A DNA stretch of 64,000 nucleotides from Mytilus galloprovincialis (Eukaryota; Mollusca; Bivalvia; Mytilida; Mytilidae): NCBI RefSeq assembly GCF_965363235.1, contig NC_134845.1:61595261-61659260 (forward strand). The letters are read 5' to 3'. The stretch's first letter is position 1; every line of letters begins with the position of its first letter. Below the pieces are notes generated by a model, which was not told the origin of the DNA, did not search any database, and worked only from the letters and a program-made list of their open reading frames with translations. A program made the position numbers and the translations under genes. Shown in pieces: positions 1-64,000 of this stretch.

Positions 1-1675
1 AAACTTAGCCACAATCATCAATTGGGGTATCTAGTTTTAAAAAGGAGTGGCGTGACTCTGCCAACCAATCAAGATGGCCGCCATGGCTTAAAATAGTACA
101 TAGGGGTGAAATGTAGATTTTGGCTTATATCTCTGAAACCAAAGCATTTAGAGCAAATCTGACAGGGGATAAAATGTTTATCAGGTCAAAATCTATCTGC
201 CCTGAAATTTTCAGATGAATCTGACAACCTATTGTTGGGTTGCTGCCCCTAAATTGATAATTTTAAGGAAATTTTACTGTTTTTGGTTATTATCTTGAAT
301 ATATTATTATAGATAGAGATAAACTGTAAACAGCAATAATTTTCAGCAAAGTAAGATTTACAAATAAGTCATCATGACTGAAATGGTCAGTTGACCCCTT
401 TAGGAGTTATTGCCCTTTATAGTCAATTTTTAACCATTTTCGTAAATCTTAATAATCTTTTACAAAAATCTTCTCCTCTGAAACTACTGGGCCAAATTAA
501 TCCAAACTTGACCACAATCATCATTGGGGTATCTAGTTTAAAAAAAATGTGTGGCGTGACCTGGCAACCAACCAAGATGGCCGCCATGGCTAAAAATAGA
601 ACATAGGGGTAAAATGTAGATTTTGGCTTATAATTCTAAAACCAAAGCATTTAGAGCAAATCTGATAGAGGTAAAATAATCTGTTAGGTGAAGATCTATC
701 TGCCCTGAAATTTTCAGACAAATCGGGCAACCCGTTGTGGGGTTGCTGCCCCTGAATTAGTAATTTTAAGGAAATTTTGCAGTTTTTGCTTATTATCTTG
801 AATATTATTATAGATAGAGATAAACTGTAAACAGCAATAATGTTAAGCAAAGTAAGATCTACAAATAAGTCACATGACCAAAATTGTCAGTTAACCCATT
901 AAGGAGTTATTGCCCTTTATAGTCAATTTTTAACCATTTTTCTAAAATTTTAGTAATCTTTTAAAAAATCTTCTCCTCTAAAACGACTGGGCCAAATTTA
1001 ACCAAACTTGGCCACAATCATCATTTGGGTATTTAGTTTTAAAAATGAGTGGCGTGACTCTGCCAACCAACCAAGATGGCCGCCGTGGCTTAAAATAGTA
1101 CATAGGGGTGAAATGTAGATTTTGGCTTATATCTCTGAAACCAAAGCATTTAGAGCAAATCTGACGGAGATAAAATGTTTATCAGGTCAAAATCTATCTG
1201 CCCTGAAATTTTCAGACAAAACAGACAACCTGTTGTTGGGTTGCTGCCCCAGAATTAGTAATTTTAAGGAAATTTTGCAGTTTTTGGTTATTATCTTGAA
1301 TATTATAATAATAATAGATAGAGATAAACTGTAAACAGCAATAATGTTCAGCAAAGTCAGATCTACAAATAAGTAACATGACCAAAATTGTCAGTTTACC
1401 CCTTAAGGAGTTATTGCCCTTTATAGTCATTTTTTAACAATCTTCATAAATTTTTGTAAATTTTTGTAAATTTTTAGAATATATTTTCCACTGTAATTAC
1501 TGGACCAAGTTCATTAGAGATAGAGATAATTGTAGCAAGAAGAATGTCCAGTAAAGTAAGATCTACAAACACATCATGATCACAAAAACACAATTTTGTC
1601 ATGAATTTATCTGTGTCCATTGTTTAATATGCACATAGACCAAGGTGAGCGACACAGGCTCTTGAGAGCCTCTAG
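1..1675 (+). mobile_element. Helentron-like non-autonomous element, 3' part
   Basis: A block of about 500 bp repeats in tandem; the motif AAGATGGCCGCCATGG recurs near 70, 573 and 1073. The block ends in a hairpin (AGGCTCTTGAGAGCCT, 1656-1671) followed by CTAG (1672-1675) and then T, which is how Helitron/Helentron elements end. The same family, with its GC-rich microsatellite head, lies at 40103-42366. The 5' end is outside the window. There is no coding sequence. The short reading frames inside are repeat sequence read in all frames. Confidence 0.7.
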
Positions 1676-1978
1676 TTTAGTTTTCTATGTTGTGTTTTGT
1701 GTACTGTTGTTTGTCTTTTAGTCGTTTGCCATGGCATAGCCAGTCTGTTTTCGACTTATTAATTTAAATGTCTCTTCGGTATCTTTTGGCTCTGTTTTGA
1801 AAATCTATATGTGTATGTCAATTTAAAATCATTTCCAAAGACAGTGTACAAAAAAATATGAGAGGAGATGCGAGTAGTACGTCAATACTTTCTTAACCTA
1901 TTCAACTTTACCTTTGCATATTGGTGTTTTCAACTTAGTAAGATGATAAAATCTTTAAATTTCAGTTTCAGGGTAATA
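1676..1978 (+). promoter_or_regulatory. 5' flank and leader of TRIM-like gene A, derived from a retroelement tail
   Basis: From about 1676 this sequence matches the flanks upstream of genes B (28950-29266) and C (45500-45774). Its first part also resembles the 3' tail of the Penelope-like copies at 22060-22650 and 32250-32880 (TTCTATGTTGTGT, then TTTCGACT, then AAATGTC). A pyrimidine-rich tract and CAG end at 1971, giving a 3' splice site 7 nt before the ATG at 1979, at the same spacing as in genes B and C. The transcription start and first exon are not identified. Confidence 0.5.
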
Positions 1979-3661
1979 ATGTCCAATTCTACAGCTCTGT
2001 GTGGCGTGTGCTGTCTGCGTCACCTTTCCAAACTATCGACTGGCTGGTGTCTTGAATGTGAAGAAGGGCTTTGTTCGGACTGCAAAGAACATCACAGTTT
2101 ACTGAAAGCAACACAAAATCATACAATCCTTCCTATCAGTGAGTATCAGAAGTTACCACAAAACGTGTTAGAAATCACACAAAACTGTAGAAAACACAAC
2201 GAAATTTTTCAAATCTTTTGTATAAAACACGATTGCCCATGTTGTAGGAAATGTATTATCGAAACACACAACAACTGCAAAGATTTAATAGAAATCGAAG
2301 ATTACATCAAAGATGTTAAGTCCTCGGCTAGGTGTAATGAGCTTGAAGAAATGCTGAATGAAACAGCTGAAAATTTTAAAAGAATCCGTATCAACAGGGA
2401 GGAAAACCTGACATCACTACAGGAAGAAAGGAAGAAAATAGAAAGCGATATTTTACAGACCAGGATTAAAATCAACAACCATCTAGATAAACTACAGGCC
2501 GATCTTATTCAAAACCTATATGCAAAGGTGGAGAAAGAAAACGAAAAAATACAACAGGTACTGAAATCGTTAGAGAAAAAACAGTGCCAAATAAAAGAAT
2601 ATCAAAATACCTTTGAAAACATTAAGAAATACGCGACAGATGTTCAACTTTTTCTCTCTATGAAACTAATGGAAACCAACATGGTGAAAGAGGAAGAATT
2701 CATTCGATCGTTAATAGAAAACGAGAGCCTTTGTCGAGTGATGCTAGTTTTGAAAGACACATTTGACACTGACACAATTACTGTCAGTATGCCGGACATA
2801 GGGAAAGTAGATGTAGATTACTCTCCAAGTCAAGTCAGTGTCATGAAAAAGAAGGAAATGCAAGCGCAGACGAAGGCGACCAAACCGATCATTAAATCAA
2901 TTGCAAATATCGCCCTTAAGATTGAAAAGAAGATTAGTGCATGTGGAATAGGGGTGATGGGGTGTACATTACTTCCACACGGCACTATAGCCTTTGCAAT
3001 TGAAAATGAAAGGAACATAAAAGTAGTAAAATATGACGGTTCACTTGACTTTGAGATCGATTTAAAACCCTATGCTCCTTTTGATATCACGTATATTTCT
3101 AATGTCAATACCATAGCTGTCACATCTAGTAATTCAAAAGACATTAGAATTGTTGATATGGATACGAAAAGAGTGATAAAAACATACTATATAAACTCGC
3201 TCTGTGCTCGTATATCGTATTCGGAGAAAAGGCTTATTCTATGCTCCGCAGAAAAGGGAATTCTTGAATTGAATCTACGTGATGGATCAGTAAAGACCAT
3301 TGTATCGGACAAAATGGATGATTACTCTCATGTTAGTCTTCTAGGGGATAAGATCTACTACACAAAGCCAAATAATAAATCAGTGATATGTTGTGATCTA
3401 CAAGGAAACATACAGTGGATATTCCAGAAGCGAGAGATAACTGGCCCAGTAGGTGTAACTGTAGATACTGACGGAAATGTGTACGTCGCTGGCAATAACT
3501 CTCACAATGTTGTTGTCATATCTCCAGACGGACAACAACACAAACAACTGTTGTCTTCCAAGGATGGTGTCAAGTATCCAAATGGTTTGATCTATGATAG
3601 ACATAACAACCAGTTACTTGTTACATATTATGTCGATGCAGTTTTGTATAATGTTACATAA
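1979..3661 (+). CDS. TRIM-like protein A (B-box, coiled coil, beta-propeller; no RING)
   Basis: This 560-residue protein is encoded in one uninterrupted exon. Residues 8-48 hold a first B-box (C8, C11, C24, C27, C32, C35, H38/H39, H48). Residues 70-100 hold a second (C70, H73, C81, H84, C89, C92, H97, C100). A long charged coiled coil follows (about 105-250). The last ~270 residues form repeated strands with blade-like motifs such as VTVDTDGNVYVAG (about 491-503), as in NHL-type propellers. There is no RING finger, so it probably does not act as a ubiquitin ligase alone. TRIM relatives bind protein or RNA partners and are often linked to innate immunity; that role is inferred. I chose the start at 1979, not the upstream in-frame ATG at 1868: genes B and C begin at this Met and all three have a splice acceptor 7 nt before it. 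An alternative name would be TRIM2/3/45/56/71-like. Confidence 0.85.
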   Translation: MSNSTALCGVCCLRHLSKLSTGWCLECEEGLCSDCKEHHSLLKATQNHTILPISEYQKLPQNVLEITQNCRKHNEIFQIFCIKHDCPCCRKCIIETHNNCKDLIEIEDYIKDVKSSARCNELEEMLNETAENFKRIRINREENLTSLQEERKKIESDILQTRIKINNHLDKLQADLIQNLYAKVEKENEKIQQVLKSLEKKQCQIKEYQNTFENIKKYATDVQLFLSMKLMETNMVKEEEFIRSLIENESLCRVMLVLKDTFDTDTITVSMPDIGKVDVDYSPSQVSVMKKKEMQAQTKATKPIIKSIANIALKIEKKISACGIGVMGCTLLPHGTIAFAIENERNIKVVKYDGSLDFEIDLKPYAPFDITYISNVNTIAVTSSNSKDIRIVDMDTKRVIKTYYINSLCARISYSEKRLILCSAEKGILELNLRDGSVKTIVSDKMDDYSHVSLLGDKIYYTKPNNKSVICCDLQGNIQWIFQKREITGPVGVTVDTDGNVYVAGNNSHNVVVISPDGQQHKQLLSSKDGVKYPNGLIYDRHNNQLLVTYYVDAVLYNVT

Positions 3662-6655
3662 GTAGAATAACATTATACAGATAGTTTTATTTTTTTTCAA
3701 TTTTAGAGTTGCCGAACCAAGTTTTTGTAGAAGCTTATAACAAATGATAATTCAGTTTTAAAAATAAATATTTCACCGTGATAAAAAAAAAATAAAGCTT
3801 TTATGTACATTCTTATTGCTGTATATAATGCATTCAGTATAGATATTTGGGTTCAACTTCAATGAGAACGCTCAAAGCATAATTCTTGGGAAGTCAAAAA
3901 ATGGATTTGATTTAAGGGAACTATCGTTCATTTTGCTTTCAAATGAAGATTATTTTTTATTAAATCCAGTATGCAAAAGGAACGTGTCAGTAAATTATAG
4001 ACCCACTAAAATGAAAACGTAATCCAGGAGCAAAATAAAGGCAAAAGTAGTTTAACGCTATTTAATTAATTGTTCCATCGTCTGAAATAAAATAAAAAGA
4101 TACTTCTCTTAGTGCAAATTTATCATATGGAAAAGATATATGTTATAGAAACGTTGATGATGGATAGAAATTAACACGACCTACCCGAGCAAAAAAAACA
4201 TATACAGAAATCAGAAGATGTGGTATGAGTGCCAACGAGACAACTCTACATCCAAGTCACAATGCTTAAAAGGTTAACAATTGTAGATATAGTTTGTCTA
4301 AAATTCTAAGCTGTGATTACTAAACAGAATTAAAGAACAGCTTACACCACGGAAGAAGATTAGCAAAGACATTCTTATCCAAGCTTCTAAATTCTGGACT
4401 TGGTCTCTAGCATTTTGCTGAAAATTTCCTTTATGCTTTTGTTAATCTTAAGTATTTTGGCAGACAAAAACGTTTTCTGTGTCAAAAAATTAAATTAAAC
4501 TAATTATTTACACCCACAACCACACACAAAGAGAACTACGTATAAGATTTATATAGACGGTACACCTACTATCAAAAGGTAAAATACAAAACTACCGAAC
4601 TCAAATCGAAATGTCCCTTATCAAACGGCAAAATCAAACCCTCAACCACATCAAGCGAATGGAAAACAAATCTCGTATTCCTGTCTTGATACCGACATTT
4701 CCTTACATAGAAAGTGGCCGAATAAACATGCAAGGTTTTATAGCATAGTTTAACTTCTCAATCTTATCGCAGTCGCTTAAAATTTCATTATATTGACAAC
4801 AATGTGATGAAAAAAACAAACAGACATAACAGGTAAAAATTGTCAAAAATAAGGGGCAAGAACGTGAACTCATTTGAAGCCATACGGATTAAGAAATAAC
4901 GTCCAACACAACGGTTAAAATATGGATACCATTAGGTAAAATTAAATTGGAAGAAGATACCATGAAGAAAATTGATAACTGTATATTGAAAATTATAACA
5001 GATAGTATTAATAATTAATGTACTCTGATCAATTGGGAAAATGGCGAAACATCAATGAAAACACTACACAGAAAAACCATTAAACAACAGGTCAGCAATC
5101 AGATAAAAACAGGGACAATTTGCCGTTTCAGAATATAATGCGTCATGGGTAATATTTTCAAAAGTGTATACCAAAACGTCCTGATTGGTTAAAAGTGTCA
5201 TAAAAAATGAAAATTTAACAAATGACGTGACGTTATTTTCATTTTGGGGTACGAACAATGAAATTACCTATAGTCCTTAAGATTAAAAAACGGCCAATTC
5301 ATAATTACTCCTGGAAGTAAATTATTCCTCCTCGTTAATGCATTCTTTATTTGCAAAATAAACAAAACCCTATTTTAGTCATATCAAATACATAGACAAA
5401 ACAAACATAAGAAAAACTCGACATTGAATAATAGAATGCATGTTAAAAACAGTTGGTCTCCTTTCCGGATCTTTCCGCAGTTCTAATGACTCTTAGGTTA
5501 AAGAAACAACTGTTTTTATATCATTTGGTGTTGATGGATTTAGTATAATCACGAGTTTGTCAGTTAGGTTAAGTGTATTTTAATTGACATATTTTTGTAT
5601 ATAATATTTAGAAAGATATTTCATTTATTTTTATTAATTTCACAGTTGAAAAAATGTGGAAATAGTCATCTAAGATATTACATATTTTTCATTTTCTTTC
5701 GTTTCTTGGTATTTTTGTATATCGTCCAGTTTCTATTATAAGACAATAGTCGCTTGTTCTTGGTTAACATTTTTTTGTTTCTTTATTTGGGTGCGATAGG
5801 TAGTGTTCCATTTGGTCGTTTATATTAGATTTAAGAAATTTATATAGATATATTTTACTATTTTCATGCATGCTACAAATGATGCCAGTCTACAAAAACA
5901 TATTGGGACAAAATGCAATCAAACCGAACAACAATCTCAATAAAAGTGTGAAATGATAAATCGCGGTGTCATGTAGTGTGCTCTAACAAACATTTTGTCT
6001 TTTCGTAAATGGAATTTCAATCAGCCATTTCATCGATTTTCATAAATCAATCAACCATATAATGTAATGTACAATGTATATAAAAATAGAAAAGCAAAAA
6101 TAAGAATGTAATTTTTTTTTCCAAATCACACATGATATACACGCACATCAAATATGACTTTTACACAGAGGCAAACTATTGAAATGTAACAAATTAATAA
6201 CGAAAGAAAAATTTGCTAGATCTGAATGGTTTTGAGAAATAATATGCTCTAACAATAGTATTCCAAATCAACTTTTACTGTATAAAATAAGACTAAAGTT
6301 CCCAATCCCAATATAAGACAAAAACTGTTATAATTCACTAATGAGAAATACAAAATATGTAGTCGATATAACAGAGGAACAACGCCTTAATTGCTGTTCT
6401 TGGTCTTGACAATAGTTTTAAGGTATTACGGTGATAAACCATATATCTCTTACATGTTATCATTAAAGTGAAGACGGTATAAGCTCAACATATAAAATTA
6501 ACACGGAAAGTAAGTGAAAGTTATCAATAAATTATATATGAAACTAGGAACGTTACTTTATAAATTGTACTATTTGTCGCAACTCAGAGGATTTTGTATC
6601 GACATCTAAAGTTTGCAGGAAACATAATAAACATAGGTATAATTGATTGATTGTT
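3662..6655. repeat. 3' flank of gene A, duplicated downstream of gene C
   Basis: Nearly collinear with 47461-52046: the sequence just after the stop, the AATAAA-rich stretch near 3760-3797 (likely poly(A) signals), and the regions around 4200, 4600, 5000, 5500 and 6500 all match. Copy C carries two extra insertions (48427-48893 and about 50842-51937) for which this copy is the empty site. Parts of it (4190-4280, 4590-4680) look like dispersed mussel repeats. I see no coding sequence. Confidence 0.75.
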
Positions 6656-7215
6656 GCTGTTTAACGCCACTTTCAATACTATTAGCTAAATCGTGATTGC
6701 CAGTTTTCATTGTTAGAGGAAACCGGAGTGCACAAAGAGAAAAAAAACGAACTTTGCAGGGGAAATAAGCAGAAAGAACAGTTTGGTTGATATAGGTAAT
6801 GAAAACATTAACTGCAATTTTGCGTAAAATGAATAACATGTATAATGACATAGTATAACAGTAAACAATTATATCATGAACTATACAATGTAACTACAAA
6901 ACTGGCAAGTAATCAAAGTGCTGGATACAAATGTAGCACCTGTGAAAAGTTTGCAACGGTAGATTGTAAAATTTCAAATAGATTGTAAATGTGTAGATTA
7001 CATGGTTAACTTTTTTTCCTACTTAAAAAAGAAAAAAAAAACTTTATCAAGAAATAATTGTAACAGGATGCTGCTACGAAGTCTCCCAAACAAAGCTCTC
7101 AAAATTAGTCATTCCCACGGTAGCCTGACATTAAGCTAAGTCCAATACAAATTGATCTTGTCTAGTAAAGTGATATGCACAAGTGACGTCTAGGTATTAA
7201 ACCTGTATGTCATTC
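6656..7215. other. Non-coding stretch after the duplicated flank
   Basis: AT-rich, with no convincing ORF or splice structure. The part around 6880-6950 (AACTGGCAAGTAA) resembles 34160-34240 in unit B, so it is probably part of the same ancient duplication. I see nothing else in it. Confidence 0.4.
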
Positions 7216-7219
7216 AAAT

Positions 7220-8095
7220 CTTCTTGAAATCATATACAGTAATATTCATGATTTAGGGATGGGGATTTAGACAGTTTATAAGTTCTCAAACAGGCAGGAG
7301 GTAGGGGTAAGAGTGAACCTAGGGGACTAGCCGTTTATTTCATCTGATTTCTTTTATTATTACGTACAAGAATATATGTTATTTCAGTGTGGGGATTTCG
7401 ACGGTTTTCAAGTTTTCGAAAAGAAGGGGGTTGATCTTTACTGTTTACAAGTTCTCAAAACAGGATGGGTGGTGTTACACCGAGAGACTCTCCTTATATT
7501 TCATTTTATTCGTTTTATTGTCCAATATAAGAATATCTATGGTTAAGGGTTGGGGATCTCAACCGTTAAGTTCTCAAACAACAAGTGGGTGGGAGTGACC
7601 CCTTGGGACTCGCCTTCTTTTTCATTTGATTTGTTTTATTGTCCAGTACAAGAATATATATGGTAAAGGGGAGGAGATCTTGACCATTTCCAAGTTGTCA
7701 AACAACAGGGGTGGGGCTGACACAAAGGGACTCCCACTTTATTTCATTTGATTTGGTTTTGTTGCCCCATACAAAGATATATATGGTTTAGCGGTGGGGA
7801 TCTCGATCGTTTCCAAGTTCTCAAACATGACGGGATTGGGCTGACCCAAAGGGACTCCCACTTTATTTTATTTGATTTGTTTTGTTGTCCCATAAAAAAA
7901 ATATATATGGTTTATAGGTGGGGATTTCGACCGTTTCCAAGTTCACAAACATGAGGGGGTTGGGGCTGACGTATAAGAATATATATGGTTTAGGGGTGGG
8001 GATCTGACTGTTTTTAAGTTCTAAAACATGAGGGGTTGGGTGGGGTGACACCATGGACTCAAGCTAAATTTATTTAATTTGATTTGTTTGATGGT
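7220..8095 (+). repeat. Tandem array, about 120-bp unit, about seven copies
   Basis: Each unit carries a GTGGGGATYTCGACCGTTT-like core, then AAGTTCTCAAACA, a G-rich run, GGGACTC and TTTCATTTGATTTGTTTTATTGTCC. Cores lie near 7261, 7391, 7551, 7671, 7793, 7918 and 7996. Copies are diverged and some spacings differ (the last two are about 80 bp apart). The short ORFs here follow from the repeat and are not taken as genes. Confidence 0.8.
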
Positions 8096-9240
8096 CCTGT
8101 GATCATTACTGAAAACCATGTGTGTCTGTCACTTACTGTTTTCAAGTTATAAAATTTATTATTGTTATTGAAAATTAAAAAAAAATCCCATAGGCTTCTG
8201 TAGTAAATTCCATCCTTCTGTTGGTCCCTCAAAATACAACTAAATAGACACCAAGAAGAAAATTATAATAAAAAATGAGCAAAAACTTTGTTTAGGAGTC
8301 TTAATAGCAATTAGTATAATTACGAATTTTGTTATAGTCCGATTTTTAATATATGTAAAAGGCCGAGTTATTATAGTCCAAGTTTGTTTTGGGCCGAGGT
8401 GAGATACCATGATACTTCCGATACTCTCGGGCTTTTACCTATTGCATAAACATTTGTAAAAATAGTAGTAAGCGACGAAAAATGTTCATTCATGAAATAT
8501 TTTAAACACGTTATTAAATTTCTCTTCAACCGGAGGAATGTAGGAAACCTTTGAAACCTGGATTATAATACTCCCAATTGGAGGCACACATATATGGATC
8601 TGACACATGTCTGGAGAATACCGATTAAATCATAACGCAGGAACTGCTGTCTCGTGTGTGTAGTGATTTTACGCGTAGCGCAAATCCGCGAAGTAGTGTG
8701 TAATGTTTGTCATTTTCAAATGAAGTTGAATTATTTGATTTGTCGATGAAAATTCAGTACATTTTAATTCAAGCGGTATGCTATTAAAATACAAGAGCTC
8801 AAAATTTTAAAAGGATATTTCTATTATTAGTTTTCAAACACCAGTACTACATTATTTAGAAGTAGGACACACTTCCTAAAGTAAGATAGTTTGCCTTTTT
8901 CCGGTTAGAGGCCGATGCCTTAAGAAAGGTCATGTGATTATGGACTTTCCGAATTGATTTTCCTCTAAGTTCAGTATTTTTGTGATTTTACTTTTTATTG
9001 ATATAGCAAGCTATAGCAAACTTTCAAATAAAAAATCCAACTCAAGTTGAGATAAAACTAGGGGCCACGTATAAATTCACAAACACAACGTAAGTGGTCA
9101 TATCTTGAAAAAAAAAGAATTGTTATTATCTGTTAGTTTACCGTATTATAGCTGTTGGTGCTTTTTGTATTGTCTTCAATTGTAGGCATGAAGATGGAAT
9201 TGTTACAGATCAGCTGAAAGATGTATATTATGTCGTGTAC
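8096..9240. other. Non-coding stretch with one duplicated patch
   Basis: No gene is seen. The patch 9090-9185 (GTCATATCTTG through TTGTATTGTCTTC) is matched at 52197-52292 in unit C, which suggests that the duplication originally reached this far and that 6660-9090 differs by later insertion or loss. Confidence 0.45.
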
Positions 9241-9242
9241 TA

Positions 9243-9375
9243 GTTGCAATTTTGTACAGGTTATAAAATGTACAAAAATATTGTACATGTTATAATTTGT
9301 ACAATGCAAAAATACAAGTTATAACATGTACAAAAGTGTTGCTTAAAAGTGGTTTAAACATGTACAAAATTTTAA
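9243..9375. repeat. Cluster of inverted TTATAACATGTACAA motifs
   Basis: Within about 130 bp the motif TTATAACATGTACA and its reverse complement TGTACATGTTATAA occur several times in both orientations, so the stretch can fold on itself. It sits just before the LINE fragment. It is probably the end of an unidentified repeat; no coding content. Confidence 0.5.
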
Positions 9376-9429
9376 AATAATAATAAAGCAGAATATATAT
9401 TCACGATTAAAATATATCAAACAAGAAAG

Positions 9430-10767
9430 AACAATAATCATATGCAAAAGAAGGTGCACAGAATTATAACGCAAGATGAAGTTTATGACCAACTTCTCTT
9501 GTTAGATGTGTCTAAGGCAACAGGCCCCGATAGCATTAGTCAAAGATTTCTTACATATGCTGCTTTAGGATTAAGCTATCCCCTGGCTCTGTTGTTCAAT
9601 AAGTCACTTCAATTATGCACTTATCCGTATGAATGGAAAATAGCAAATGTGATACCAGTTTTTAAGAGTGGTTCTCAAGAAATTTTATCAAACCATAGAC
9701 CAATCTCTCTGTTATCTATTATTGGTAAAACGATGGAAAAATGTGTTTTTAAATATTTATTTAATTTCCTTTCTTGTTATAAAATTATTACAAACTTGCA
9801 ATCAGGTTCCTTCATAAACTAGAAAAATATGGAATAAGAGGGGACTTATTAAAATGGTTTAAAAGTTATTTATCTGAAAGAAGACAAAGAGTTGTCATAG
9901 GAGGACAGACCTCTGATGTGTATAGCATTAATGCAGGTGTCCCACAGGGCTCAATTTTAGGACCTGTATTATTTTTACTATTCATAAACGATATTGTATG
10001 TGACATATCATGCAACATCAGACTTTTTGCTGACGATACGTCATTATATATAGTTGTTGAGGACGAGTATGCTACATCTGAATTGATGAATTCTGATATA
10101 GAAAAAATTCACCAATGGTCTCAACAATGGCTTGTTAATTTTAATCCAAGAAAAACTGAAACCATGACCATATCTAGAAAAAGAGCAAAACCCCATAATC
10201 CACCAATATATATGAATGATACACTGATACAAGAGGTTGAAGAACATAAACATTTAGGGTTAATTTTTCAAGAAAACGGTTGTTGGGAAAGTCATGTAAA
10301 CTATATTATTGATAAAGCTACGCCTCGCTTAAATCTTATGAGGAGTTTAAAGTTTAAGCTATCTCGTAATAATCTACAAGTTATATATATATCAGTTTTA
10401 TTAGGCCTATTCTTGAATATGCGGGTACTGTGTGGGATAATATACCAATTTATTTAAAGGACAAACTAGAAAGCATTCAAATAGAAGCGGCTCGTATAGT
10501 CACAGGTGCCACTAAGCTTTGCTCTAAATCTAATCTTTATAATGATACTGGTTGGGTATCTCTGAGTGAAAGAAGATCCAGACATAAAATTATTAAATTT
10601 CACGAAATGTTTCATGATCAGGCTCCTAATTATCTCTGTAGTCTCGTACCTCAACAACTATATCAAGTCTATAACTATAATACTAGAAGTGCATTTAATG
10701 TCCAAAATATGAACTGTAGAACTACCTTTTATCAAAACTCTTTCCTACCATCTGTTATTCGTGAATG
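9430..10767 (+). mobile_element. LINE (non-LTR retrotransposon), 5'-truncated reverse transcriptase part
   Basis: The translation shows non-LTR RT blocks: KATGPDSIS, WKIANVIPVFKSG and NHRPISLLSIIGK (9442-9822), then KYGIRGDLLKWFKSYL, GVPQGSILGPVLFLLFINDI and the catalytic FADD (9918-10457), then the C-terminal part (10430-10767). It is dead. RT motif A and its surroundings are missing between about 9810 and 9820. A frameshift lies in the TATATATA run near 10385-10395, so the reading moves to another frame. No ORF1 or endonuclease domain is present. The LTR element inserted at 10768 splits it from its remainder at 15204-15616. Clade uncertain (CR1/Jockey/I-like). Confidence 0.85.
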
Positions 10768-11371
10768 TGTTATGATATTGTAATTATTGTATTTATCTAT
10801 GTTGGCCTGATTTGTATTCTGTGGCCTGATAGTTGTTTACAGAATAATTTTAGAACTGTGCAGTTTAGAAATCTCTGGAACAATTACAGAATGATTGGAA
10901 CTTTCCAGAATGATCCTAATAAAAGATGCATTATATAAACTTCTACATTTTACTAGAAACTTCTGTTGTAACTTTCTAGGATGTTCCATTATAGACTGTT
11001 CTAGAATCTTCCATGACAAATATATATATACAGACACTAAAGTTAAACTCACTCTAGGACTTACTCTTGGACTTGGACCTAGACATCGATAGACATTAAC
11101 ATTCACAGCATTTGGATTGACACTTTTGTTCTACAAACAACATCATACTGGATTGTGACCTTAATAGTGAACGTAATATTCAGATTGGATTCAAATAGAT
11201 ATCCGGATACAGATAAAGATAAAAGATTGAACACATATTTTGACAGTTAAGTTGACAGTAATATTTGTGTAGTACTTCTTGTAAACTTTTGTATAATAAA
11301 TATTGTTAAATTTTATTATTGATTTGTGTCTTTTGTTGGCTACAATTTCAAGGTGATTTCTGGCCGTAACA
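10768..11371 (+). repeat. 5' LTR of the Gmr1-like element
   Basis: Begins TGTTATGATATTG and ends CTGGCCGTAACA, the usual TG...CA limits. It pairs with 14600-15203 at equal length. The AATAAA near 11,297 and the TATATATA near 11,022 could serve as processing and promoter signals, but that is a guess. Confidence 0.9.
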
Positions 11372-11376
11372 GAAAT

Positions 11377-11394
11377 TGGGGGCTCGTCCGGGAT
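11377..11394 (+). promoter_or_regulatory. Primer binding site, tRNA-Pro type
   Basis: Five bases after the LTR the sequence TGGGGGCTCGTCCGGGAT is, as I recall it, identical to the tRNA-Pro primer site of murine leukaemia virus. It is complementary to the 3' end of proline tRNA. Confidence 0.85.
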
Positions 11395-14300
11395 CTCCCT
11401 GTTGAGGGTGTTACATCATTGCTAGGAAATGATCTAGCTAGGAACAAAGTGGTTGCTGAACCAATTGTTACCAGTGAACCAGTGGTGGATGTTAAATCAC
11501 CTGAAGATGATGCTGAATTGTATCCAGCTTGTGTTGTTACTAGGGCGATGGCTAGAAAACAACAAGATGAGAATTTGCAAGAAGACCAGTTTGATTACAT
11601 GGACCTTTCTGACACTTTCCTAGCTGACATTGAAGGTCCTGGTAGCTCAGAAAAGGCCATAATAAGACCACCTAGTGTTTACAAGAATGTTATTATGCCA
11701 TGGCCATTCATTAGACCGAAAGAATTTATTCGAAGAACAACATAAAGACCCTGAGGTTCTTCAGCTCAACCAGCGGGCTCAACCACAGGAGGAAGCAGAC
11801 AAAGTGGCCGAATGCTATTACCATCAGGACGGCATTTTAATGAGGAAGTGGAGGCCTCCTGATGTTACCCCAGAGGAGGAATGGAGAGTGGTATACCAAG
11901 TGGTGGTGCCTAAAGTTTATAGGCAAGAAATTATTGGTCTTGCCCATGACACCCCCTTGGCTGGACACTTAGGTATAAGGAAGACTTGCCTTAAGATCTT
12001 GCAGCATTTCTACTGGCCCAGACTTCGAAATGATGTCGCAGAATACTGCAAATCATGCCATATATGCCAGGTTGTTGGTAAGCCTAACCAGAAAATACCA
12101 CCAGCACCACATCTGCCTATTCCAGCCTTTGACGAACCTTTCAGCAGAGTTCTATTTGACTGCGTTGGACCTTTACCAAAGACCAAAACTGGAAATTCGT
12201 ATTTATTGACAATCATGTGTACATCCACACGCGCTTTCCTGAGGCTATTCCGCTAAGAAATATCAGGACCCCTACTATTGTCAAAGCTCTTATCAAATTT
12301 TTCACGTTAGTAGGACTTCCTTAGTCTATACAGTCCGACCAGGGATCAAATTTCATGTCAGGTCTATTTCAGCAAGTCGTATACCAGTTAGGGATTGCTC
12401 AGTATAGATCAAGTGCGTACCATCCAGAATCTCAAGGTGCCTTAGAACGTTTTCATCAAACATTGAAGAACATGATTAGAACTTTTTGTCTTCAATTTGA
12501 CAGAGACTGGGATGATGGAGTTCACTTTCTACTTTTTGCAGTTCGAGAGGCTGTTCAAGAATCCCTTGGATTTAGTCCCTTTGAGTTTGTATTTGGCCAT
12601 ACTGTAAGGGGACCGTTAAAATTGATTAAGAAAAAGTGGCTAACTGAACATACTGACCTGAATCTTTTAGACTATGTATCTAGATTTAAAGAAAAATTGT
12701 ATACTGCTTGTCAAATTGCTCAGAAAAACTTAAAAAATGTACAGAACAAGATGAAAATATGGTATGATAAAGATGCAAGGGATAGAGTTTTTGAGCCTGG
12801 TGATAGGGTACTTGTATTTTTGCCAGTCCTTGGACATCCTTTACAGGCTAAATGTTGTGGTCCTTATACGATAGAGAGTAAAATCAATGATTTGAATTAT
12901 ATTGTAAAAACTCCAAGTCGGCGCAAACAAAATAGAGTGTGTCATATTAATATGTTAGAACCATACTTTGAGCGTACTAATGAATGTGAGAGTAAACCAA
13001 TTGCCACTTTAGGCATGGTTAAATTTGAGAACAATCATGACAAACCATATGTAATTGAACCACCTTTTAGTTCTAAAACTATGGAAGAGACGGTTAGATT
13101 GAAAAATTCAGAAATTTTGTCAAATTTAGACTCAAAACTTGCACATCTGTCTTTTGATCGTAGAGAAGAAATAAAAACTTTGGTATTTTCTTTTAAAAAT
13201 CTTTTTCCAGATGTGCCAAACAAAACCACTGCTGTTTGTCATGATGTTGAGGTAGGAGATTCTTCTCCAATTAAGCAACATCCTTACCGGCTTAATCCAT
13301 TCAAACTTGAAGCTATGAGAAAAGAAATTAAATATATGCTTGACAATGATATTATTGAGCCGAGTAACAGTGAATGAAGCTCTCCTTGTCTCCTTGTGCC
13401 AAAACCAGATAAAACCTTTCGTTTCGTGACTGATTTCAGAAAAGTAAATTCAGTCTCAAAATCTGATTCCTATCCGATTCCAAGGATAGACGATTGTATT
13501 GACAACATTGGTCAAGCAAAATTTGTGAGCAAATTTGATTTGTTGAAAGGTTATTGGCAAGTTCTATTGACACAGAGAGCTCGTGAAATATCAGCTTTTG
13601 TTACACCAGATGGTTTATTTCAATATACTGTAATGCCGTTTGGCATGAAAAGTGCACCAGCTACATTTCAAAGAATGATCAATAATGTTATAAAAGATTT
13701 AAACTGTTGTTATGCTTATATTGATGATCTAATTGTATGTAGCGATAGCTGGGAACAGCATTTAACACATTTGTATGATACTTTTGATAGATTGTCAAAA
13801 TCAAATTTGACTGTTAATCTTGGTAAAACTGAATTTTGTCAGGCCACTGTTGATTATTTAGGGCATACAGTTGGCCAAGGTCAAGTGAAACCTATTATGG
13901 CTAAAGTGGAAGCTATTTCCAAATTTCCTCCTCCTACAAAAAGAAAACAACTTATGAGATATTTAGGCATGATTGGATTTTACAGAAAATTTTGTTCAAA
14001 TTTTGCTACTGTGGTTCAACCACTGACTCATCTTTTACGAAAAGATTCTAAATTTATCTGGAGTGAAAATTGTCAAAACACTTTTGAAAATAGCAAATCA
14101 CTTTTAATTAATAGTCCAGTTCTGATTACTCCAGACTTTGAAAAACAATTTAAACTTGCCGTTGATGCAAGCGATGTAGGAATTGGAGCTGTTTTATACC
14201 AAGAGACAGATGATAATGTTGAGAAACCTATATCATATTTTTCCAAGAAATTAGATAAACATCAGAAAAATTATTCAACTATTGAAACTGAGTGTTTTGC

Positions 14301-14588
14301 AATGTTGTCAGCACTTTGATGTATATTTGAATCCCACTGTATATCCTATTCTTGTTTGTACTGATCATAATCCTCTCACCTTCATACATAAAATGAGAAA
14401 CAAGAATCAGAGGTTGACTAGGTGGAGTTTGTTGTTACAGGAATATGATGTAATTGTAAAACATATTAAGGGTAAAGATAATGTAATAGCAGATGCTTTA
14501 TCTAGAGCTTATTAAAACACTTTGTATATACTATGTATTTTTGTTCATATTATTCATGCTAAGTTTTTGTTACACTAAAACTTCTTTT

Positions 14589-14599
14589 AAGGGGGGAGG
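14589..14599 (+). promoter_or_regulatory. Polypurine tract of the LTR element
   Basis: AAGGGGGGAGG lies immediately before the 3' LTR, the expected place for the plus-strand primer. Confidence 0.85.
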
Positions 14600-15203
14600 T
14601 GTTATGATATTGTAATTATTGTATTTATCTATGTTGGCCTGATTTGTATTGTGTGGCCTGATAGTTGTTTACAGAATAAATTTAGAATTGTGCAGTTTAG
14701 AAATCTCTGGAACAATTACAGAATGATTGGAACTTTCCAGAATGATCCTAATAAAAGATGCCTTATATAAACTTCTACATTTTACTAGAAACTTCTGTTG
14801 TAACTTTCTAGGATGTTCCATTATAGACTGTTCTAGAATCTTCCATGACAAATATATATAAACAGACACTAAAGTTAAACTCACTCTAGGACTTACTCTT
14901 GGACTTGGACTTAGACATCGATACCCATTAACATTCACAGCATTTGGATTGACACTTTTATTCTACAAACAACATCATACTGGATTGTGACCTTAATAGT
15001 GAACGTAATATTCAGATTAGATTCAAAAAGATATCCGGATACAGATAAAGATAAAAGATTGAACTCATATTTTGACAGTTAAGTTGACAGTAATATTTGT
15101 GTAATACTTCTTGTAAACTTTTGTATAATAAATATTGTTAAATTTTATTATTGATTTGTGTCTTTTGTTGGCTACAATTTAAAGGTGATTTCTGGCCGTA
15201 ACA
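14600..15203 (+). repeat. 3' LTR of the Gmr1-like element
   Basis: Same start, end and length as the 5' LTR with only scattered substitutions. The target copy AATG follows directly and then LINE sequence resumes. Confidence 0.9.
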
Positions 15204-15616
15204 AATGGAACAGGCTTCCACAAGACGTTAGATGTAATCCATCAAAATTTACACTTAAAAATTACATAAATCGAGATACTAAGAAAGTCCCTACATATTA
15301 TAATACTGGTTGTAGAAAAGGCCAAATACTTCACGCCAGACTCCGGTTGAACTGCAGTGGCTTAAATGAACACCTTTTCCAGAAAAAAATTGTTCTTTCA
15401 AGCCTGTGTAAATGTGGGCAAGTTGAGAGCAGCAAACATTATTTGCTAGAATGTCATAAATATAGACTCATCAGGGCACAAACCATTTCTACACTACCAA
15501 TAAATAATGTACAAACATTAGTATCAGGTAGTGAACTCATCAGTGATGAGGAAAACGAAAATATTTTTAAAGTTGTACAAAGATTTATTTTAGAAACAGG
15601 GAGATTTGGTCCATAA
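15204..15616 (+). mobile_element. LINE, C-terminal part after the LTR insertion
   Basis: The LINE frame resumes at the target site: reading through a single AATG gives IREWNRLPQDVR, which continues into LKNYIN. It ends with a Cys/His cluster (C-x-CG...HYLLECHKY) typical of LINE C-termini, and a stop at 15614-15616. It belongs with 9430-10767 as one element. The 3' UTR probably continues for some hundred bases, but no clear poly(A) or simple-repeat tail marks its end. Confidence 0.8.
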
Positions 15617-17050
15617 CAATTATCTTTATGTCGATGTCGATTTAGTATTGAAACTTTGATTTAATGTTACCTTTTTTCGAAACATTTACACATTTCTCAG
15701 ATACATGAACCATAATTATAATAAAAAGAGTTGATCCCATTTTTCGATCAAACTGACTTCTGAGTAACTGGCAAACCACAGAATAAACATGTCAAATGTG
15801 AATTGAAAATTATATTATACGAGTTTCTTATATACTATGTTCCTAATTTTGTCATTTTTTCTTAAGGGAGACGGATTTATATAAGTTTTTCTTGTTTCCG
15901 AATCCCTGTATTTATATTGTATATTTATATTTCATGCACTTTTTGAATGAATATTGTTCAAACTAAAAGAAGGTGCATTATTTACAGCATGCATAAAATA
16001 CTTCGTTTTCATACATTTTAGAAACCAGTTTTATGGGAAAGACGGCTTCAAGCCGTCAATACCCTATGGGGTTGGCCTGATTTTTATCCTCTCACGTCGT
16101 TCATTTTGTTTTTATAGTTTGGAAAACCCCCCAAAAATCTTACTGAGATTGATGAGAAGGAGACACAAAAATGAATACATTCAATTGATATACTTTTTAC
16201 ACATTTCCTTTCTATTTCTTGTGAAATTGTCGTATTTTGAGCTCTCCCTTACACTATTTACGTTTCTTTTACGATCCGGAAAAATCTAATTTCGAAATAT
16301 TCTAAATATATCCAACCTACATTGTAATGACGTCAGTGATGAAATGCCACACTACTCAGAAGCAGGGATATCCTTTACTGATTATTAAAATCATTCTCAG
16401 AATTCGTGTACTAAAATTAAAATGGGTATTTATTTACTATAAACATAATTATGTTTGCTGTAGATGATTCACAGCTCAATATGATGCAATGCTTTTAACA
16501 TTTTTAGGTCAACTGATATAATTACTCGGGATACATGAGATTGGTGAGAGAAACGTCAGTTTTCATTCTTTCTGTAAAAGTCTGTTTTGAGAATCTTCCT
16601 CAGATAAAGGAGCACCTCAATTGAGTAATTATCCACTAAAATAAAAGTAAATGTATCTGAACACTTTAAATGTGACATCTAGTATATGATAAGAAGTCTT
16701 CCATTTGAACAAAATGTTGTGTACCAACTTGATCATTGTAATGTTGAAAAATATAAGAAATTTAAAATGTTTCATTTTGTAGTTTAAACCTATTTATTCA
16801 TGAAAATTACAAATATATCAGAATGTGGAATCTGGAAACCAGCTTCACACAGATATATCAATTATATTGGTTTTTAGTGGAAAAAGACTTCAAGTGTTCT
16901 GAAGGCCTATGGTACCGACTTTAAAATCATTGAACCTCCGTCTGCCGCATGCGTTTTTGTGTATTACAATTTCATAACAACATCTGATTCCTGACACCGA
17001 TTTTTACACATGATTAAGAATCTGAGTCGTTTAATTTGTAAATTAGAATT
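15617..17050. other. Non-coding stretch with a perfect hairpin at 16041-16057
   Basis: No gene or splice pattern is seen. GACGGCTTCAAGCCGTC (16041-16057) is an 8-bp-stem palindrome and may mark part of a repeat. The remainder is AT-rich without obvious structure. Confidence 0.4.
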
Positions 17051-17051
17051 A

Positions 17052-18016
17052 AACAAGAATGTGTCCAAAGTACACGGATGCCCCACTCGCACTATCCTTT
17101 ACCATGTCCCATGGACCGTTAAATTGGGTAATAATCTAATTTGGCATTAAAATTAAAAAGATTATACTATAGGGAACATATGTACTAAGTTTCAAGTTGA
17201 TTGGACTTCAATTTTATCAAAAACTACCTTGACCAAAAACTTAAACCTGAAATTCCCACTTTCATTTTCTATGTTTAGTGGACCGTGAAATTGGGGTCAA
17301 AAGTGTAATTTGGCTTTAAAATTAAAATGATCATATCATAAGCAACAAGTTTACTAAGTTTTAAGTTGATTGGACTTCAGCTTCATCAAAAACTACCTTG
17401 ACCAAAAACTTTAACCTGAAACTCCCACGTTCATTTTCTATGTTCAGTGGACCGTGAAATTGGGCTCAAAAGTCTAATTTGGCTTAAAATTAGAAAGATC
17501 ATATCATAAGCAACAAGTGTACTAAGTTTCAAGTTGATTGAACTTCAGCTTCATCAAAAACTAACTTGACCAAAAACTTTAACCTGAAACTCCCACTTTC
17601 ATTTTCTATGTTCAGTGGACCGTGAAATTGGAGTCAAAAGTCTAATTTGGCTTTAAAATTAGAAAGATCATATCATAAGCAACAAGTGAACTAATTTTCA
17701 AGTTGATTGCACTTCAGCTTCATCAAAAACTACCTTGACCAAAAACTTAAACCTAAAATTCCCACTTTCATTTTCTATGTTCAGTGGAGCGTCAAATTGG
17801 GATCAAAAGTCTAATTTAGCTGAAAAATTAAAAATATCATATCATAAGCAACAAGTGTACTTAGTTTCAAGTTGATTGGACTTCAGCTTCATCGAAAACT
17901 ACCTTGACCAAAAACTTTAACCTGAACGGACGAACGGAAGAACGGACGCACAGACGGACGGAGCCACAGACCAGAAAACATAATGCCCCTCTACTATCGT
18001 AGGTGGGGCATAAAAA
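17052..18016 (+). mobile_element. Pearl/Helentron-like element with five core repeats
   Basis: A left flank (AAGAATGTGTCC, then GATGCCCCACTCG) leads into about five tandem core repeats of 167-170 bp; the motif GTGGACCGTGAAATTGG recurs near 17279, 17446, 17612 and 17785. A CGGACGAACGG-type microsatellite follows (about 17932-17965). The element then ends in a hairpin made by ATGCCCC and GGGGCAT around CTACTATCGTAG. Left flank, core repeats, microsatellite and right hairpin is the architecture of bivalve pearl elements. Non-autonomous and non-coding. Confidence 0.8.
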
Positions 18017-18722
18017 CCATCACTATCGTAAATCTGTACCCTTTTATTTATGTAAATTATTAGATTTCATCTCATCTGCATGAACTATTTGTTTACTTGT
18101 TACCGGATGTTTTTACAGTAGATATTTGTAGTACGCATGCGTGAATTCGGTATCGGGACAACTCGCCCTGTTTACATGTTCGACCTTGGTCTGTTCGTCC
18201 TGAGTTCTTTTGCCCGTATAGAACGTTCGCCCTGTGTTCATTCTCTTTACTCTTATCAAGGACATTTTATAATACGTCCTTGCATTTATTAAAAAAATAT
18301 AAATATTAAGGGTATCGTTAAAAAAACTCTTAAACACGAATCGATTTAGTGAAAATCATCTGTTTTTTATTTTGTTCCCAAAGTAAGACAATCGTTTCAG
18401 CCAATCAAATTCTGTGTTTCTCATTAATAAGCCAATCAAAAACGTTTTCTCTGAAGATTATTCAAACATGCTAGATTTTGGACTTGTGTTGTTTTCAAAT
18501 CGTGAACATGGCATGTGAATTTTCATCTGCAAGCAGGTTCTTACACAGCTTAAGGATAAAAGCATGGCTGATTGTCAAAATTCAATGATGCAGTACTACC
18601 ATAAAGATAATAAATAGTACTTTTTTCACTAATTTATGGACATAATACTTGTTGTAACATATTTTATTTTTGTATTCAATTGAATCATTTAAAGGACAAT
18701 GTACTATTCTTTTTTTTGAAAA
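18017..18722. other. Non-coding stretch
   Basis: AT-rich, with no ORF supported by homology or splice sites. I see nothing in it. Confidence 0.4.
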
Positions 18723-19126
18723 GGACCAACAAACAGGTTGGGCCCCCGCTCCGGACCCCCCCCCCCTTTTCCCATTATGAGTGGTGTCCCTTAAATGAGG
18801 AACTGTCCCTAAAACAAGGGGTTATTTCACTGTTGAAAAAAAATGTTAAGATTTTTAACTCAAAAGTGGAAAAATTCATTATATTTGGAACAACTTTTCT
18901 AAATGAGGGGTCAAATTGATAAAGAAGATATAAGTTTAGAAACATCACAAAATTCTTTTGACATGTTTTGACCATTTAGTACTTGATAGATGCATAGTTC
19001 CAAGGGAAAAGTTTCATCAATTAATATGAATATAGAGGTGCTCATTTTTTACAGTGGTTTGTAATGTTCTTCCAATGAGGGTTACTCCTCATTTGAAGTG
19101 TTGTTCCCAACCTGTTAAAGGTCCAG
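18723..19126. mobile_element. Small inverted-repeat element (MITE-like), about 404 bp
   Basis: The ends are imperfect inverted repeats: GGACC and AACAGGTTGGG on the left, CCCAACCTGTT and GGTCC on the right. A C-rich run follows the left end, and the interior repeats motifs like AAATGAGG. I could not find a convincing target duplication. The ORF inside is not taken as a gene. Confidence 0.5.
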
Positions 19127-19800
19127 TTTTGTGCATAATTCAAAATTGGAAATTTCAACAAGCATCTAATATTATTACACAAGAAAATAGTTAAGGTCAC
19201 TACATTCGGGAAAATGTTGGTGTATTAAGAGTAAGGGAAGACAATCGTTCGATAGCAGTACATTTGTATTTCTATACAAGGAAGTCCACATACACTAAAA
19301 TACTTATCAATTCAATTTCAGTTATAACATGTAAGTTATCAATTTTGTGCTCCTACGAGTAACTCTAGTTGGATTTCTGCTAGAAAAATATCTAAGATAG
19401 AATCATTTAAAATTCTATTCTTTTCAGAAAAACAACTGAGTGTGCTTGAAAAAATTTATCAGGAAAGGTCTATTTGATTTTGATAAGTCTTAGCTAGAAC
19501 TGCAAGTTATTTTATACTTCTTTGGGTAAAAATTGATTGAAATTCAATCAAAACGCTATTGTCCCTGGTTTGAGAGCCCTAACAACATAGTGCAGTGTGG
19601 GGGAACATTCGTCAAATCCAATCATTGTCTATTCCAAAAAAAAATAATAATGATATATATCTAGATATTCAGGTTGCAAAATGATCCAATCTAGATAATT
19701 AATTTGCAAAATTATATGATCTGCATGTGTATGCCCATACTTGTCAAGAAAAAACACTATTTTGTGAAGTTGTGAACGGTGTACAAATCAAATGTTAAAG
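19127..19800. other. Non-coding stretch
   Basis: No gene, repeat boundary or splice structure recognised. Confidence 0.35.
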
Positions 19801-19819
19801 TTCTTTTGACTAATACAGC

Positions 19820-20110
19820 AATATAATTTATTTTGGATGTAATACATCATTTGAATGGATGAAAGTGTCTGTCTAACATCTCATAAACATAATTATGTCA
19901 TGTGACTGTGACGTCACCAACCTTTTTTCATGATTTACCACGCCTTAAAATGATTTTGTTTCTGTCTATTCGAAACAATATCAAATATGTGGTGCACACA
20001 TTAAAAATAACCCGCTACGCCGGTAATTCAGTGTGCACCACATTTGTTATGTTATTTTTTTCATAGACAGAAAAAAATGTTACAGTCAATCTATAAATGA
20101 CGCCCAAAAT
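19820..20110 (+). repeat. Dispersed repeat (TCATGTGACTGTGACGTCA family)
   Basis: The core ATGTCATGTGACTGTGACGTCA, then a TGATTTAC block, GTGGTGCACAC and a later GTGTGCACCAC, is matched in reverse at 31570-31860 and more loosely at 61230-61400. The two GTGCACAC blocks (about 19990 and 20032) are inverted relative to each other. Family unknown. Confidence 0.55.
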
Positions 20111-20261
20111 TATCACTCCATTTCTAGATATTGCCTTTTTTTCGTAAAATTTACTGAAAAATTTAAGTTTTGATTTCAAGTTCAAATTTCAAAATAAAAG
20201 TTACAAGTATTTAGATTTTTTTTCACTTTCTTCAAAAAATAAATATATATTTTATTTACAG

Positions 20262-20297
20262 GAATCCATTCTATGACAATTACTTTGAAAGAAATAA
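20262..20297 (+). CDS. Small internal exon of an unidentified gene
   Basis: A 36-nt open stretch lies between a good acceptor (TTTTATTTACAG) and a perfect donor (GTAAGT). In the frame that fits the next exon it reads NPFYDNYFERN, with one leading and two trailing bases in split codons. It joins the exon at 21182 in phase (AA plus C gives Asn). Upstream exons were not found; they may lie beyond the repeats to the left, or this may be a gene fragment. The Tyr-rich character recalls low-complexity tails of RNA-binding proteins, but that is a weak guess. Confidence 0.4.
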
Positions 20298-20596
20298 GTA
20301 AGTTTATTGTTTTCCTATTTTTAGTTAATTTTTTTAAGTCATTGGTTTAGACCTTATATATTTGTTTTAGGTGATCCATCTGGTCATGTGATGGTTCACA
20401 TTAAGTCAGGTTCAATAGAAATTTTAAGTCATCTAAGAAAATACATGTGATACAGGTATTTGTAATGATTCATATTGAAAGTATAGTATTATAAATATAG
20501 ACATAATTCTCTAGTGATGTCAAAGTCTTCTTAATTCAGTCAAGAATTCACTGCCTGAAAATTATAAAAAAAAATATTATTAAGTAAGTGATCATG

Positions 20597-20910
20597 TTAT
20601 CACCAGCCCAGTAGTAGTCACCACTTTGGTGTTGACATGAATATCAATTATATGGTCATTTTTATAAATTTCCTGTTAAAAAACTTTGTTTTTTTGAAGA
20701 AAAAAAAACTAAGGATGTTCTTATCCCAGGTATATATTACCTTAGCTGTACAGGTATTTTTGGGAATTTTGGGTCGTCGATGCTTTTCAATTTTGTACTT
20801 GTTTTGCTTTATAACTATTTTGATTTGAGCGTCACTGATGAGTTTATGTAGACGAAACGCGAGTATGGCGTATTCTAAAAATTATAATCCTGGTACCTTT
20901 GATAACTAGT
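20597..20910 (+). repeat. Hammerhead-ribozyme repeat unit (retrozyme-like)
   Basis: This unit starts TATCACCAGCCCAGTAG, runs through ATATCAATTATATGGTCATT, and ends with a hammerhead motif and AATCCTGGTACCTTTGATAAC. The same unit lies on the minus strand at 31046-31386. It sits inside the intron between the exons at 20262 and 21182. It has no coding capacity. Confidence 0.7.
20827..20877 (+). ncRNA. Type I hammerhead ribozyme motif
   Basis: Core elements are all present in order: stem I strand GAGCGTCA, CTGATGA, stem II GTTT/AGAC, GAAA, a minimal stem III (ACGCGAGT), cleavage triplet GTA, and stem I partner TGGCGTAT, which pairs with GAGCGTCA using G-U pairs. Hammerheads with such a short stem III are known to cleave best as dimers. 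The GTA triplet fits the NUH rule but differs from GTC in the other copies. Confidence 0.7.
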
Positions 20911-21181
20911 ATCCTTGTTCATGAACATGAACTTTTGTATGAAAACAAGGAACTAACATGGAGTGTAATTTTATGTCGCTATTTGTCAGTTCTCCAGAGA
21001 AAATTCCATTAGACTATGTATTACTTTTCATACAGGCATGTCTTTAGTCATTTATTATTCTTTTAAATTTTACAACTTATATTGATTTTTAACATTATTT
21101 AATGGATTTAAGCTTTGTCAGATGGTTAGAAAATGCATTTTTATTTGATTTGACATGTTTTTCTATTTGTGAATCGTACAG

Positions 21182-21260
21182 CTACATGTATCCTATCCCA
21201 CCACCACCGATGGGAACCACTCCCATGTCGCTACCTAGAAGTCGCATTCCGGCACCATAA
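21182..21260 (+). CDS. Terminal exon of an unidentified gene (Pro-rich C-terminus)
   Basis: After an acceptor (GAATCGTACAG) the frame fixed by the upstream exon gives YMYPIPPPPMGTTPM and then SLPRSRIPAP, followed by TAA at 21258. A possible poly(A) signal (AATAAA) lies near 21408. Codon usage and the in-phase join to 20262-20297 support coding. The protein family is not recognised; a Tyr/Pro-rich tail as in lark/RBM4-type RNA-binding proteins is one speculative option. An antisense ORF over the same stretch is probably its shadow. Confidence 0.4.
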
Positions 21261-22059
21261 TTGAATGTCGTAGCGGGAGATAATGCGTGGATGTATGTGA
21301 TTAAGGAGAAAGACTTGATAGCGGATAATCGTGTACGTACGTGTGGATGAAAATGGAAAATGGATAAAAGTCGCAATTGTTGTAATATATCGCCTTTCAT
21401 GACATTAAATAAAATGTAATGATCTGTAATTATCGTGTTATCAGAACTTGTACACATCTTTAAAATGAAGTGTACATAGAAGACATTGATTACATTTTTG
21501 TGATTTGATATTGTCGCTATTTATTATCAGAATAAATTTGTCTCGAGATTCACTCTTGTTTTTTTATGTAATTATTTCGCTTTATACATGTTATAAGCTG
21601 ATTGTTACATGCTCTAAAACAGCAAAGTGTCAATATTGGTAGATAAATATTTTAGTTGTTCCATCGATAGGTGAAGAAATAATTTGCCAATAAGGTTTCC
21701 ATTGCAACTTTTGTGTAAGAAGGCCTTATTAGTTCTTAATGTTCCTATTCAAAATAGTAGAACTTATGATTTTTTCATCATTAGGTATTATGACTTTATG
21801 AGCACTATATTCTTCTAACCATGCTTTGCTGAATGATTAGGCTTTCTGTTTTGAAAGACGAATTCTAACGCTAAATGGCCATACATTAAATGTCATAGAT
21901 ACATTTAGGTAAGGTAATTGTCTTGGGCGTTTTACATTACAACATATTTTTTAAGTTTTTCTTGTTAAAGTGAAAGGTGTACGTAGCTAGCTATAAAACC
22001 AGCTTTAATCCAACATTTTCTACATAAGATAATGCATATACTAAGAGATAATTTCATCT
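21261..22059. other. Putative 3' UTR then non-coding stretch
   Basis: The first 150-200 bases would be the 3' UTR of the exon above. Beyond that nothing is recognised until the Penelope-like fragment. Confidence 0.35.
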
Positions 22060-22655
22060 TTCCAATTGTGAACTTTCCATTTCTAAGTAGTAACATTTCG
22101 GCAGCAGCTGAATACGGTGTATATATCTCTTAATTGATACGATATTCCCGTTCTTGCATTTCCTATCATGATTTTCTTAACAGAGGTTTGTTGCTCACAA
22201 ATAAGCTATTAAATCAAGAGTTTCAAATGGTGAAGTTGAAATCATCACTTCGTAAATTTTACGGACGCCATCATGAGTTTGTTGAACGTTATGGAATAAC
22301 CATTTCACAAATGATATAGAATATGTTCCTTACGTCGTAACTACAATCCCCTTCTCCTTCATGAATGTGACCTACCGAATTAGGCCATTTACCGGATTTG
22401 TTATCATATAAGCAACACGACGGGTGCCGAATGTGGAGCAGGATCTGCTTAACCTCCGGAGCACATGAGATCCCCCCTAGTTTTTGGTGGGATTCTTGTT
22501 GTTTTTTCGTTAGTTTATTATGTTGTGTCATGTGTACTATTGTTTGTCTGTTTGTCTTTTTCAATTTTAGTCATGGCGTTGTCAGTTTATTTTCGATTTA
22601 TGAGTTTGACTGTCCCTCAGGCTCTGGTATCTTTCGTCCCTCTTTTATAAGTAAA
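22060..22655 (+). mobile_element. Penelope-like (RT) retroelement, 3' end fragment
   Basis: Broken frames give SRSCISYHDFLNRGLLLTNK, then KLLNQEFQMVKLKSSLRKFYG and RHHEFVERYGITISQM, the C-terminal region of an RT protein family common in bivalves and corals. A 3' tail follows (ACACGACGGGTGCC, TTTTTGGTGGGATTC, TTATGTTGTGTCATG, GTTTGACTGTCCCT, ATCTTTCGTCCCTCTTT). The tail is the part that recurs next to the TRIM genes. Assignment to Penelope-like elements is from memory of similar proteins and uncertain. Confidence 0.6.
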
Positions 22656-22865
22656 AAAAATGAAAACAATTTTGACCTTACCACATATTATGGTAAATAA
22701 TGATATTAATTGACACAGAAATTACAATTAATGCAACGGGAATAATTGCAGAATAATTTTGAATATTTATTGTTTATCATACGTCACAAAATTGCATTCT
22801 CTTTTTTTTTTTCATATATTTGAGCAAAGAGATTTATGTACGTGATTATATACTGAATAGAAATA

Positions 22866-24367
22866 TACTAGCCACAAAAAGAAACGATACCCAGATTTTA
22901 TCAAAAATGTCCATTTTAATTTTCAACAATGTTTTTTGAGTTTTGAATTTTATGGAACAATAACATAAAAGCATACAAACTTAACAAAGATATATAACAG
23001 TTAACAATTCATTTTCCTTATTGCACGGACTGTTTGAAGATGTCTTTGTCAAAACCAAAAGTTGAAAAGTTAATATCGCGTATGGCCACCTCTTGCGTTG
23101 ATGTCAGCAGTCAATCTCCGACGCATTGATCCAATCAGACGCTGAATAAATGCTTCCACCAAGGCCGCTCGTATCTGGTTGACTAATTTCGGTGGTTGAT
23201 GACGTCTGCGTATGCGTTTGTCAAATTCATCCTATAAAAGTTTAATGGGTGATAGATCTGGCGATAAAGCTGGCCATGGAAGAATGTCAATGTTATTATG
23301 CTCAAGATATTGTGTGAATACACGTGCCACGTGGCACCTAGCATTGTCCTATTGAAAAGTATGCCGATTCCCATGCCTTGCAATAAATGGTTGTACGACA
23401 CGAGAAAGAATCTCGTCACGATAACGAACTCCAGAAAGACTTCCGGTTATAAACTTCTAATCAGTGCTCCCACAAAGCGTGATTCCTGCCCAAAACATCA
23501 CACGGTCACCACCACCACCAAAGCGATCACATTCATGCACACATGCGTCTGCATAACGTTCATTTTGTCGTCTGTACACTCTCATTCTTCCATCCCTTCA
23601 ACGTAAGCAAATCTGGACTCATCACTAAAAATGACGTTTTGCCACCTAACACGGTTTCAATACAAACGTGCATTCGCCCAATGAAGCCGTGTAGTTCGAT
23701 TACGCTGTTTTAGAATGGCTCCTACTACTGGACGTCGTGAACGCAAACCAGCCTCTCTTAGCCTATAGCCTATTGCGTACAGTTTGGGCGGATACCCTTG
23801 GATTATGTCTCCCAGGTGTTTGTCTTGCGGCAATTGTAGCTGGCAAAAACCGACCCCTGAGGTGAGTGAATCTTATTCGACGGTCTTGGCGTAACGTTGT
23901 TTCTCTTGGACGTCCACTACGTTGTCTGTCATTAGAGGATCCAGTCTGTCTTAAACGACTCATTAATCTTGTTATTGTCAATTTGGAAACACCAAAATTG
24001 TTTGCAACGTCAATATGGCGCATACCTGCTTTTACCATTCCCACTGCTCTATCACGCTCATTTTGGCGTAAACGGGGCATTTGAAACCGGCTTTTTTGGG
24101 TGTCACCTTCAATCACCTTTTGTTTACCTGATATTAAATCACACTTATTATATTTAAAACCCGTGTTCGGACGACATATATGTGGTTTCGCTCAAAATTC
24201 AAAAATACGCTAAAATGACGTTATTTTCCGGTAAAACAAAACAAAAGTGCACTAACCTACGGACTTATGACACTTTTCGAATATACAACTAGTCGCAATA
24301 CATATTTTTTTCTTAATACAAATTATTATGTAAAAAAATTGGGTATCGTTTCTTTTTTTGTCTAGTA
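22866..24367 (-). mobile_element. Tc1-like DNA transposon, 1.5 kb, inactive
   Basis: Inverted ends share ACTAG and AAGAAACGATACCC, with TA duplicated at both sides (22864-22865 and 24368-24369). The minus strand encodes a Tc1-type transposase. Its N-terminal helix-turn-helix part is open at 23763-24116 (RQNERDRAVGMVKAGMRHID, GVSKLTITRLM, SGRPRETT). Catalytic-domain motifs follow in broken frames, including FSDESRFA near 23,610 and HTFQ-stop-DNARCHVARVF near 23,330, where TAG replaces a CAG codon. Further stops occur (for example near 23,240 and 23,460) and there is a frame change before 23,763. A partial copy lies at 35622-36288 as part of unit C. Confidence 0.85.
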
Positions 24368-24369
24368 TA

Positions 24370-25254
24370 GTTAGTTCTTAAGTTAGTTTTTCATCTGGAA
24401 TTTATATGTCATCATACATTTTCAAGCATGAAAAAAGATCTACTCTAGGGGCGTATATCACGCAATATGCTCCCTCTGATCGAGTACAAGTGCCAAAAGC
24501 TTAAACAAGAAAAAAGACAAAAGAGCGTATGACGGTCCAATATTTTAACAAGTAGAAAGGTTCTTGTCGTCGGATAGGATAAACAAAGAATAAAAATGCC
24601 GATCTTTTGTCACGAAACAAATATTAATTGTGTACATCAGTTGAAAATTATATTGACTATAAAAATTACCTGTAAACGTACTTGATATCACGTGGTTTCT
24701 TGAACATATTTAGAAAAAGGAGGGTTTTTAACCCGACGAAGAATTGTGGAAACTCCGGGTATATTTCTATTGATCTTCTTCTTAAAAAGTGAGTATAATC
24801 CATTTGTTCATTGTTTTATCTTTTTGATTTGTCGGGAAAATAACAATAACAAAAATGTTCAATTTTACTTTCGTTTTTACGGTACATTACTCATGAAAAT
24901 AATCAACAACTGATAATAACTAGTGCAAGCACCGACGAGTTTTTAAAATTTGATTTAAATGTCGATTTGAATCCTATTTTATTTATAGTTTACACCTGCA
25001 TTATATACAATGTAAGTTCACATATATTAATTTGAAATGAACAGATATAAATGTAATATTTGATACATGTACATGTGCATAGATACATGTGTATGATAGT
25101 GAGGTCAGTGTGGTTAAGTATCAAGTCATAAACTAGTACATTAGGTAATTTACATTTTGATTATTATGTTTTTGACAAAATAGCTAAACCATATGATTTT
25201 GATTCTGTAGAGTAAAACTTAAAAGAAATAAAAGCGGCGGAACGTCTGCAAATA
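24370..25254. repeat. Left flank of unit B, duplicated in unit C
   Basis: Matches 36289-37257 and then 42859-43000, for example ATCACGTGGTTTCTTGAAC, TTTTTGATTTGTCGGGAAAA, ACTAGTACATTAGGTAA and AAAGAAATAAAAGCG. No gene is seen. Copy C holds two insertions that are absent here. Confidence 0.75.
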
Positions 25255-26279
25255 AGGTTCACGGTCGACACTCGGCTAACCGAGAGATAAGTCGGTTAAT
25301 CTATATTGAGTATGCGGCTATATCGGCGGTGGGTCTGTTAATCGGGTTGGTTATACGTCTGTTAAGAGTAAAACTCACAATTTAATGTTAAACTCTTGTT
25401 AAATATACAGATTTTTGACATATTATGAGAATCACATAAAAAAAAAGAAAAGTGTCTGACAAAATGATATCTATCATAGAACATTTTCCACCAGTAAAAA
25501 AAATACATAGCCTGCGCAATTTTAAGTAAACGAAAAGGCGTCGCGCAAGTATGTGTTTTTTATGCTTATACGCATAGCAATATTTTGGATAAAAGGCTAA
25601 AAAACATTTTTAGATATCATTTAAAGGACACAAAATAGGACTTTGGTTCTAAAAAATTAATTGTCATTGATAAATATTTCATAATTGTTATATAAGTTGA
25701 GTTATACCACATTTTAATGAATATTAGGGGAATACAGTCTGTTAATGGGTTGGACAATTTAAATCGTGTCAGTTAAGAGTTATTTAGCCAAGACAATAAG
25801 TCTTACTACCTTGAGTTTATATTTTTACATTGAAAAAATGAGATGTACTTGTGACAAAAAATTACAATACGATGCAACAGTATTCTTATAGAAAGAGCAC
25901 TTTTATTTAATTTTTTTTTCTTTGCATTTCATTAAAAGGGTGTGTCACTTCAATATAGCGTTAAATGAACTGATTGGCCGCTCGAATTCGCATGAATTTA
26001 TTATTTACGCCAAGTTATCAATCAGCCGTATTTTTTGGTCTGTTCAAAGTCTGTAACATCTATGAATCTGTCATATGTTGCAATGCAGCTGGTTAAATTC
26101 AATGCGTTTTCTTTAATATACTAAGGCTTTTCTACCTCAGGAATAGACCGGCGTGCACCAATCGTACAGAGAAAATTGACAAAGTCGGTATACGTTAGTT
26201 GCACGCCATAGGAACGCTTAAGCAATCGTTCAAAGCGCGTTGCATAAGTTTGAAGTACGTCGAAATACACAGGTAACAT

Positions 26280-26410
26280 TGAGAAAAGAAATGGGGAATG
26301 TGTCAAAGCGACAACAACCCGACCATAGAGCAGGCAACAGAAAAAGGCCACCAATGGGTCTTCAATGTAGAGAGAAACTCCCGCATCCGTAGGCGCCCTT
26401 CAGCTGGCCC
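26280..26410 (-). repeat. Retroelement tail fragment (second tail type)
   Basis: GGGGAATGTGTCAAAG, GACAACAACCCGACCATAGA and AGAAACTCCCGC match the tail of the RT fragment at 60180-60782. It lies within the 3-kb element. Non-coding; the small ORFs on both strands are not taken as genes. Confidence 0.5.
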
Positions 26411-26939
26411 CTTACAAAATATGTATACTAGTACAGTGATAATGGGCGTCATAATAAACTCCAAATTATACACAAGAAACTAAAATTAAAAATCATATAA
26501 GAATAACAAAGGTCACAGGCTCCTGACTTGGGACAGGAGCAAAATTGCGGAGCGGATACACATGTTTATGAGATATCAACCCTCCCCCTATACCTCTAGC
26601 CACCGAAGGAAAGTAAATACGCTTGATGAACGCTACAATCCGAGGAAATTTGTATGCAGCATAAAAAACATACAACATACGCCAACATACTTTTCTTGAA
26701 CGCCGGATAAACGCTTAGCCTTAGGTACGCTTCTAGTACGTCCAATACACGCTTAAAGCTCGTTTTGCACACGTTACAAATATGATTGACAGGTTAAATG
26801 CATCCAAAATTACTAGCATATTGGCAGCGTAAATGTTTTTTAACACGCCGGAGCTATACGCTGATGTGTGACGCCGGTATTAGTTGTATTTCCTCAATAC
26901 TTTTCAACTTCGTTTTTGGCCTTTTAAACATTTTTTTTC

Positions 26940-26987
26940 GAGCGTCACTGATGAGTTTTTCGTAGACGAAACGCGTGTCTGCCGTAA
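26940..26987 (+). ncRNA. Type I hammerhead ribozyme motif inside the 3-kb element
   Basis: GAGCGTCA, CTGATGA, stem II GTTT/AGAC, GAAA, ACGCGTGT, then the GTC cleavage triplet and TGCCGTAA. All core bases are intact, while stem I has mismatches. The usual TATCTATGAGGAGTTTAT-like 3' flank follows in altered form. It is probably a repeat fragment captured by the transposon. Confidence 0.6.
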
Positions 26988-28263
26988 ATATAAGGCGTAA
27001 ATATCAAAATTTCAATCCTGGTATCTATGAGGAGTTTATATCCGGTATGTATTTTCCTTTGTACCGAGTCATCATTCTCATTTTCTGCCGCATAAGGAAA
27101 TGTCTGTACCAAGTTTTAAACCGTGGTTCTAAACAAGAAATTGACATTAGTAAGTTTTTTTATATTTGTGTTGAGTACTGATTTAATGTGTAACAAAAAG
27201 AGAATTTTATATTCCTGTAAATCACAATAAATGCATAATATTAATTTTATTTTTCGAGTAATGATGTATTCCTATGATATCGTAAGTCATTTAGCCGACT
27301 CGCAGTTCGCAAACGTGCTTGTTTTTCTATCGAGTGACCTTCAAGGTGGTGTTTGTTTGCATTATAAACATATTTTAGTTCATTTGATAAAAAAAAAAAA
27401 TCAAAAGTGAAAACTAAATTATGCATATGTTACACATGGTCTTATAATATTAAACGTTTAATTTGAGTTTTCCGCGATGTACGATCACTACAAAGTAACT
27501 ACCAATCGATTTATCAGTACTGTATGAAAACGTTTGGAAACTTAATGTGATGATACAGTGCATGTAATATCAGATGCATCAATGGCAACATATAAACTTA
27601 TGTTTCATTGTTCATGTGTTGTTTCCATATATTCTAGCTACTAATCTTGAGCCCATCCCTTTATACAGATAACACCCCATATAGCAATTAAATTATACTT
27701 GTAATGTCATTCATAACTCTTAACAGACCAATTAACAGACCGGGTTTTATACATCCGACCCATTAACAGACCATATTTTTATCAAAAATTTATTTATGTC
27801 ACCAAAATACAGTTTTTCCTGTAGATTTTTCACTTATTGCTGTTGATATGGTAAACGAACATAATGCCTGTCTTTTTTCGATGTTCAAAAGATTGCATGC
27901 AAGTAAACTCAACCAACTTGTCATTTTTGTGTACATTTTGTGTGTGTAAAATGTGTATAAATTTACTCATGAGTAACTCGCCTTTTCATTTTATAGATCG
28001 TTTATTGAAGCTAGAAAAGAAAAAATTACACCACTGGATTCAGTACTCCAAATCATTTAGTCAGACATGAATAGTTTTTATGATATAAATATAATTAAAA
28101 AGTTATACAATGAAACATAGTGACCTTGCACTGATTTTCACGATAACACCTGATTAACAGACTTTAGCCAACCCGATTAACAGACCCACCGCCAATATAG
28201 CCGCATACTCAATATAGATTAACCGACCTATCTCTCGGTTAGCCGAGTGTCGGCCGTGAGGTT

Positions 28264-29266
28264 AAGGCCAGTAACTCCTTTTTTATTTTTTATTTTTGAT
28301 TTGTCGGGAAATAAAAATAACACTAATGTTCAGTTTTACTTTCGTTTTCATGGTACATTGCTCATGGAAATAATCCACAAATCAACTAGTGCAAGCCTAG
28401 AAGAGTTTTAAAATTTTATTTCAACGTCCATTTGAGTCCTACTTTATTTATTTAAAAAAATTTGAGACCTTAATGTTGTCCTTAATTTCCGGATTTGTAG
28501 GCAATATGATATTCCACGTTTTACTTTAATTCAGGCTTTTAAAATTAGGGGACAATACAGGAGGATCTGTTTTTTCTCTCTATTTTTCTCTATTGTGTAC
28601 ACCATCATACTGTGATTCGTTTTTCAAAATAGTTCGTATTTCATATATATAATTATGCTATGCGCATTTTGTTGAGCTAACAGAGCAATGATATAAGTAA
28701 CAACTCATTGAATTATAGAGGCAGTCGACAATGTAACAGACGCAGTCAGAATTTGGTTGACCGTTTTGGAATATATATTTCAAAGATGACGACGGATATG
28801 TTTAAAATGTTGTTACCAAAATAATAGGTCTCGTCCTCATTTTCTCGAACATGATTTATCACCTTGTATATACTTACATCAGCAACGTTATCTGCTTTCC
28901 ATTCTAGCGCACCTTGGACCACCCACATTTTTAGTGGAGTTCGTGTTGCTCATTCTCTAGTTTTCTATGTTGTGTTTTGTGAACTGTTGTTTGTCTTTTC
29001 GTCGTTTGCCTTGGCATAGCCAGTCTGTTTTCGACTCATTGATTTAAATGTCCCTTCGGTAGCTTTTGACTGCTTTTTGAAATTCTAGATGTGTATGTCA
29101 GTTTAAACTCATTTCCAAAGACAGTGTACAAAAATGTGAGAGGAGATACGAGAAATACGACAACACATTCTCAATATTTTATTCACCTTCACCGTGTTTT
29201 ATTGGTGTTTGCTACTTGAATTAAAATGTATACTAGTAACCTATATTATTCTGTTTCAGGGTCATA
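28264..29266 (+). promoter_or_regulatory. 5' flank and leader of TRIM-like gene B
   Basis: 28300-28590 matches 24810-24990 and 43020-43230. 28590-29060 matches the flank of gene C (45278-45620), with a roughly 130-bp insert here between about 28640 and 28775. It includes the retroelement-tail-like block TTCTATGTTGTGTTTTGTG. A splice acceptor (TTCTGTTTCAG) ends at 29259, 7 nt before the ATG. No TATA box is assigned. Confidence 0.5.
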
Positions 29267-30952
29267 ATGTCCGATTCCAAAGCTCTATGTGGCGTGTGCT
29301 GTCTTCGTCACCTTTCCAAACCATCAACTGATTGGTGTCTTGAATGTGAAGAAGGACTTTGTTTGGACTGCAAAGAACATCATAGTTTACTTAAGGCAAC
29401 ACGGAACCATAATATCATTCCTATTACTGTGTATCAGAAGTTACCACAAAATGTGCTAGAAATCACGCAGTACTGCAGAAATCACGAAGAAATTTTTCAA
29501 ACGTTTTGCAAAAAACACGATTGCCCTTGCTGTAGAAAATGTATTATTGAAACACACAACAACTGCATTGATATAATCGAAATCGAAGATTACATAAACG
29601 ATGTCAAGTCCTCGGCTAGGTGTAATGAGCTCGAAGAAATGCTGAATGAAACAGCCGAAAACGTCCGAAGAATCCGTATCAACAGGCAGGAAAACCTTGC
29701 ATCACTACAGGAAGCAAGAAAGAAAATAGAACATGACATTGTACAGACCAGGACCAAAATCAATAACCATCTAGACAAACTGCAAGCCGACTTAATTCAA
29801 GATTTATATGTGAAAGAATTAAAAGAACGCAAAAAAATACAACAGGTATTAAAATCGTTAGAAGAGAGAGAGGGTCAATTAAAGATAAGTCAAACTAACT
29901 TTGTAAACATAAAGAAATATGCGAATGATATTCAACTTTTTCTTTCAATGAAACAAATAGAAAACAGCATAGTAAAAGATGAAGAATTTGTCGAATCATT
30001 GATAGAAAATAGAAGCATTTGTCAAGTTAGATTAGATTTGAAATACACAATTGACACCGAATTTCTTACTGTTGGTATGCCGTCCATAGGACAAGTGGGT
30101 GTTGATTACTCTACATGTCAAGTCAGATTCACAAAAAAGAAGGGTAATCAAGCACAGACGATGGCGACCAAAGCGATCATAAAACCAATTGAAAATATCG
30201 CCCTTGAGTTTCAAAAGAAAATAACAGCGTGTGGAGGCAGCGTGACGGGGTGTACAATACTTCCACATGGCAGTTTTGCATTTGCAAAGGAAGATGAAAC
30301 GAACATTATAGTTGTAAAGTCTGACGGGTCACTAAACTTTAAGATCGGTTTAAGACCGTACCAGCCTTTTGATGTCACTTATATACCAAATATTAATACC
30401 ATTGCTGTCACATCTAGTAGTTCAAATGACATTAAAATTGTTGATATGAATACGAGAAGAGTGCTGAAAACATACTGCATAAACTCGCCCTGTGCTGGTA
30501 TATCATATTCGGGAAAAAGGCTTATATTGTGCTCCGAAAAAAAGGGAATTCTTGAATTGAATCCACATGATGGATCAGTAAATACAATTGTATTGGACAC
30601 ACTGTATAGTTATTCACATGTTGCCCTTTTAGGGAATAAGATCTACTACACAAAGCCAAATAATCAATCAGTGATATGTTGTGATCTACAAGGAAACAGA
30701 CAGTGGACATTCAAAAATCCGAAAATGACATGCCCATTCGGTGTTACTGTAGACACTGCCGGATACGTGTTCGTTGCTGGCAATAGCTCTAACAATGTTG
30801 TTGTCATATCTCAAGACGGTCAACAACACAAACAACTATTGTCCTCGATGGACGGTATCGGATGGCCAAATTGTTTGATATTTGATAGAGATAACAACCA
30901 GTTACTTGTTACAAATTATACCAAAGGTGCACTTCTGTACAACATTAAGTAA
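29267..30952 (+). CDS. TRIM-like protein B (B-box, coiled coil, beta-propeller; no RING)
   Basis: A single 561-residue coding exon. Two B-boxes occupy residues 8-48 and 70-100, with the same Cys/His positions as protein A and HDCPCC intact in the second box. A coiled coil follows (about 105-250) and then a propeller-like C-terminal half, with GVTVDTAGYVFVAG near residue 495. Expected to be cytoplasmic, with no signal peptide or membrane segment. It is the most diverged of the three in the second half of the coiled coil (KELKERKKIQQVLKSLEERE). The nearest relatives in this window are genes A and C; C shares its 5' half with B. Substrates and partners are unknown. A role in innate immunity or RNA regulation is inferred from TRIM families only. 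Confidence 0.88.
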   Translation: MSDSKALCGVCCLRHLSKPSTDWCLECEEGLCLDCKEHHSLLKATRNHNIIPITVYQKLPQNVLEITQYCRNHEEIFQTFCKKHDCPCCRKCIIETHNNCIDIIEIEDYINDVKSSARCNELEEMLNETAENVRRIRINRQENLASLQEARKKIEHDIVQTRTKINNHLDKLQADLIQDLYVKELKERKKIQQVLKSLEEREGQLKISQTNFVNIKKYANDIQLFLSMKQIENSIVKDEEFVESLIENRSICQVRLDLKYTIDTEFLTVGMPSIGQVGVDYSTCQVRFTKKKGNQAQTMATKAIIKPIENIALEFQKKITACGGSVTGCTILPHGSFAFAKEDETNIIVVKSDGSLNFKIGLRPYQPFDVTYIPNINTIAVTSSSSNDIKIVDMNTRRVLKTYCINSPCAGISYSGKRLILCSEKKGILELNPHDGSVNTIVLDTLYSYSHVALLGNKIYYTKPNNQSVICCDLQGNRQWTFKNPKMTCPFGVTVDTAGYVFVAGNSSNNVVVISQDGQQHKQLLSSMDGIGWPNCLIFDRDNNQLLVTNYTKGALLYNIK

Positions 30953-31045
30953 AATAGCAGTACTATACAAATCCGTATTGATTATTTCTAAATAGTTCTT
31001 CTTTTAGTTTCCGCACTCCATCATAATATTGATGACTATGTGCCG

Positions 31046-31470
31046 TGATATAGTTATCAAAGGTACCAGGATTATGATTTAGTACGCAAGACGCGCGTTT
31101 CGTCTTCATGAGACTCATCAGTGACGCTCATATGAAAACGTTTATAAAGCCAAACAAGTACAAAGTTGAAGAGCATTGAGGATCCAAATTCCAAAAAAGT
31201 TGTGCCAAATACGGCTACGGTAATCTTAGCCTGGAATAAAAAAAATCCTTAGTTTTTCGAAAAATTCAAAGTTTTGTAAACAGGAAATTTATAAAAATGA
31301 CCACATTATTGATATTCATTTCAACACCAAAGTGTTGACTACTGGGCTGGTAATACCCTCGAGGACGAAACGTCCACCAGCAGTGGCATCGACCCAGTGG
31401 TGTAAATAGTTATCAAAGGTACCAGGATTATAATTCAGTACGCCAGACTCGCGTTTCGTCTGAGAATTGT
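31046..31470 (-). repeat. Hammerhead repeat, one unit plus part of a second in tandem
   Basis: On the minus strand this reads: 3' half of a hammerhead (CAGACGAAACGCGAGTC then TGGCG), a unit body, a complete hammerhead (31082-31129), then AATCCTGGTACCTTTGATAAC. The two expected cleavage points are about 356 bases apart (31445/31446 and 31089/31090), giving one monomer between two ribozyme sites. That is the layout of retrozymes, which make small circular RNAs. It starts about 100 bases after the stop of TRIM-like gene B, in opposite orientation. Confidence 0.7.
31082..31129 (-). ncRNA. Type I hammerhead ribozyme motif
   Basis: Minus strand: GAGCGTCA, CTGATGA, stem II GTCT-CATGA-AGAC (perfect), GAAA, ACGCGCGT, GTC cleavage triplet, TTGCGTAC pairing back to the first strand. 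All conserved core bases are present. The very short stem III suggests action as a dimer. Confidence 0.75.
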
Positions 31471-31569
31471 TGCCAAAATTTATGTAAAGATGTTCACAAA
31501 AAATTAATCAAGTTTTCAAAATAGAACTATGGCCAACATGAATTAGTCTAACCCGTATTTAAGAAATGA

Positions 31570-31860
31570 CTGTATAAGTTTTTATATTTAATCAAAATAA
31601 AATAGATGTGGTGCACACTGAACAACCAGCCTAACAGGTTACTTAAAAGTGTGTATCCCATTGTTTTAGATTAGTTCGAATAGATAGAAAAAATATTACA
31701 AGTCACTATTAATTTCATTTAAACATGTTAAACAAGGAGTAAATCAAGAAAGAAAAAAAACCCGTTGATAACGTCACGCTCACGTGACAAGATGATGTCT
31801 GAATAGATACGCTAATAAGTAATATTATTCAGCAAATCAGAAGACTTGTTACATCCAAAA
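31570..31860 (-). repeat. Dispersed repeat, inverted copy of 19820-20110
   Basis: Reverse-complement match over GTGGTGCACAC, the GTAAATCA-like block and the AACGTCACGCTCACGTGAC segment. As at 19820, it lies upstream of a hammerhead unit in the same relative orientation. Confidence 0.5.
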
Positions 31861-32249
31861 TCAAATTATAACGTATTGCTGTGTATGAGATATTCCTTCA
31901 ATATGAAACCAAATAAGATAGCTCAGAATTCAAAATTGGGAATAAAAAAATGTGCATTAAGGCAATTGTCTTTTTATATTTTCATTTGAGAAGAAGTATA
32001 CTTAAAAAAAAAGGGAGAATAAAACAAAACAACATGTCCGTTAATCATAGACACACTGTAATGAAAAAATGAGTAAAGGGTCAAGGTATCCGTTTTAGAC
32101 CTACAGAATTAAATTATTTACAGGGTTTGTAATAACATGAGCAACACGACGGTGCCACAGGTCGAGCAGGATCTATATGCTATGTGGAACATGTTAGTCT
32201 TTTTCAATAATACATCTAGGAATATACTGTTCTCAGATCTAGATTATTA
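31861..32249. other. Non-coding stretch
   Basis: AT-rich. A short piece near 32110-32180 (AACATGAGCAACACGACGG) looks like a retroelement tail fragment. Nothing else is seen. Confidence 0.35.
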
Positions 32250-32885
32250 TCAAATGGTGTCTATTTTCCTTAAAAAAGAGGGACGAAAGATATCAGAGGG
32301 ACAGTCAAACTCATAAATTGAAAATAAACTGACAACGCCATGGCTAAAAATGAAAAAGACAAACAAACAATAGTACACACGACACAACACAACATGGAAA
32401 ACTAAAGAATAAGCAGCACGAACCCCATTAAAAACTAGGGGTGATCTCAGGTGCTCCAGAAGGGTAAGCAGATCCTGCTCCATATGTGACACCCGTCGTG
32501 TTGCTTATGTAAATATCAAATCCGGTAAAAAGTCTAATTCGGTAGGTCACATTCATAAAAGGAAAGGGGATTGTAGTTAAGACGTAAGGAACATATCCGA
32601 TATCATTTGTGAAACAGTTATATTCCATAACGGTCAACCAACTCGCAAAATTTACGAAGGGATGATTTCAACTTCACCATTTGGAACTCTTGGTTTAATA
32701 GCTCCCTTGTGAGCAGCAACCCTCTATCAAGAAAATCATGATAGAAAATGCAAGCACGATAATATAGTATCAATTGGGAGATAAATACCCCGTATGCAGG
32801 TGCTGCTGGAATGTTGCTACTTAGAAATGGAAAGTTCACAATAGGAAAGCTGAAATCTCTTTTTATCGTAAAGTTTTGTTTTCAA
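32250..32885 (-). mobile_element. Penelope-like (RT) retroelement, 3' end fragment, minus strand
   Basis: The minus strand encodes NFPFLSSNIPAAPAYGVFIS, YHDFLDRGLLLTRELLNQEF and KLKSSLRKF, followed by the same 3' tail as at 22060-22655 (CGACGGGTGTCACATATGG, TTTTTAATGGGGTTCG, GTTTGACTGTCCCTCTGATA). It is truncated at 5', and the frame shifts between the conserved core and the tail. No catalytic motif is present. Confidence 0.6.
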
Positions 32886-32905
32886 CCGACCCTCATTGTC
32901 AATTG

Positions 32906-33228
32906 TTATGCCCCACCTACGATAGTAGATGGGCATTATGTTTTCTGGTCTGTGCGTCCGTTCGTCTGTTCGTTCGTCCGTTCGTTCGTCCGTCCGTCCG
33001 TCTGTTCGTTCGTCCGTCTGTTACACTTCAGGTTAAAGTTTTTGGTCAAGGTAGTTTTTGATGAATTTGAAGTCCAATCAACTTGAAACTTAGTATACAT
33101 GTTCCCTTTGATAAGATCATTCCAATTTTAATGCCAAATTAGAGAATTTATTCCAATTTCACGGTCCAGTAAACATAGAAAATGATAGTGTGAGTGGGGC
33201 ATCCGTGTACTGTGGACACATTCTTGTT
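32906..33228 (-). mobile_element. Pearl/Helentron-like element with one core repeat
   Basis: Reverse-strand relative of 17052-18016. It has the ATGCCCC...GGGCAT hairpin end, a CGTCCGTTCGTCTGTTCG-type microsatellite (32955-33020), a single core repeat, and the TGGGGCATCCGTGTAC and GGACACATTCTTG left flank. The short forward ORFs in the microsatellite are artefacts. Confidence 0.75.
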
Positions 33229-33278
33229 AGATGTAAGTCAAGATATAAGATAATCGCGACATTGGAACAAATAGTAAA

Positions 33279-33387
33279 CACCTATAGGAATGATTAACAC
33301 CTATAGGAATGATTAACACCTAAAGGAATGATTAACACCTAAAGGAATGATTAACACCAAAAGGAATGATTAACACCTATAGGAATA
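33279..33387. repeat. 19-bp minisatellite, about six units
   Basis: CACCTATAGGAATGATTAA is repeated from 33279 with small variants (CACCTAAAGG, CACCAAAAGG). Spacing is constant at 19 bp. Confidence 0.9.
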
Positions 33388-33654
33388 AGTTGACTAGAGT
33401 TGCACAAAGCGATAGCTTACATAAAGACAAAAAAACTCTTGAGTACAGAAATAGTTTAAGCCTATGGTCTATTGAACTAATAATTTTCATACAAACTATC
33501 TTATAAATTTTCAAAATCCTTTCTAATGTGTAAAACGAACAAATTAATTTAATCATTGGTACATACGGACACACATAGAAAAAAGTTTCATATACCTTGT
33601 ACACCTACTTTCAAGGAGGTCAACGCATTTGAACTCATTGAGATAAAGAACTAA

Positions 33655-33855
33655 CTTTTAACAAAAAGTGCAAATTCCGGGGTATTCAAACCCCAATATT
33701 TTTACAACCAGTGTATTTAAAATGGTCCATATCGTTGGACCCCCCGGGGCCGCCCCCCTCCATTTTTTGACGATAAATACATTTGAATTAGGACATGGTT
33801 GGAAATTCCCTTTACCCTGGATAGGACCCCTTCTGATCCAGCCCTGGGCTATCAT
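33655..33855 (-). mobile_element. CAGGGGCGGATCC-type MITE, degraded copy
   Basis: Read on the minus strand, CAGGGCTGGATCAGAAGGGG and TATCCAGGGTAAAGGG, then TTCAAATGTATT and a G-rich GGGGGGCGG stretch, parallel the copies at 52311-52430 and 56591-56746. The opposite end is decayed. Confidence 0.55.
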
Positions 33856-34219
33856 CCATGCAGGTAAACATGGGGAAAAGATCTAAAACTACAAGTCGAA
33901 TAATAACAAACAATACCATGGTCAATAGCAAAAATCGATGAATTGATCCAAGAAGGTGAGCCAGGTGAGCCATTCCTATCTGCCGAAAAACATATGGACA
34001 CATATAACCAAATCGAACGCGATCAAAGAACAAATTTAGACCCAAACAAATATTAATTTGTGATTTTTGTGCTCCTACAAGTACAATCATGTAGCCGTTT
34101 TATCTGTTTATTAAGAATTGAAGTCAATCATTTAATCGATTTGCATAAAAAGTATAAAAATGAAATATATATCACGAACAACAACTACATAACTGGCAAG
34201 TAACAAAAGAACACACCTT

Positions 34220-34565
34220 GTGAAACATTTTTTACTCTATTGTGATCATGATAAAACTCTAAGAAATGACTTTTTAAACAAATACGTACTGAAAATAATA
34301 ACTTTAATAATTTAACTGAAAAAGAAAAAATGCATTATTTACTAAATCCATCAACGCCTCTTCAAACAAATAAGTTAGGATTCTTTTCGAAAAAAAAGTC
34401 ATTAAAACTGAGGGCAGGGGACTCTTAACAGCTTGTTTGTTGTTATAAATTGTGATGCTGTTTTTATTGTGTATGTTTGATATGTATGTATATATGTGTA
34501 TTGTGTTAATATATGTTGGTCACAAACTGTAAAGTTTATACGACAATAAAATATTTGATTTGGTT
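34220..34565 (+). mobile_element. LINE 3' end remnant
   Basis: Broken frames give KTLRNDFLNKYVLKI and LTEKEKMHYLLNPSTPLQTN, the kind of C-terminal tail seen in non-LTR elements. A short 3' UTR follows, ending in a TGATTTGGTTTGATTTGATT simple repeat (34554-34580) typical of LINE 3' ends. Truncated; no RT domain. Confidence 0.5.
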
Positions 34566-34879
34566 TGATTTGATTTGATAAAAATTGGGGCGACTAATAA
34601 CTGCATTAACACAGACTGTAAGTGGAATCCCCGCAAAGGCCTTGGAAAAGAACGTATTGTTGTTATCTACATGTATTTGTATTATAACGGTATTGTATAT
34701 CAATCAGTGGTTTTTTTCTGTTCCGGCCTTTATCATTGTGTGTTCTTTTATGTACCTAATACAAAACGGTTAGTGTCTGAAACGAGCAAAACCACATCAC
34801 AGATTCGTTTGTGTTTCAAATCTGTGTTTGTTTGAAGATGGTTTCTCATAATTTTTTTGGAGAGAGTTAGTAACATGAG

Positions 34880-35060
34880 TAAAGAGGAGTTAAATATACA
34901 AGAGGGACATTCCAACTCATGAACCTAAAGAACTGAAAACTCAATGGCTAAAAACGAAAAAGATAAACAGAAAAACAATAGTACACAATACGCAACATAG
35001 AAAAATAAAAACTAAGCAACGAACCCCACCATAAACTGGCGATAATCACAGATGTAATAG
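34880..35060 (-). repeat. Retroelement tail fragment
   Basis: GAGGGACATTCCAACTCATG, then TCAATGGCTAAAAACGAAAA, AACAATAGTACACAATACG and CGAACCCCACCATAAACTGG match the reversed tail of the Penelope-like copies. Non-coding. Confidence 0.55.
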
Positions 35061-35621
35061 CTTGACATATATCTTGACCTACTGTGTAAAAAAATATCTA
35101 TCGGTGATGTCCGATATTGTTAGTATCTTGTTTTTTCGTGTGTTCTTAGCAAAGAGGTTGTCTCATTGAGGTAAACATGGTATAGCCAACATATAAGTTT
35201 ACTCTCATTATTGACTTGGATATGAAGAACGTGTTCATTCGTGTAAGTGATGTGATTAGCACTAAACATCCGAATAAATCCAACATTTCATTATATATAT
35301 ATAAACCCAAGCACATCCGTCATCACTCAAATTTAACTAGATGAGTATATGATTATGTGTTAGCAATCGCACAAGTAAATTAATGTCTAATTCATTGAAC
35401 AAGCGATGAGAGTTCTAAAGAGAGGAATGTATTACACCCCCATATTGTCAAGACTAAAAATTTATATAAAAAAACATTTTATTTAAAATTTTAGTTTAAA
35501 TTCTACATGTATGTACAGAAACCTGGTACTCTAAATCCACAAAAAATAAAAAATAAAGTGTATAGTGGGAACTATAAACCCCCCTTAAACTTAGCTTGGT
35601 CCTTTAAAAAAAATCATCCAA
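35061..35621. repeat. 3' end of unit B, matched downstream of gene C
   Basis: ATAGCTTGACATATATCTTG, AATCCAACATTTC, ACATCCGTC, GATGAGTATAT and GAGAGTTCTAAA line up with 52578-52860 and 53410-53580, so units B and C share this flank. No gene is seen. Confidence 0.6.
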
Positions 35622-36288
35622 GTGATCACATACATGCACACATGCGTCTGCATAACGTTCATTTTGTCGTCTGTACACTCTCATTCTTCCATCCCTTCAA
35701 AGTAAGCGAATCTGGACTCATCACTAAAAATGACGTTTTGCCATCTAACACGGTTTCAATAAAACGTGCATTTGCCGAATGAAGCCGTGTAGTTCGATGA
35801 CGCTGTTTAAGAATGGCTCCTACTACTGGATGTCGTGAACGCAGCCTCTCTTAGCCTATTGCGTACAGTTTGGGTGGATATCCTTGGATTATGTCTCCCA
35901 GGTGTTTGTCTTGCGGCAATTGTAGCTGGCAAAAACCGATCCCTGAGGAGAGTGAATCTTATTCGACGGTCTTGGCGTAACTTGAAACCGGTTTTTTTGG
36001 ATGTCACCTTCAACATGTTCAATCACCTTTTGTTTACCTGATATTAAATCACCCTCATTAAATTTAAAACCCGTGTTCGGACGACATAAATGTGGTTTCG
36101 CTCACAGTTCAAAAATACGCTAAAATGACGTTATTTTCCGGTAAAACAAAAACAAAAGTGCACTAACCTACGGACTTATGACACTTTTCGAATATGCAAC
36201 TAGTCGCAATACATATTTTTTTCTTAATAAAAATTATTATGTGAAAAAATTGGGTATCGTTTCTTTTTTTTTGTCTAGTATAGTTAGT
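35622..36288 (-). mobile_element. Tc1-like transposon, partial copy in unit C
   Basis: Collinear with 23526-24367 of the copy in unit B but lacking the distal third of the element and an internal piece (roughly the 23,890-24,080 equivalent). The right inverted end and TA site are retained. Transposase fragments are open at 35807-36022 (LRQDRRIRFTLLRDRFLPAT). The shared flanks show that it was duplicated with the unit and was not inserted afresh. Confidence 0.8.
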
Positions 36289-37257
36289 TCTTAAGTTAGT
36301 TATTTCATCTGGAATTTATATGTCATCATACATTTTCAAGCATGAAAAAAGATCTACTCTAGCGGCGTATATCTCGCAATATGCTCCCCTGATCGAGTAC
36401 AACTGCCAAAAGCTTAAACAAGAAAGAAGACAAAACAGCGTATGACGGTCCAATATTTTAACAAGTAGAAAGGTTCTTGTCGTCGGATAGGATAAAAAAG
36501 AATAAAAATGCCGAACTTTTGTGACGAAACAAATATTAATTGTGTACATCAGTTGAAAATTATATTGACTATAAAAATTACCTGTAAACGTACTTGAGGC
36601 CCCTCATGGGGGGGGGGGGGTCCTAGTAATCACATAATCACCATTTTTTTGCCAATATAATCACATAATCATTAAATATTTGCTTATCTTTAGTAATCAA
36701 ATAATCATAAACTAAAAATACAGTCCTAGGTAATCAAATAATCATGAAATATTTGGCTTAATAATCAAATAATCATTAAAAAAACGGCCAAGTAATCACA
36801 TAATCAAAAACCCCATGAGGGCCCTCGTACTTGAAATCACGTGGTTTCTTGAACATATTTAGAAAAAGGAGGGTTTTTAACCCGACGAAGAATTGTGAAA
36901 ACTCCGGGTATATTCCTAATGATCTTCTACTTAAAAAGTGAGTATAATCCATTTGTTCATTGTTTTATCTTTTTGATTTGTCGGGAAAATAACGATAACA
37001 CAAATGTTCAATTTTACTTTCGTTTTTACGGTACATTACTCATGGAAGTAATCCACAAATTAACTTGTGCAAGCCCCGACGAGCTTTTAAATTTCGATTT
37101 AAATGTCGATTTGAATCCTACTTTATTTATAGTTTACACCTACATTATATACAATGTAGGTTCACATATATTTGAAATGAACAGATATAAATGTAATAAT
37201 TGATACATGTACATGTGTATAGATACATGTGTATGATAGTGAGGTCGATCAGTGTGG
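36289..37257. repeat. Left flank of unit C, matched to unit B
   Basis: Matches 24368-25110 apart from the inserted element at 36596-36826. Examples are ATCTACTCTAG, CACGTGGTTTCTTGAACAT and GATACATGTACATGTG. No gene is seen. Confidence 0.75.
36596..36826. mobile_element. MITE with GAGG...CCTC ends, 6-bp TSD (family I, copy 1)
   Basis: The 231-bp element begins GAGGCCCCTCATGGGG plus a G run and ends CCCCATGAGGGCCCTC. GTACTT is duplicated on both sides (36590-36595 and 36827-36832). The unduplicated site is visible in unit B (AACGTACTTGATATCACG near 24677). The interior is a degenerate array of TAATCACATAATCA-like motifs. It inserted after units B and C separated. Almost identical to 55653-55882. 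Confidence 0.88.
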
Positions 37258-37439
37258 TTAAATGAGGGTTTTGATGGGGTTAAATGATTAGAGAATAATG
37301 CCCTTAAAAATGAAGATTAGAGAATAACGGGCCAAAAAAATAAAGATTAGAGAAATGCGTGGTCTAAAAATATAATTAATATTGAATAATTAATAAAAGA
37401 AAACACTAAAAATTAAGTGTTTACAGAATTTTCCCTTCT

Positions 37440-40102
37440 TGAAAACAAACTTGGTAAACCTTTTTTGGTTTCGTGATAACAGACTATCAGTCAGGATTCT
37501 ACTTCGTCAAAATTATCTCCCCATTACGCCAGTTCATTTTAACAATCGTAGAAATGGAAGCCATTGTAGGGGTGACGCGCTACCAATTTTGCTCTTGGAA
37601 ACCGATAAATGTATCCACATTGCACCATTACGATCCTTATGTGTCAGTTGTATTTTAAAAGACAAATGTATCAACTAGCTAATGAGTATCAGTTAATAAT
37701 CTTGTCTGCATTGATTCAACATATAACTATTGTCTGATCGGTTGTCAGGGGGAATTTTCGAAAATTCATAAAAATTAAAAAAAATTCTAATTAAATATTT
37801 CGTGGAAGGGCAGACTAGATTTTTTTAGTGTATGAAGACTATAAACCCTAGTTATCACACACAAAACAATAGAAATTTTCGAAGATATGCATTTTCATCA
37901 TCCAACTTGAAAGACTGTCGTCAAGTACTTTCAGTAAAAAAATAGCTATTCGAACACACCTTCAATGTTTTTGTGACTCATCAGATAGGTATTTCACTTG
38001 ACCCATATATTTCATCTTTTAGTACTGTGATTTTTTTGTGTTATAAAGTCAACCTGTAGCTTTAATATATAAAAATGATAGAATCTGAAGTGAGACGATG
38101 TATGAAATATTCTTACTTTGTACGATATCAAGACAAAATACTCAACTCAAACACGCCTTAACATAAAAAGGTGCACTCGATTTTCTCTTTTCGATACAAT
38201 TGTTACCCATTCTTTGGAATTTTTTCTTCAGTCACATAATGGAAGGGCAGACTCGAAAATTACTGAACTAATATATTGATATGTTTTCCGTCCGTGGTAA
38301 TTTTTTCAAACAAATCGGAGGTTATGCATTTTCTTCATCCAACTTGAAAGATACCCATGTCGTCAACTTGATATCTAATTGTTCTGCTTAACTATGTACT
38401 AGATAAATTGAAAACATATACAAATGGTGTTTTTAAAATAAAACACCTCGTTATTGAGAAGAAAATTGCAATTTTGTTTGTTTCTATTAACTTTAAAAAA
38501 TTTTGTCACTATAGTAAACAATACAGTAAACATTTATCGCCTTCTCTAACAAAGAGCTTCGATTCTTTTGTTCTATTTCAACCTGGTTTCCGACTGCTAT
38601 AGGATTCAGTCAATGTTAAAACTTGTTTCCGATACTTCTACTCGGATTTCGGATCTTTCGGTTCATACCTCTACTCGGGTTATTTCGAATGTTACCGTCT
38701 ATCTTTGAAGATGTCAGAGGTCATAGCAGACGAATTTGATGAAAATTCTGTTGTTCCATGTGTGTTTAGCTTTTATTCAAATGAAAAATCTGTGAAGGAG
38801 AGATTCCGCACTAGAATACCAATATGCTTCAAGACTGAGCACACCACTTTGCAGGGCCGTAACTACATGGAGGCAAATGAGGCAAATGCCTCATGTTGGA
38901 AATTTCCATGCCAAGAAATCCTCGCTAAAAATTCCGGTCGACCTTCTACGGCAGTCATTAGTAGCTAAAGATTTGATTTCATTCAAGAAATTAATTTATG
39001 ACCTTCATGTGCGTGTCGCTTAGAACACGGCCATATACCAAATGGTCAATATTAATCATCCATGTAATTTGCTCTATGGGGTGTTTGCCGAATTTCAACG
39101 GAGGCAATGTCTTGGCATGGGAGAAAGGAAGAAAGACCATTCACAATTTGTCTTACATTTGTTTTTCTCTTTTTTAATTAAATAAAAAAATAACCTTTCA
39201 AATATAGAGTTCATAACATACAAATATTCCCTGTGGACACCTCCCCCCTTTTATTTGTGCTCTCTATTTTAAACCCTCGAATTAAGCTTTCGAATCTTAT
39301 TAAAATTAAAACCTTGCTTTCTAACCAATATATTCATGTACCGGAGTCTGAAAGGACAACGAATTTATGAATGACGGTCGACAAATGGAGACATAATGGT
39401 CACACCCAGCAGGCAGGTTGCAGCCGGGCCTTGAAAAAGTATTCAATACATCAGTTCGGCGAAACAAATATTCCGGTCAGATATGGGATTTACATGCAAA
39501 CCCCGGCACCAAAAAATAACACCCGTTTATTATTCATCATGTTCATTTTACGCTAAATAATTATGTTTGAAATTTTTGTTTCTAATAGCAAATGAGTGGA
39601 CAAACTTATTGTTTACAATCCAGATATATACGACCAGAATTTTTGATAAAGACAAAAATCTGGGTAAGATTTTGTTATCTCAAACTTCCCGCTCAAATCA
39701 AATAGTCCGTACCTTATTAGACTTTAAATATATCTAGAGCTTTCTGACTGGGGATCATTATTCAGCTATGTTATCAATAGGCTGGGCGTTTGGGCTTAAA
39801 CATGTGTTCGTAGATAAATAATATTGCTTTGGAACTTTCACGAGAGTGTAATAGAATATTACCTTCTGTTTGGTGGAATTATGAAATAGAAGTCAATACG
39901 TTCTTGCTCAATCTTTGGTCGCTTTGAAGGTGTCATACTTTTCACCCTCAGCATAAGCAAGTGTTACTGTAATCTGAATTTCAAAATGACTGAATGAAGT
40001 TTTTTTCGACGCACTGGTTAACTCCGTCGTTTTGAATCACATGACTTTGACATAACCAATAGTATATTACAGTAGCTTCGAGCGAAAAATATCGTTATAA
40101 GT
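37440..40102. other. Non-coding interior of the insertion in unit C
   Basis: No gene is supported. One ORF at 38705-38968 (MKMSEVIADEFDENSVV...) has no recognised domain and runs into a CAGGGCCGTAACTACATGG stretch that resembles a hAT-type terminus. It could be a captured or interrupted exon, but I would not call it a gene. The rest is AT-rich. Confidence 0.35.
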
Positions 40103-42366
40103 TAAGAAAAGGCCAAGTGAGCTTTTCTTATCACTTGGCGTCCGGCGTCCGTCGTCGTCCGTCGTCCGTCGTCGTCGTTAACTTTTACAAAAATCTTCTC
40201 CTCTGAAACTACCGGGCCAAATTAAACCAAACTTGGCCACAATCATTATTGGGGTATCTAGTTTAAAAAATGTGTCCGTTGACCCGGCCAACCATCCAAG
40301 ATGGCCGCCATGGCTAAAAATAGAACATAGGGGTAAAATTCAGTTTTTGGCTTATAACTCAAAAACCAAAGCATTTAGAGCAAATCTGACATGGGGTAGA
40401 ATTGTTAAACAGGTGAAGATCCATCTGACCCGAAATTTTCAGATGAATCGGATAACCCGTTTTTGGGTTGCTGCCCCTGAATTAGTAATTTACTGGAAAT
40501 TTTGCTGTTTTTGGTTATTATCTTGAATATTATTATAGATAGAGATAAACAGTAAACAGCAATAATGTTCAACAAAGTAAGATTTACAAATAAGTCAACA
40601 TGACCGAAATGGTCAGTTGACCCCTTTAGGAGTTATTGCCCTTTATATTCAATTTTTAACCATTTTTCGTAAATCTTAGTAATCTTTTACAAAAATCTTC
40701 TCCTCTGAAACAACTGCGCCAAATTTATCCAAACTTGGCCACAATTATCTTTGGGGTATCTAGTTTGAAAAATGTGTCCGGTGACCCGGCCAACCAACCA
40801 AGATGGTCGCCACGGCTAAAAATAGAACATAGGGGTAAAATGCAGTTTTTGGCTTGTAACTTAAAAACCAAAGCATTTAGAGCAAATCTTACAGGGGATA
40901 AAATTGTTTATCAGGTCAAGATCTATCTACCCTGAAATTTTCAGATGAATCTGACAATCTGTTGTTGGGTTGCTGCCCCTGAATTGGTAATTTTAAGGAA
41001 ATTTTGCTGGTTTTGGTTATTATCTTGTATATTATTATAGATAGAGATAAACTGTAAACAGCCATTATATTCAACAAAGTAAGATTTACAAATAAGTCAA
41101 CATGACCGAAATGGTAAGACGACCCTTTTAGGAGTTATTGCCCTTTTTAGTCAATTTTTAACCATTTTTCGTAAATCTTAGTAATCTTTTACAAAAATCT
41201 TCTCCTCTGAAACTACTGGGCCAAATCAATCCAAACTTATCCACAATCATCCTTCGGGTATCTAGTTTAAAAAAATGTGTCCGATGACCCGGCCATCCAA
41301 CCAAGATGGCCGCCATGGCTAAAAATAGAACATAGGGGTAAAATGCAGTTTTTGGCTTATAACTCAAAAACCAAAGCGTTAAGTGGAAATCTGACATGGG
41401 TTAAATTGTTTATCAGGTCAAGATCTATCTGCCCTGAATTTTTCAGATAAATCGGACAACCCGTTGTTGGGTTCCTGCCCCTGAATTGGTAATTTTAAGG
41501 AAATTTATCTGTTTTTGGTTATTATCTTGAAAATTATTATAGATAGAAATAAACTGTAAACAGCAATGATGTTCAGCAAAGTAAGATTCACAAATAAGTC
41601 AACATGACTGAAATGGTCAGTTGACCCATATAGGAGTTATTGCCCTTTATAGTCAATTTTTAACCATTTTTCATAAATCTTAGTAATCTTTTACAAAAAT
41701 CTTCTCCTCTGAAACTACTGGGCCAAATTAATCCAACCTTATCCACAATCATCTTTGGGGTATCTAGTTTAAAAAATGTATCCGATGACCCGGCCATCCA
41801 ACCAAGATGGCCCCCATGGCTAAAAATAGAACATAGGGGTAAAATGCAGTTTTTGGCTTATAACTCAAAAACCAAAGCGTTTAGAGCAAATCTGACATGG
41901 GGGTAAAATTGTTAATAAGGTCAAGATCTATCTGCCCTGAAATTTTCAGGTTTATCAGACAACCCGATGTTGGGTTGCTGCCCCTGAATTGGTGATTTTA
42001 ATTAAATTTTGCTGTTTTTGGTTATTGTCTTAAATAGTATTATAGATAACTTAGAGATAACTGTAAACAGCAATAATGTTCAGCAAAGTAAGATTTACAA
42101 ATAAGTCAACATGACCGAAATGGTCAATTGACCCCCTAAGGAGTTATTGTCCTTTATAGTCAATTTTCAACAATTTTTCCACTGAAACTACTGGGCCAAG
42201 TTCATTATAGATAGAGATAATTGTAACAGCAAGGATGTTCAGTAAAGTAAGATGTACAAACACATCACCATCACCAAAATACAGTTTTGTCATGAATCCA
42301 TCTGCTTCCTTTGTTTAATAGTCACATAGACCAAGTTGAGCAACACAGGCTCTTTCGAGCCTCTAG
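40103..42366 (+). mobile_element. Helentron-like element with four ~500-bp core repeats
   Basis: It starts with a CCAAGTGAGC...TCACTTGG palindrome and a GTCCGTCGTCGTCCG microsatellite (40140-40185). About four tandem units follow (AAGATGGYCGCC near 40300, 40800, 41304 and 41804). The end is a hairpin AGGCTCTTTCGAGCCT, CTAG (42363-42366) and T. Same family as 1-1675. Non-coding; the in-frame ORFs are repeat artefacts. Confidence 0.8.
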
Positions 42367-43229
42367 TAACAAATTAAAAAAAAAAAGTCCAAGCAAAAAG
42401 GGGGGGGCGTACGCCCTCTACGCCCCCCTCTGGATCCGCCACTGATATATACAGAAGTCTTAATTACTTAATGTTACCATGGATTAAATAATACTTCCAT
42501 GATGTTACTAAGGAGGTTATATTAGAAGGAGAGTGAACACTCTGCTTGATACAAAATTAGCATCCCCAGGATAGCAGTTCGATCAGAGAAAAATGATAAA
42601 ATTATAAAGAAACCGACATGTTTATCACCCACTTGACATGGCCCTCTGATGTACCGGGCTGTTACCGCGAGTTGTTTTTTTACTCTTTTTTTAAAGATTA
42701 AAGAAAACTGGCGAAAAAAATAGAGAATAATGCGTAAAAATCACTTTTAAAGAATAGACTTATTTTTTGAAGATTAGAGAAAAAAGGGGTGAAAATTAAA
42801 TGTTTACAGAATAACAGACACCCCCCCCCCCCCCCCCCCCATCCAGACCCTCTTAAATCTCATAAACTAGTACATTAGGTAAGTTACATTTTGATTATTA
42901 TGTTTTTAACAAAATGGCCAAACCATATGATTTTGATTTTGTAAGGTGAAACTTAAAAGAAATAAAAGCGACGGGACGGCTGCAAATAAGGTTAAGGTCA
43001 GTATAGCTACTTGAAGTCCAGAAGATTTTTAAATTTGATTTTAATGTCGAGTTGAGTCCTACTTTATTTAGTTTTTAAAAAATCTGAGACCTTAATGTTG
43101 TCCTTAATTTCCGGATTTGTAGGCAATATGATATTCCACGTTTTACTTGAATTCAGATATTTAAAACTAAGGGGACAATACAGAAGGATTTAGATGGAGG
43201 TGCTTCATTTCTGTGTTTTTTTCTCCCTT
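42367..43229. repeat. Repeat debris and duplicated flank upstream of gene C
   Basis: 42400-42445 is the right end of a GGATCCGCCACTG MITE. 42690-42852 is the right end of the family II element with a long C run. 42859-43229 matches unit B (25110-25254 and then 28400-28570). No gene is seen. Confidence 0.6.
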
Positions 43230-45277
43230 TTTATACGACCGCAAAAACTGAAAAATGTTTGGTCGTATATTGGAGGGGGAGGACAGGGGGTAAGGGAGAC
43301 AGGGAGAAAGGGGGTAGGAGAAGGGAGAAAGGGAGTGGGAGAAAGGAGAAAGTGGTAGGAGAAAGGAGAGGAAGGCTGGGAGAAAGGAGAAAAAGTTGGA
43401 GAAAGGAGAAAAAATAAAATATCTCTCCTTTTAAAAAATTATCTAATATTTCAAGAAAAAATATCTCAAAAGGAGATGTTTTATTCTAATGGGAGAAAGG
43501 AGAACGGGGGTAGGAGAAAGGAGAAGAGGGGTGGGAGAAGGGAGAAGGGTACCCCCTGTCCTCCCCCTCATATTGGTATGACGTTGGCGTCGACGTCCGT
43601 CGTCGTCGTCCGAAGACATTTGGTTTTCACTCTCTAACTTTAGTAAAAGAAAATAGAAATCTATGAAATTTAAAAACAAGGTTTATGACCATAAAAGGAA
43701 GGGAGGGATTGTTTTTGGGTGTTTTGGTCCCAACAGTTTAGGAATGAGGGGCCAAAAAGGGCCAAAATAAGCATTTTTCTTGGTTTTCGCACAATAACTT
43801 TAGTAAAATTAAACAGAAATCTATGAAATTTTAACATAAGGTGTATGACCACAAAAGGAAGGTTGGGATTGATTTTGGGAGTTTAAGTCCCAACAGTTTT
43901 GGAATTAGGGGCCCAAAACAGGTCCAAAAATAAGCATTTTTCTTGGTTTTTGCACAATAACTTTAGTATAAGTTAATAGAAATCTATGAAATTTTAACAC
44001 AAGGTTTATGACCACAAAAGGAAGGTTTCGATTGATTTTGGGAGTTTTGGTCCCAATGAATTAGGGGCCAAAAGGGTCCAAAATTAAACTTTGTTTGATT
44101 TTATCAAAAATTGAACTATTGGGGTTCTTTGATATGCCGAATCTAACCGTGTATTTAGATTCTTAATTTTTGGTCCCGTTTTCAAATTGGTCTACATTAA
44201 GGTCCAAAGGGTCCAAAATTAAACTTAGTTTGATTTTAACAAAAATTGAATTCTTGGGGTTCTTTGATATGCTGAATCTAAACATGTACTTAGAATTTTT
44301 TTTTATGGGCCCTGTTTTTAAGTTGGTCTAAATCGGGGTCCAAAATTAAACTTTGTTTGATTTCAACAAAAATTCAATATATGTGGTTCTTCAATATGCC
44401 GAATCTAACCATGTATTTAGATTTTTAATATTTAGGACCGGTTATCAAATTGGTCCACATTGAGGTCTAAAGGGTCCAAAATTGAACTTTATTTGATTTC
44501 ATCAAAATTCGAATTCTTGGGTTTCTTTGATATGATGAATCTAACCATGTATTTAGATTTTGGATATTGGAATACCACAAAGGGATGGTAAGAATTGTCT
44601 TTGGGAGTTATTGCTAAAACCGTTAAGGAATAAGGTGCAAAAAAGAAGGGAAAAGGGTTTCCAGGTTAATGGACAATTACTTAAGTACAAAACATAATTT
44701 AAAAGCAGTGTAAGATTGGTAATTGAAACTCATTTTAATATCTCACCTAAACTGCTCTTAAATTATGTATATTGGAAATTTGCCAAAAACTTTATTATTA
44801 ATAAATTCCATTGGAAATTTGCCAAAAACTTTAGTTTGATGAACTTCATTGGAAATTTGCCAATATGAAATGTTGCATTGGAGTTATCTTTCTTTGTCCA
44901 GAATAGTAGTTAAATCAACTTAAATCATGACTGTATGACATTTAATATTTTATGATGTATTTAAATGAGTAGTTATTGTTGAAAACTCCATTCAATTTTT
45001 CTTATTTCAGATTTCAGAAATGAAAAAAAAATTTCTTCAAATATATATCAAAGGATTTATATTCAACAGCATAGAGAATTGCTCAAAAGCAAAAAAAATA
45101 TTTAAAGTTCATTAGACCACATTCATTCTGTGTCAGAAACCTATGCTGTGTCAACTATTTAATCACAATCCAAATTCAGAGCTGTATCCAGTTTGCATGT
45201 TGTGTCCATACTAGCCCCAACCGTTCAGGGTTAGACCTCTGCGGTCGTATAAAGCTGCGCCCTGTGGAGCATTTGGT
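43230..45277 (+). mobile_element. Helentron-like element with TATACGACCGC subterminal repeats
   Basis: The left end TATACGACCGCAAAA and the right GCGGTCGTATAAAG are inverted near the two ends. After the left end come a GTCGACGTCCGTCGTCG microsatellite (43588-43610) and diverged tandem units (ATAGAAATCTATGAAATTTT ... GGTTTATGACCACAAAAGG; then GGTTCTTTGATATG...GAATCTAAC units). A GC-rich terminal stem (GCTGCGCCCTGTGGAGC) closes it. Gene B's flank has the empty site (TTTTCTCTATTGTGTACACC). It carries the nested MITE at 43273-43569. Confidence 0.75.
43273..43569. mobile_element. MITE with 20-bp GAGGG ends, 6-bp TSD (family IV)
   Basis: GAGGGGGAGGACAGGGGGTA at the left is perfectly inverted at the right. 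ATATTG is duplicated (43267-43272 and 43570-43575). The 297-bp interior consists of GGGAGAAAGGAGAA-type repeats with an inverted tail. It is nested inside the Helentron-like element, interrupting GTCGTATATTGGTATGACG. Confidence 0.88.
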
Positions 45278-45774
45278 TCTCGATTGTGTACACCATCATA
45301 CTGTGATTCGTTTTACAAAAATGTTCGTATGTTTCATAGATGACAACGGAAATGTTCAAAATGGTGTTACCACAATTATAATAGATCCGGTCCTCTTTTT
45401 CTCGAATGTGACCTTCCAAATAAGACTTATCACCTCACATGTTCGTACATGAGTAACATGATCTGCTTTCCAGTCCAAACCACATGAAATCATCCCCTCC
45501 CCCTTTTTGGTGGAGTTCGTGTTTCTCAGTCTTCTATATTGTGTTTTGTGTATTGTCTTTTCTTCGTTTGCAAATTCATTGTCAGTTTGATTTCGACTTA
45601 TGAACTTAAATGTCCCTTTGGTAATTCCATTGAGAGTGTACAAAAAAATTGAAAGACGAGATGCCTGGTATACAACAGCACTTTCTTATTTCCTTCACCT
45701 TTACCTTGATTTTTATTGTATGTTTGCAACTAGAATTTCTTTTTTAATTTTCAATATTTTATTTCAGAGTCATT
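45278..45774 (+). promoter_or_regulatory. 5' flank and leader of TRIM-like gene C
   Basis: Matches gene B's flank (GATTGTGTACACCATCATAC; GGTGTTACCA; TCTCGAATGTGACC; TTTGGTGGAGTTCGTGTT; TGTGTTTTGTG). These are parts of the retroelement tail plus its upstream sequence. A splice acceptor (TATTTCAG) ends at 45767, again 7 nt before the ATG. Confidence 0.5.
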
Positions 45775-47460
45775 ATGTCCGATTCTACAGCTCTGTGTGG
45801 CGTGTGCTGTCTTCGTCACCTTTCCAAACCATCGACTGGTTGGTGTCTAGAATGTGAAGAAGGACTTTGTATAGACTGCAAAGAACATCATAGTTTGCTT
45901 AAGGCAACACGGAATCATACTATCATTCCTATTACCGAGTATCAAAATTTACCAGAAAACGTGTTAGAAATCACAAGAAACTGTAAAAAACACAATGAAA
46001 TTTTGCAAATATTTTGCAAAAAACACGATAGTCCCTGCTGTAGGAAATGTATCATCGAAACACACAATAACTGCACAAATTTAATCGAAATAGAAGATTA
46101 CATAAAAGACATTAAGTCCTCGGCTAGGTTTCAAGAGGTTGAAGAAATAATGAATGAAACAGCTGAAAATATCAAAAGAATCCGTATCAACAGGGAGGAA
46201 AACCTGAAATCATTACAGGAAGAAAAAAAGAAAATAGAAAACGATATTTTACAAACCAGGATTAAAATCAACAACCATCTAGATAAACTACAGGCCGATC
46301 TTATTCAAACCCTATATGCAAAGGTGGAGAAAGAAAACGAAAAAATACAACAGGTACTGAAATCGTTAGAGAAAAAGCAGTGCCAAATAAAAGAATATCA
46401 AAATACCTTTGAAAACATTAAGAAATACGCGTCAGATGTTCAACTTTTTCTCTCTATGAAACTAATGGAAACCAACATGGTGAAAGATGAGGAATTCATT
46501 CGATCGTTAATAGAAAGCGAGAGCCTTTGTCAAGCGATGTTAGTAATGAAAGACACTTTTGACACTGAAACAATAACTGTCAGTATGCCGTACATAGGGG
46601 AATTAGATGTAGATTACTCTCCAAGTCAAGTCAGTATAATGAAAAAGAAAGAAAAGCAAGCGCAGATGATGATGACCAAAACGACCATAAGGTCAATTAC
46701 AAACTTCGCCCTTAAGATTGAAAAGAAGATTAGCGCATGTGGCGTTGGGGTGACGGGATGTACATTACTACCACATGGCAAAATTGCATTTGCAAATGAG
46801 AAGAAAAGAAACATTACAGTAGTAAAATCCGACGGGTCACTTGACTTTAAGATCGATTTATACCCGTACATACCTTTTGACATCACATATATTCCAAATA
46901 CCAATACTATCGCTGCTACTTCTAGCAAATCAAATGACATTAAAATCCTTGATGTAAATACAAAAAAGGTGCTGAAAACGTACTCTTTAGACTCAACCTG
47001 TGCTGGTATATCGTATTCAGAACAAAAGATTATTTTATGCTCCAAAGAAAAGGGAATACTTGAATTGAATCTACGTGATGGATCAGTAAAGACCATTGTA
47101 TCGGACAAAATGGATAATTACTCTCATGTTAGTCTTCTAGGGGATAAGATCTACTACACAAAGCCAAATAATAAATCAGTGATATGTTGTGATCTACAAG
47201 GAAACATACAGTGGACATTCCAAAATCCAAAGCTATTAAGACCATGCGGTGTCACTGTAGATACTGACGGAAATGTGTTCGTCGCTTGCCATAGCTCTAA
47301 CAATGTTGCTGTCATCTCTTCGGACGGACAACAACACAAACAAATGTTGTCTTCCAGTGATGGTATCGATTGGCCAAGTGGTTTGAGCTATGATAGAGCT
47401 AACAACCAGTTACTCGTTACAAATTATTTGCAAGGTGCAGTTTTTTATAATGTAACATGA
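45775..47460 (+). CDS. TRIM-like protein C (B-box, coiled coil, beta-propeller; no RING)
   Basis: A single 561-residue coding exon. Two B-boxes lie at residues 8-48 and 70-100; the non-ligand Cys86 of A and B is Ser here (HDSPCC). A coiled coil and a propeller-like C-terminal half follow, with GVTVDTDGNVFVAC near residue 495. The gene is a mosaic. Its first ~350 nt follow gene B (AAGGCAACACGGAAYCATA). From about 46190 the coiled-coil part is nearly identical to gene A (for example 46260-46440 against 2460-2640), then an individual stretch follows (about 46690-47040), then near-identity with A again to about 47215. This points to unequal crossover or gene conversion between tandem copies. It looks intact. 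Function as for genes A and B, by family inference only. Confidence 0.88.
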   Translation: MSDSTALCGVCCLRHLSKPSTGWCLECEEGLCIDCKEHHSLLKATRNHTIIPITEYQNLPENVLEITRNCKKHNEILQIFCKKHDSPCCRKCIIETHNNCTNLIEIEDYIKDIKSSARFQEVEEIMNETAENIKRIRINREENLKSLQEEKKKIENDILQTRIKINNHLDKLQADLIQTLYAKVEKENEKIQQVLKSLEKKQCQIKEYQNTFENIKKYASDVQLFLSMKLMETNMVKDEEFIRSLIESESLCQAMLVMKDTFDTETITVSMPYIGELDVDYSPSQVSIMKKKEKQAQMMMTKTTIRSITNFALKIEKKISACGVGVTGCTLLPHGKIAFANEKKRNITVVKSDGSLDFKIDLYPYIPFDITYIPNTNTIAATSSKSNDIKILDVNTKKVLKTYSLDSTCAGISYSEQKIILCSKEKGILELNLRDGSVKTIVSDKMDNYSHVSLLGDKIYYTKPNNKSVICCDLQGNIQWTFQNPKLLRPCGVTVDTDGNVFVACHSSNNVAVISSDGQQHKQMLSSSDGIDWPSGLSYDRANNQLLVTNYLQGAVFYNVT

Positions 47461-50400
47461 GTAGAATTATATCATACAGATATGTAGTTTTATTTTCCTA
47501 TTTGAGAGTTGCCGAACCAAATGTTTGTAGAAGCTTATAACAAATAATAATTCAGTTTTAAAAATAAATCTTTCACTGTGATAAAAAAAAATAAAGCTTG
47601 TATGTATATTCTTATTGCTGTATATAATGCATTCAGTATAGATATTTGGGTTCAACTTCAACGGGAACGCTCAAAGCATAATTCTTGGGAAGTCAAAAGA
47701 TGGATTTGATTTTTAAAAGGGAACTATCGTTCGATTTGATTTCAAATGAAGATTTTTTTTATTAAATCCAGTATGCAAAAGGAACGTTTCAGTAAATTAT
47801 AGACCCACTAGAATGAAAACGTAATCCAGGAGCAAAATAAAGGCAAAAGTAGTTTAACGCTATTTAATTAATTGTTCCATCGTCTAAAATAAAATAAAAG
47901 GATACTTCTCTTAGCGCAAATTTATCATATGGAAAAGATATATGTTATAGAAACGATGATGATGGATAGAAATTAACACTTGACCTACCCGAGCTAAAAA
48001 AAACATATACAGAAATCAGAAGGTATGGTATGAGTGCCAACGAGACAACTCTACATCCAAGTCACAATGCTTAAAAGGTTAACAATTGTAGATATAGTTT
48101 GTCTAAAATCCTAAGCTGTGATTACTAAACAGGATTAAAGCACAGCTTACACCAAGGAATTAGATTAGAGATGACATTCTTATCAAAGCTTCTAAATTCT
48201 GGACTTGGTCCCTAGCATTTTGCTGAAGATGTCCTTTTTGCTTTTGTTAATCTTAAGTATTCTGACAGACAAAAACGTTTTCTGTTTCAAAAAAGTAAAT
48301 TAAACTAATTATTTGCACCCACAACCACACACAAAGAGAACTACGTATAAGATTTATATAGACGGTACACCTACTATCAAAAGGTAAAATACAAAACTAC
48401 CGAACTCAAATCGAAATAACCCTTATGGTGTCATACCACCAATTACTCCCTCAAATTTAGAATTATGTGAAAGTAGGCCTACTCGGACAAAAAATAGTGC
48501 ATTTGATGTCATTGTTCACCTAAACTAACCAACAAATTTGCAGAAATGAAAGTTTTGTTGAAAGAGAAATATATTAAGACCATTTTGAGCCAAAATTTAC
48601 CTGTCTATGAGTTTGCATTAAAAATTGAGGATTAATGCGCTCCATAGTATACTAATTTAAGATTTCCAGAAAACCAGGGGTTTATTTAGTGGTACCTCCT
48701 TTCGGAAGCTCTCTGCTTTCTTATATGATTTTGAATGTATGTTGAAAATTGGCATGCAGAAAGGTGACACCTATACAATTCAGGATATACTTAGTTTCTA
48801 TGAAGTTAAACTTAAGGTAAAATATTTAGAAAGCTGTGAAAATTGCAAAATTTGGTTGAACAGATAGGGACTTTTAATTGGTGGTATGACACCTTATCAA
48901 ACGTCAAAATCAAACCCTCAACCACATCAAACGAATAGAAAACAAATATCGTATTCCTGTCTTGATACCGGCATTTCCTTACATAGAAAGTGGCGAAATA
49001 AACATGCAAGTTTTTATAGCATAGTTTAACTTTTCAATCTTATCGCAGTCGCATAAAATTTCATTATATTGACAACAATGTGATGAAAAAAACAAACAGA
49101 CATAACAGGTAAAAATGTCAAAAATAAGGGGCAAGAACGTGAACTCATTTGAAGCCATACGGATTAAGAAATAACGTCCAACACAACGGTTAAAATATGG
49201 ATACCATTAGGTAAAATTAAATTGGAAGAAGATACAATGAAGAAAATTGATAACTGTATATTGAAAATTATAACAGATAGTATTAATAATTAAATGTACT
49301 CTGATCAATTGGGAAAATGGCGAAACATCAATGAAAACACTACACAGAAAAACCATTAAATAACAGGTTCGCAACCAGATAAAAACAGGGACAATTCGCT
49401 GTTTCAGATTCTAATGCATCATGGTTAATATTTTCAAAAATTGTACACCAAAACGTTCTGATTGGTTAAAAGTGTCATAAACAATGAAAATTTAACAAAT
49501 GACGTGACGTTATTTTCATTTTGGGGTACGAACAATGAAATTACCTATAGTCCTTAAGATTCAAAAACGGCCAATTCACAATTACTCCTGGAAGTAAATT
49601 ATTCCTACTCGTTAATGCATTCTTTATTTGCAAAATAAGCAAAACCCTATTTTAGTCATATCAAATACATAGACAAAACAAACATAAGAAAAACTCGACA
49701 ATAATAGAATGCATGTTAAAAACAGTTGATCTCCTTTCCAGATCTTTCCGCAGTTCTAATGACTCTTTCGTAAATGAAACAACTGTTTTTATATCATTTG
49801 GTGTTGATGGATTTAGTATAATCACGAGTTTGTCAGTTAGGTTAAGTGTATTTTAATTGACATATTTTTGTATATTTTATTAATATTTAGAAAGATTTTT
49901 CATTTATTTTTATTAATTTCACAGTTGAAAAAATGTGGAAATAGTCATCTAATATATTACATATTTTTCATTTTCTTTCGTTTCTTGGTATTTTTGTATA
50001 TCGTCCAGTTTCTATTATAAGACAATGGTCGCTTGTTCTTGGTTAACATTTTTTTGTTTCTTTATTTGGGTGCGATATGTAGTATTCCATTTGGTCGTTT
50101 ATATTAAATTTAAGAAATTTATATAGATATATTTTACTATTTTCATGCATGCTACAAATGATGCCAGTCTACAAAAACATATTGGGACAAAATGCAATCA
50201 AACCGAACAACAATCTCAATAAAAGTGCGAAATGAAAAATCGATGTCATGTAGATTGCTCTAACAATCATTTTGTCTTTTCGTAAATGGAATTTCAATCA
50301 GCCATGTCATCGATTTTCATAAATCAATCAACCATATAATGTAATGTACAATGTATATAAAAATAGAAAAGCAAAAATAAGAATGTAAATGTATTTCCAA

Positions 50401-50841
50401 AATCTCACATCACACACACGCACATCAAATATGACTTTTACATAGAGGCAAATTATTGAAATGTAACAAATTAATAACGAAAGAAAAATTCGCTAGATCT
50501 GAATGGTTTTGAGAAATAATATTCTCTAACAATAGTATTCCAAATCAGCTTTTACTGTATAAAATAATACTGAAAGTTCCCAATAGAATCACAATATAAG
50601 ACAAATAATTTCTTAATGCACTAAAAAATACAAAATATGTAGTCGATATATCCGAGGAATAACGCCTTAATTGCTGTTCTTGATCTTGACAATAGTTTTA
50701 AGGTATTAGTGATAAACCATATAATCTCTTACAGGTTAACATTAAAGTGAAGACGGTATATATAAGCTCAACATATAAACGCGCTGTACTCATCAATGAA
50801 CGTTATGTATGTAAGAAAAAGTTATCAATGAATTGTATATA
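47461..50841. repeat. 3' flank of gene C, duplicate of gene A's flank
   Basis: Collinear with 3662-6520 apart from the MITE at 48427-48893 and small indels. AATAAA signals lie near 47563-47595. No coding sequence is seen; the antisense ORFs are not conserved. Confidence 0.75.
48427..48893. mobile_element. MITE with GGTGTCATACCACC ends, 4-bp TSD
   Basis: The ends GGTGTCATACCACCAATTA and TAATTGGTGGTATGACACC are perfect 19-bp inverted repeats. TTAT is duplicated (48423-48426 and 48894-48897). The empty site is intact at 4615-4625 in unit A (TCCCTTATCAAACG). 467 bp, non-coding. A decayed relative in the other orientation is at about 56375-56850. Confidence 0.9.
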
Positions 50842-51937
50842 CAAGAGTGCACACGCTAAAATGTCTCGCCTTCTCTATTACTAATCATTGAAATTATGTT
50901 GATAGTCCTAAATAAAAAGCTTTATTACAACTGTCATATAACCGTAACATTAACCATGAAAACTAAACATTGACCAAAGAACCATGAAAATGAGGTCAAG
51001 GTCAGATGAACCATGTAAAGCAGACATATATACAGCTAACAATTCTTCCATACAACACATATAGTTGACCTATTGCTTATACTAGTAGTTTAAAAAGAAC
51101 AGACCAAAACACAAACTTAACACTGAGCGATGAACCATGAAAATGAGATCAAGGTGAAATAAAACCTGCGCGACAGACATTTAGATCATAAAATATTTCC
51201 ATACACCAAATATATAGTTGACCTATTGCAATTAGTATTAGAAAAAAAACCAAAACTCAATAACTTAACTGTATGATTACTGAACCATGAACATAATGTC
51301 AAGGTCAGATGACACCTGTCAGCTACACATGTACACCTTACAGTCATTCCATACACCAAATATAGTAGACCTATTGCATACAGTATAAGAAAAACAGACC
51401 AAAACACAAAAACTTAACTATAACCACTGAACACTGAAAATGAGCTAGTCAATGTCAGGTGACACTTGCCAGTTGGTCATGTAAACCTTACAGTCCTTCC
51501 AAACATCAAATATACAAGACCTTTTGATTATAGTATCTGAGATATGGACTTGACCACAAAAACTTCAACTTTGATCTCTGATCCATGAAATGAGGTCGAG
51601 GTCAAGTGAAAACTGTCTCAGGGGCATGAGGACCATGCAAGGTACGCAAATACCAAATATAGTTATCCTATTACTTCTAATAAGAATTTAACATTACAAA
51701 AAATCTGAACTTTTTTTCAAGTAGTCACTGAACCATGAAAATGAGGTCAAGGACATTGTACATGTGACTGATGGAAACTTCTTAACATGAGGCATCTATA
51801 TATAAAGTATGAAGCATCCAAGTCTTTCACCTTCTAAAATATTAAGCTTTTAAGAAGTTAGCTAAAGCCGCCGCCGCCGCCGCTGGATTCACTATCCCTA
51901 TGTCGAGCTTCCTTTGACTTTTGCTCGACAAAAACTA
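50842..51937 (+). mobile_element. Helentron-like element with about six 150-bp core repeats
   Basis: Absent from the matching place in unit A (about 6535). The left end is CAAGAGTGCACACGCTAAAA. Core units carry TGAACCATGAAAATGAGGTC near 50978, 51132, 51284, 51429, 51580 and 51730. A GCCGCCGCCGCCGCCGC microsatellite follows (51866-51882), then a terminal hairpin with stem TGTCGAGC/GCTCGACA and AAAAA. Confidence 0.75.
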
Positions 51938-52310
51938 GTAACGTTACTTTATGAATTGTACCATTCGTCGCAACTCAGAGGATTTGGTATCGACATCTAA
52001 AGTTTTGTAGGAAACATAATTAACAAAGGTTTAATTGATTTATTATTAGTCAGCCGTAAGCGGTTGAGCTAGGGAAGTACTTCTTTAGCTCAGTCGGTTA
52101 GCGCGCTGCCTTGTAACACAGAGGTCCCGGGTTCGAGTCCCGGTGGAGACAAGCAATTTTGTAATGAAATTTGTGCTCTCCGGTTACAACAGCATAAGGG
52201 GTCATATCTTGAAAAAAAATGTATTGTTGCTATCTGTTAGCTAGTTTACGGTATTATAGCTGTTGGTGCTTTTTTGTATTGTCTTCCATTGTAGGTAATT
52301 TTATGTACAC
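51938..52310. repeat. End of the duplicated flank plus patch shared with 9090-9185
   Basis: 51938-52046 resumes the match to 6540-6650. 52197-52292 matches 9090-9185. Between them lies a tRNA-like sequence. No gene is seen. Confidence 0.55.
52079..52151 (+). pseudogene. tRNA-like sequence (Thr-TGT-like), degenerate
   Basis: A clear A box (TAGCTCAGTCGGTTAG) and B box (GGTTCGAGTCC), a good T stem (CCGGG/CCCGG) and a CTTGTAA-like anticodon loop are present. The 5' acceptor strand (ACTTCTT) does not pair with the 3' strand (TGGAGAC), and the anticodon stem is mismatched. It is more likely a tRNA pseudogene or SINE head than a working tRNA. Confidence 0.55.
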
Positions 52311-52430
52311 CAGGGGCGGATCCAGTCATTTTTAAAAGGGGATTCCCAATCCAGGATAAAAGGGGATCCAACCATATTTCCCCATTCAAATGTATTGACA
52401 GGATCCGCCCTCCTTCTGGATCCGCCACTG
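52311..52430 (+). mobile_element. CAGGGGCGGATCCAG MITE, 120 bp
   Basis: CAGGGGCGGATCCAG at the left is inverted at the right as CTGGATCCGCCACTG. The flanks TACAC and TACAT suggest a 5-bp duplication. Related copies: 56591-56746, 33655-33855 (minus), the right end at 42426-42440, and probably 61720-62440. Such ends are hAT-like. Confidence 0.75.
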
Positions 52431-52577
52431 TACATTTTGTAATCAAATATACAAAGGGCTAAAAACAGGACAAATCTCGTCACGTTATAAATACGTGTTT
52501 CTGTCTCAAATCAACAGCTTGTTCTGTGTTAAATATTAATGCTTTAATATTTTTCTCAATCGGATAAATATGTGGGA

Positions 52578-53600
52578 TAGCTTGACATATATCATGACCT
52601 ATTGTTTAACAATTTTCTATTGGTGAAATTTCGTCTTTGACTTTTACTAGTATATTTCGTCAGGTTGTTATCTTTGAAGTTTAACCAACATAATTTCCCT
52701 CATGAAGCTCGTTTCTTATTATTTTTGTATGGTTCAGGCACTTACCACGCTGACTAAATCCAACATTTCGAATATGTATAGAATATATATATATATATAT
52801 AAACATCCGTCTTAACTTACATTTAATATAGATGAGTATATATTCATTATGATAGCCTCTTTATTTTGTGTATATCTTAATTCCTTGTTTTCAAAATTCC
52901 AATAGGGAACACACTTTATATAATTGTATCAATAAACCAATTTTTTGAGACGTTTCGTCCATTGGCCTTCAAAATAAATAAAGAACTGAACAAAAAATTG
53001 GTTTATTGATACATTTATATATCTTAATTGTAAAATTGAAAATGTATAACTATGTAAATTTTAAATAAAACTATAAAACATATTGTCATTTCTAAACTTT
53101 GAAACCATACATACATTTTTTTTGTAGTTGACAGTGTTAAATAGTGTATCTATTGTGTGCAATAATGTATAATTGTTCTTATAACTTTATCATTGTTATA
53201 ACAGTGTGCTTAAAGATACTGAAGCCTAACAAAAGAGGGACGAAAGATACCAAAGGGACAGTCAAACTCATAAATCTAAAACAAACTGACAACGCCATGG
53301 CTAAAAATGAAAAAGACAAACAGAAAAAAAGCGAATCTAACTTGAAGCATAAAATCAGCTATTACATTATGTCATATAATATGTTACTTTCAATCTCATA
53401 AAAAGATGAAGCTTCTGTATGATGTACGTTAATGGTTAGGTGGTGAGAGTTCTTAAATAGGGAGCCTTAAAAAGTATTACAACCCCCTTTTCATGACAAA
53501 CAAAATAAATAAAATCAAATGTTAGTTTAAACTTAATATACAGAAAAACGTATACAGTAGTGTTGGTAGCTGCAACCCCATTTTGACTTAACTTTGTTTT
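52578..53600. repeat. 3' end of unit C, matched to unit B
   Basis: Similar to 35058-35520. It contains a foldback (52925-53013) and a retroelement-tail fragment on the minus strand (53230-53335, AAGAGGGACGAAAGATACC to AATGAAAAAGACAAAC). An ORF at 53144-53401 overlaps that fragment and is not taken as a gene. Confidence 0.6.
52925..53013. repeat. 89-bp foldback element
   Basis: TGTATCAATAAACCAATTTT at the left is the exact inverse of the right end; the full arm is 23 bp. The spacer contains GAGACGTTTCGTCC. Probably a tiny MITE. Confidence 0.65.
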
Positions 53601-54040
53601 TATAAATAAGAAATGCTTGCCTACACGTACTTGCTTCACAACTTTGGACGACCCCCGCTACCTAAACATACAAGAACGAGCTTTACAGTAACCTGAATAC
53701 ACATACTAGTATACTTATTTATAAAGTACATTATGTGTTGTCATAATATAAGTATTTTGGACTTTGTAAAGTGATAATATAAGTTAAAATCAGAAAATAA
53801 CATCAAATCCAGTATAATCCAGTCATTATTATGAAATAAGTATAAAGTTTAATTTGATAACCGAGATGAGATATAGATGAAGTTCGTTGTCTTATAATTG
53901 TTTGGTATTAATCTTTGATATCGCTTAATAAGGATCAGTCTTTGTTATTATAAATACGCTATACATTTTGACGCATTCTTCGCCTAGCAAAACATTGTGT
54001 TTGGACCTTTCATTGACACAGAAAGCTTTAACATTCAGTA
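53601..54040. other. Non-coding stretch
   Basis: AT-rich; nothing recognised. Confidence 0.35.
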
Positions 54041-54044
54041 AGTA

Positions 54045-54303
54045 TCAATAATTAATGAATTCATTCATTCAAATTTCTGTTCGTTTACTCAAAAAATATC
54101 ATTTGATTTGTTTGTTCGTTCGTTCATTCATTCGTTCATTTATTCGTTCGATTGCTTAACACTCCTTCCTTCCTTCCTTCGTTCCTTCATTCCTTGATTT
54201 CTACTTTCTTTCCTTCTATTATCGAATTTCTTCCTTCCTTTATTCCTTCATTCATATTGATTGATTGATTGATAGATTGGTTGATTCGTTGATTGATTGA
54301 TTA

Positions 54304-54347
<44 letters not shown>

Positions 54348-54350
54348 CAT
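54045..54350. repeat. Simple repeats: TTCA/TTCG, CCTT and GATT runs
   Basis: Successive tetranucleotide runs: CATTCATTC and CGTTCGTTC-like (54045-54150), CCTTCCTTCCTTCG and relatives (54165-54255), and GATTGATTGATT for about 90 bases (54260-54345). Confidence 0.9.
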
Positions 54351-54593
54351 TCATAACCATGTTTGTAAAAATAAGGAAATGTGATATAATTGTTATTTAT
54401 ACCACTATATCAACCTGAAACCAAATAATTAGGATGACCAATCATGTAAACAACTTAAGGGCACTGTACGACCTTCAATTGATAATGAGTAAACCCAATG
54501 CAATTTTGTATACTATATTTAGCTATAAAATTTCCAAAATAACAAATTAATATAAACTAAATCGTTTTCACTATTTTCCAAGTACAAATGTAC

Positions 54594-54895
54594 GAGGGTG
54601 GTAGTGGGGGTACCTTCATGACGAATAACGTAAAAAAATCTTACCGAATGGCCTTTTAAACGGTAATTTTAGGTGCATATGACGATAAAATGTGCACTTT
54701 CTATTAGACGATAAAAAAAAATGTTTTGGACGAGTACGGTAACGAAAATTCTTTGAGACCCCTGGCGAATCACGATAAGGATCTTTTGACGAATCATCTC
54801 TGACGAATCATGGTAAAATTTTAATCAATATGACGCTAACGGTAGCCAAAAATGACCATTTCACGCCTGGCATTAAAGGGCATTATACCACCCTC
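54594..54895. mobile_element. MITE with GAGGGTGGTA ends, 6-bp TSD (family III)
   Basis: GAGGGTGGTA at the left is inverted as TACCACCCTC at the right. The flanks ATGTAC (54588-54593) and ATGTAT (54896-54901) are a 6-bp duplication with one change. The 302-bp interior repeats degenerate GACGAATCA/ACGATAA motifs. It lies about 120 bases upstream of the adenylation gene's first coding exon. Confidence 0.75.
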
Positions 54896-55021
54896 ATGTA
54901 TTGGTTTTAAGCGTTTCTGAATAATTCAGTTAATCTATGAAAATTGCTTCAGACGCATAATATTATTTTATTTATATTAAAAAAAAATGCATTTTAGTTC
55001 TTTCTTTTTAGAAGCGGCAAA

Positions 55022-55277
55022 ATGAGCACGGGACCCACCTACACGCATCAAGGATTGCTTCATCAAATGTTTTTCAGGCAGGCAAAGACAACCCCGGAAA
55101 ATGTTGCTGTTGTTGAAGAAAGCGGGAAAGAAATAAAATTCAGAAATTTGGATGAAAATTCTGACAAACTTGGAAAGCATTTAGTTTACAATGGCGTAAC
55201 CCCCAATGCATGTGTTGGAATTTATTTGGATAAAAGTATTGAATACACAACGACATACATTGCAATCTTAAAGGCGG
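55022..55277 (+). CDS. Adenylation-domain protein (NRPS/acyl-CoA synthetase type), exon 1
   Basis: First coding exon of a gene that continues past the right edge of the window. An acceptor-like TTTCTTTTTAG ends at 55011, ten bases before the ATG, so a 5'-UTR intron is likely. The 85 complete codons start MSTGPTYTHQGLLHQMFFRQ and cover the N-terminal part of an AMP-forming (ANL superfamily) domain, including TTPENVAVV and the start of core A2 (AILKAG). These enzymes activate a carboxylic or amino acid as the acyl-AMP. Exon 1 ends after the first base of a Gly codon, with donor GTTAGT at 55278. Candidate names are NRPS-like, ebony-like, L-aminoadipate reductase-like or AASDH-like. The part needed to decide is outside the window. 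Confidence 0.8.
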
Positions 55278-55652
55278 GTTAGTAGTTTTCATGTTTTCTT
55301 ATATTAATTGCTTAACATCGAGTGGAATTGCATCACGTTTTGGACAAGGATACCTTTGATATTTATACGGACTCTACTGGTTCACATTTCCATATGTTTC
55401 GAAGTTGTGAAACTTTCGTATTTTCTAGAAACACTGGTAAGCCCAAAATAACTGGGGTTATTGAATAGTATCCCTACTTGGATCCTTGGGACATACATTG
55501 CCTTTTGTATATTATAAGTTTGTTTACTAACGTTAGTATATCTAAAGTCCCTGCTATAAGATATGCTGTTCTGTAAGTAAGTAATGTAATCTTTATAAAT
55601 ATTTATAAACACATACATTGATATTTTGATCGTGGGAAGTAATGTTATTAAT

Positions 55653-55882
55653 GAGGCCCCTCATGGGGGGGGGGGGTTCTAGTAATCACATAATCACCAT
55701 TTTTTTGCCAATATAATCACATAGTCATTAAATATTTGCTTATCTTTAGTAATCAAATAATCATAAACTAAAAATACTGTCCTAGGTAATCAAATAATCA
55801 TGAAATATTTGGCTTAATAATCAAATAATCATTAAAAAAACGGCCAAGTAATCACATCATCAAAAACCCCATGAGGGCCCTC
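55653..55882. mobile_element. MITE with GAGG...CCTC ends, 6-bp TSD (family I, copy 2)
   Basis: Almost identical to 36596-36826, including the G run after CTCATGGGG and the TAATCACATAATCA-type interior. Flanked by ATTAAT on both sides (55647-55652 and 55883-55888). The different target at an unrelated place, with the same TSD length, confirms the element's limits. Confidence 0.9.
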
Positions 55883-56374
55883 ATTAATTGAATTTTGATT
55901 CTGAATTTGATACACTACTGATCCGAAATTGTCTGGTTATTAGTTTTGATGTTTCCGGTTGCAGAGAAATACATGGAGGTCTTTTAAGGTTTATGTACCC
56001 TTCTGTAGCCATTTTTGTACGAATTTTTCAAACCTCAATTGTATCAAAACTAAAGATATAATAAATAATAGAGATAGACCATTTAGTACATGTTCCAAGG
56101 GGAAACTTGATGCAAAGCATTATTTTTTACTGTTTCATTGCATTTGATAGAAAAAGAGGACTTTGTGGCAAATAAATCAAGATTTTTATAGAAAATATGG
56201 GGCTGGGCTCTAACTGACATAAGGGGTGGGCCGCTCCAGTCATGCTTCAGTGATTCCCTATAAAATCAAACAATTTTCCCACGAAAAGGGGGGGGGGGGG
56301 GCATAGCCCCCTAGGCCCCCTGGATATGCCTATGAGTTCAATCCATGTTTTCAATTTCCACATGGCTTCCTTGA

Positions 56375-56850
56375 ATATTTTATCTATTAATGTTTAACTT
56401 CATAAAAATCATCTAGTTGTATTGTACTGTAAGGAAATGGAATGCTACTAAAAATAACCCCTGATTTTCTGGAAATCTTAAATAAATATGATCAAATATA
56501 CTATGGAGCACATTATTCCTCAATTTTTAATGCAAACTCATCTACGGGTAATTTGATTTTAGCTCAAAATGTTCTATTAGAATATATTTCCAGGGGCGGA
56601 TCCAGCTATTTTTAAAAGTTTTTTTTTCAACCAAGGATAAAGGGGGGAGGTTCCAACTATATGTCCCCATTCAAATGCATTGATCGTCCCAATAAAAAGG
56701 GGAGGTGGATTCTAACTCCCAAAACCCCCTGCTGGATCTGCCACTGATTTCTATATATCACCTATCGTTTCATTTCTGCAAATGTGTTCAGGTCAGTTTA
56801 AGTACATGTAATGACATCAAAAGCACAGTTTTTTTGTTAAGGACTGCATG
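56375..56850 (-). mobile_element. Decayed relative of the 48427-48893 MITE
   Basis: Reverse-complement similarity to 48427-48893 over CCTGATTTTCTGGAAATCTT, TCAATTTTTAATGCAAACTC, CATTTCTGCAAAT and AATGACATCAAA. The terminal repeats are no longer clear. It is split by the younger MITE at 56591-56746. Confidence 0.6.
56591..56746 (+). mobile_element. CAGGGGCGGATCCAG MITE nested in an older MITE
   Basis: Starts CAGGGGCGGATCCAG and ends GCTGGATCTGCCACTG. The flanks both read ATTTC, a likely 5-bp duplication. About 156 bp with G-rich interior stretches. Confidence 0.75.
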
Positions 56851-57589
56851 AGACACTTCTTTTAGTGGAGTGGGTGTGTCGAAGCTTTGACACCTAAAGT
56901 AGCTTAAGGATGTACTTAGGTGAGGTTATGTGAAAATTAAGAAATTAAGAAATTAAAATTGATACTATAAGCTGGAAGAGCATCAATTAAGGATAAAGAT
57001 AAGCTGAAAATATTGATAGGTCATGGACCTCCTTTTCGAGATATTTGAATTTTAAAATATGGCGGGAAAAGGCTGACTCAGACTTTTACCTTACTTTTGC
57101 ATTGGTATTATTTGGGTCTCAAAACAAAAGAAAGAAAATCAAGAATCTTCTAAAATTTTGGTAAATGACCTTTCATGAGCTATAGAGACTTATATGAAAA
57201 AATAAATGGGTGTTATGGGGCAAAATATTTTACATTGTATTGTATGGAAAAACACCAAGGAGTCCGAACATTTGACAAAAATTCCAAAACCTCACCTAAG
57301 TACATCCTTAAAGTTCAGATTTTGAAAATTATTAGAAAAGGTCTTAGCCTAGATTGGAAGAGCAGAAAATAAATAATCTTGCATTATACAGCTGAATGAA
57401 AATAATATTCTGCAAGACATAATCAAGGAACATACAAGGAAACAGTTGTTTTAAAAAATAAATAAAAATACTTTTGTGTGCCAAAAAATAACATGCCTAG
57501 CAACATATGAAAATGAATAGTCAATCCAGAAAAATACTCACCTTTGTTTGATTTCACTCAGTCAGTACAAATATTTCTAATCCAAACAG

Positions 57590-57706
57590 GTGCTGCTTAT
57601 CTGCCCCTGGATGTTGCATACCCACAGTCTATGTTAAAATCGGTACTAGAAGATGCAAAACCAAAAGCTGTTATAACTGTAAAAGATTTAGCTCACAATT
57701 TACATG
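57590..57706 (+). CDS. Adenylation-domain protein, exon 2
   Basis: After acceptor CCAAACAG the exon completes the split Gly and reads AAYLPLDVAYPQSMLKSVLE, then DAKPKAVITVKDL. AGAAYLPLDVAYP is core motif A2. It ends after the first base of another Gly codon with donor GTAAGT. The frame and the phase (1) fit both neighbours. Confidence 0.85.
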
Positions 57707-58904
57707 GTAAGTCCAAGATATATACATGATATAGTCAAGCTCTGAGAGAGGAAAATTTAGCATACAATTTAAATATAGCAGTCTGCGTCAAAATCTTTTC
57801 CAATAGGCCAAAGACCAATATTTCAACATTTTTCTTATTTGACCCCCCTCTTATTTGTCAAAGAGTTTAGTTTTTCAAAAATAAATCTTCAACTAGTCTG
57901 AATAAAAATAAAATTTCTTGGGTATCAGACTAGTGGCTAAAGAGGGGGAATAGGACCTTTATCAGGACTCCGCGGAATAACTGTTTTTAAGCTCGGGATT
58001 TAGGGACTGACTCTTTCGGGATCTGGAAATTCTTTTTCGAATATCTGGATGTCAGGATTTAAATTTATTTAGATTTGAAACCTACGAATTTCGTGTTCTT
58101 AAGCCAGAGATTTCGGGATCAGGACCCCTCCCACAACCGCTACATTTAAATGTGCAGACTGATGTAGTAAAGAACAAATCATAACTGTCCAAAATTCTGT
58201 TGTACTGTCAATTTTATTATTCTAGTGAATGGCTATTTTTTGTTGATTAAAAAATTATTTCAGTTTTGTAAACTTTCAAAATCATGATTTTTACAAAATC
58301 TACATACGAGCTTGAAATAAACATGCATGAGAGATACATGTACATGTATTTACAATTCATCGAAAAACTTATATTTAGTGGATCACATTTATCCTTAAAA
58401 ATCATCAAAAAATAGTATTCAACCAATACATAAAACATAGGGATTGTTATTACTATAAAAGGTTAATATAAAGTACACAGCCTATATGTTATGTTGTCAG
58501 TTGTACTGCAGGAAATACATTTTAATTATGTGAAATCCCAAGTTTGTCAATACAAGATATACTGTAGATATATACATAAACAGGTCTGCAAAATATTATA
58601 AAGCTCATACATGTAGTCTAGCTGGGTTGCTTATTATATGGATAATGCTGTTAAAATTTTAAAATATTTAGCACACAAATAATTAGTTCATTTTCGGCAG
58701 ATGTGCTACCATAATTGTTCAAAAAAAAAAGAAGCATGCCACTTAAGTTTAAAAATTGTTTTTAAATTTAGAGATATTTTGTCTTCCTGATGCAAACATA
58801 AAAAATCATCTTTATCGATCATTAAAAAAAAGACTAATTAAAAAGAGCATGTAAACTTTCGTAGATATAGAATGCAGTGCTTTTGATATATTTTTGTAAT
58901 TTAG
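57707..58904. other. Intron 2 of the adenylation gene
   Basis: Holds a degenerate repeat of TTTCGGGATCTGG-like motifs between about 57951 and 58132, with G-rich/C-rich limits. The remainder is AT-rich and nothing else is recognised. Confidence 0.5.
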
Positions 58905-59042
58905 GATATGACAGTGTTATTGTATTGGAAGAAGAATGGGAGAAAACTATTGTGACAGGGGAGGTCACTCTCCCTACAGAATTGTCCCTAGACAATCTGG
59001 CTTATATTGTGTACTCGTCTGGAACTACAGGAAAACCAAAAG
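58905..59042 (+). CDS. Adenylation-domain protein, exon 3 (AMP-binding signature)
   Basis: Joined in phase 1 after GTAATTTAG. It reads YDSVIVLEEEWEKT and ends with LAYIVYSSGTTGKPK plus the first base of Gly. SGTTGKPKG is the phosphate-binding loop (core A3) that defines AMP-binding enzymes. The donor is GTAAAT. Confidence 0.9.
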
Positions 59043-59198
59043 GTAAATATTTTCTGTGTTTGATTATCTATAATTGATTTTATATTTTGCAAGCATTACT
59101 ATTCATTGTTGTGTTAATTTCACAGTAATGTGCTGAATCTTCAATTCACTATTTAAAAAGTATTCATCAGACAAAATTTAGACTTAGAACAGTAAGTG

Positions 59199-59700
59199 TG
59201 AGTTCGTGGTCTAGTGGTTAAGACCGATGTCTACAGTGCTGAAGGTCCCGAGTTCGATTCTCACTCGGGGTGCTAAAAATATCAGCACATCAGAAGGGTA
59301 ATTTTCACCCTCTCACACACATCTCTGGTACCCAGACCGGAGTTTAAACTAGAATGGGTACTTTGGGGGCCTCGGTTGGTCAAAGTTGCCCCTTACTTTG
59401 ACCTGGAGATCAATCTTCTGATATCTCTCTGGTTTGTCTGTTTCCACCGAGTGGCCCGGTGGTTCTCTCCGCGTACTTCGGCTTCCTCCACCACAATAAC
59501 AGACTGCCCTGTGTCCTAGCACTCCCTTTGTGTTGGGTGGGGATTGATTGTCCTTGTAAAAATAATTGTCGTATAAATATACGTTAGTGACACATCTCCA
59601 TTAATCCCGTTAGGGAGTGTACATGGATGCCACTGTACCCTCGCAGCTTTCGAGGGGTTCTTCAGATATCGGAGGCATTTACCAGTACATACAATAAAAG
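59199..59700 (+). mobile_element. tRNA-derived SINE
   Basis: A tRNA-like head with an A box (TGGTCTAGTGGTTAAGA, from 59208) and B box (GAGTTCGATTC, 59250-59260) is followed by a ~440-bp body. The body contains the block GGTTCTCTCCGCGTACTTCG, then GCTTCCTCCACCACA, resembling central domains shared by invertebrate SINE superfamilies. It lies in intron 3 in sense orientation. The exact superfamily is unverified. Confidence 0.65.
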
Positions 59701-59908
59701 GGCTGTTTCTTTGATATTGAACATATTTGATAACTCATGAGCTTTATAAGTTGGCTCTTAAATTGCATTCATTCCTTATTCTTTCATTAAGTTTTTGTTG
59801 TCTTTTGGTTTCTTCAAACCATGTGCAGATTGCCTCGTAATGATTAACATCAGTAACACTGACAATCAATCTAGTGAATTCTATATTTTGTATATTTATA
59901 TTTTGAAG

Positions 59909-60040
59909 GTGTTATTTGTCCACACAGGGGGGCAGTATTTTCATACCACTGGAGACATGAAGCTTATCCTTTTCAAGAAGGAGAGAGAGTTGCCTGTAAC
60001 ATATTTTTCTCTTGGGAAATGCTGAGACCATTATTAAAAG
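59909..60040 (+). CDS. Adenylation-domain protein, exon 4
   Basis: The acceptor TATTTTGAAG is weak in pyrimidines but the reading is convincing: GVICPHRGAVFSYHW, then EGERVACNIFFSWEMLRPLL. It continues directly from the A3 loop and ends as LLK plus the first base of Gly with donor GTATTT. In the A4 region the usual FDxS-type Asp that contacts the amino group of alpha-amino acids appears to be absent (CNIFFSWE), which hints at a different substrate class. Confidence 0.8.
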
Positions 60041-61467
60041 GTATTTGTAATATTTAAGAATTGAAGATTCTTTTTGTAACTTTATTGGGGTGTAAAAGCG
60101 TTAGCTTCTTCAACCAATAAAACTGGCTGAAAAAGCCTATAGTGTTGAAAGTGGCTTTAAACAACAACAATCAGTAAAATTACCTCTTATAATATAAGCT
60201 TTTTATTGTGTCATGTAGCTTATTTAAATAATTAAAATTAAGAATGGAAATGTGGAATGTGCCAAAGAGACAACAACCCGACCATAGAAAAAAACAACAG
60301 CAGAAGGTCACCAACAGGTCTTTAATGTAGCGAGAAATTCCCGCTAGTTTGTGATATCGAAAACCCTGGTGTAATAATTTTTCAGTAATACATAAATTTC
60401 TCTCGTTAAAATCTAAAAAATTGTTGCATACACGAGCGAATCGTACAAGTTGAGATAATATATAAACACCGTAAGATGGTGACAAGGGAACGTCACCATC
60501 TAAAAATGGATAATTAACGATAGGAAATGAAAAATCATCTCTTTTATCATAAATTTTAGTATTCAGCTTTCCGTTAGTGATATAGATATCAAGATCGAGG
60601 AAAGGGCAGTGGTCATTGTTAGTATTAGCTTTATTTAAAGTATGTTCAACAGGATAAATTTCTTTAATATACATACTGAAGTCGTCATTATTGAGAGCCA
60701 AAATATCATCCAAATATCTAAAAGTATTATTAAATTTGTTTATCAGATGTTGTTTCGATGGGTCTTTGCTTATTTTTGTCATAAATGCATTTATATTTAT
60801 TACTTTTATACCTCAGTATGTTTTTTCTATAAAAAAAAATGAAATATTTGTGCTATTTCATTCCACGGACCATTTGCCAGTCATTAGTTTTAAAGACTTT
60901 TACCCTGGTCAATATTTTAATAAACATATTCCTTTACTTTTTCATGCTTATTTTTCATTGGACAACAATATCTTTAATAACTATTATTTCTGCTTAGATT
61001 TATGCGTATAAACCTTAAATCAAATATACATAAAGACACAATGTTTCCCTGTCTTCAAAAATAAGCATCATCAAAAATTTATAAATTCACCGTACAAATA
61101 ACCTAGGTTAAAGTCATTAAATTATTTATAAGCAATTAAATCACCTGTTCAACTTTAGCTGCTACACTGGATTTTAGATTTTAACATTTTTGAACTACTG
61201 ATTTAATTTTAAATGTATCATGTCTTCTGATTTGCTGAAAGTTTTGTCTATCAGCTCATAGACATAATTCTGTCATGTGACTATAAAGTCATGAACATTT
61301 TTTCCTGATTTACTCCCTCAAAATGGAATTTCAGTATGAATCACATTTTTGATGTTATGTCTTCATAGACCAAAAATATTACTGTCATTCCGTAAATAAC
61401 TTGGAAGAAATTTGTTAATTAGTAAATGAATGTTTTTTTTTGGGTAATTTTTTGTTTTGGTTTTTAG
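60041..61467. other. Intron 4 of the adenylation gene
   Basis: Contains the minus-strand RT fragment (60180-60790) and a loose copy of the dispersed repeat seen at 19820 (about 61230-61400). No additional exon is seen. Confidence 0.5.
60180..60790 (-). mobile_element. Penelope-like RT fragment in intron 4
   Basis: An open frame of 200 codons shows the RT catalytic motif RYLDDI, then CPFLDLDIYI, KIYDKRDDFSFPIVNYPFL and SPSYGVYILSQLVRFARVCN. It runs into the second tail type (TGGTCGGGTTGTTGTCTC on that strand, matched at 26280-26410), so the last ~45 residues are not genuine protein. 5'-truncated; no endonuclease domain. Relation to the fragments at 22060 and 32250 is by the PFL..xxP..P.YGVYIS block. 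Confidence 0.7.
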
Positions 61468-61630
61468 GAGTAACTATGTACATCATATCTAACACAACAA
61501 TATATGATCCACCTCTACTGAGTCAATACATACAGAAAAATAAAATCACACAAATATTGTTTACGCCATCATTACTAGAAGCTGTTCTCAATACACCAGG
61601 TCTGGACCTCCAACAACTTAGAAGTTTGAG
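61468..61630 (+). CDS. Adenylation-domain protein, exon 5 (last in window)
   Basis: After TTGGTTTTTAG the frame reads VTMYIISNTTIYDPPLLSQY, then KNKITQILFTPSLLEAVLNT and LDLQQLRSLR, the segment between cores A4 and A5 of adenylation domains. It ends in phase 2 with donor GTAAGA. No following exon is recognised in the remaining 2.4 kb, so the gene is incomplete at its 3' side. The A5-A10 motifs and any carrier or reductase domain lie beyond the window. Confidence 0.85.
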
Positions 61631-61719
61631 GTAAGATAAATAAACATTTGTTACTGCCATTACTGAGTCAGGTTTACACAAGAAACTATACAAAAGTAAT
61701 GGCAGATGAATACTGACAG

Positions 61720-62440
61720 CAGTGAAGGATCCAGGGGGGAGGGGGGTGTTTTGGGGGTACCCGTATGAAATTATAAGGTGTATTACGCCTGGAAATAAGG
61801 CGTAAACCAGGCGTAAGTGGTAGTTACGTGTCTAGATCCAGGCGTAAGGGAGCAGGAAACGTAAATTTGTAGTCCTTATGGGCGTAGAAAAAAGTGGTAA
61901 ACCTGGCGTAAATTGAAATAAGCAAGGTGTAAATTTTCTTACGGGCGTAATACTGTTGATACAGCGTAAATCATAATACCCATAATGCTTTGTTTAAAGG
62001 ATCATGGGAATTTTTTTTCAAAATTTGGCTCCTGGTTTTAGTTTGCAAGAGTTTGACTTATGGCAGCTTTATATATTCAGGGATAATAAGCTTGTTTTGT
62101 GCTTTTTGGAAGAATTTGTAATTGGAAGAATTTGTAATTGGAATAATTTTTTATGGAATCAAATTGAATGAAAATTGTGAAATAATAGGAAAGTAGTATA
62201 CATGGTAAAAATAATAATAATGTGAGTATAACTAAGTCCGGATATGATACAATTTTTACGCCTGGTTTCCGTGTCATATACGGGCGTCGCACTTTGTACA
62301 GGTTGGAACCCCCTTTTTTTGGACGATCATTAATGTATTTGAATTGGACCATATTGTTTAAAACCCCCTTCCCCCCCACACACACTTGTTCTGGGTTAGG
62401 AACCCCCCTTTTTAAAATGGTTGGATCCGCACCTGGACAA
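61720..62440. repeat. Repeat block rich in GGCGTAA motifs, with MITE-like ends
   Basis: Starts with CAGTGAAGGATCCAGGGGGG and ends near ATGGTTGGATCCGCACCTGG, like a CAGGGGCGGATCC MITE. Inside, GGCGTAA/TTACGCC occurs many times between 61785 and 61975, and an inverted TTTACGCCTGGTTTCCGTG lies near 62256. One MITE interrupted by another repeat is a possible reading. ORFs here are not convincing. Confidence 0.45.
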
Positions 62441-64000
62441 GATATTGTTATAATAAAATATGACATACATCCTTTAATTTTTGTGTTTACTTTAAAAACT
62501 TAACGTGGCACACAAATGCATTGTAATTGGGCCCCCATAATATGAAGTAGATTACAAAGGGATATCATACTTCACTTAGTTTACCTCAGGCCATATTATT
62601 TAGTTATTGACATGCAGATTTCTGCATGTTTGTTTAATAAATATATATCTCAATTAATACGATATTCAAGAGCTTGGAAGTAGACATTGAAAAAAATGTT
62701 CTATATTTCATCTTAAATTTGAATCACAAAAGTTGAAATTTTTTACTTACTTTTGCAAATTATATGACACTTTACAAAATGAAGACAAACAAACAACTTT
62801 TATAGAAACATTTTAGTTGTAGGGCTCTTTTTACTTTGAAAAAATGTAAAATAAGAAATCATATTCATTTAGACAGAATATTAAAGGGCATAAGAATTAA
62901 GGGGAAAGAACTATAGATTTTAAACTTTAATTCTTTTTTCTTGATACAGGTAAATTTCTTTGTTGCTAGAATTATCTCCCCATTAAAATGTATTGATTTT
63001 TACAACCAAATATAAATATGTATAGACAATTTGAAGTAACTAAACAATTGTTGTTTTTATTAGATGAGCCTTTCATCTCTTGGTAACATTATAATAAAAT
63101 TGCAGCAACGACCATTACCAAAAATAAATCTTTTCTGACATTGACAATTTGTGTTTATATATATTATTCAATGTTATTATAGAAAATAATTCATTAAATA
63201 TTAAGGGGTCATATTTATAAACTTATATAGGTATTAAACATAGTAAAAAATTAAAAGTCTTAACTTAACTTATCAAGGATGTATTCTTCTGACTTTTCAG
63301 TCTTGTTCAGTCTCGTTGAAATCTCGTTCTTGAATTATTTCCAAATCATGTGATACAAGTGAAAAATATCAATGAATTTTAGAAATATTATAATCAAACA
63401 TATAACTCTGTGAAAAAAATTGTGTATTTACAACAACAGTTTTTGAGTAATCCAGTTTTCAAATTTTATGACCAATCACTTAGTCAGTATTTTTAGCAAA
63501 AATTTTGAGAAAATAGGTGAGGGATACAAAAAATGGTTTTACAAGAATCATGTACATCCCATATCATTTTGGTCTTTTCAAATTTCTTAGATATGTATTT
63601 TTTCAATTATTTATAACAAAAAAGTTGAAATAATGTGCATTATGTTCTTAAAACTGAGAAAAATCACAAAAATAAAAAATTGACAGCATGGTAAATTTTA
63701 CACAAAAAAGCGTCAAAATGTGATAAAACTTTCTTATATCAACATCTACCTATAGTTTTTTTAAGTAAAATTTATTCAGATTGGTCCATTTCATCTTTAT
63801 AGAAAGTATGAAAAAAAGTTTAATTGTGGAACTGTGATTTTTTTCACGATAATAGCCCAAAAATAGGTAAAAATCGATGAAAAATGGGAAAATCATCAAA
63901 ATTGGGCATTTTCAAAGGGCCGTAGCAAAAAAAGAAGTGCACCACCATATGATTTTTGTCGAGCCTTCCACTTTAGTCGAAAAAGCGAGACTAAGCGATC
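62441..64000. other. Intron 5 of the adenylation gene (continues past the window)
   Basis: Very AT-rich; no exon, repeat boundary or RNA gene is recognised up to the end of the window. Confidence 0.4.

Follow-up and report, generated by a model that had tools for sequence, protein, structure and literature searches.

GAGG-ended elements with 6-bp target duplications and one-strand motif arrays in a 64-kb window of the mussel Mytilus galloprovincialis

MITEs account for a considerable share of the genomes of bivalves, and they were left unclassified when these were surveyed (PMC10294476). Two putative MITEs with terminal inverted repeats (TIRs) and target duplications (TSDs), DTCM1 and DTCM2, are described from Donax (PMC5139131). 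Pearl, with repeats of about 160 bp, has been re-categorised as a Helentron, Cg_HINE is described in the same account as having subterminal repeats, a palindrome and no TSDs, and in Crassostrea gigas HINE group 2 related flanks enclose unrelated repeats, which the authors attribute to independent incorporation (PMC7492417). Galileo families have about 40 bp of end in common, and of four internal direct repeats two are reported to hold a THAP transposase site, given as absent from other subfamilies (PMC3688188); Tetris has internal tandem repeats within its ends (PMC4079207). BrickBuilt, a MITE of Porphyromonas gingivalis, contains a minisatellite as well as promoter elements (PMC4596501). TSDs of 6 bp are listed for IS3EU/GingerRoot and Polinton/Maverick, the termini of IS3EU/GingerRoot being TA..TA, occasionally TG..CA in GingerRoot (PMC10045372). 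Dada, found in oyster U6 arrays, makes TSDs of 6-7 bp, inserts into small RNA genes and has no TIR according to its authors, who give about 8 bp for the TSDs of hAT and P (PMC3706591). Here, we describe mussel elements with GAGG..CCTC ends, a TSD length of 6 bp, empty sites for two of the insertions, and rows of conserved motifs that lie on a single strand among poorly conserved spacers.

Five intervals and their target duplications

In a 64-kb window, which is the whole stretch of DNA analysed, an initial annotation had placed five elements of four families, and each was recovered where it had been placed. Family I is present in two copies. Copy 1 (36596-36826, minus strand, 231 bp, TSD GTACTT) has the ends GAGGCCCCTCATGGGG and GAGGGCCCTCATGGGG, a 13-G run in the left end and six TAATCAmATAATCA motifs inside; copy 2 (55653-55882, minus strand, 230 bp, TSD ATTAAT, 12-G run) is identical to it in 226 of 231 columns, one of the five differences being a gap. 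The array of copy 2 is in register with that of copy 1, with two of the six motifs one base different each, and the identical layout in both copies shows that the array travelled with the element. Family II has its outer bounds at 37264-42852 (plus strand, 5589 bp, TSD TTAAAT) and the ends GAGGGTTTTGATGGGG and GAGGGTCTGGATGGGG, the right one with a 20-C run. Its left array (37286-37357, plus strand) consists of three GATTAGAGAA motifs, with steps of 29 and 30 bp between them, and its right array (42696-42814, plus strand, as in the left array) of four degenerate GATTAGAGAATAA-like motifs; the interior of about 5.2 kb contains another repeat, and a search inside the element for a nested-insertion boundary gave no clean one. 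Family IV (43273-43569, plus strand, 297 bp, TSD ATATTG) has perfect 20-bp inverted ends, GAGGGGGAGGACAGGGGGTA, and eight GGAGAArGGAGA motifs, which follow one another every 19-21 bp except for one step of 94. Family III (54594-54895, minus strand, 302 bp, TSD ATGTAC/ATGTAT) has 10-bp inverted ends, GAGGGTGGTA, and GACGA motifs, six of them exact, with spacers of unequal length; it is the weakest member of the set.

The 6-bp duplication is exact in four of the five intervals and has one mismatch in III, and the inverted ends agree at 15/16 positions in both copies of I, 14/16 in II, 10/10 in III and 20/20 in IV, which together with the scans below bears out the duplications and similar inverted ends first reported. 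The G run noted just inside an end is present, but it sits on a GGGG that is already part of the inverted end.

Empty paralogous sites in the window confirm the insertion of family I copy 1 and of family II. The joined flanks of family I copy 1 match 24628-24741 (plus strand), where GTACTT stands once, with 99.1% identity over 114 columns. Those of family II match 25060-25184 (plus strand) with 89.9% identity over 129 columns; the 5.6 kb are missing there, and one TTAAGT is found in place of the two TTAAAT of the filled site. Joined flanks of III, IV and the second copy of I gave self matches and short ones of at most 29 columns within the window.

Intervals of this kind exceed the shuffled expectation. 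Over spans of 100-800 bp, GAGG..CCTC with an exact 6-bp TSD was observed three times, compared with a mean of 0.08 and a maximum of 1 in 100 dinucleotide shuffles; with up to one TSD mismatch the count was five, compared with 0.92 (maximum 4). For GAGGG..CCCTC over the same spans we observed one interval with an exact TSD and two with up to one mismatch, compared with 0.0 and 0.04 in shuffled sequence. One of the five GAGG..CCTC intervals obtained with up to one mismatch, at 33616-34360, was unsupported and is not counted as an element. In a wider scan (GAGG..CCTC, 100-12000 bp, ends alike at 10 or more of 14 positions, exact TSDs of 3-10 bp) there were four matches at length 6, namely both copies of I, II and IV, and none at lengths 3, 5, 7, 8, 9 or 10 in the 64-kb window; the single length-4 match, spanning 7.9 kb, was put down to chance. 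At length 6 alone, 60 shuffles of 50-bp blocks gave a mean of 0.03 and a maximum of 1. An anchor-free scan (14-bp TIRs with at most three mismatches, TSDs of 4-10 bp, 80-1200 bp, a low-complexity filter and no shuffles) returned 36 intervals over all lengths; the four with a TSD of 6 bp were the two family I copies and, at 53509 and 60849, AT-rich pairs with three mismatches each. II, III and IV were not recovered by it, and III and IV therefore depend partly on the GAGG anchor.

That the intervals are chance assemblies of GAGG and CCTC words with short direct repeats can scarcely be right. Such an origin would suit the many chance-like pairs of the anchor-free scan, the unsupported interval that one mismatch adds, and III, which alone combines a TSD mismatch with a 10-bp inverted end; however, it is refuted for I and II by the empty sites, and the shuffle controls, the two copies of I and the 20/20 ends and exact TSD of IV all speak against it.

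Kinship of ends and interiors

Families I and II have a longer end pattern than GAGGG in common, GAGGGnnnnnATGGGG. On both strands of the 64 kb all four exact matches to it are element ends, as are seven of the eight matches with up to one mismatch, and 40 second-order Markov sequences gave means of 0.00 and 0.38, respectively; the pattern was derived from these same ends, and these counts therefore show its rarity and are no independent test. The left end of III has the ATGGGG pattern of I and II with one mismatch, and ATGGGG is absent at positions 11-16 from the right end of III and from both ends of IV. What III and IV have in common with I and II is limited to GAGGG and the TSD length, plus a near-ATGGGG for the left end of III only.

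As a general statement, the earlier description of the interiors as unrelated does not hold. Reverse-complemented family I aligns with the left part of II from the terminal base over about 170 bp with a score of 55, compared with a maximum of 38 in 200 shuffles. With the ends removed, the score was reached by 4/1000 shuffles and 7/1000 window segments, and in the anchored test by 27/3000 segments; I against the right part of II, likewise without ends, showed no excess (198/1000). The left and right parts of II align with a score of 84 (200-shuffle maximum 55). For I against II the comparisons are suggestive only, and the two families may have related interiors. For III, neither alignment nor the ends-removed and anchored tests gave an interior relation to I or II. 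Family IV, taken forward and without its ends, gave 5/1000 against the right part of II, 28/1000 against I and 53/1000 against the left part of II, and with ends kept 3 to 6 of 200 against I and the left part of II. We do not claim kinship for the IV interior, given that its purine-rich make-up may explain the low values and that anchoring at the end gave no relation to the other families.

These data also bear on whether independent families, with III and IV unrelated to I and II, converged on a short G-rich end, GAGGG, and a 6-bp TSD. We consider this unlikely, given that the enrichment falls at length 6 only and that the left end of III is one mismatch away from the I/II pattern, although it would accommodate ends that lack ATGGGG (the right one of III, both of IV), the imperfect TSD of III and its lack of an interior relation to I or II, and interior values of IV that are low (5/1000, 28/1000), perhaps through purine-rich make-up, and do not recur when anchored.

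Motif arrays and spacers

Each family has its own conserved short motif array, as initially annotated, and the motifs all share a single orientation, with 39 core-word matches against 0 for the opposite strand, the second copy of I being left out. Identity among motifs and among spacers is 0.96 vs 0.51 in family I (shuffled spacers 0.50), 0.70 vs 0.36 in III (0.36) and 0.73 vs 0.31 in the right array of II (0.31), a contrast that is inflated, given that the motifs were picked for conservation. Spacers of the left array of II reach 0.65 compared with 0.56 shuffled (24/200 shuffles reach the observed value), and slight spacer similarity is also seen in IV (12/200) and in the second copy of I (21/200). 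TAATCAmATAATCA has no match outside family I in the window at 0-1 mismatch, and 11 of the 15 one-mismatch matches to the short motif of III lie outside III. Steps of 21 bp in IV and of 31 bp in I might suggest helical phasing of the motifs, an idea that we set aside, III being unphased and II offering only three sites.

The suggestion that the elements capture short tandem arrays is not borne out, given that the spacers are at, or barely above, shuffled similarity. Capture, or growth in place by slippage and gap repair in the course of transposition, so that one pair of ends would carry functionless tandem arrays differing by family, is a possible but rather doubtful account. Tandem Repeats Finder reports arrays in I, the left part of II and IV, the spacers of the last two are slightly alike, single-strand orientation is consistent with tandem growth, and related flanks with unrelated repeats have a precedent in Crassostrea gigas HINE group 2 (PMC7492417). 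However, spacers of I and III are close to shuffled, and tandem duplication would need a constraint on the motif only; the same array stands in both copies of I, and its motif occurs nowhere else in the window at 0-1 mismatch.

The one-way orientation, the spacing and the divergent spacers would also suit putative host-factor sites (promoter, insulator or silencer-like) that the elements carry and that have no part in transposition. TAATCA, in the family I motif, is similar to homeodomain sites, and an insulator array of spaced Su(Hw) sites is present in gypsy; both would fit such a role. The minisatellite and promoter elements of BrickBuilt would fit it too (PMC4596501). A host-factor role of this kind is decidedly improbable in our judgement, given that four families would require four different motifs.

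Candidate mechanism and comparison with known systems

The account that we prefer, and to which we give about even weight, is that these are MITE-like cut-and-paste elements moved by a transposase in trans, with family-specific arrays of candidate protein-binding motifs. An unseen transposase would recognise the inverted end, GAGGG followed in I and II by nnnnnATGGGG, and would cut the target with a 6-bp stagger that leaves the 6-bp duplication. The one-strand row of motifs is a predicted binding-site array, most likely recognised by the DNA-binding domain of the transposase itself and otherwise by a host factor, and the motifs would differ by family because binding specificity has diverged, with the cleavage ends kept similar. 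We prefer this account because the TSD is fixed at 6 bp, GAGGGnnnnnATGGGG is rare off the elements, empty sites exist, motifs and spacers contrast, the two copies of I have different TSDs, the strand bias is 39 to 0, and Galileo offers a precedent (PMC3688188). From the sequence we infer one transposase lineage for all families, a binding role for the array, and a single array-bearing ancestor for I and II. Several observations stand against the account. All motifs point one way; sites for two-end transposases are usually inverted between the ends. Spacers are slightly similar in the left part of II, IV and the second copy of I, no transposase exceeded the cut-off, and III and IV have little end sequence in common with I and II. 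An extension that we hold tentatively, and think unlikely, is that the GAGGGnnnnnATGGGG ends and 6-bp TSD belong to a transposase lineage that falls outside the superfamilies described so far and drives several non-autonomous families in a single genome, each consisting almost entirely of a one-strand repeat-spacer array whose motif tracks the DNA-binding specificity of the family; if so, the arrays would record turnover of transposase recognition with the cleavage ends unchanged.

None of the 17 window ORFs of at least 120 aa (stop to stop) matched a DNA-transposon transposase above cut-off. A helix-turn-helix match below cut-off lies outside the elements at 23763-24191. Family II, at 5.6 kb, was considered as an autonomous element and rejected, all 30 overlapping ORFs of at least 50 aa having been scanned against Pfam with none above the curated cut-off; the best E-values, 0.0035 (Phage_BR0599), 0.018 (Pox_E10) and 0.059 (CBM_21), were taken as chance. 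No Rfam family reached the gathering threshold in 36000-57000. In public contigs the family I array pattern had nine viral-contig matches, by eye five near-copies of one array and otherwise simple arrays, none flanked at up to 400 bases by an upstream GAGGS and a downstream SCCTC. The family I end pattern had no match in these contigs, and the joint I/II end pattern had two in genome contigs and one in a viral contig, which over 300 bases does not differ from one of the two genome matches; each contains a single TGATTA and lacks CCCTC over about 500 bases, and they were dismissed as chance. Full-text searches with the I and II array strings returned only papers with unrelated titles, and keyword searches of open-licence literature, with query terms other than the ends, yielded no listing or passage describing these ends.

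If the ends and the 6-bp scar recur genome-wide with different arrays, they would offer a route to the transposase, allow the internal arrays to be tested as recognition sites, and provide a TIR/TSD counterpart to the known Helentron-borne oyster arrays.

Compared with MITEs, the elements have terminal inverted repeats and a TSD of fixed length and are short and non-coding, I, III and IV being too short for a transposase at 230-302 bp; II, at 5.6 kb, lies outside the MITE range. The ends fit neither IS3EU/GingerRoot, which is alike in TSD length and differs from GAGG..CCTC in its termini, nor Dada, which has a similar TSD, whereas the mussel elements have TIRs and no Rfam match in 36000-57000. 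The 6-bp TSD also differs from that of hAT and P; some hAT groups have shorter TSDs, so that the difference makes this assignment less likely. Polinton/Maverick agrees in its 6-bp TSD; these are large self-synthesising elements with other termini, and the autonomous element has DNA polymerase B and a retroviral-like integrase, neither of which was matched in the 30 scanned ORFs overlapping II. Pearl, CvA, DTC84, MgE and Cg_HINE, also from bivalves, are comparable in being short, non-coding and mobile and in having a repeat array at the centre, but the mussel elements differ from the Helentron/HINE (Pearl) type in having TIRs and a 6-bp TSD, and from Pearl and Cg_HINE in having 9-14 bp motifs with variable spacers. 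Galileo/Foldback-like elements of Drosophila, including Tetris/DAIBAM, provide a parallel in a common end with subfamily-specific internal transposase sites, although they are larger, have repeats of about 220 bp in long inverted ends and, for Tetris, a TSD of 8-10 bp. BrickBuilt resembles the mussel elements in having a minisatellite inside a MITE but is bacterial, with 23-bp repeats without spacers. Overall, the mussel elements resemble non-autonomous transposons of a broadly known type and not a new kind of system.

Target duplications and empty sites

The initial annotation had placed five small elements with GAGGG-type ends and 6-bp target site duplications (TSDs) in the window, and all five intervals are found where it put them: family I at 36596-36826 (231 bp, TSD GTACTT) and 55653-55882 (230 bp, ATTAAT), family II at 37264-42852 (5,589 bp, TTAAAT), family III at 54594-54895 (302 bp, ATGTAC/ATGTAT) and family IV at 43273-43569 (297 bp, ATATTG). 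The TSD is exact in four of the five and has one mismatch in family III, and the inverted ends agree at 15/16 positions in both family I copies, 14/16 in II, 10/10 in III and 20/20 in IV. When every GAGG..CCTC pair spaced by 100 bp to 12 kb with ends at least 10/14 alike was scanned, exact duplications of 6 bp occurred four times (both family I copies, II and IV) and of 4 bp once; the latter spans 7.9 kb and was attributed to chance. Lengths 3, 5, 7, 8, 9 and 10 gave no match in the window. For length 6, the only one given a shuffle control, 60 local shuffles averaged 0.03 such pairs and never exceeded 1. With one TSD mismatch permitted at short spans the excess was lower (5 found versus 0.92 in shuffles, maximum 4); one of these five intervals, 33616-34360, was not accepted as an element. 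A generic scan with neither GAGG requirement nor shuffle control returned 36 intervals at lengths 4-10, including four at length 6 (both family I copies and two AT-rich pairs), and failed to list II (over length), III (short ends) and IV (low-complexity filter).

A diverged second copy of the region bearing I and II also lies in the window. This local duplication aligns 23521-25259 with 35620-42993 in four blocks of 91.8-94.7% identity, one copy being without I and II. The joined flanks of the first family I copy match 24628-24741 unbroken at a single GTACTT (99.1% over 114 columns), and those of II match 25060-25184 unbroken at a single TTAAGT with a few extra bases adjoining (89.9% over 129 columns). 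Family I and the 5.6-kb family II are thus present in one duplicate copy and missing in the other, as expected of insertions. The joined flanks of III, IV and the second family I copy gave self matches and short matches only in the window. Because the two family I copies have different TSDs and are identical in 226/231 columns (the differences being four substitutions and one base of a G run), their sequences point to recent and independent movement.

In DDE/D transposition, inverted ends combined with a fixed duplication length are the mark of a cut-and-paste transposase. Given both features here, a transposase of this kind with a 6-bp stagger would move these elements.

Shared ends and motif-array interiors

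In addition to GAGGG, families I and II have ATGGGG in common at positions 11-16 of their ends. On both window strands GAGGGnnnnnATGGGG has four exact matches, every one an element end, and four one-mismatch matches, three of them the left ends of III and both family I copies and the other at 8030; 40 second-order Markov sequences gave means of 0.00 exact and 0.38 with up to one mismatch. This shows that GAGGGnnnnnATGGGG is rare, not that it was independently predicted, as the pattern was derived from these very ends. Family IV has its own perfect 20-bp inverted end. The G run sits on the GGGG of the inverted end and differs by one base between the family I copies, and for these reasons we read it as probable homopolymer growth at one end.

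The interiors had been described as unrelated, which stands for III against I or II (alignment, end-stripped and anchored tests all gave no relation), but I and the left array of II (37286-37357) may be related. The reverse complement of I can be aligned to II left over about 170 bp, starting at base 1, with a score of 55 (maximum of 200 shuffles, 38); the opposite orientation is not distinct from shuffles (42/200 reach its score). With ends stripped, the score is reached by 4/1000 shuffles and also by 7/1000 segments from elsewhere in the window, and when anchored just inside the end it is equalled by 27/3000 segments and by 18/1028 of similar base composition. Against the right array of II (42696-42814), end-stripped I is not distinct (198/1000). 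The interior of IV gave 5/1000 against II right and 28/1000 against I, low values that were not reproduced when anchored at the end. Since their ends are shared, descent of I and II from a common array-bearing ancestor is possible, even likely, if not proven.

Each family carries its core word on one strand only, with 12 exact matches in the first family I copy, 3 in II left, 2 in II right, 6 in III and 16 in IV, or 39 on the motif strand versus 0 opposite (second family I copy left out). Motif identity exceeds spacer identity throughout, a contrast somewhat inflated by selecting motifs for likeness: 0.96 for the six copies of the 14-base family I motif (spacers 0.51, shuffled 0.50, reached by 50/200), 0.70 in III (0.36, 0.36, 84/200) and 0.73 in II right (0.31, 0.31, 128/200). 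Slight spacer likeness is seen in II left (motifs 0.85; spacers 0.65, shuffled 0.56, 24/200), IV (0.95; 0.44, 0.41, 12/200) and the second family I copy (0.91; 0.53, 0.50, 21/200). Tandem Repeats Finder called arrays in I, II left and IV. We read I and III as conserved words spaced by unlike sequence, not ordinary tandem arrays, and II left and IV as intermediate between the two. The family I motif was not found in the window outside family I at 0-1 mismatch, and 11 of 15 one-mismatch matches to the 9-base III motif lie outside III. The arrays may be host-factor sites, or have arisen by neutral array growth.

Coding capacity and neighbouring features

The two family II arrays are separated by about 5.2 kb, including a block also found at 1-1676. 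This block (40182-42367 and 1-1676) is a repeat with internal units of roughly 500 bp, with two window copies, one within II. All 30 listed ORFs of at least 50 aa overlapping II were scanned and none matched at the curated Pfam cut-off; inner boundaries of a nested insertion were sought in II and none could be placed. Family II may be a short element enlarged by later insertions or the decayed remains of a larger one. All 17 window ORFs of at least 120 aa (stop to stop) were scanned, yielding retroelement reverse transcriptase and integrase and B-box proteins; no match to a DNA-transposon transposase passed the cut-off. A single sub-threshold helix-turn-helix match came from a 142-aa ORF at 23763-24191 (minus strand), within the duplicate region (helix-turn-helix/paired-like, best E 0.0021). 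It might be a Tc1/mariner-type N-terminus, and the duplicate would then perhaps itself be part of a transposon.

The window further holds a short inverted-repeat element at 48427-48893 (GGTGTCATACCACC ends, 14/14, TSD TTAT), whose joined flanks match an empty paralogous site at 4555-4684 (91.9% over 135 columns), and a 400-bp TTAA-type MITE candidate at 56908-57307 (inverted ends GGATGTACTTAGGT, 14/14, TTAA flanks). An LTR retrotransposon at 10767-15203 has 605-bp LTRs, 97.7% identical, and its integrase domains (ORFs 11666-13377) precede those of reverse transcriptase and RNase H (13378-14319), an order known from Gmr1-like gypsy elements. Three related ORFs of 570-599 aa (1862-3661, 29240-30952, 45748-47460) match the B-box zinc finger, two above cut-off and the first 0.1 bit short; they have weak NHL/beta-propeller matches, lie in longer duplicated segments and may represent TRIM-like genes that expanded locally.

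Comparison with known systems

Superfamilies with 6-bp duplications include IS3EU/GingerRoot, with termini TA..TA or occasionally TG..CA, and Polinton (both PMC10045372), and Dada, which lacks inverted repeats at its termini and inserts into small RNA genes (PMC3706591). IS3EU/GingerRoot was rejected on its ends, which are unlike those here, as was Dada, given that the elements here have inverted repeats. In their proposed function, the arrays most resemble the internal transposase sites of Galileo, whose families have about 40 bp of end in common, with a THAP transposase site that is absent from other subfamilies and occurs in two of the four direct repeats of the interior (PMC3688188). The main point against this likeness is that the motifs here are all on one strand. 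MITE-like elements carrying internal tandem repeats have already been described in bivalves, and in Crassostrea gigas related flanks surround unrelated repeats (PMC7492417); these are Helentrons without duplications, whereas the elements here have both terminal inverted repeats and TSDs, and are thus a variant of a known theme.
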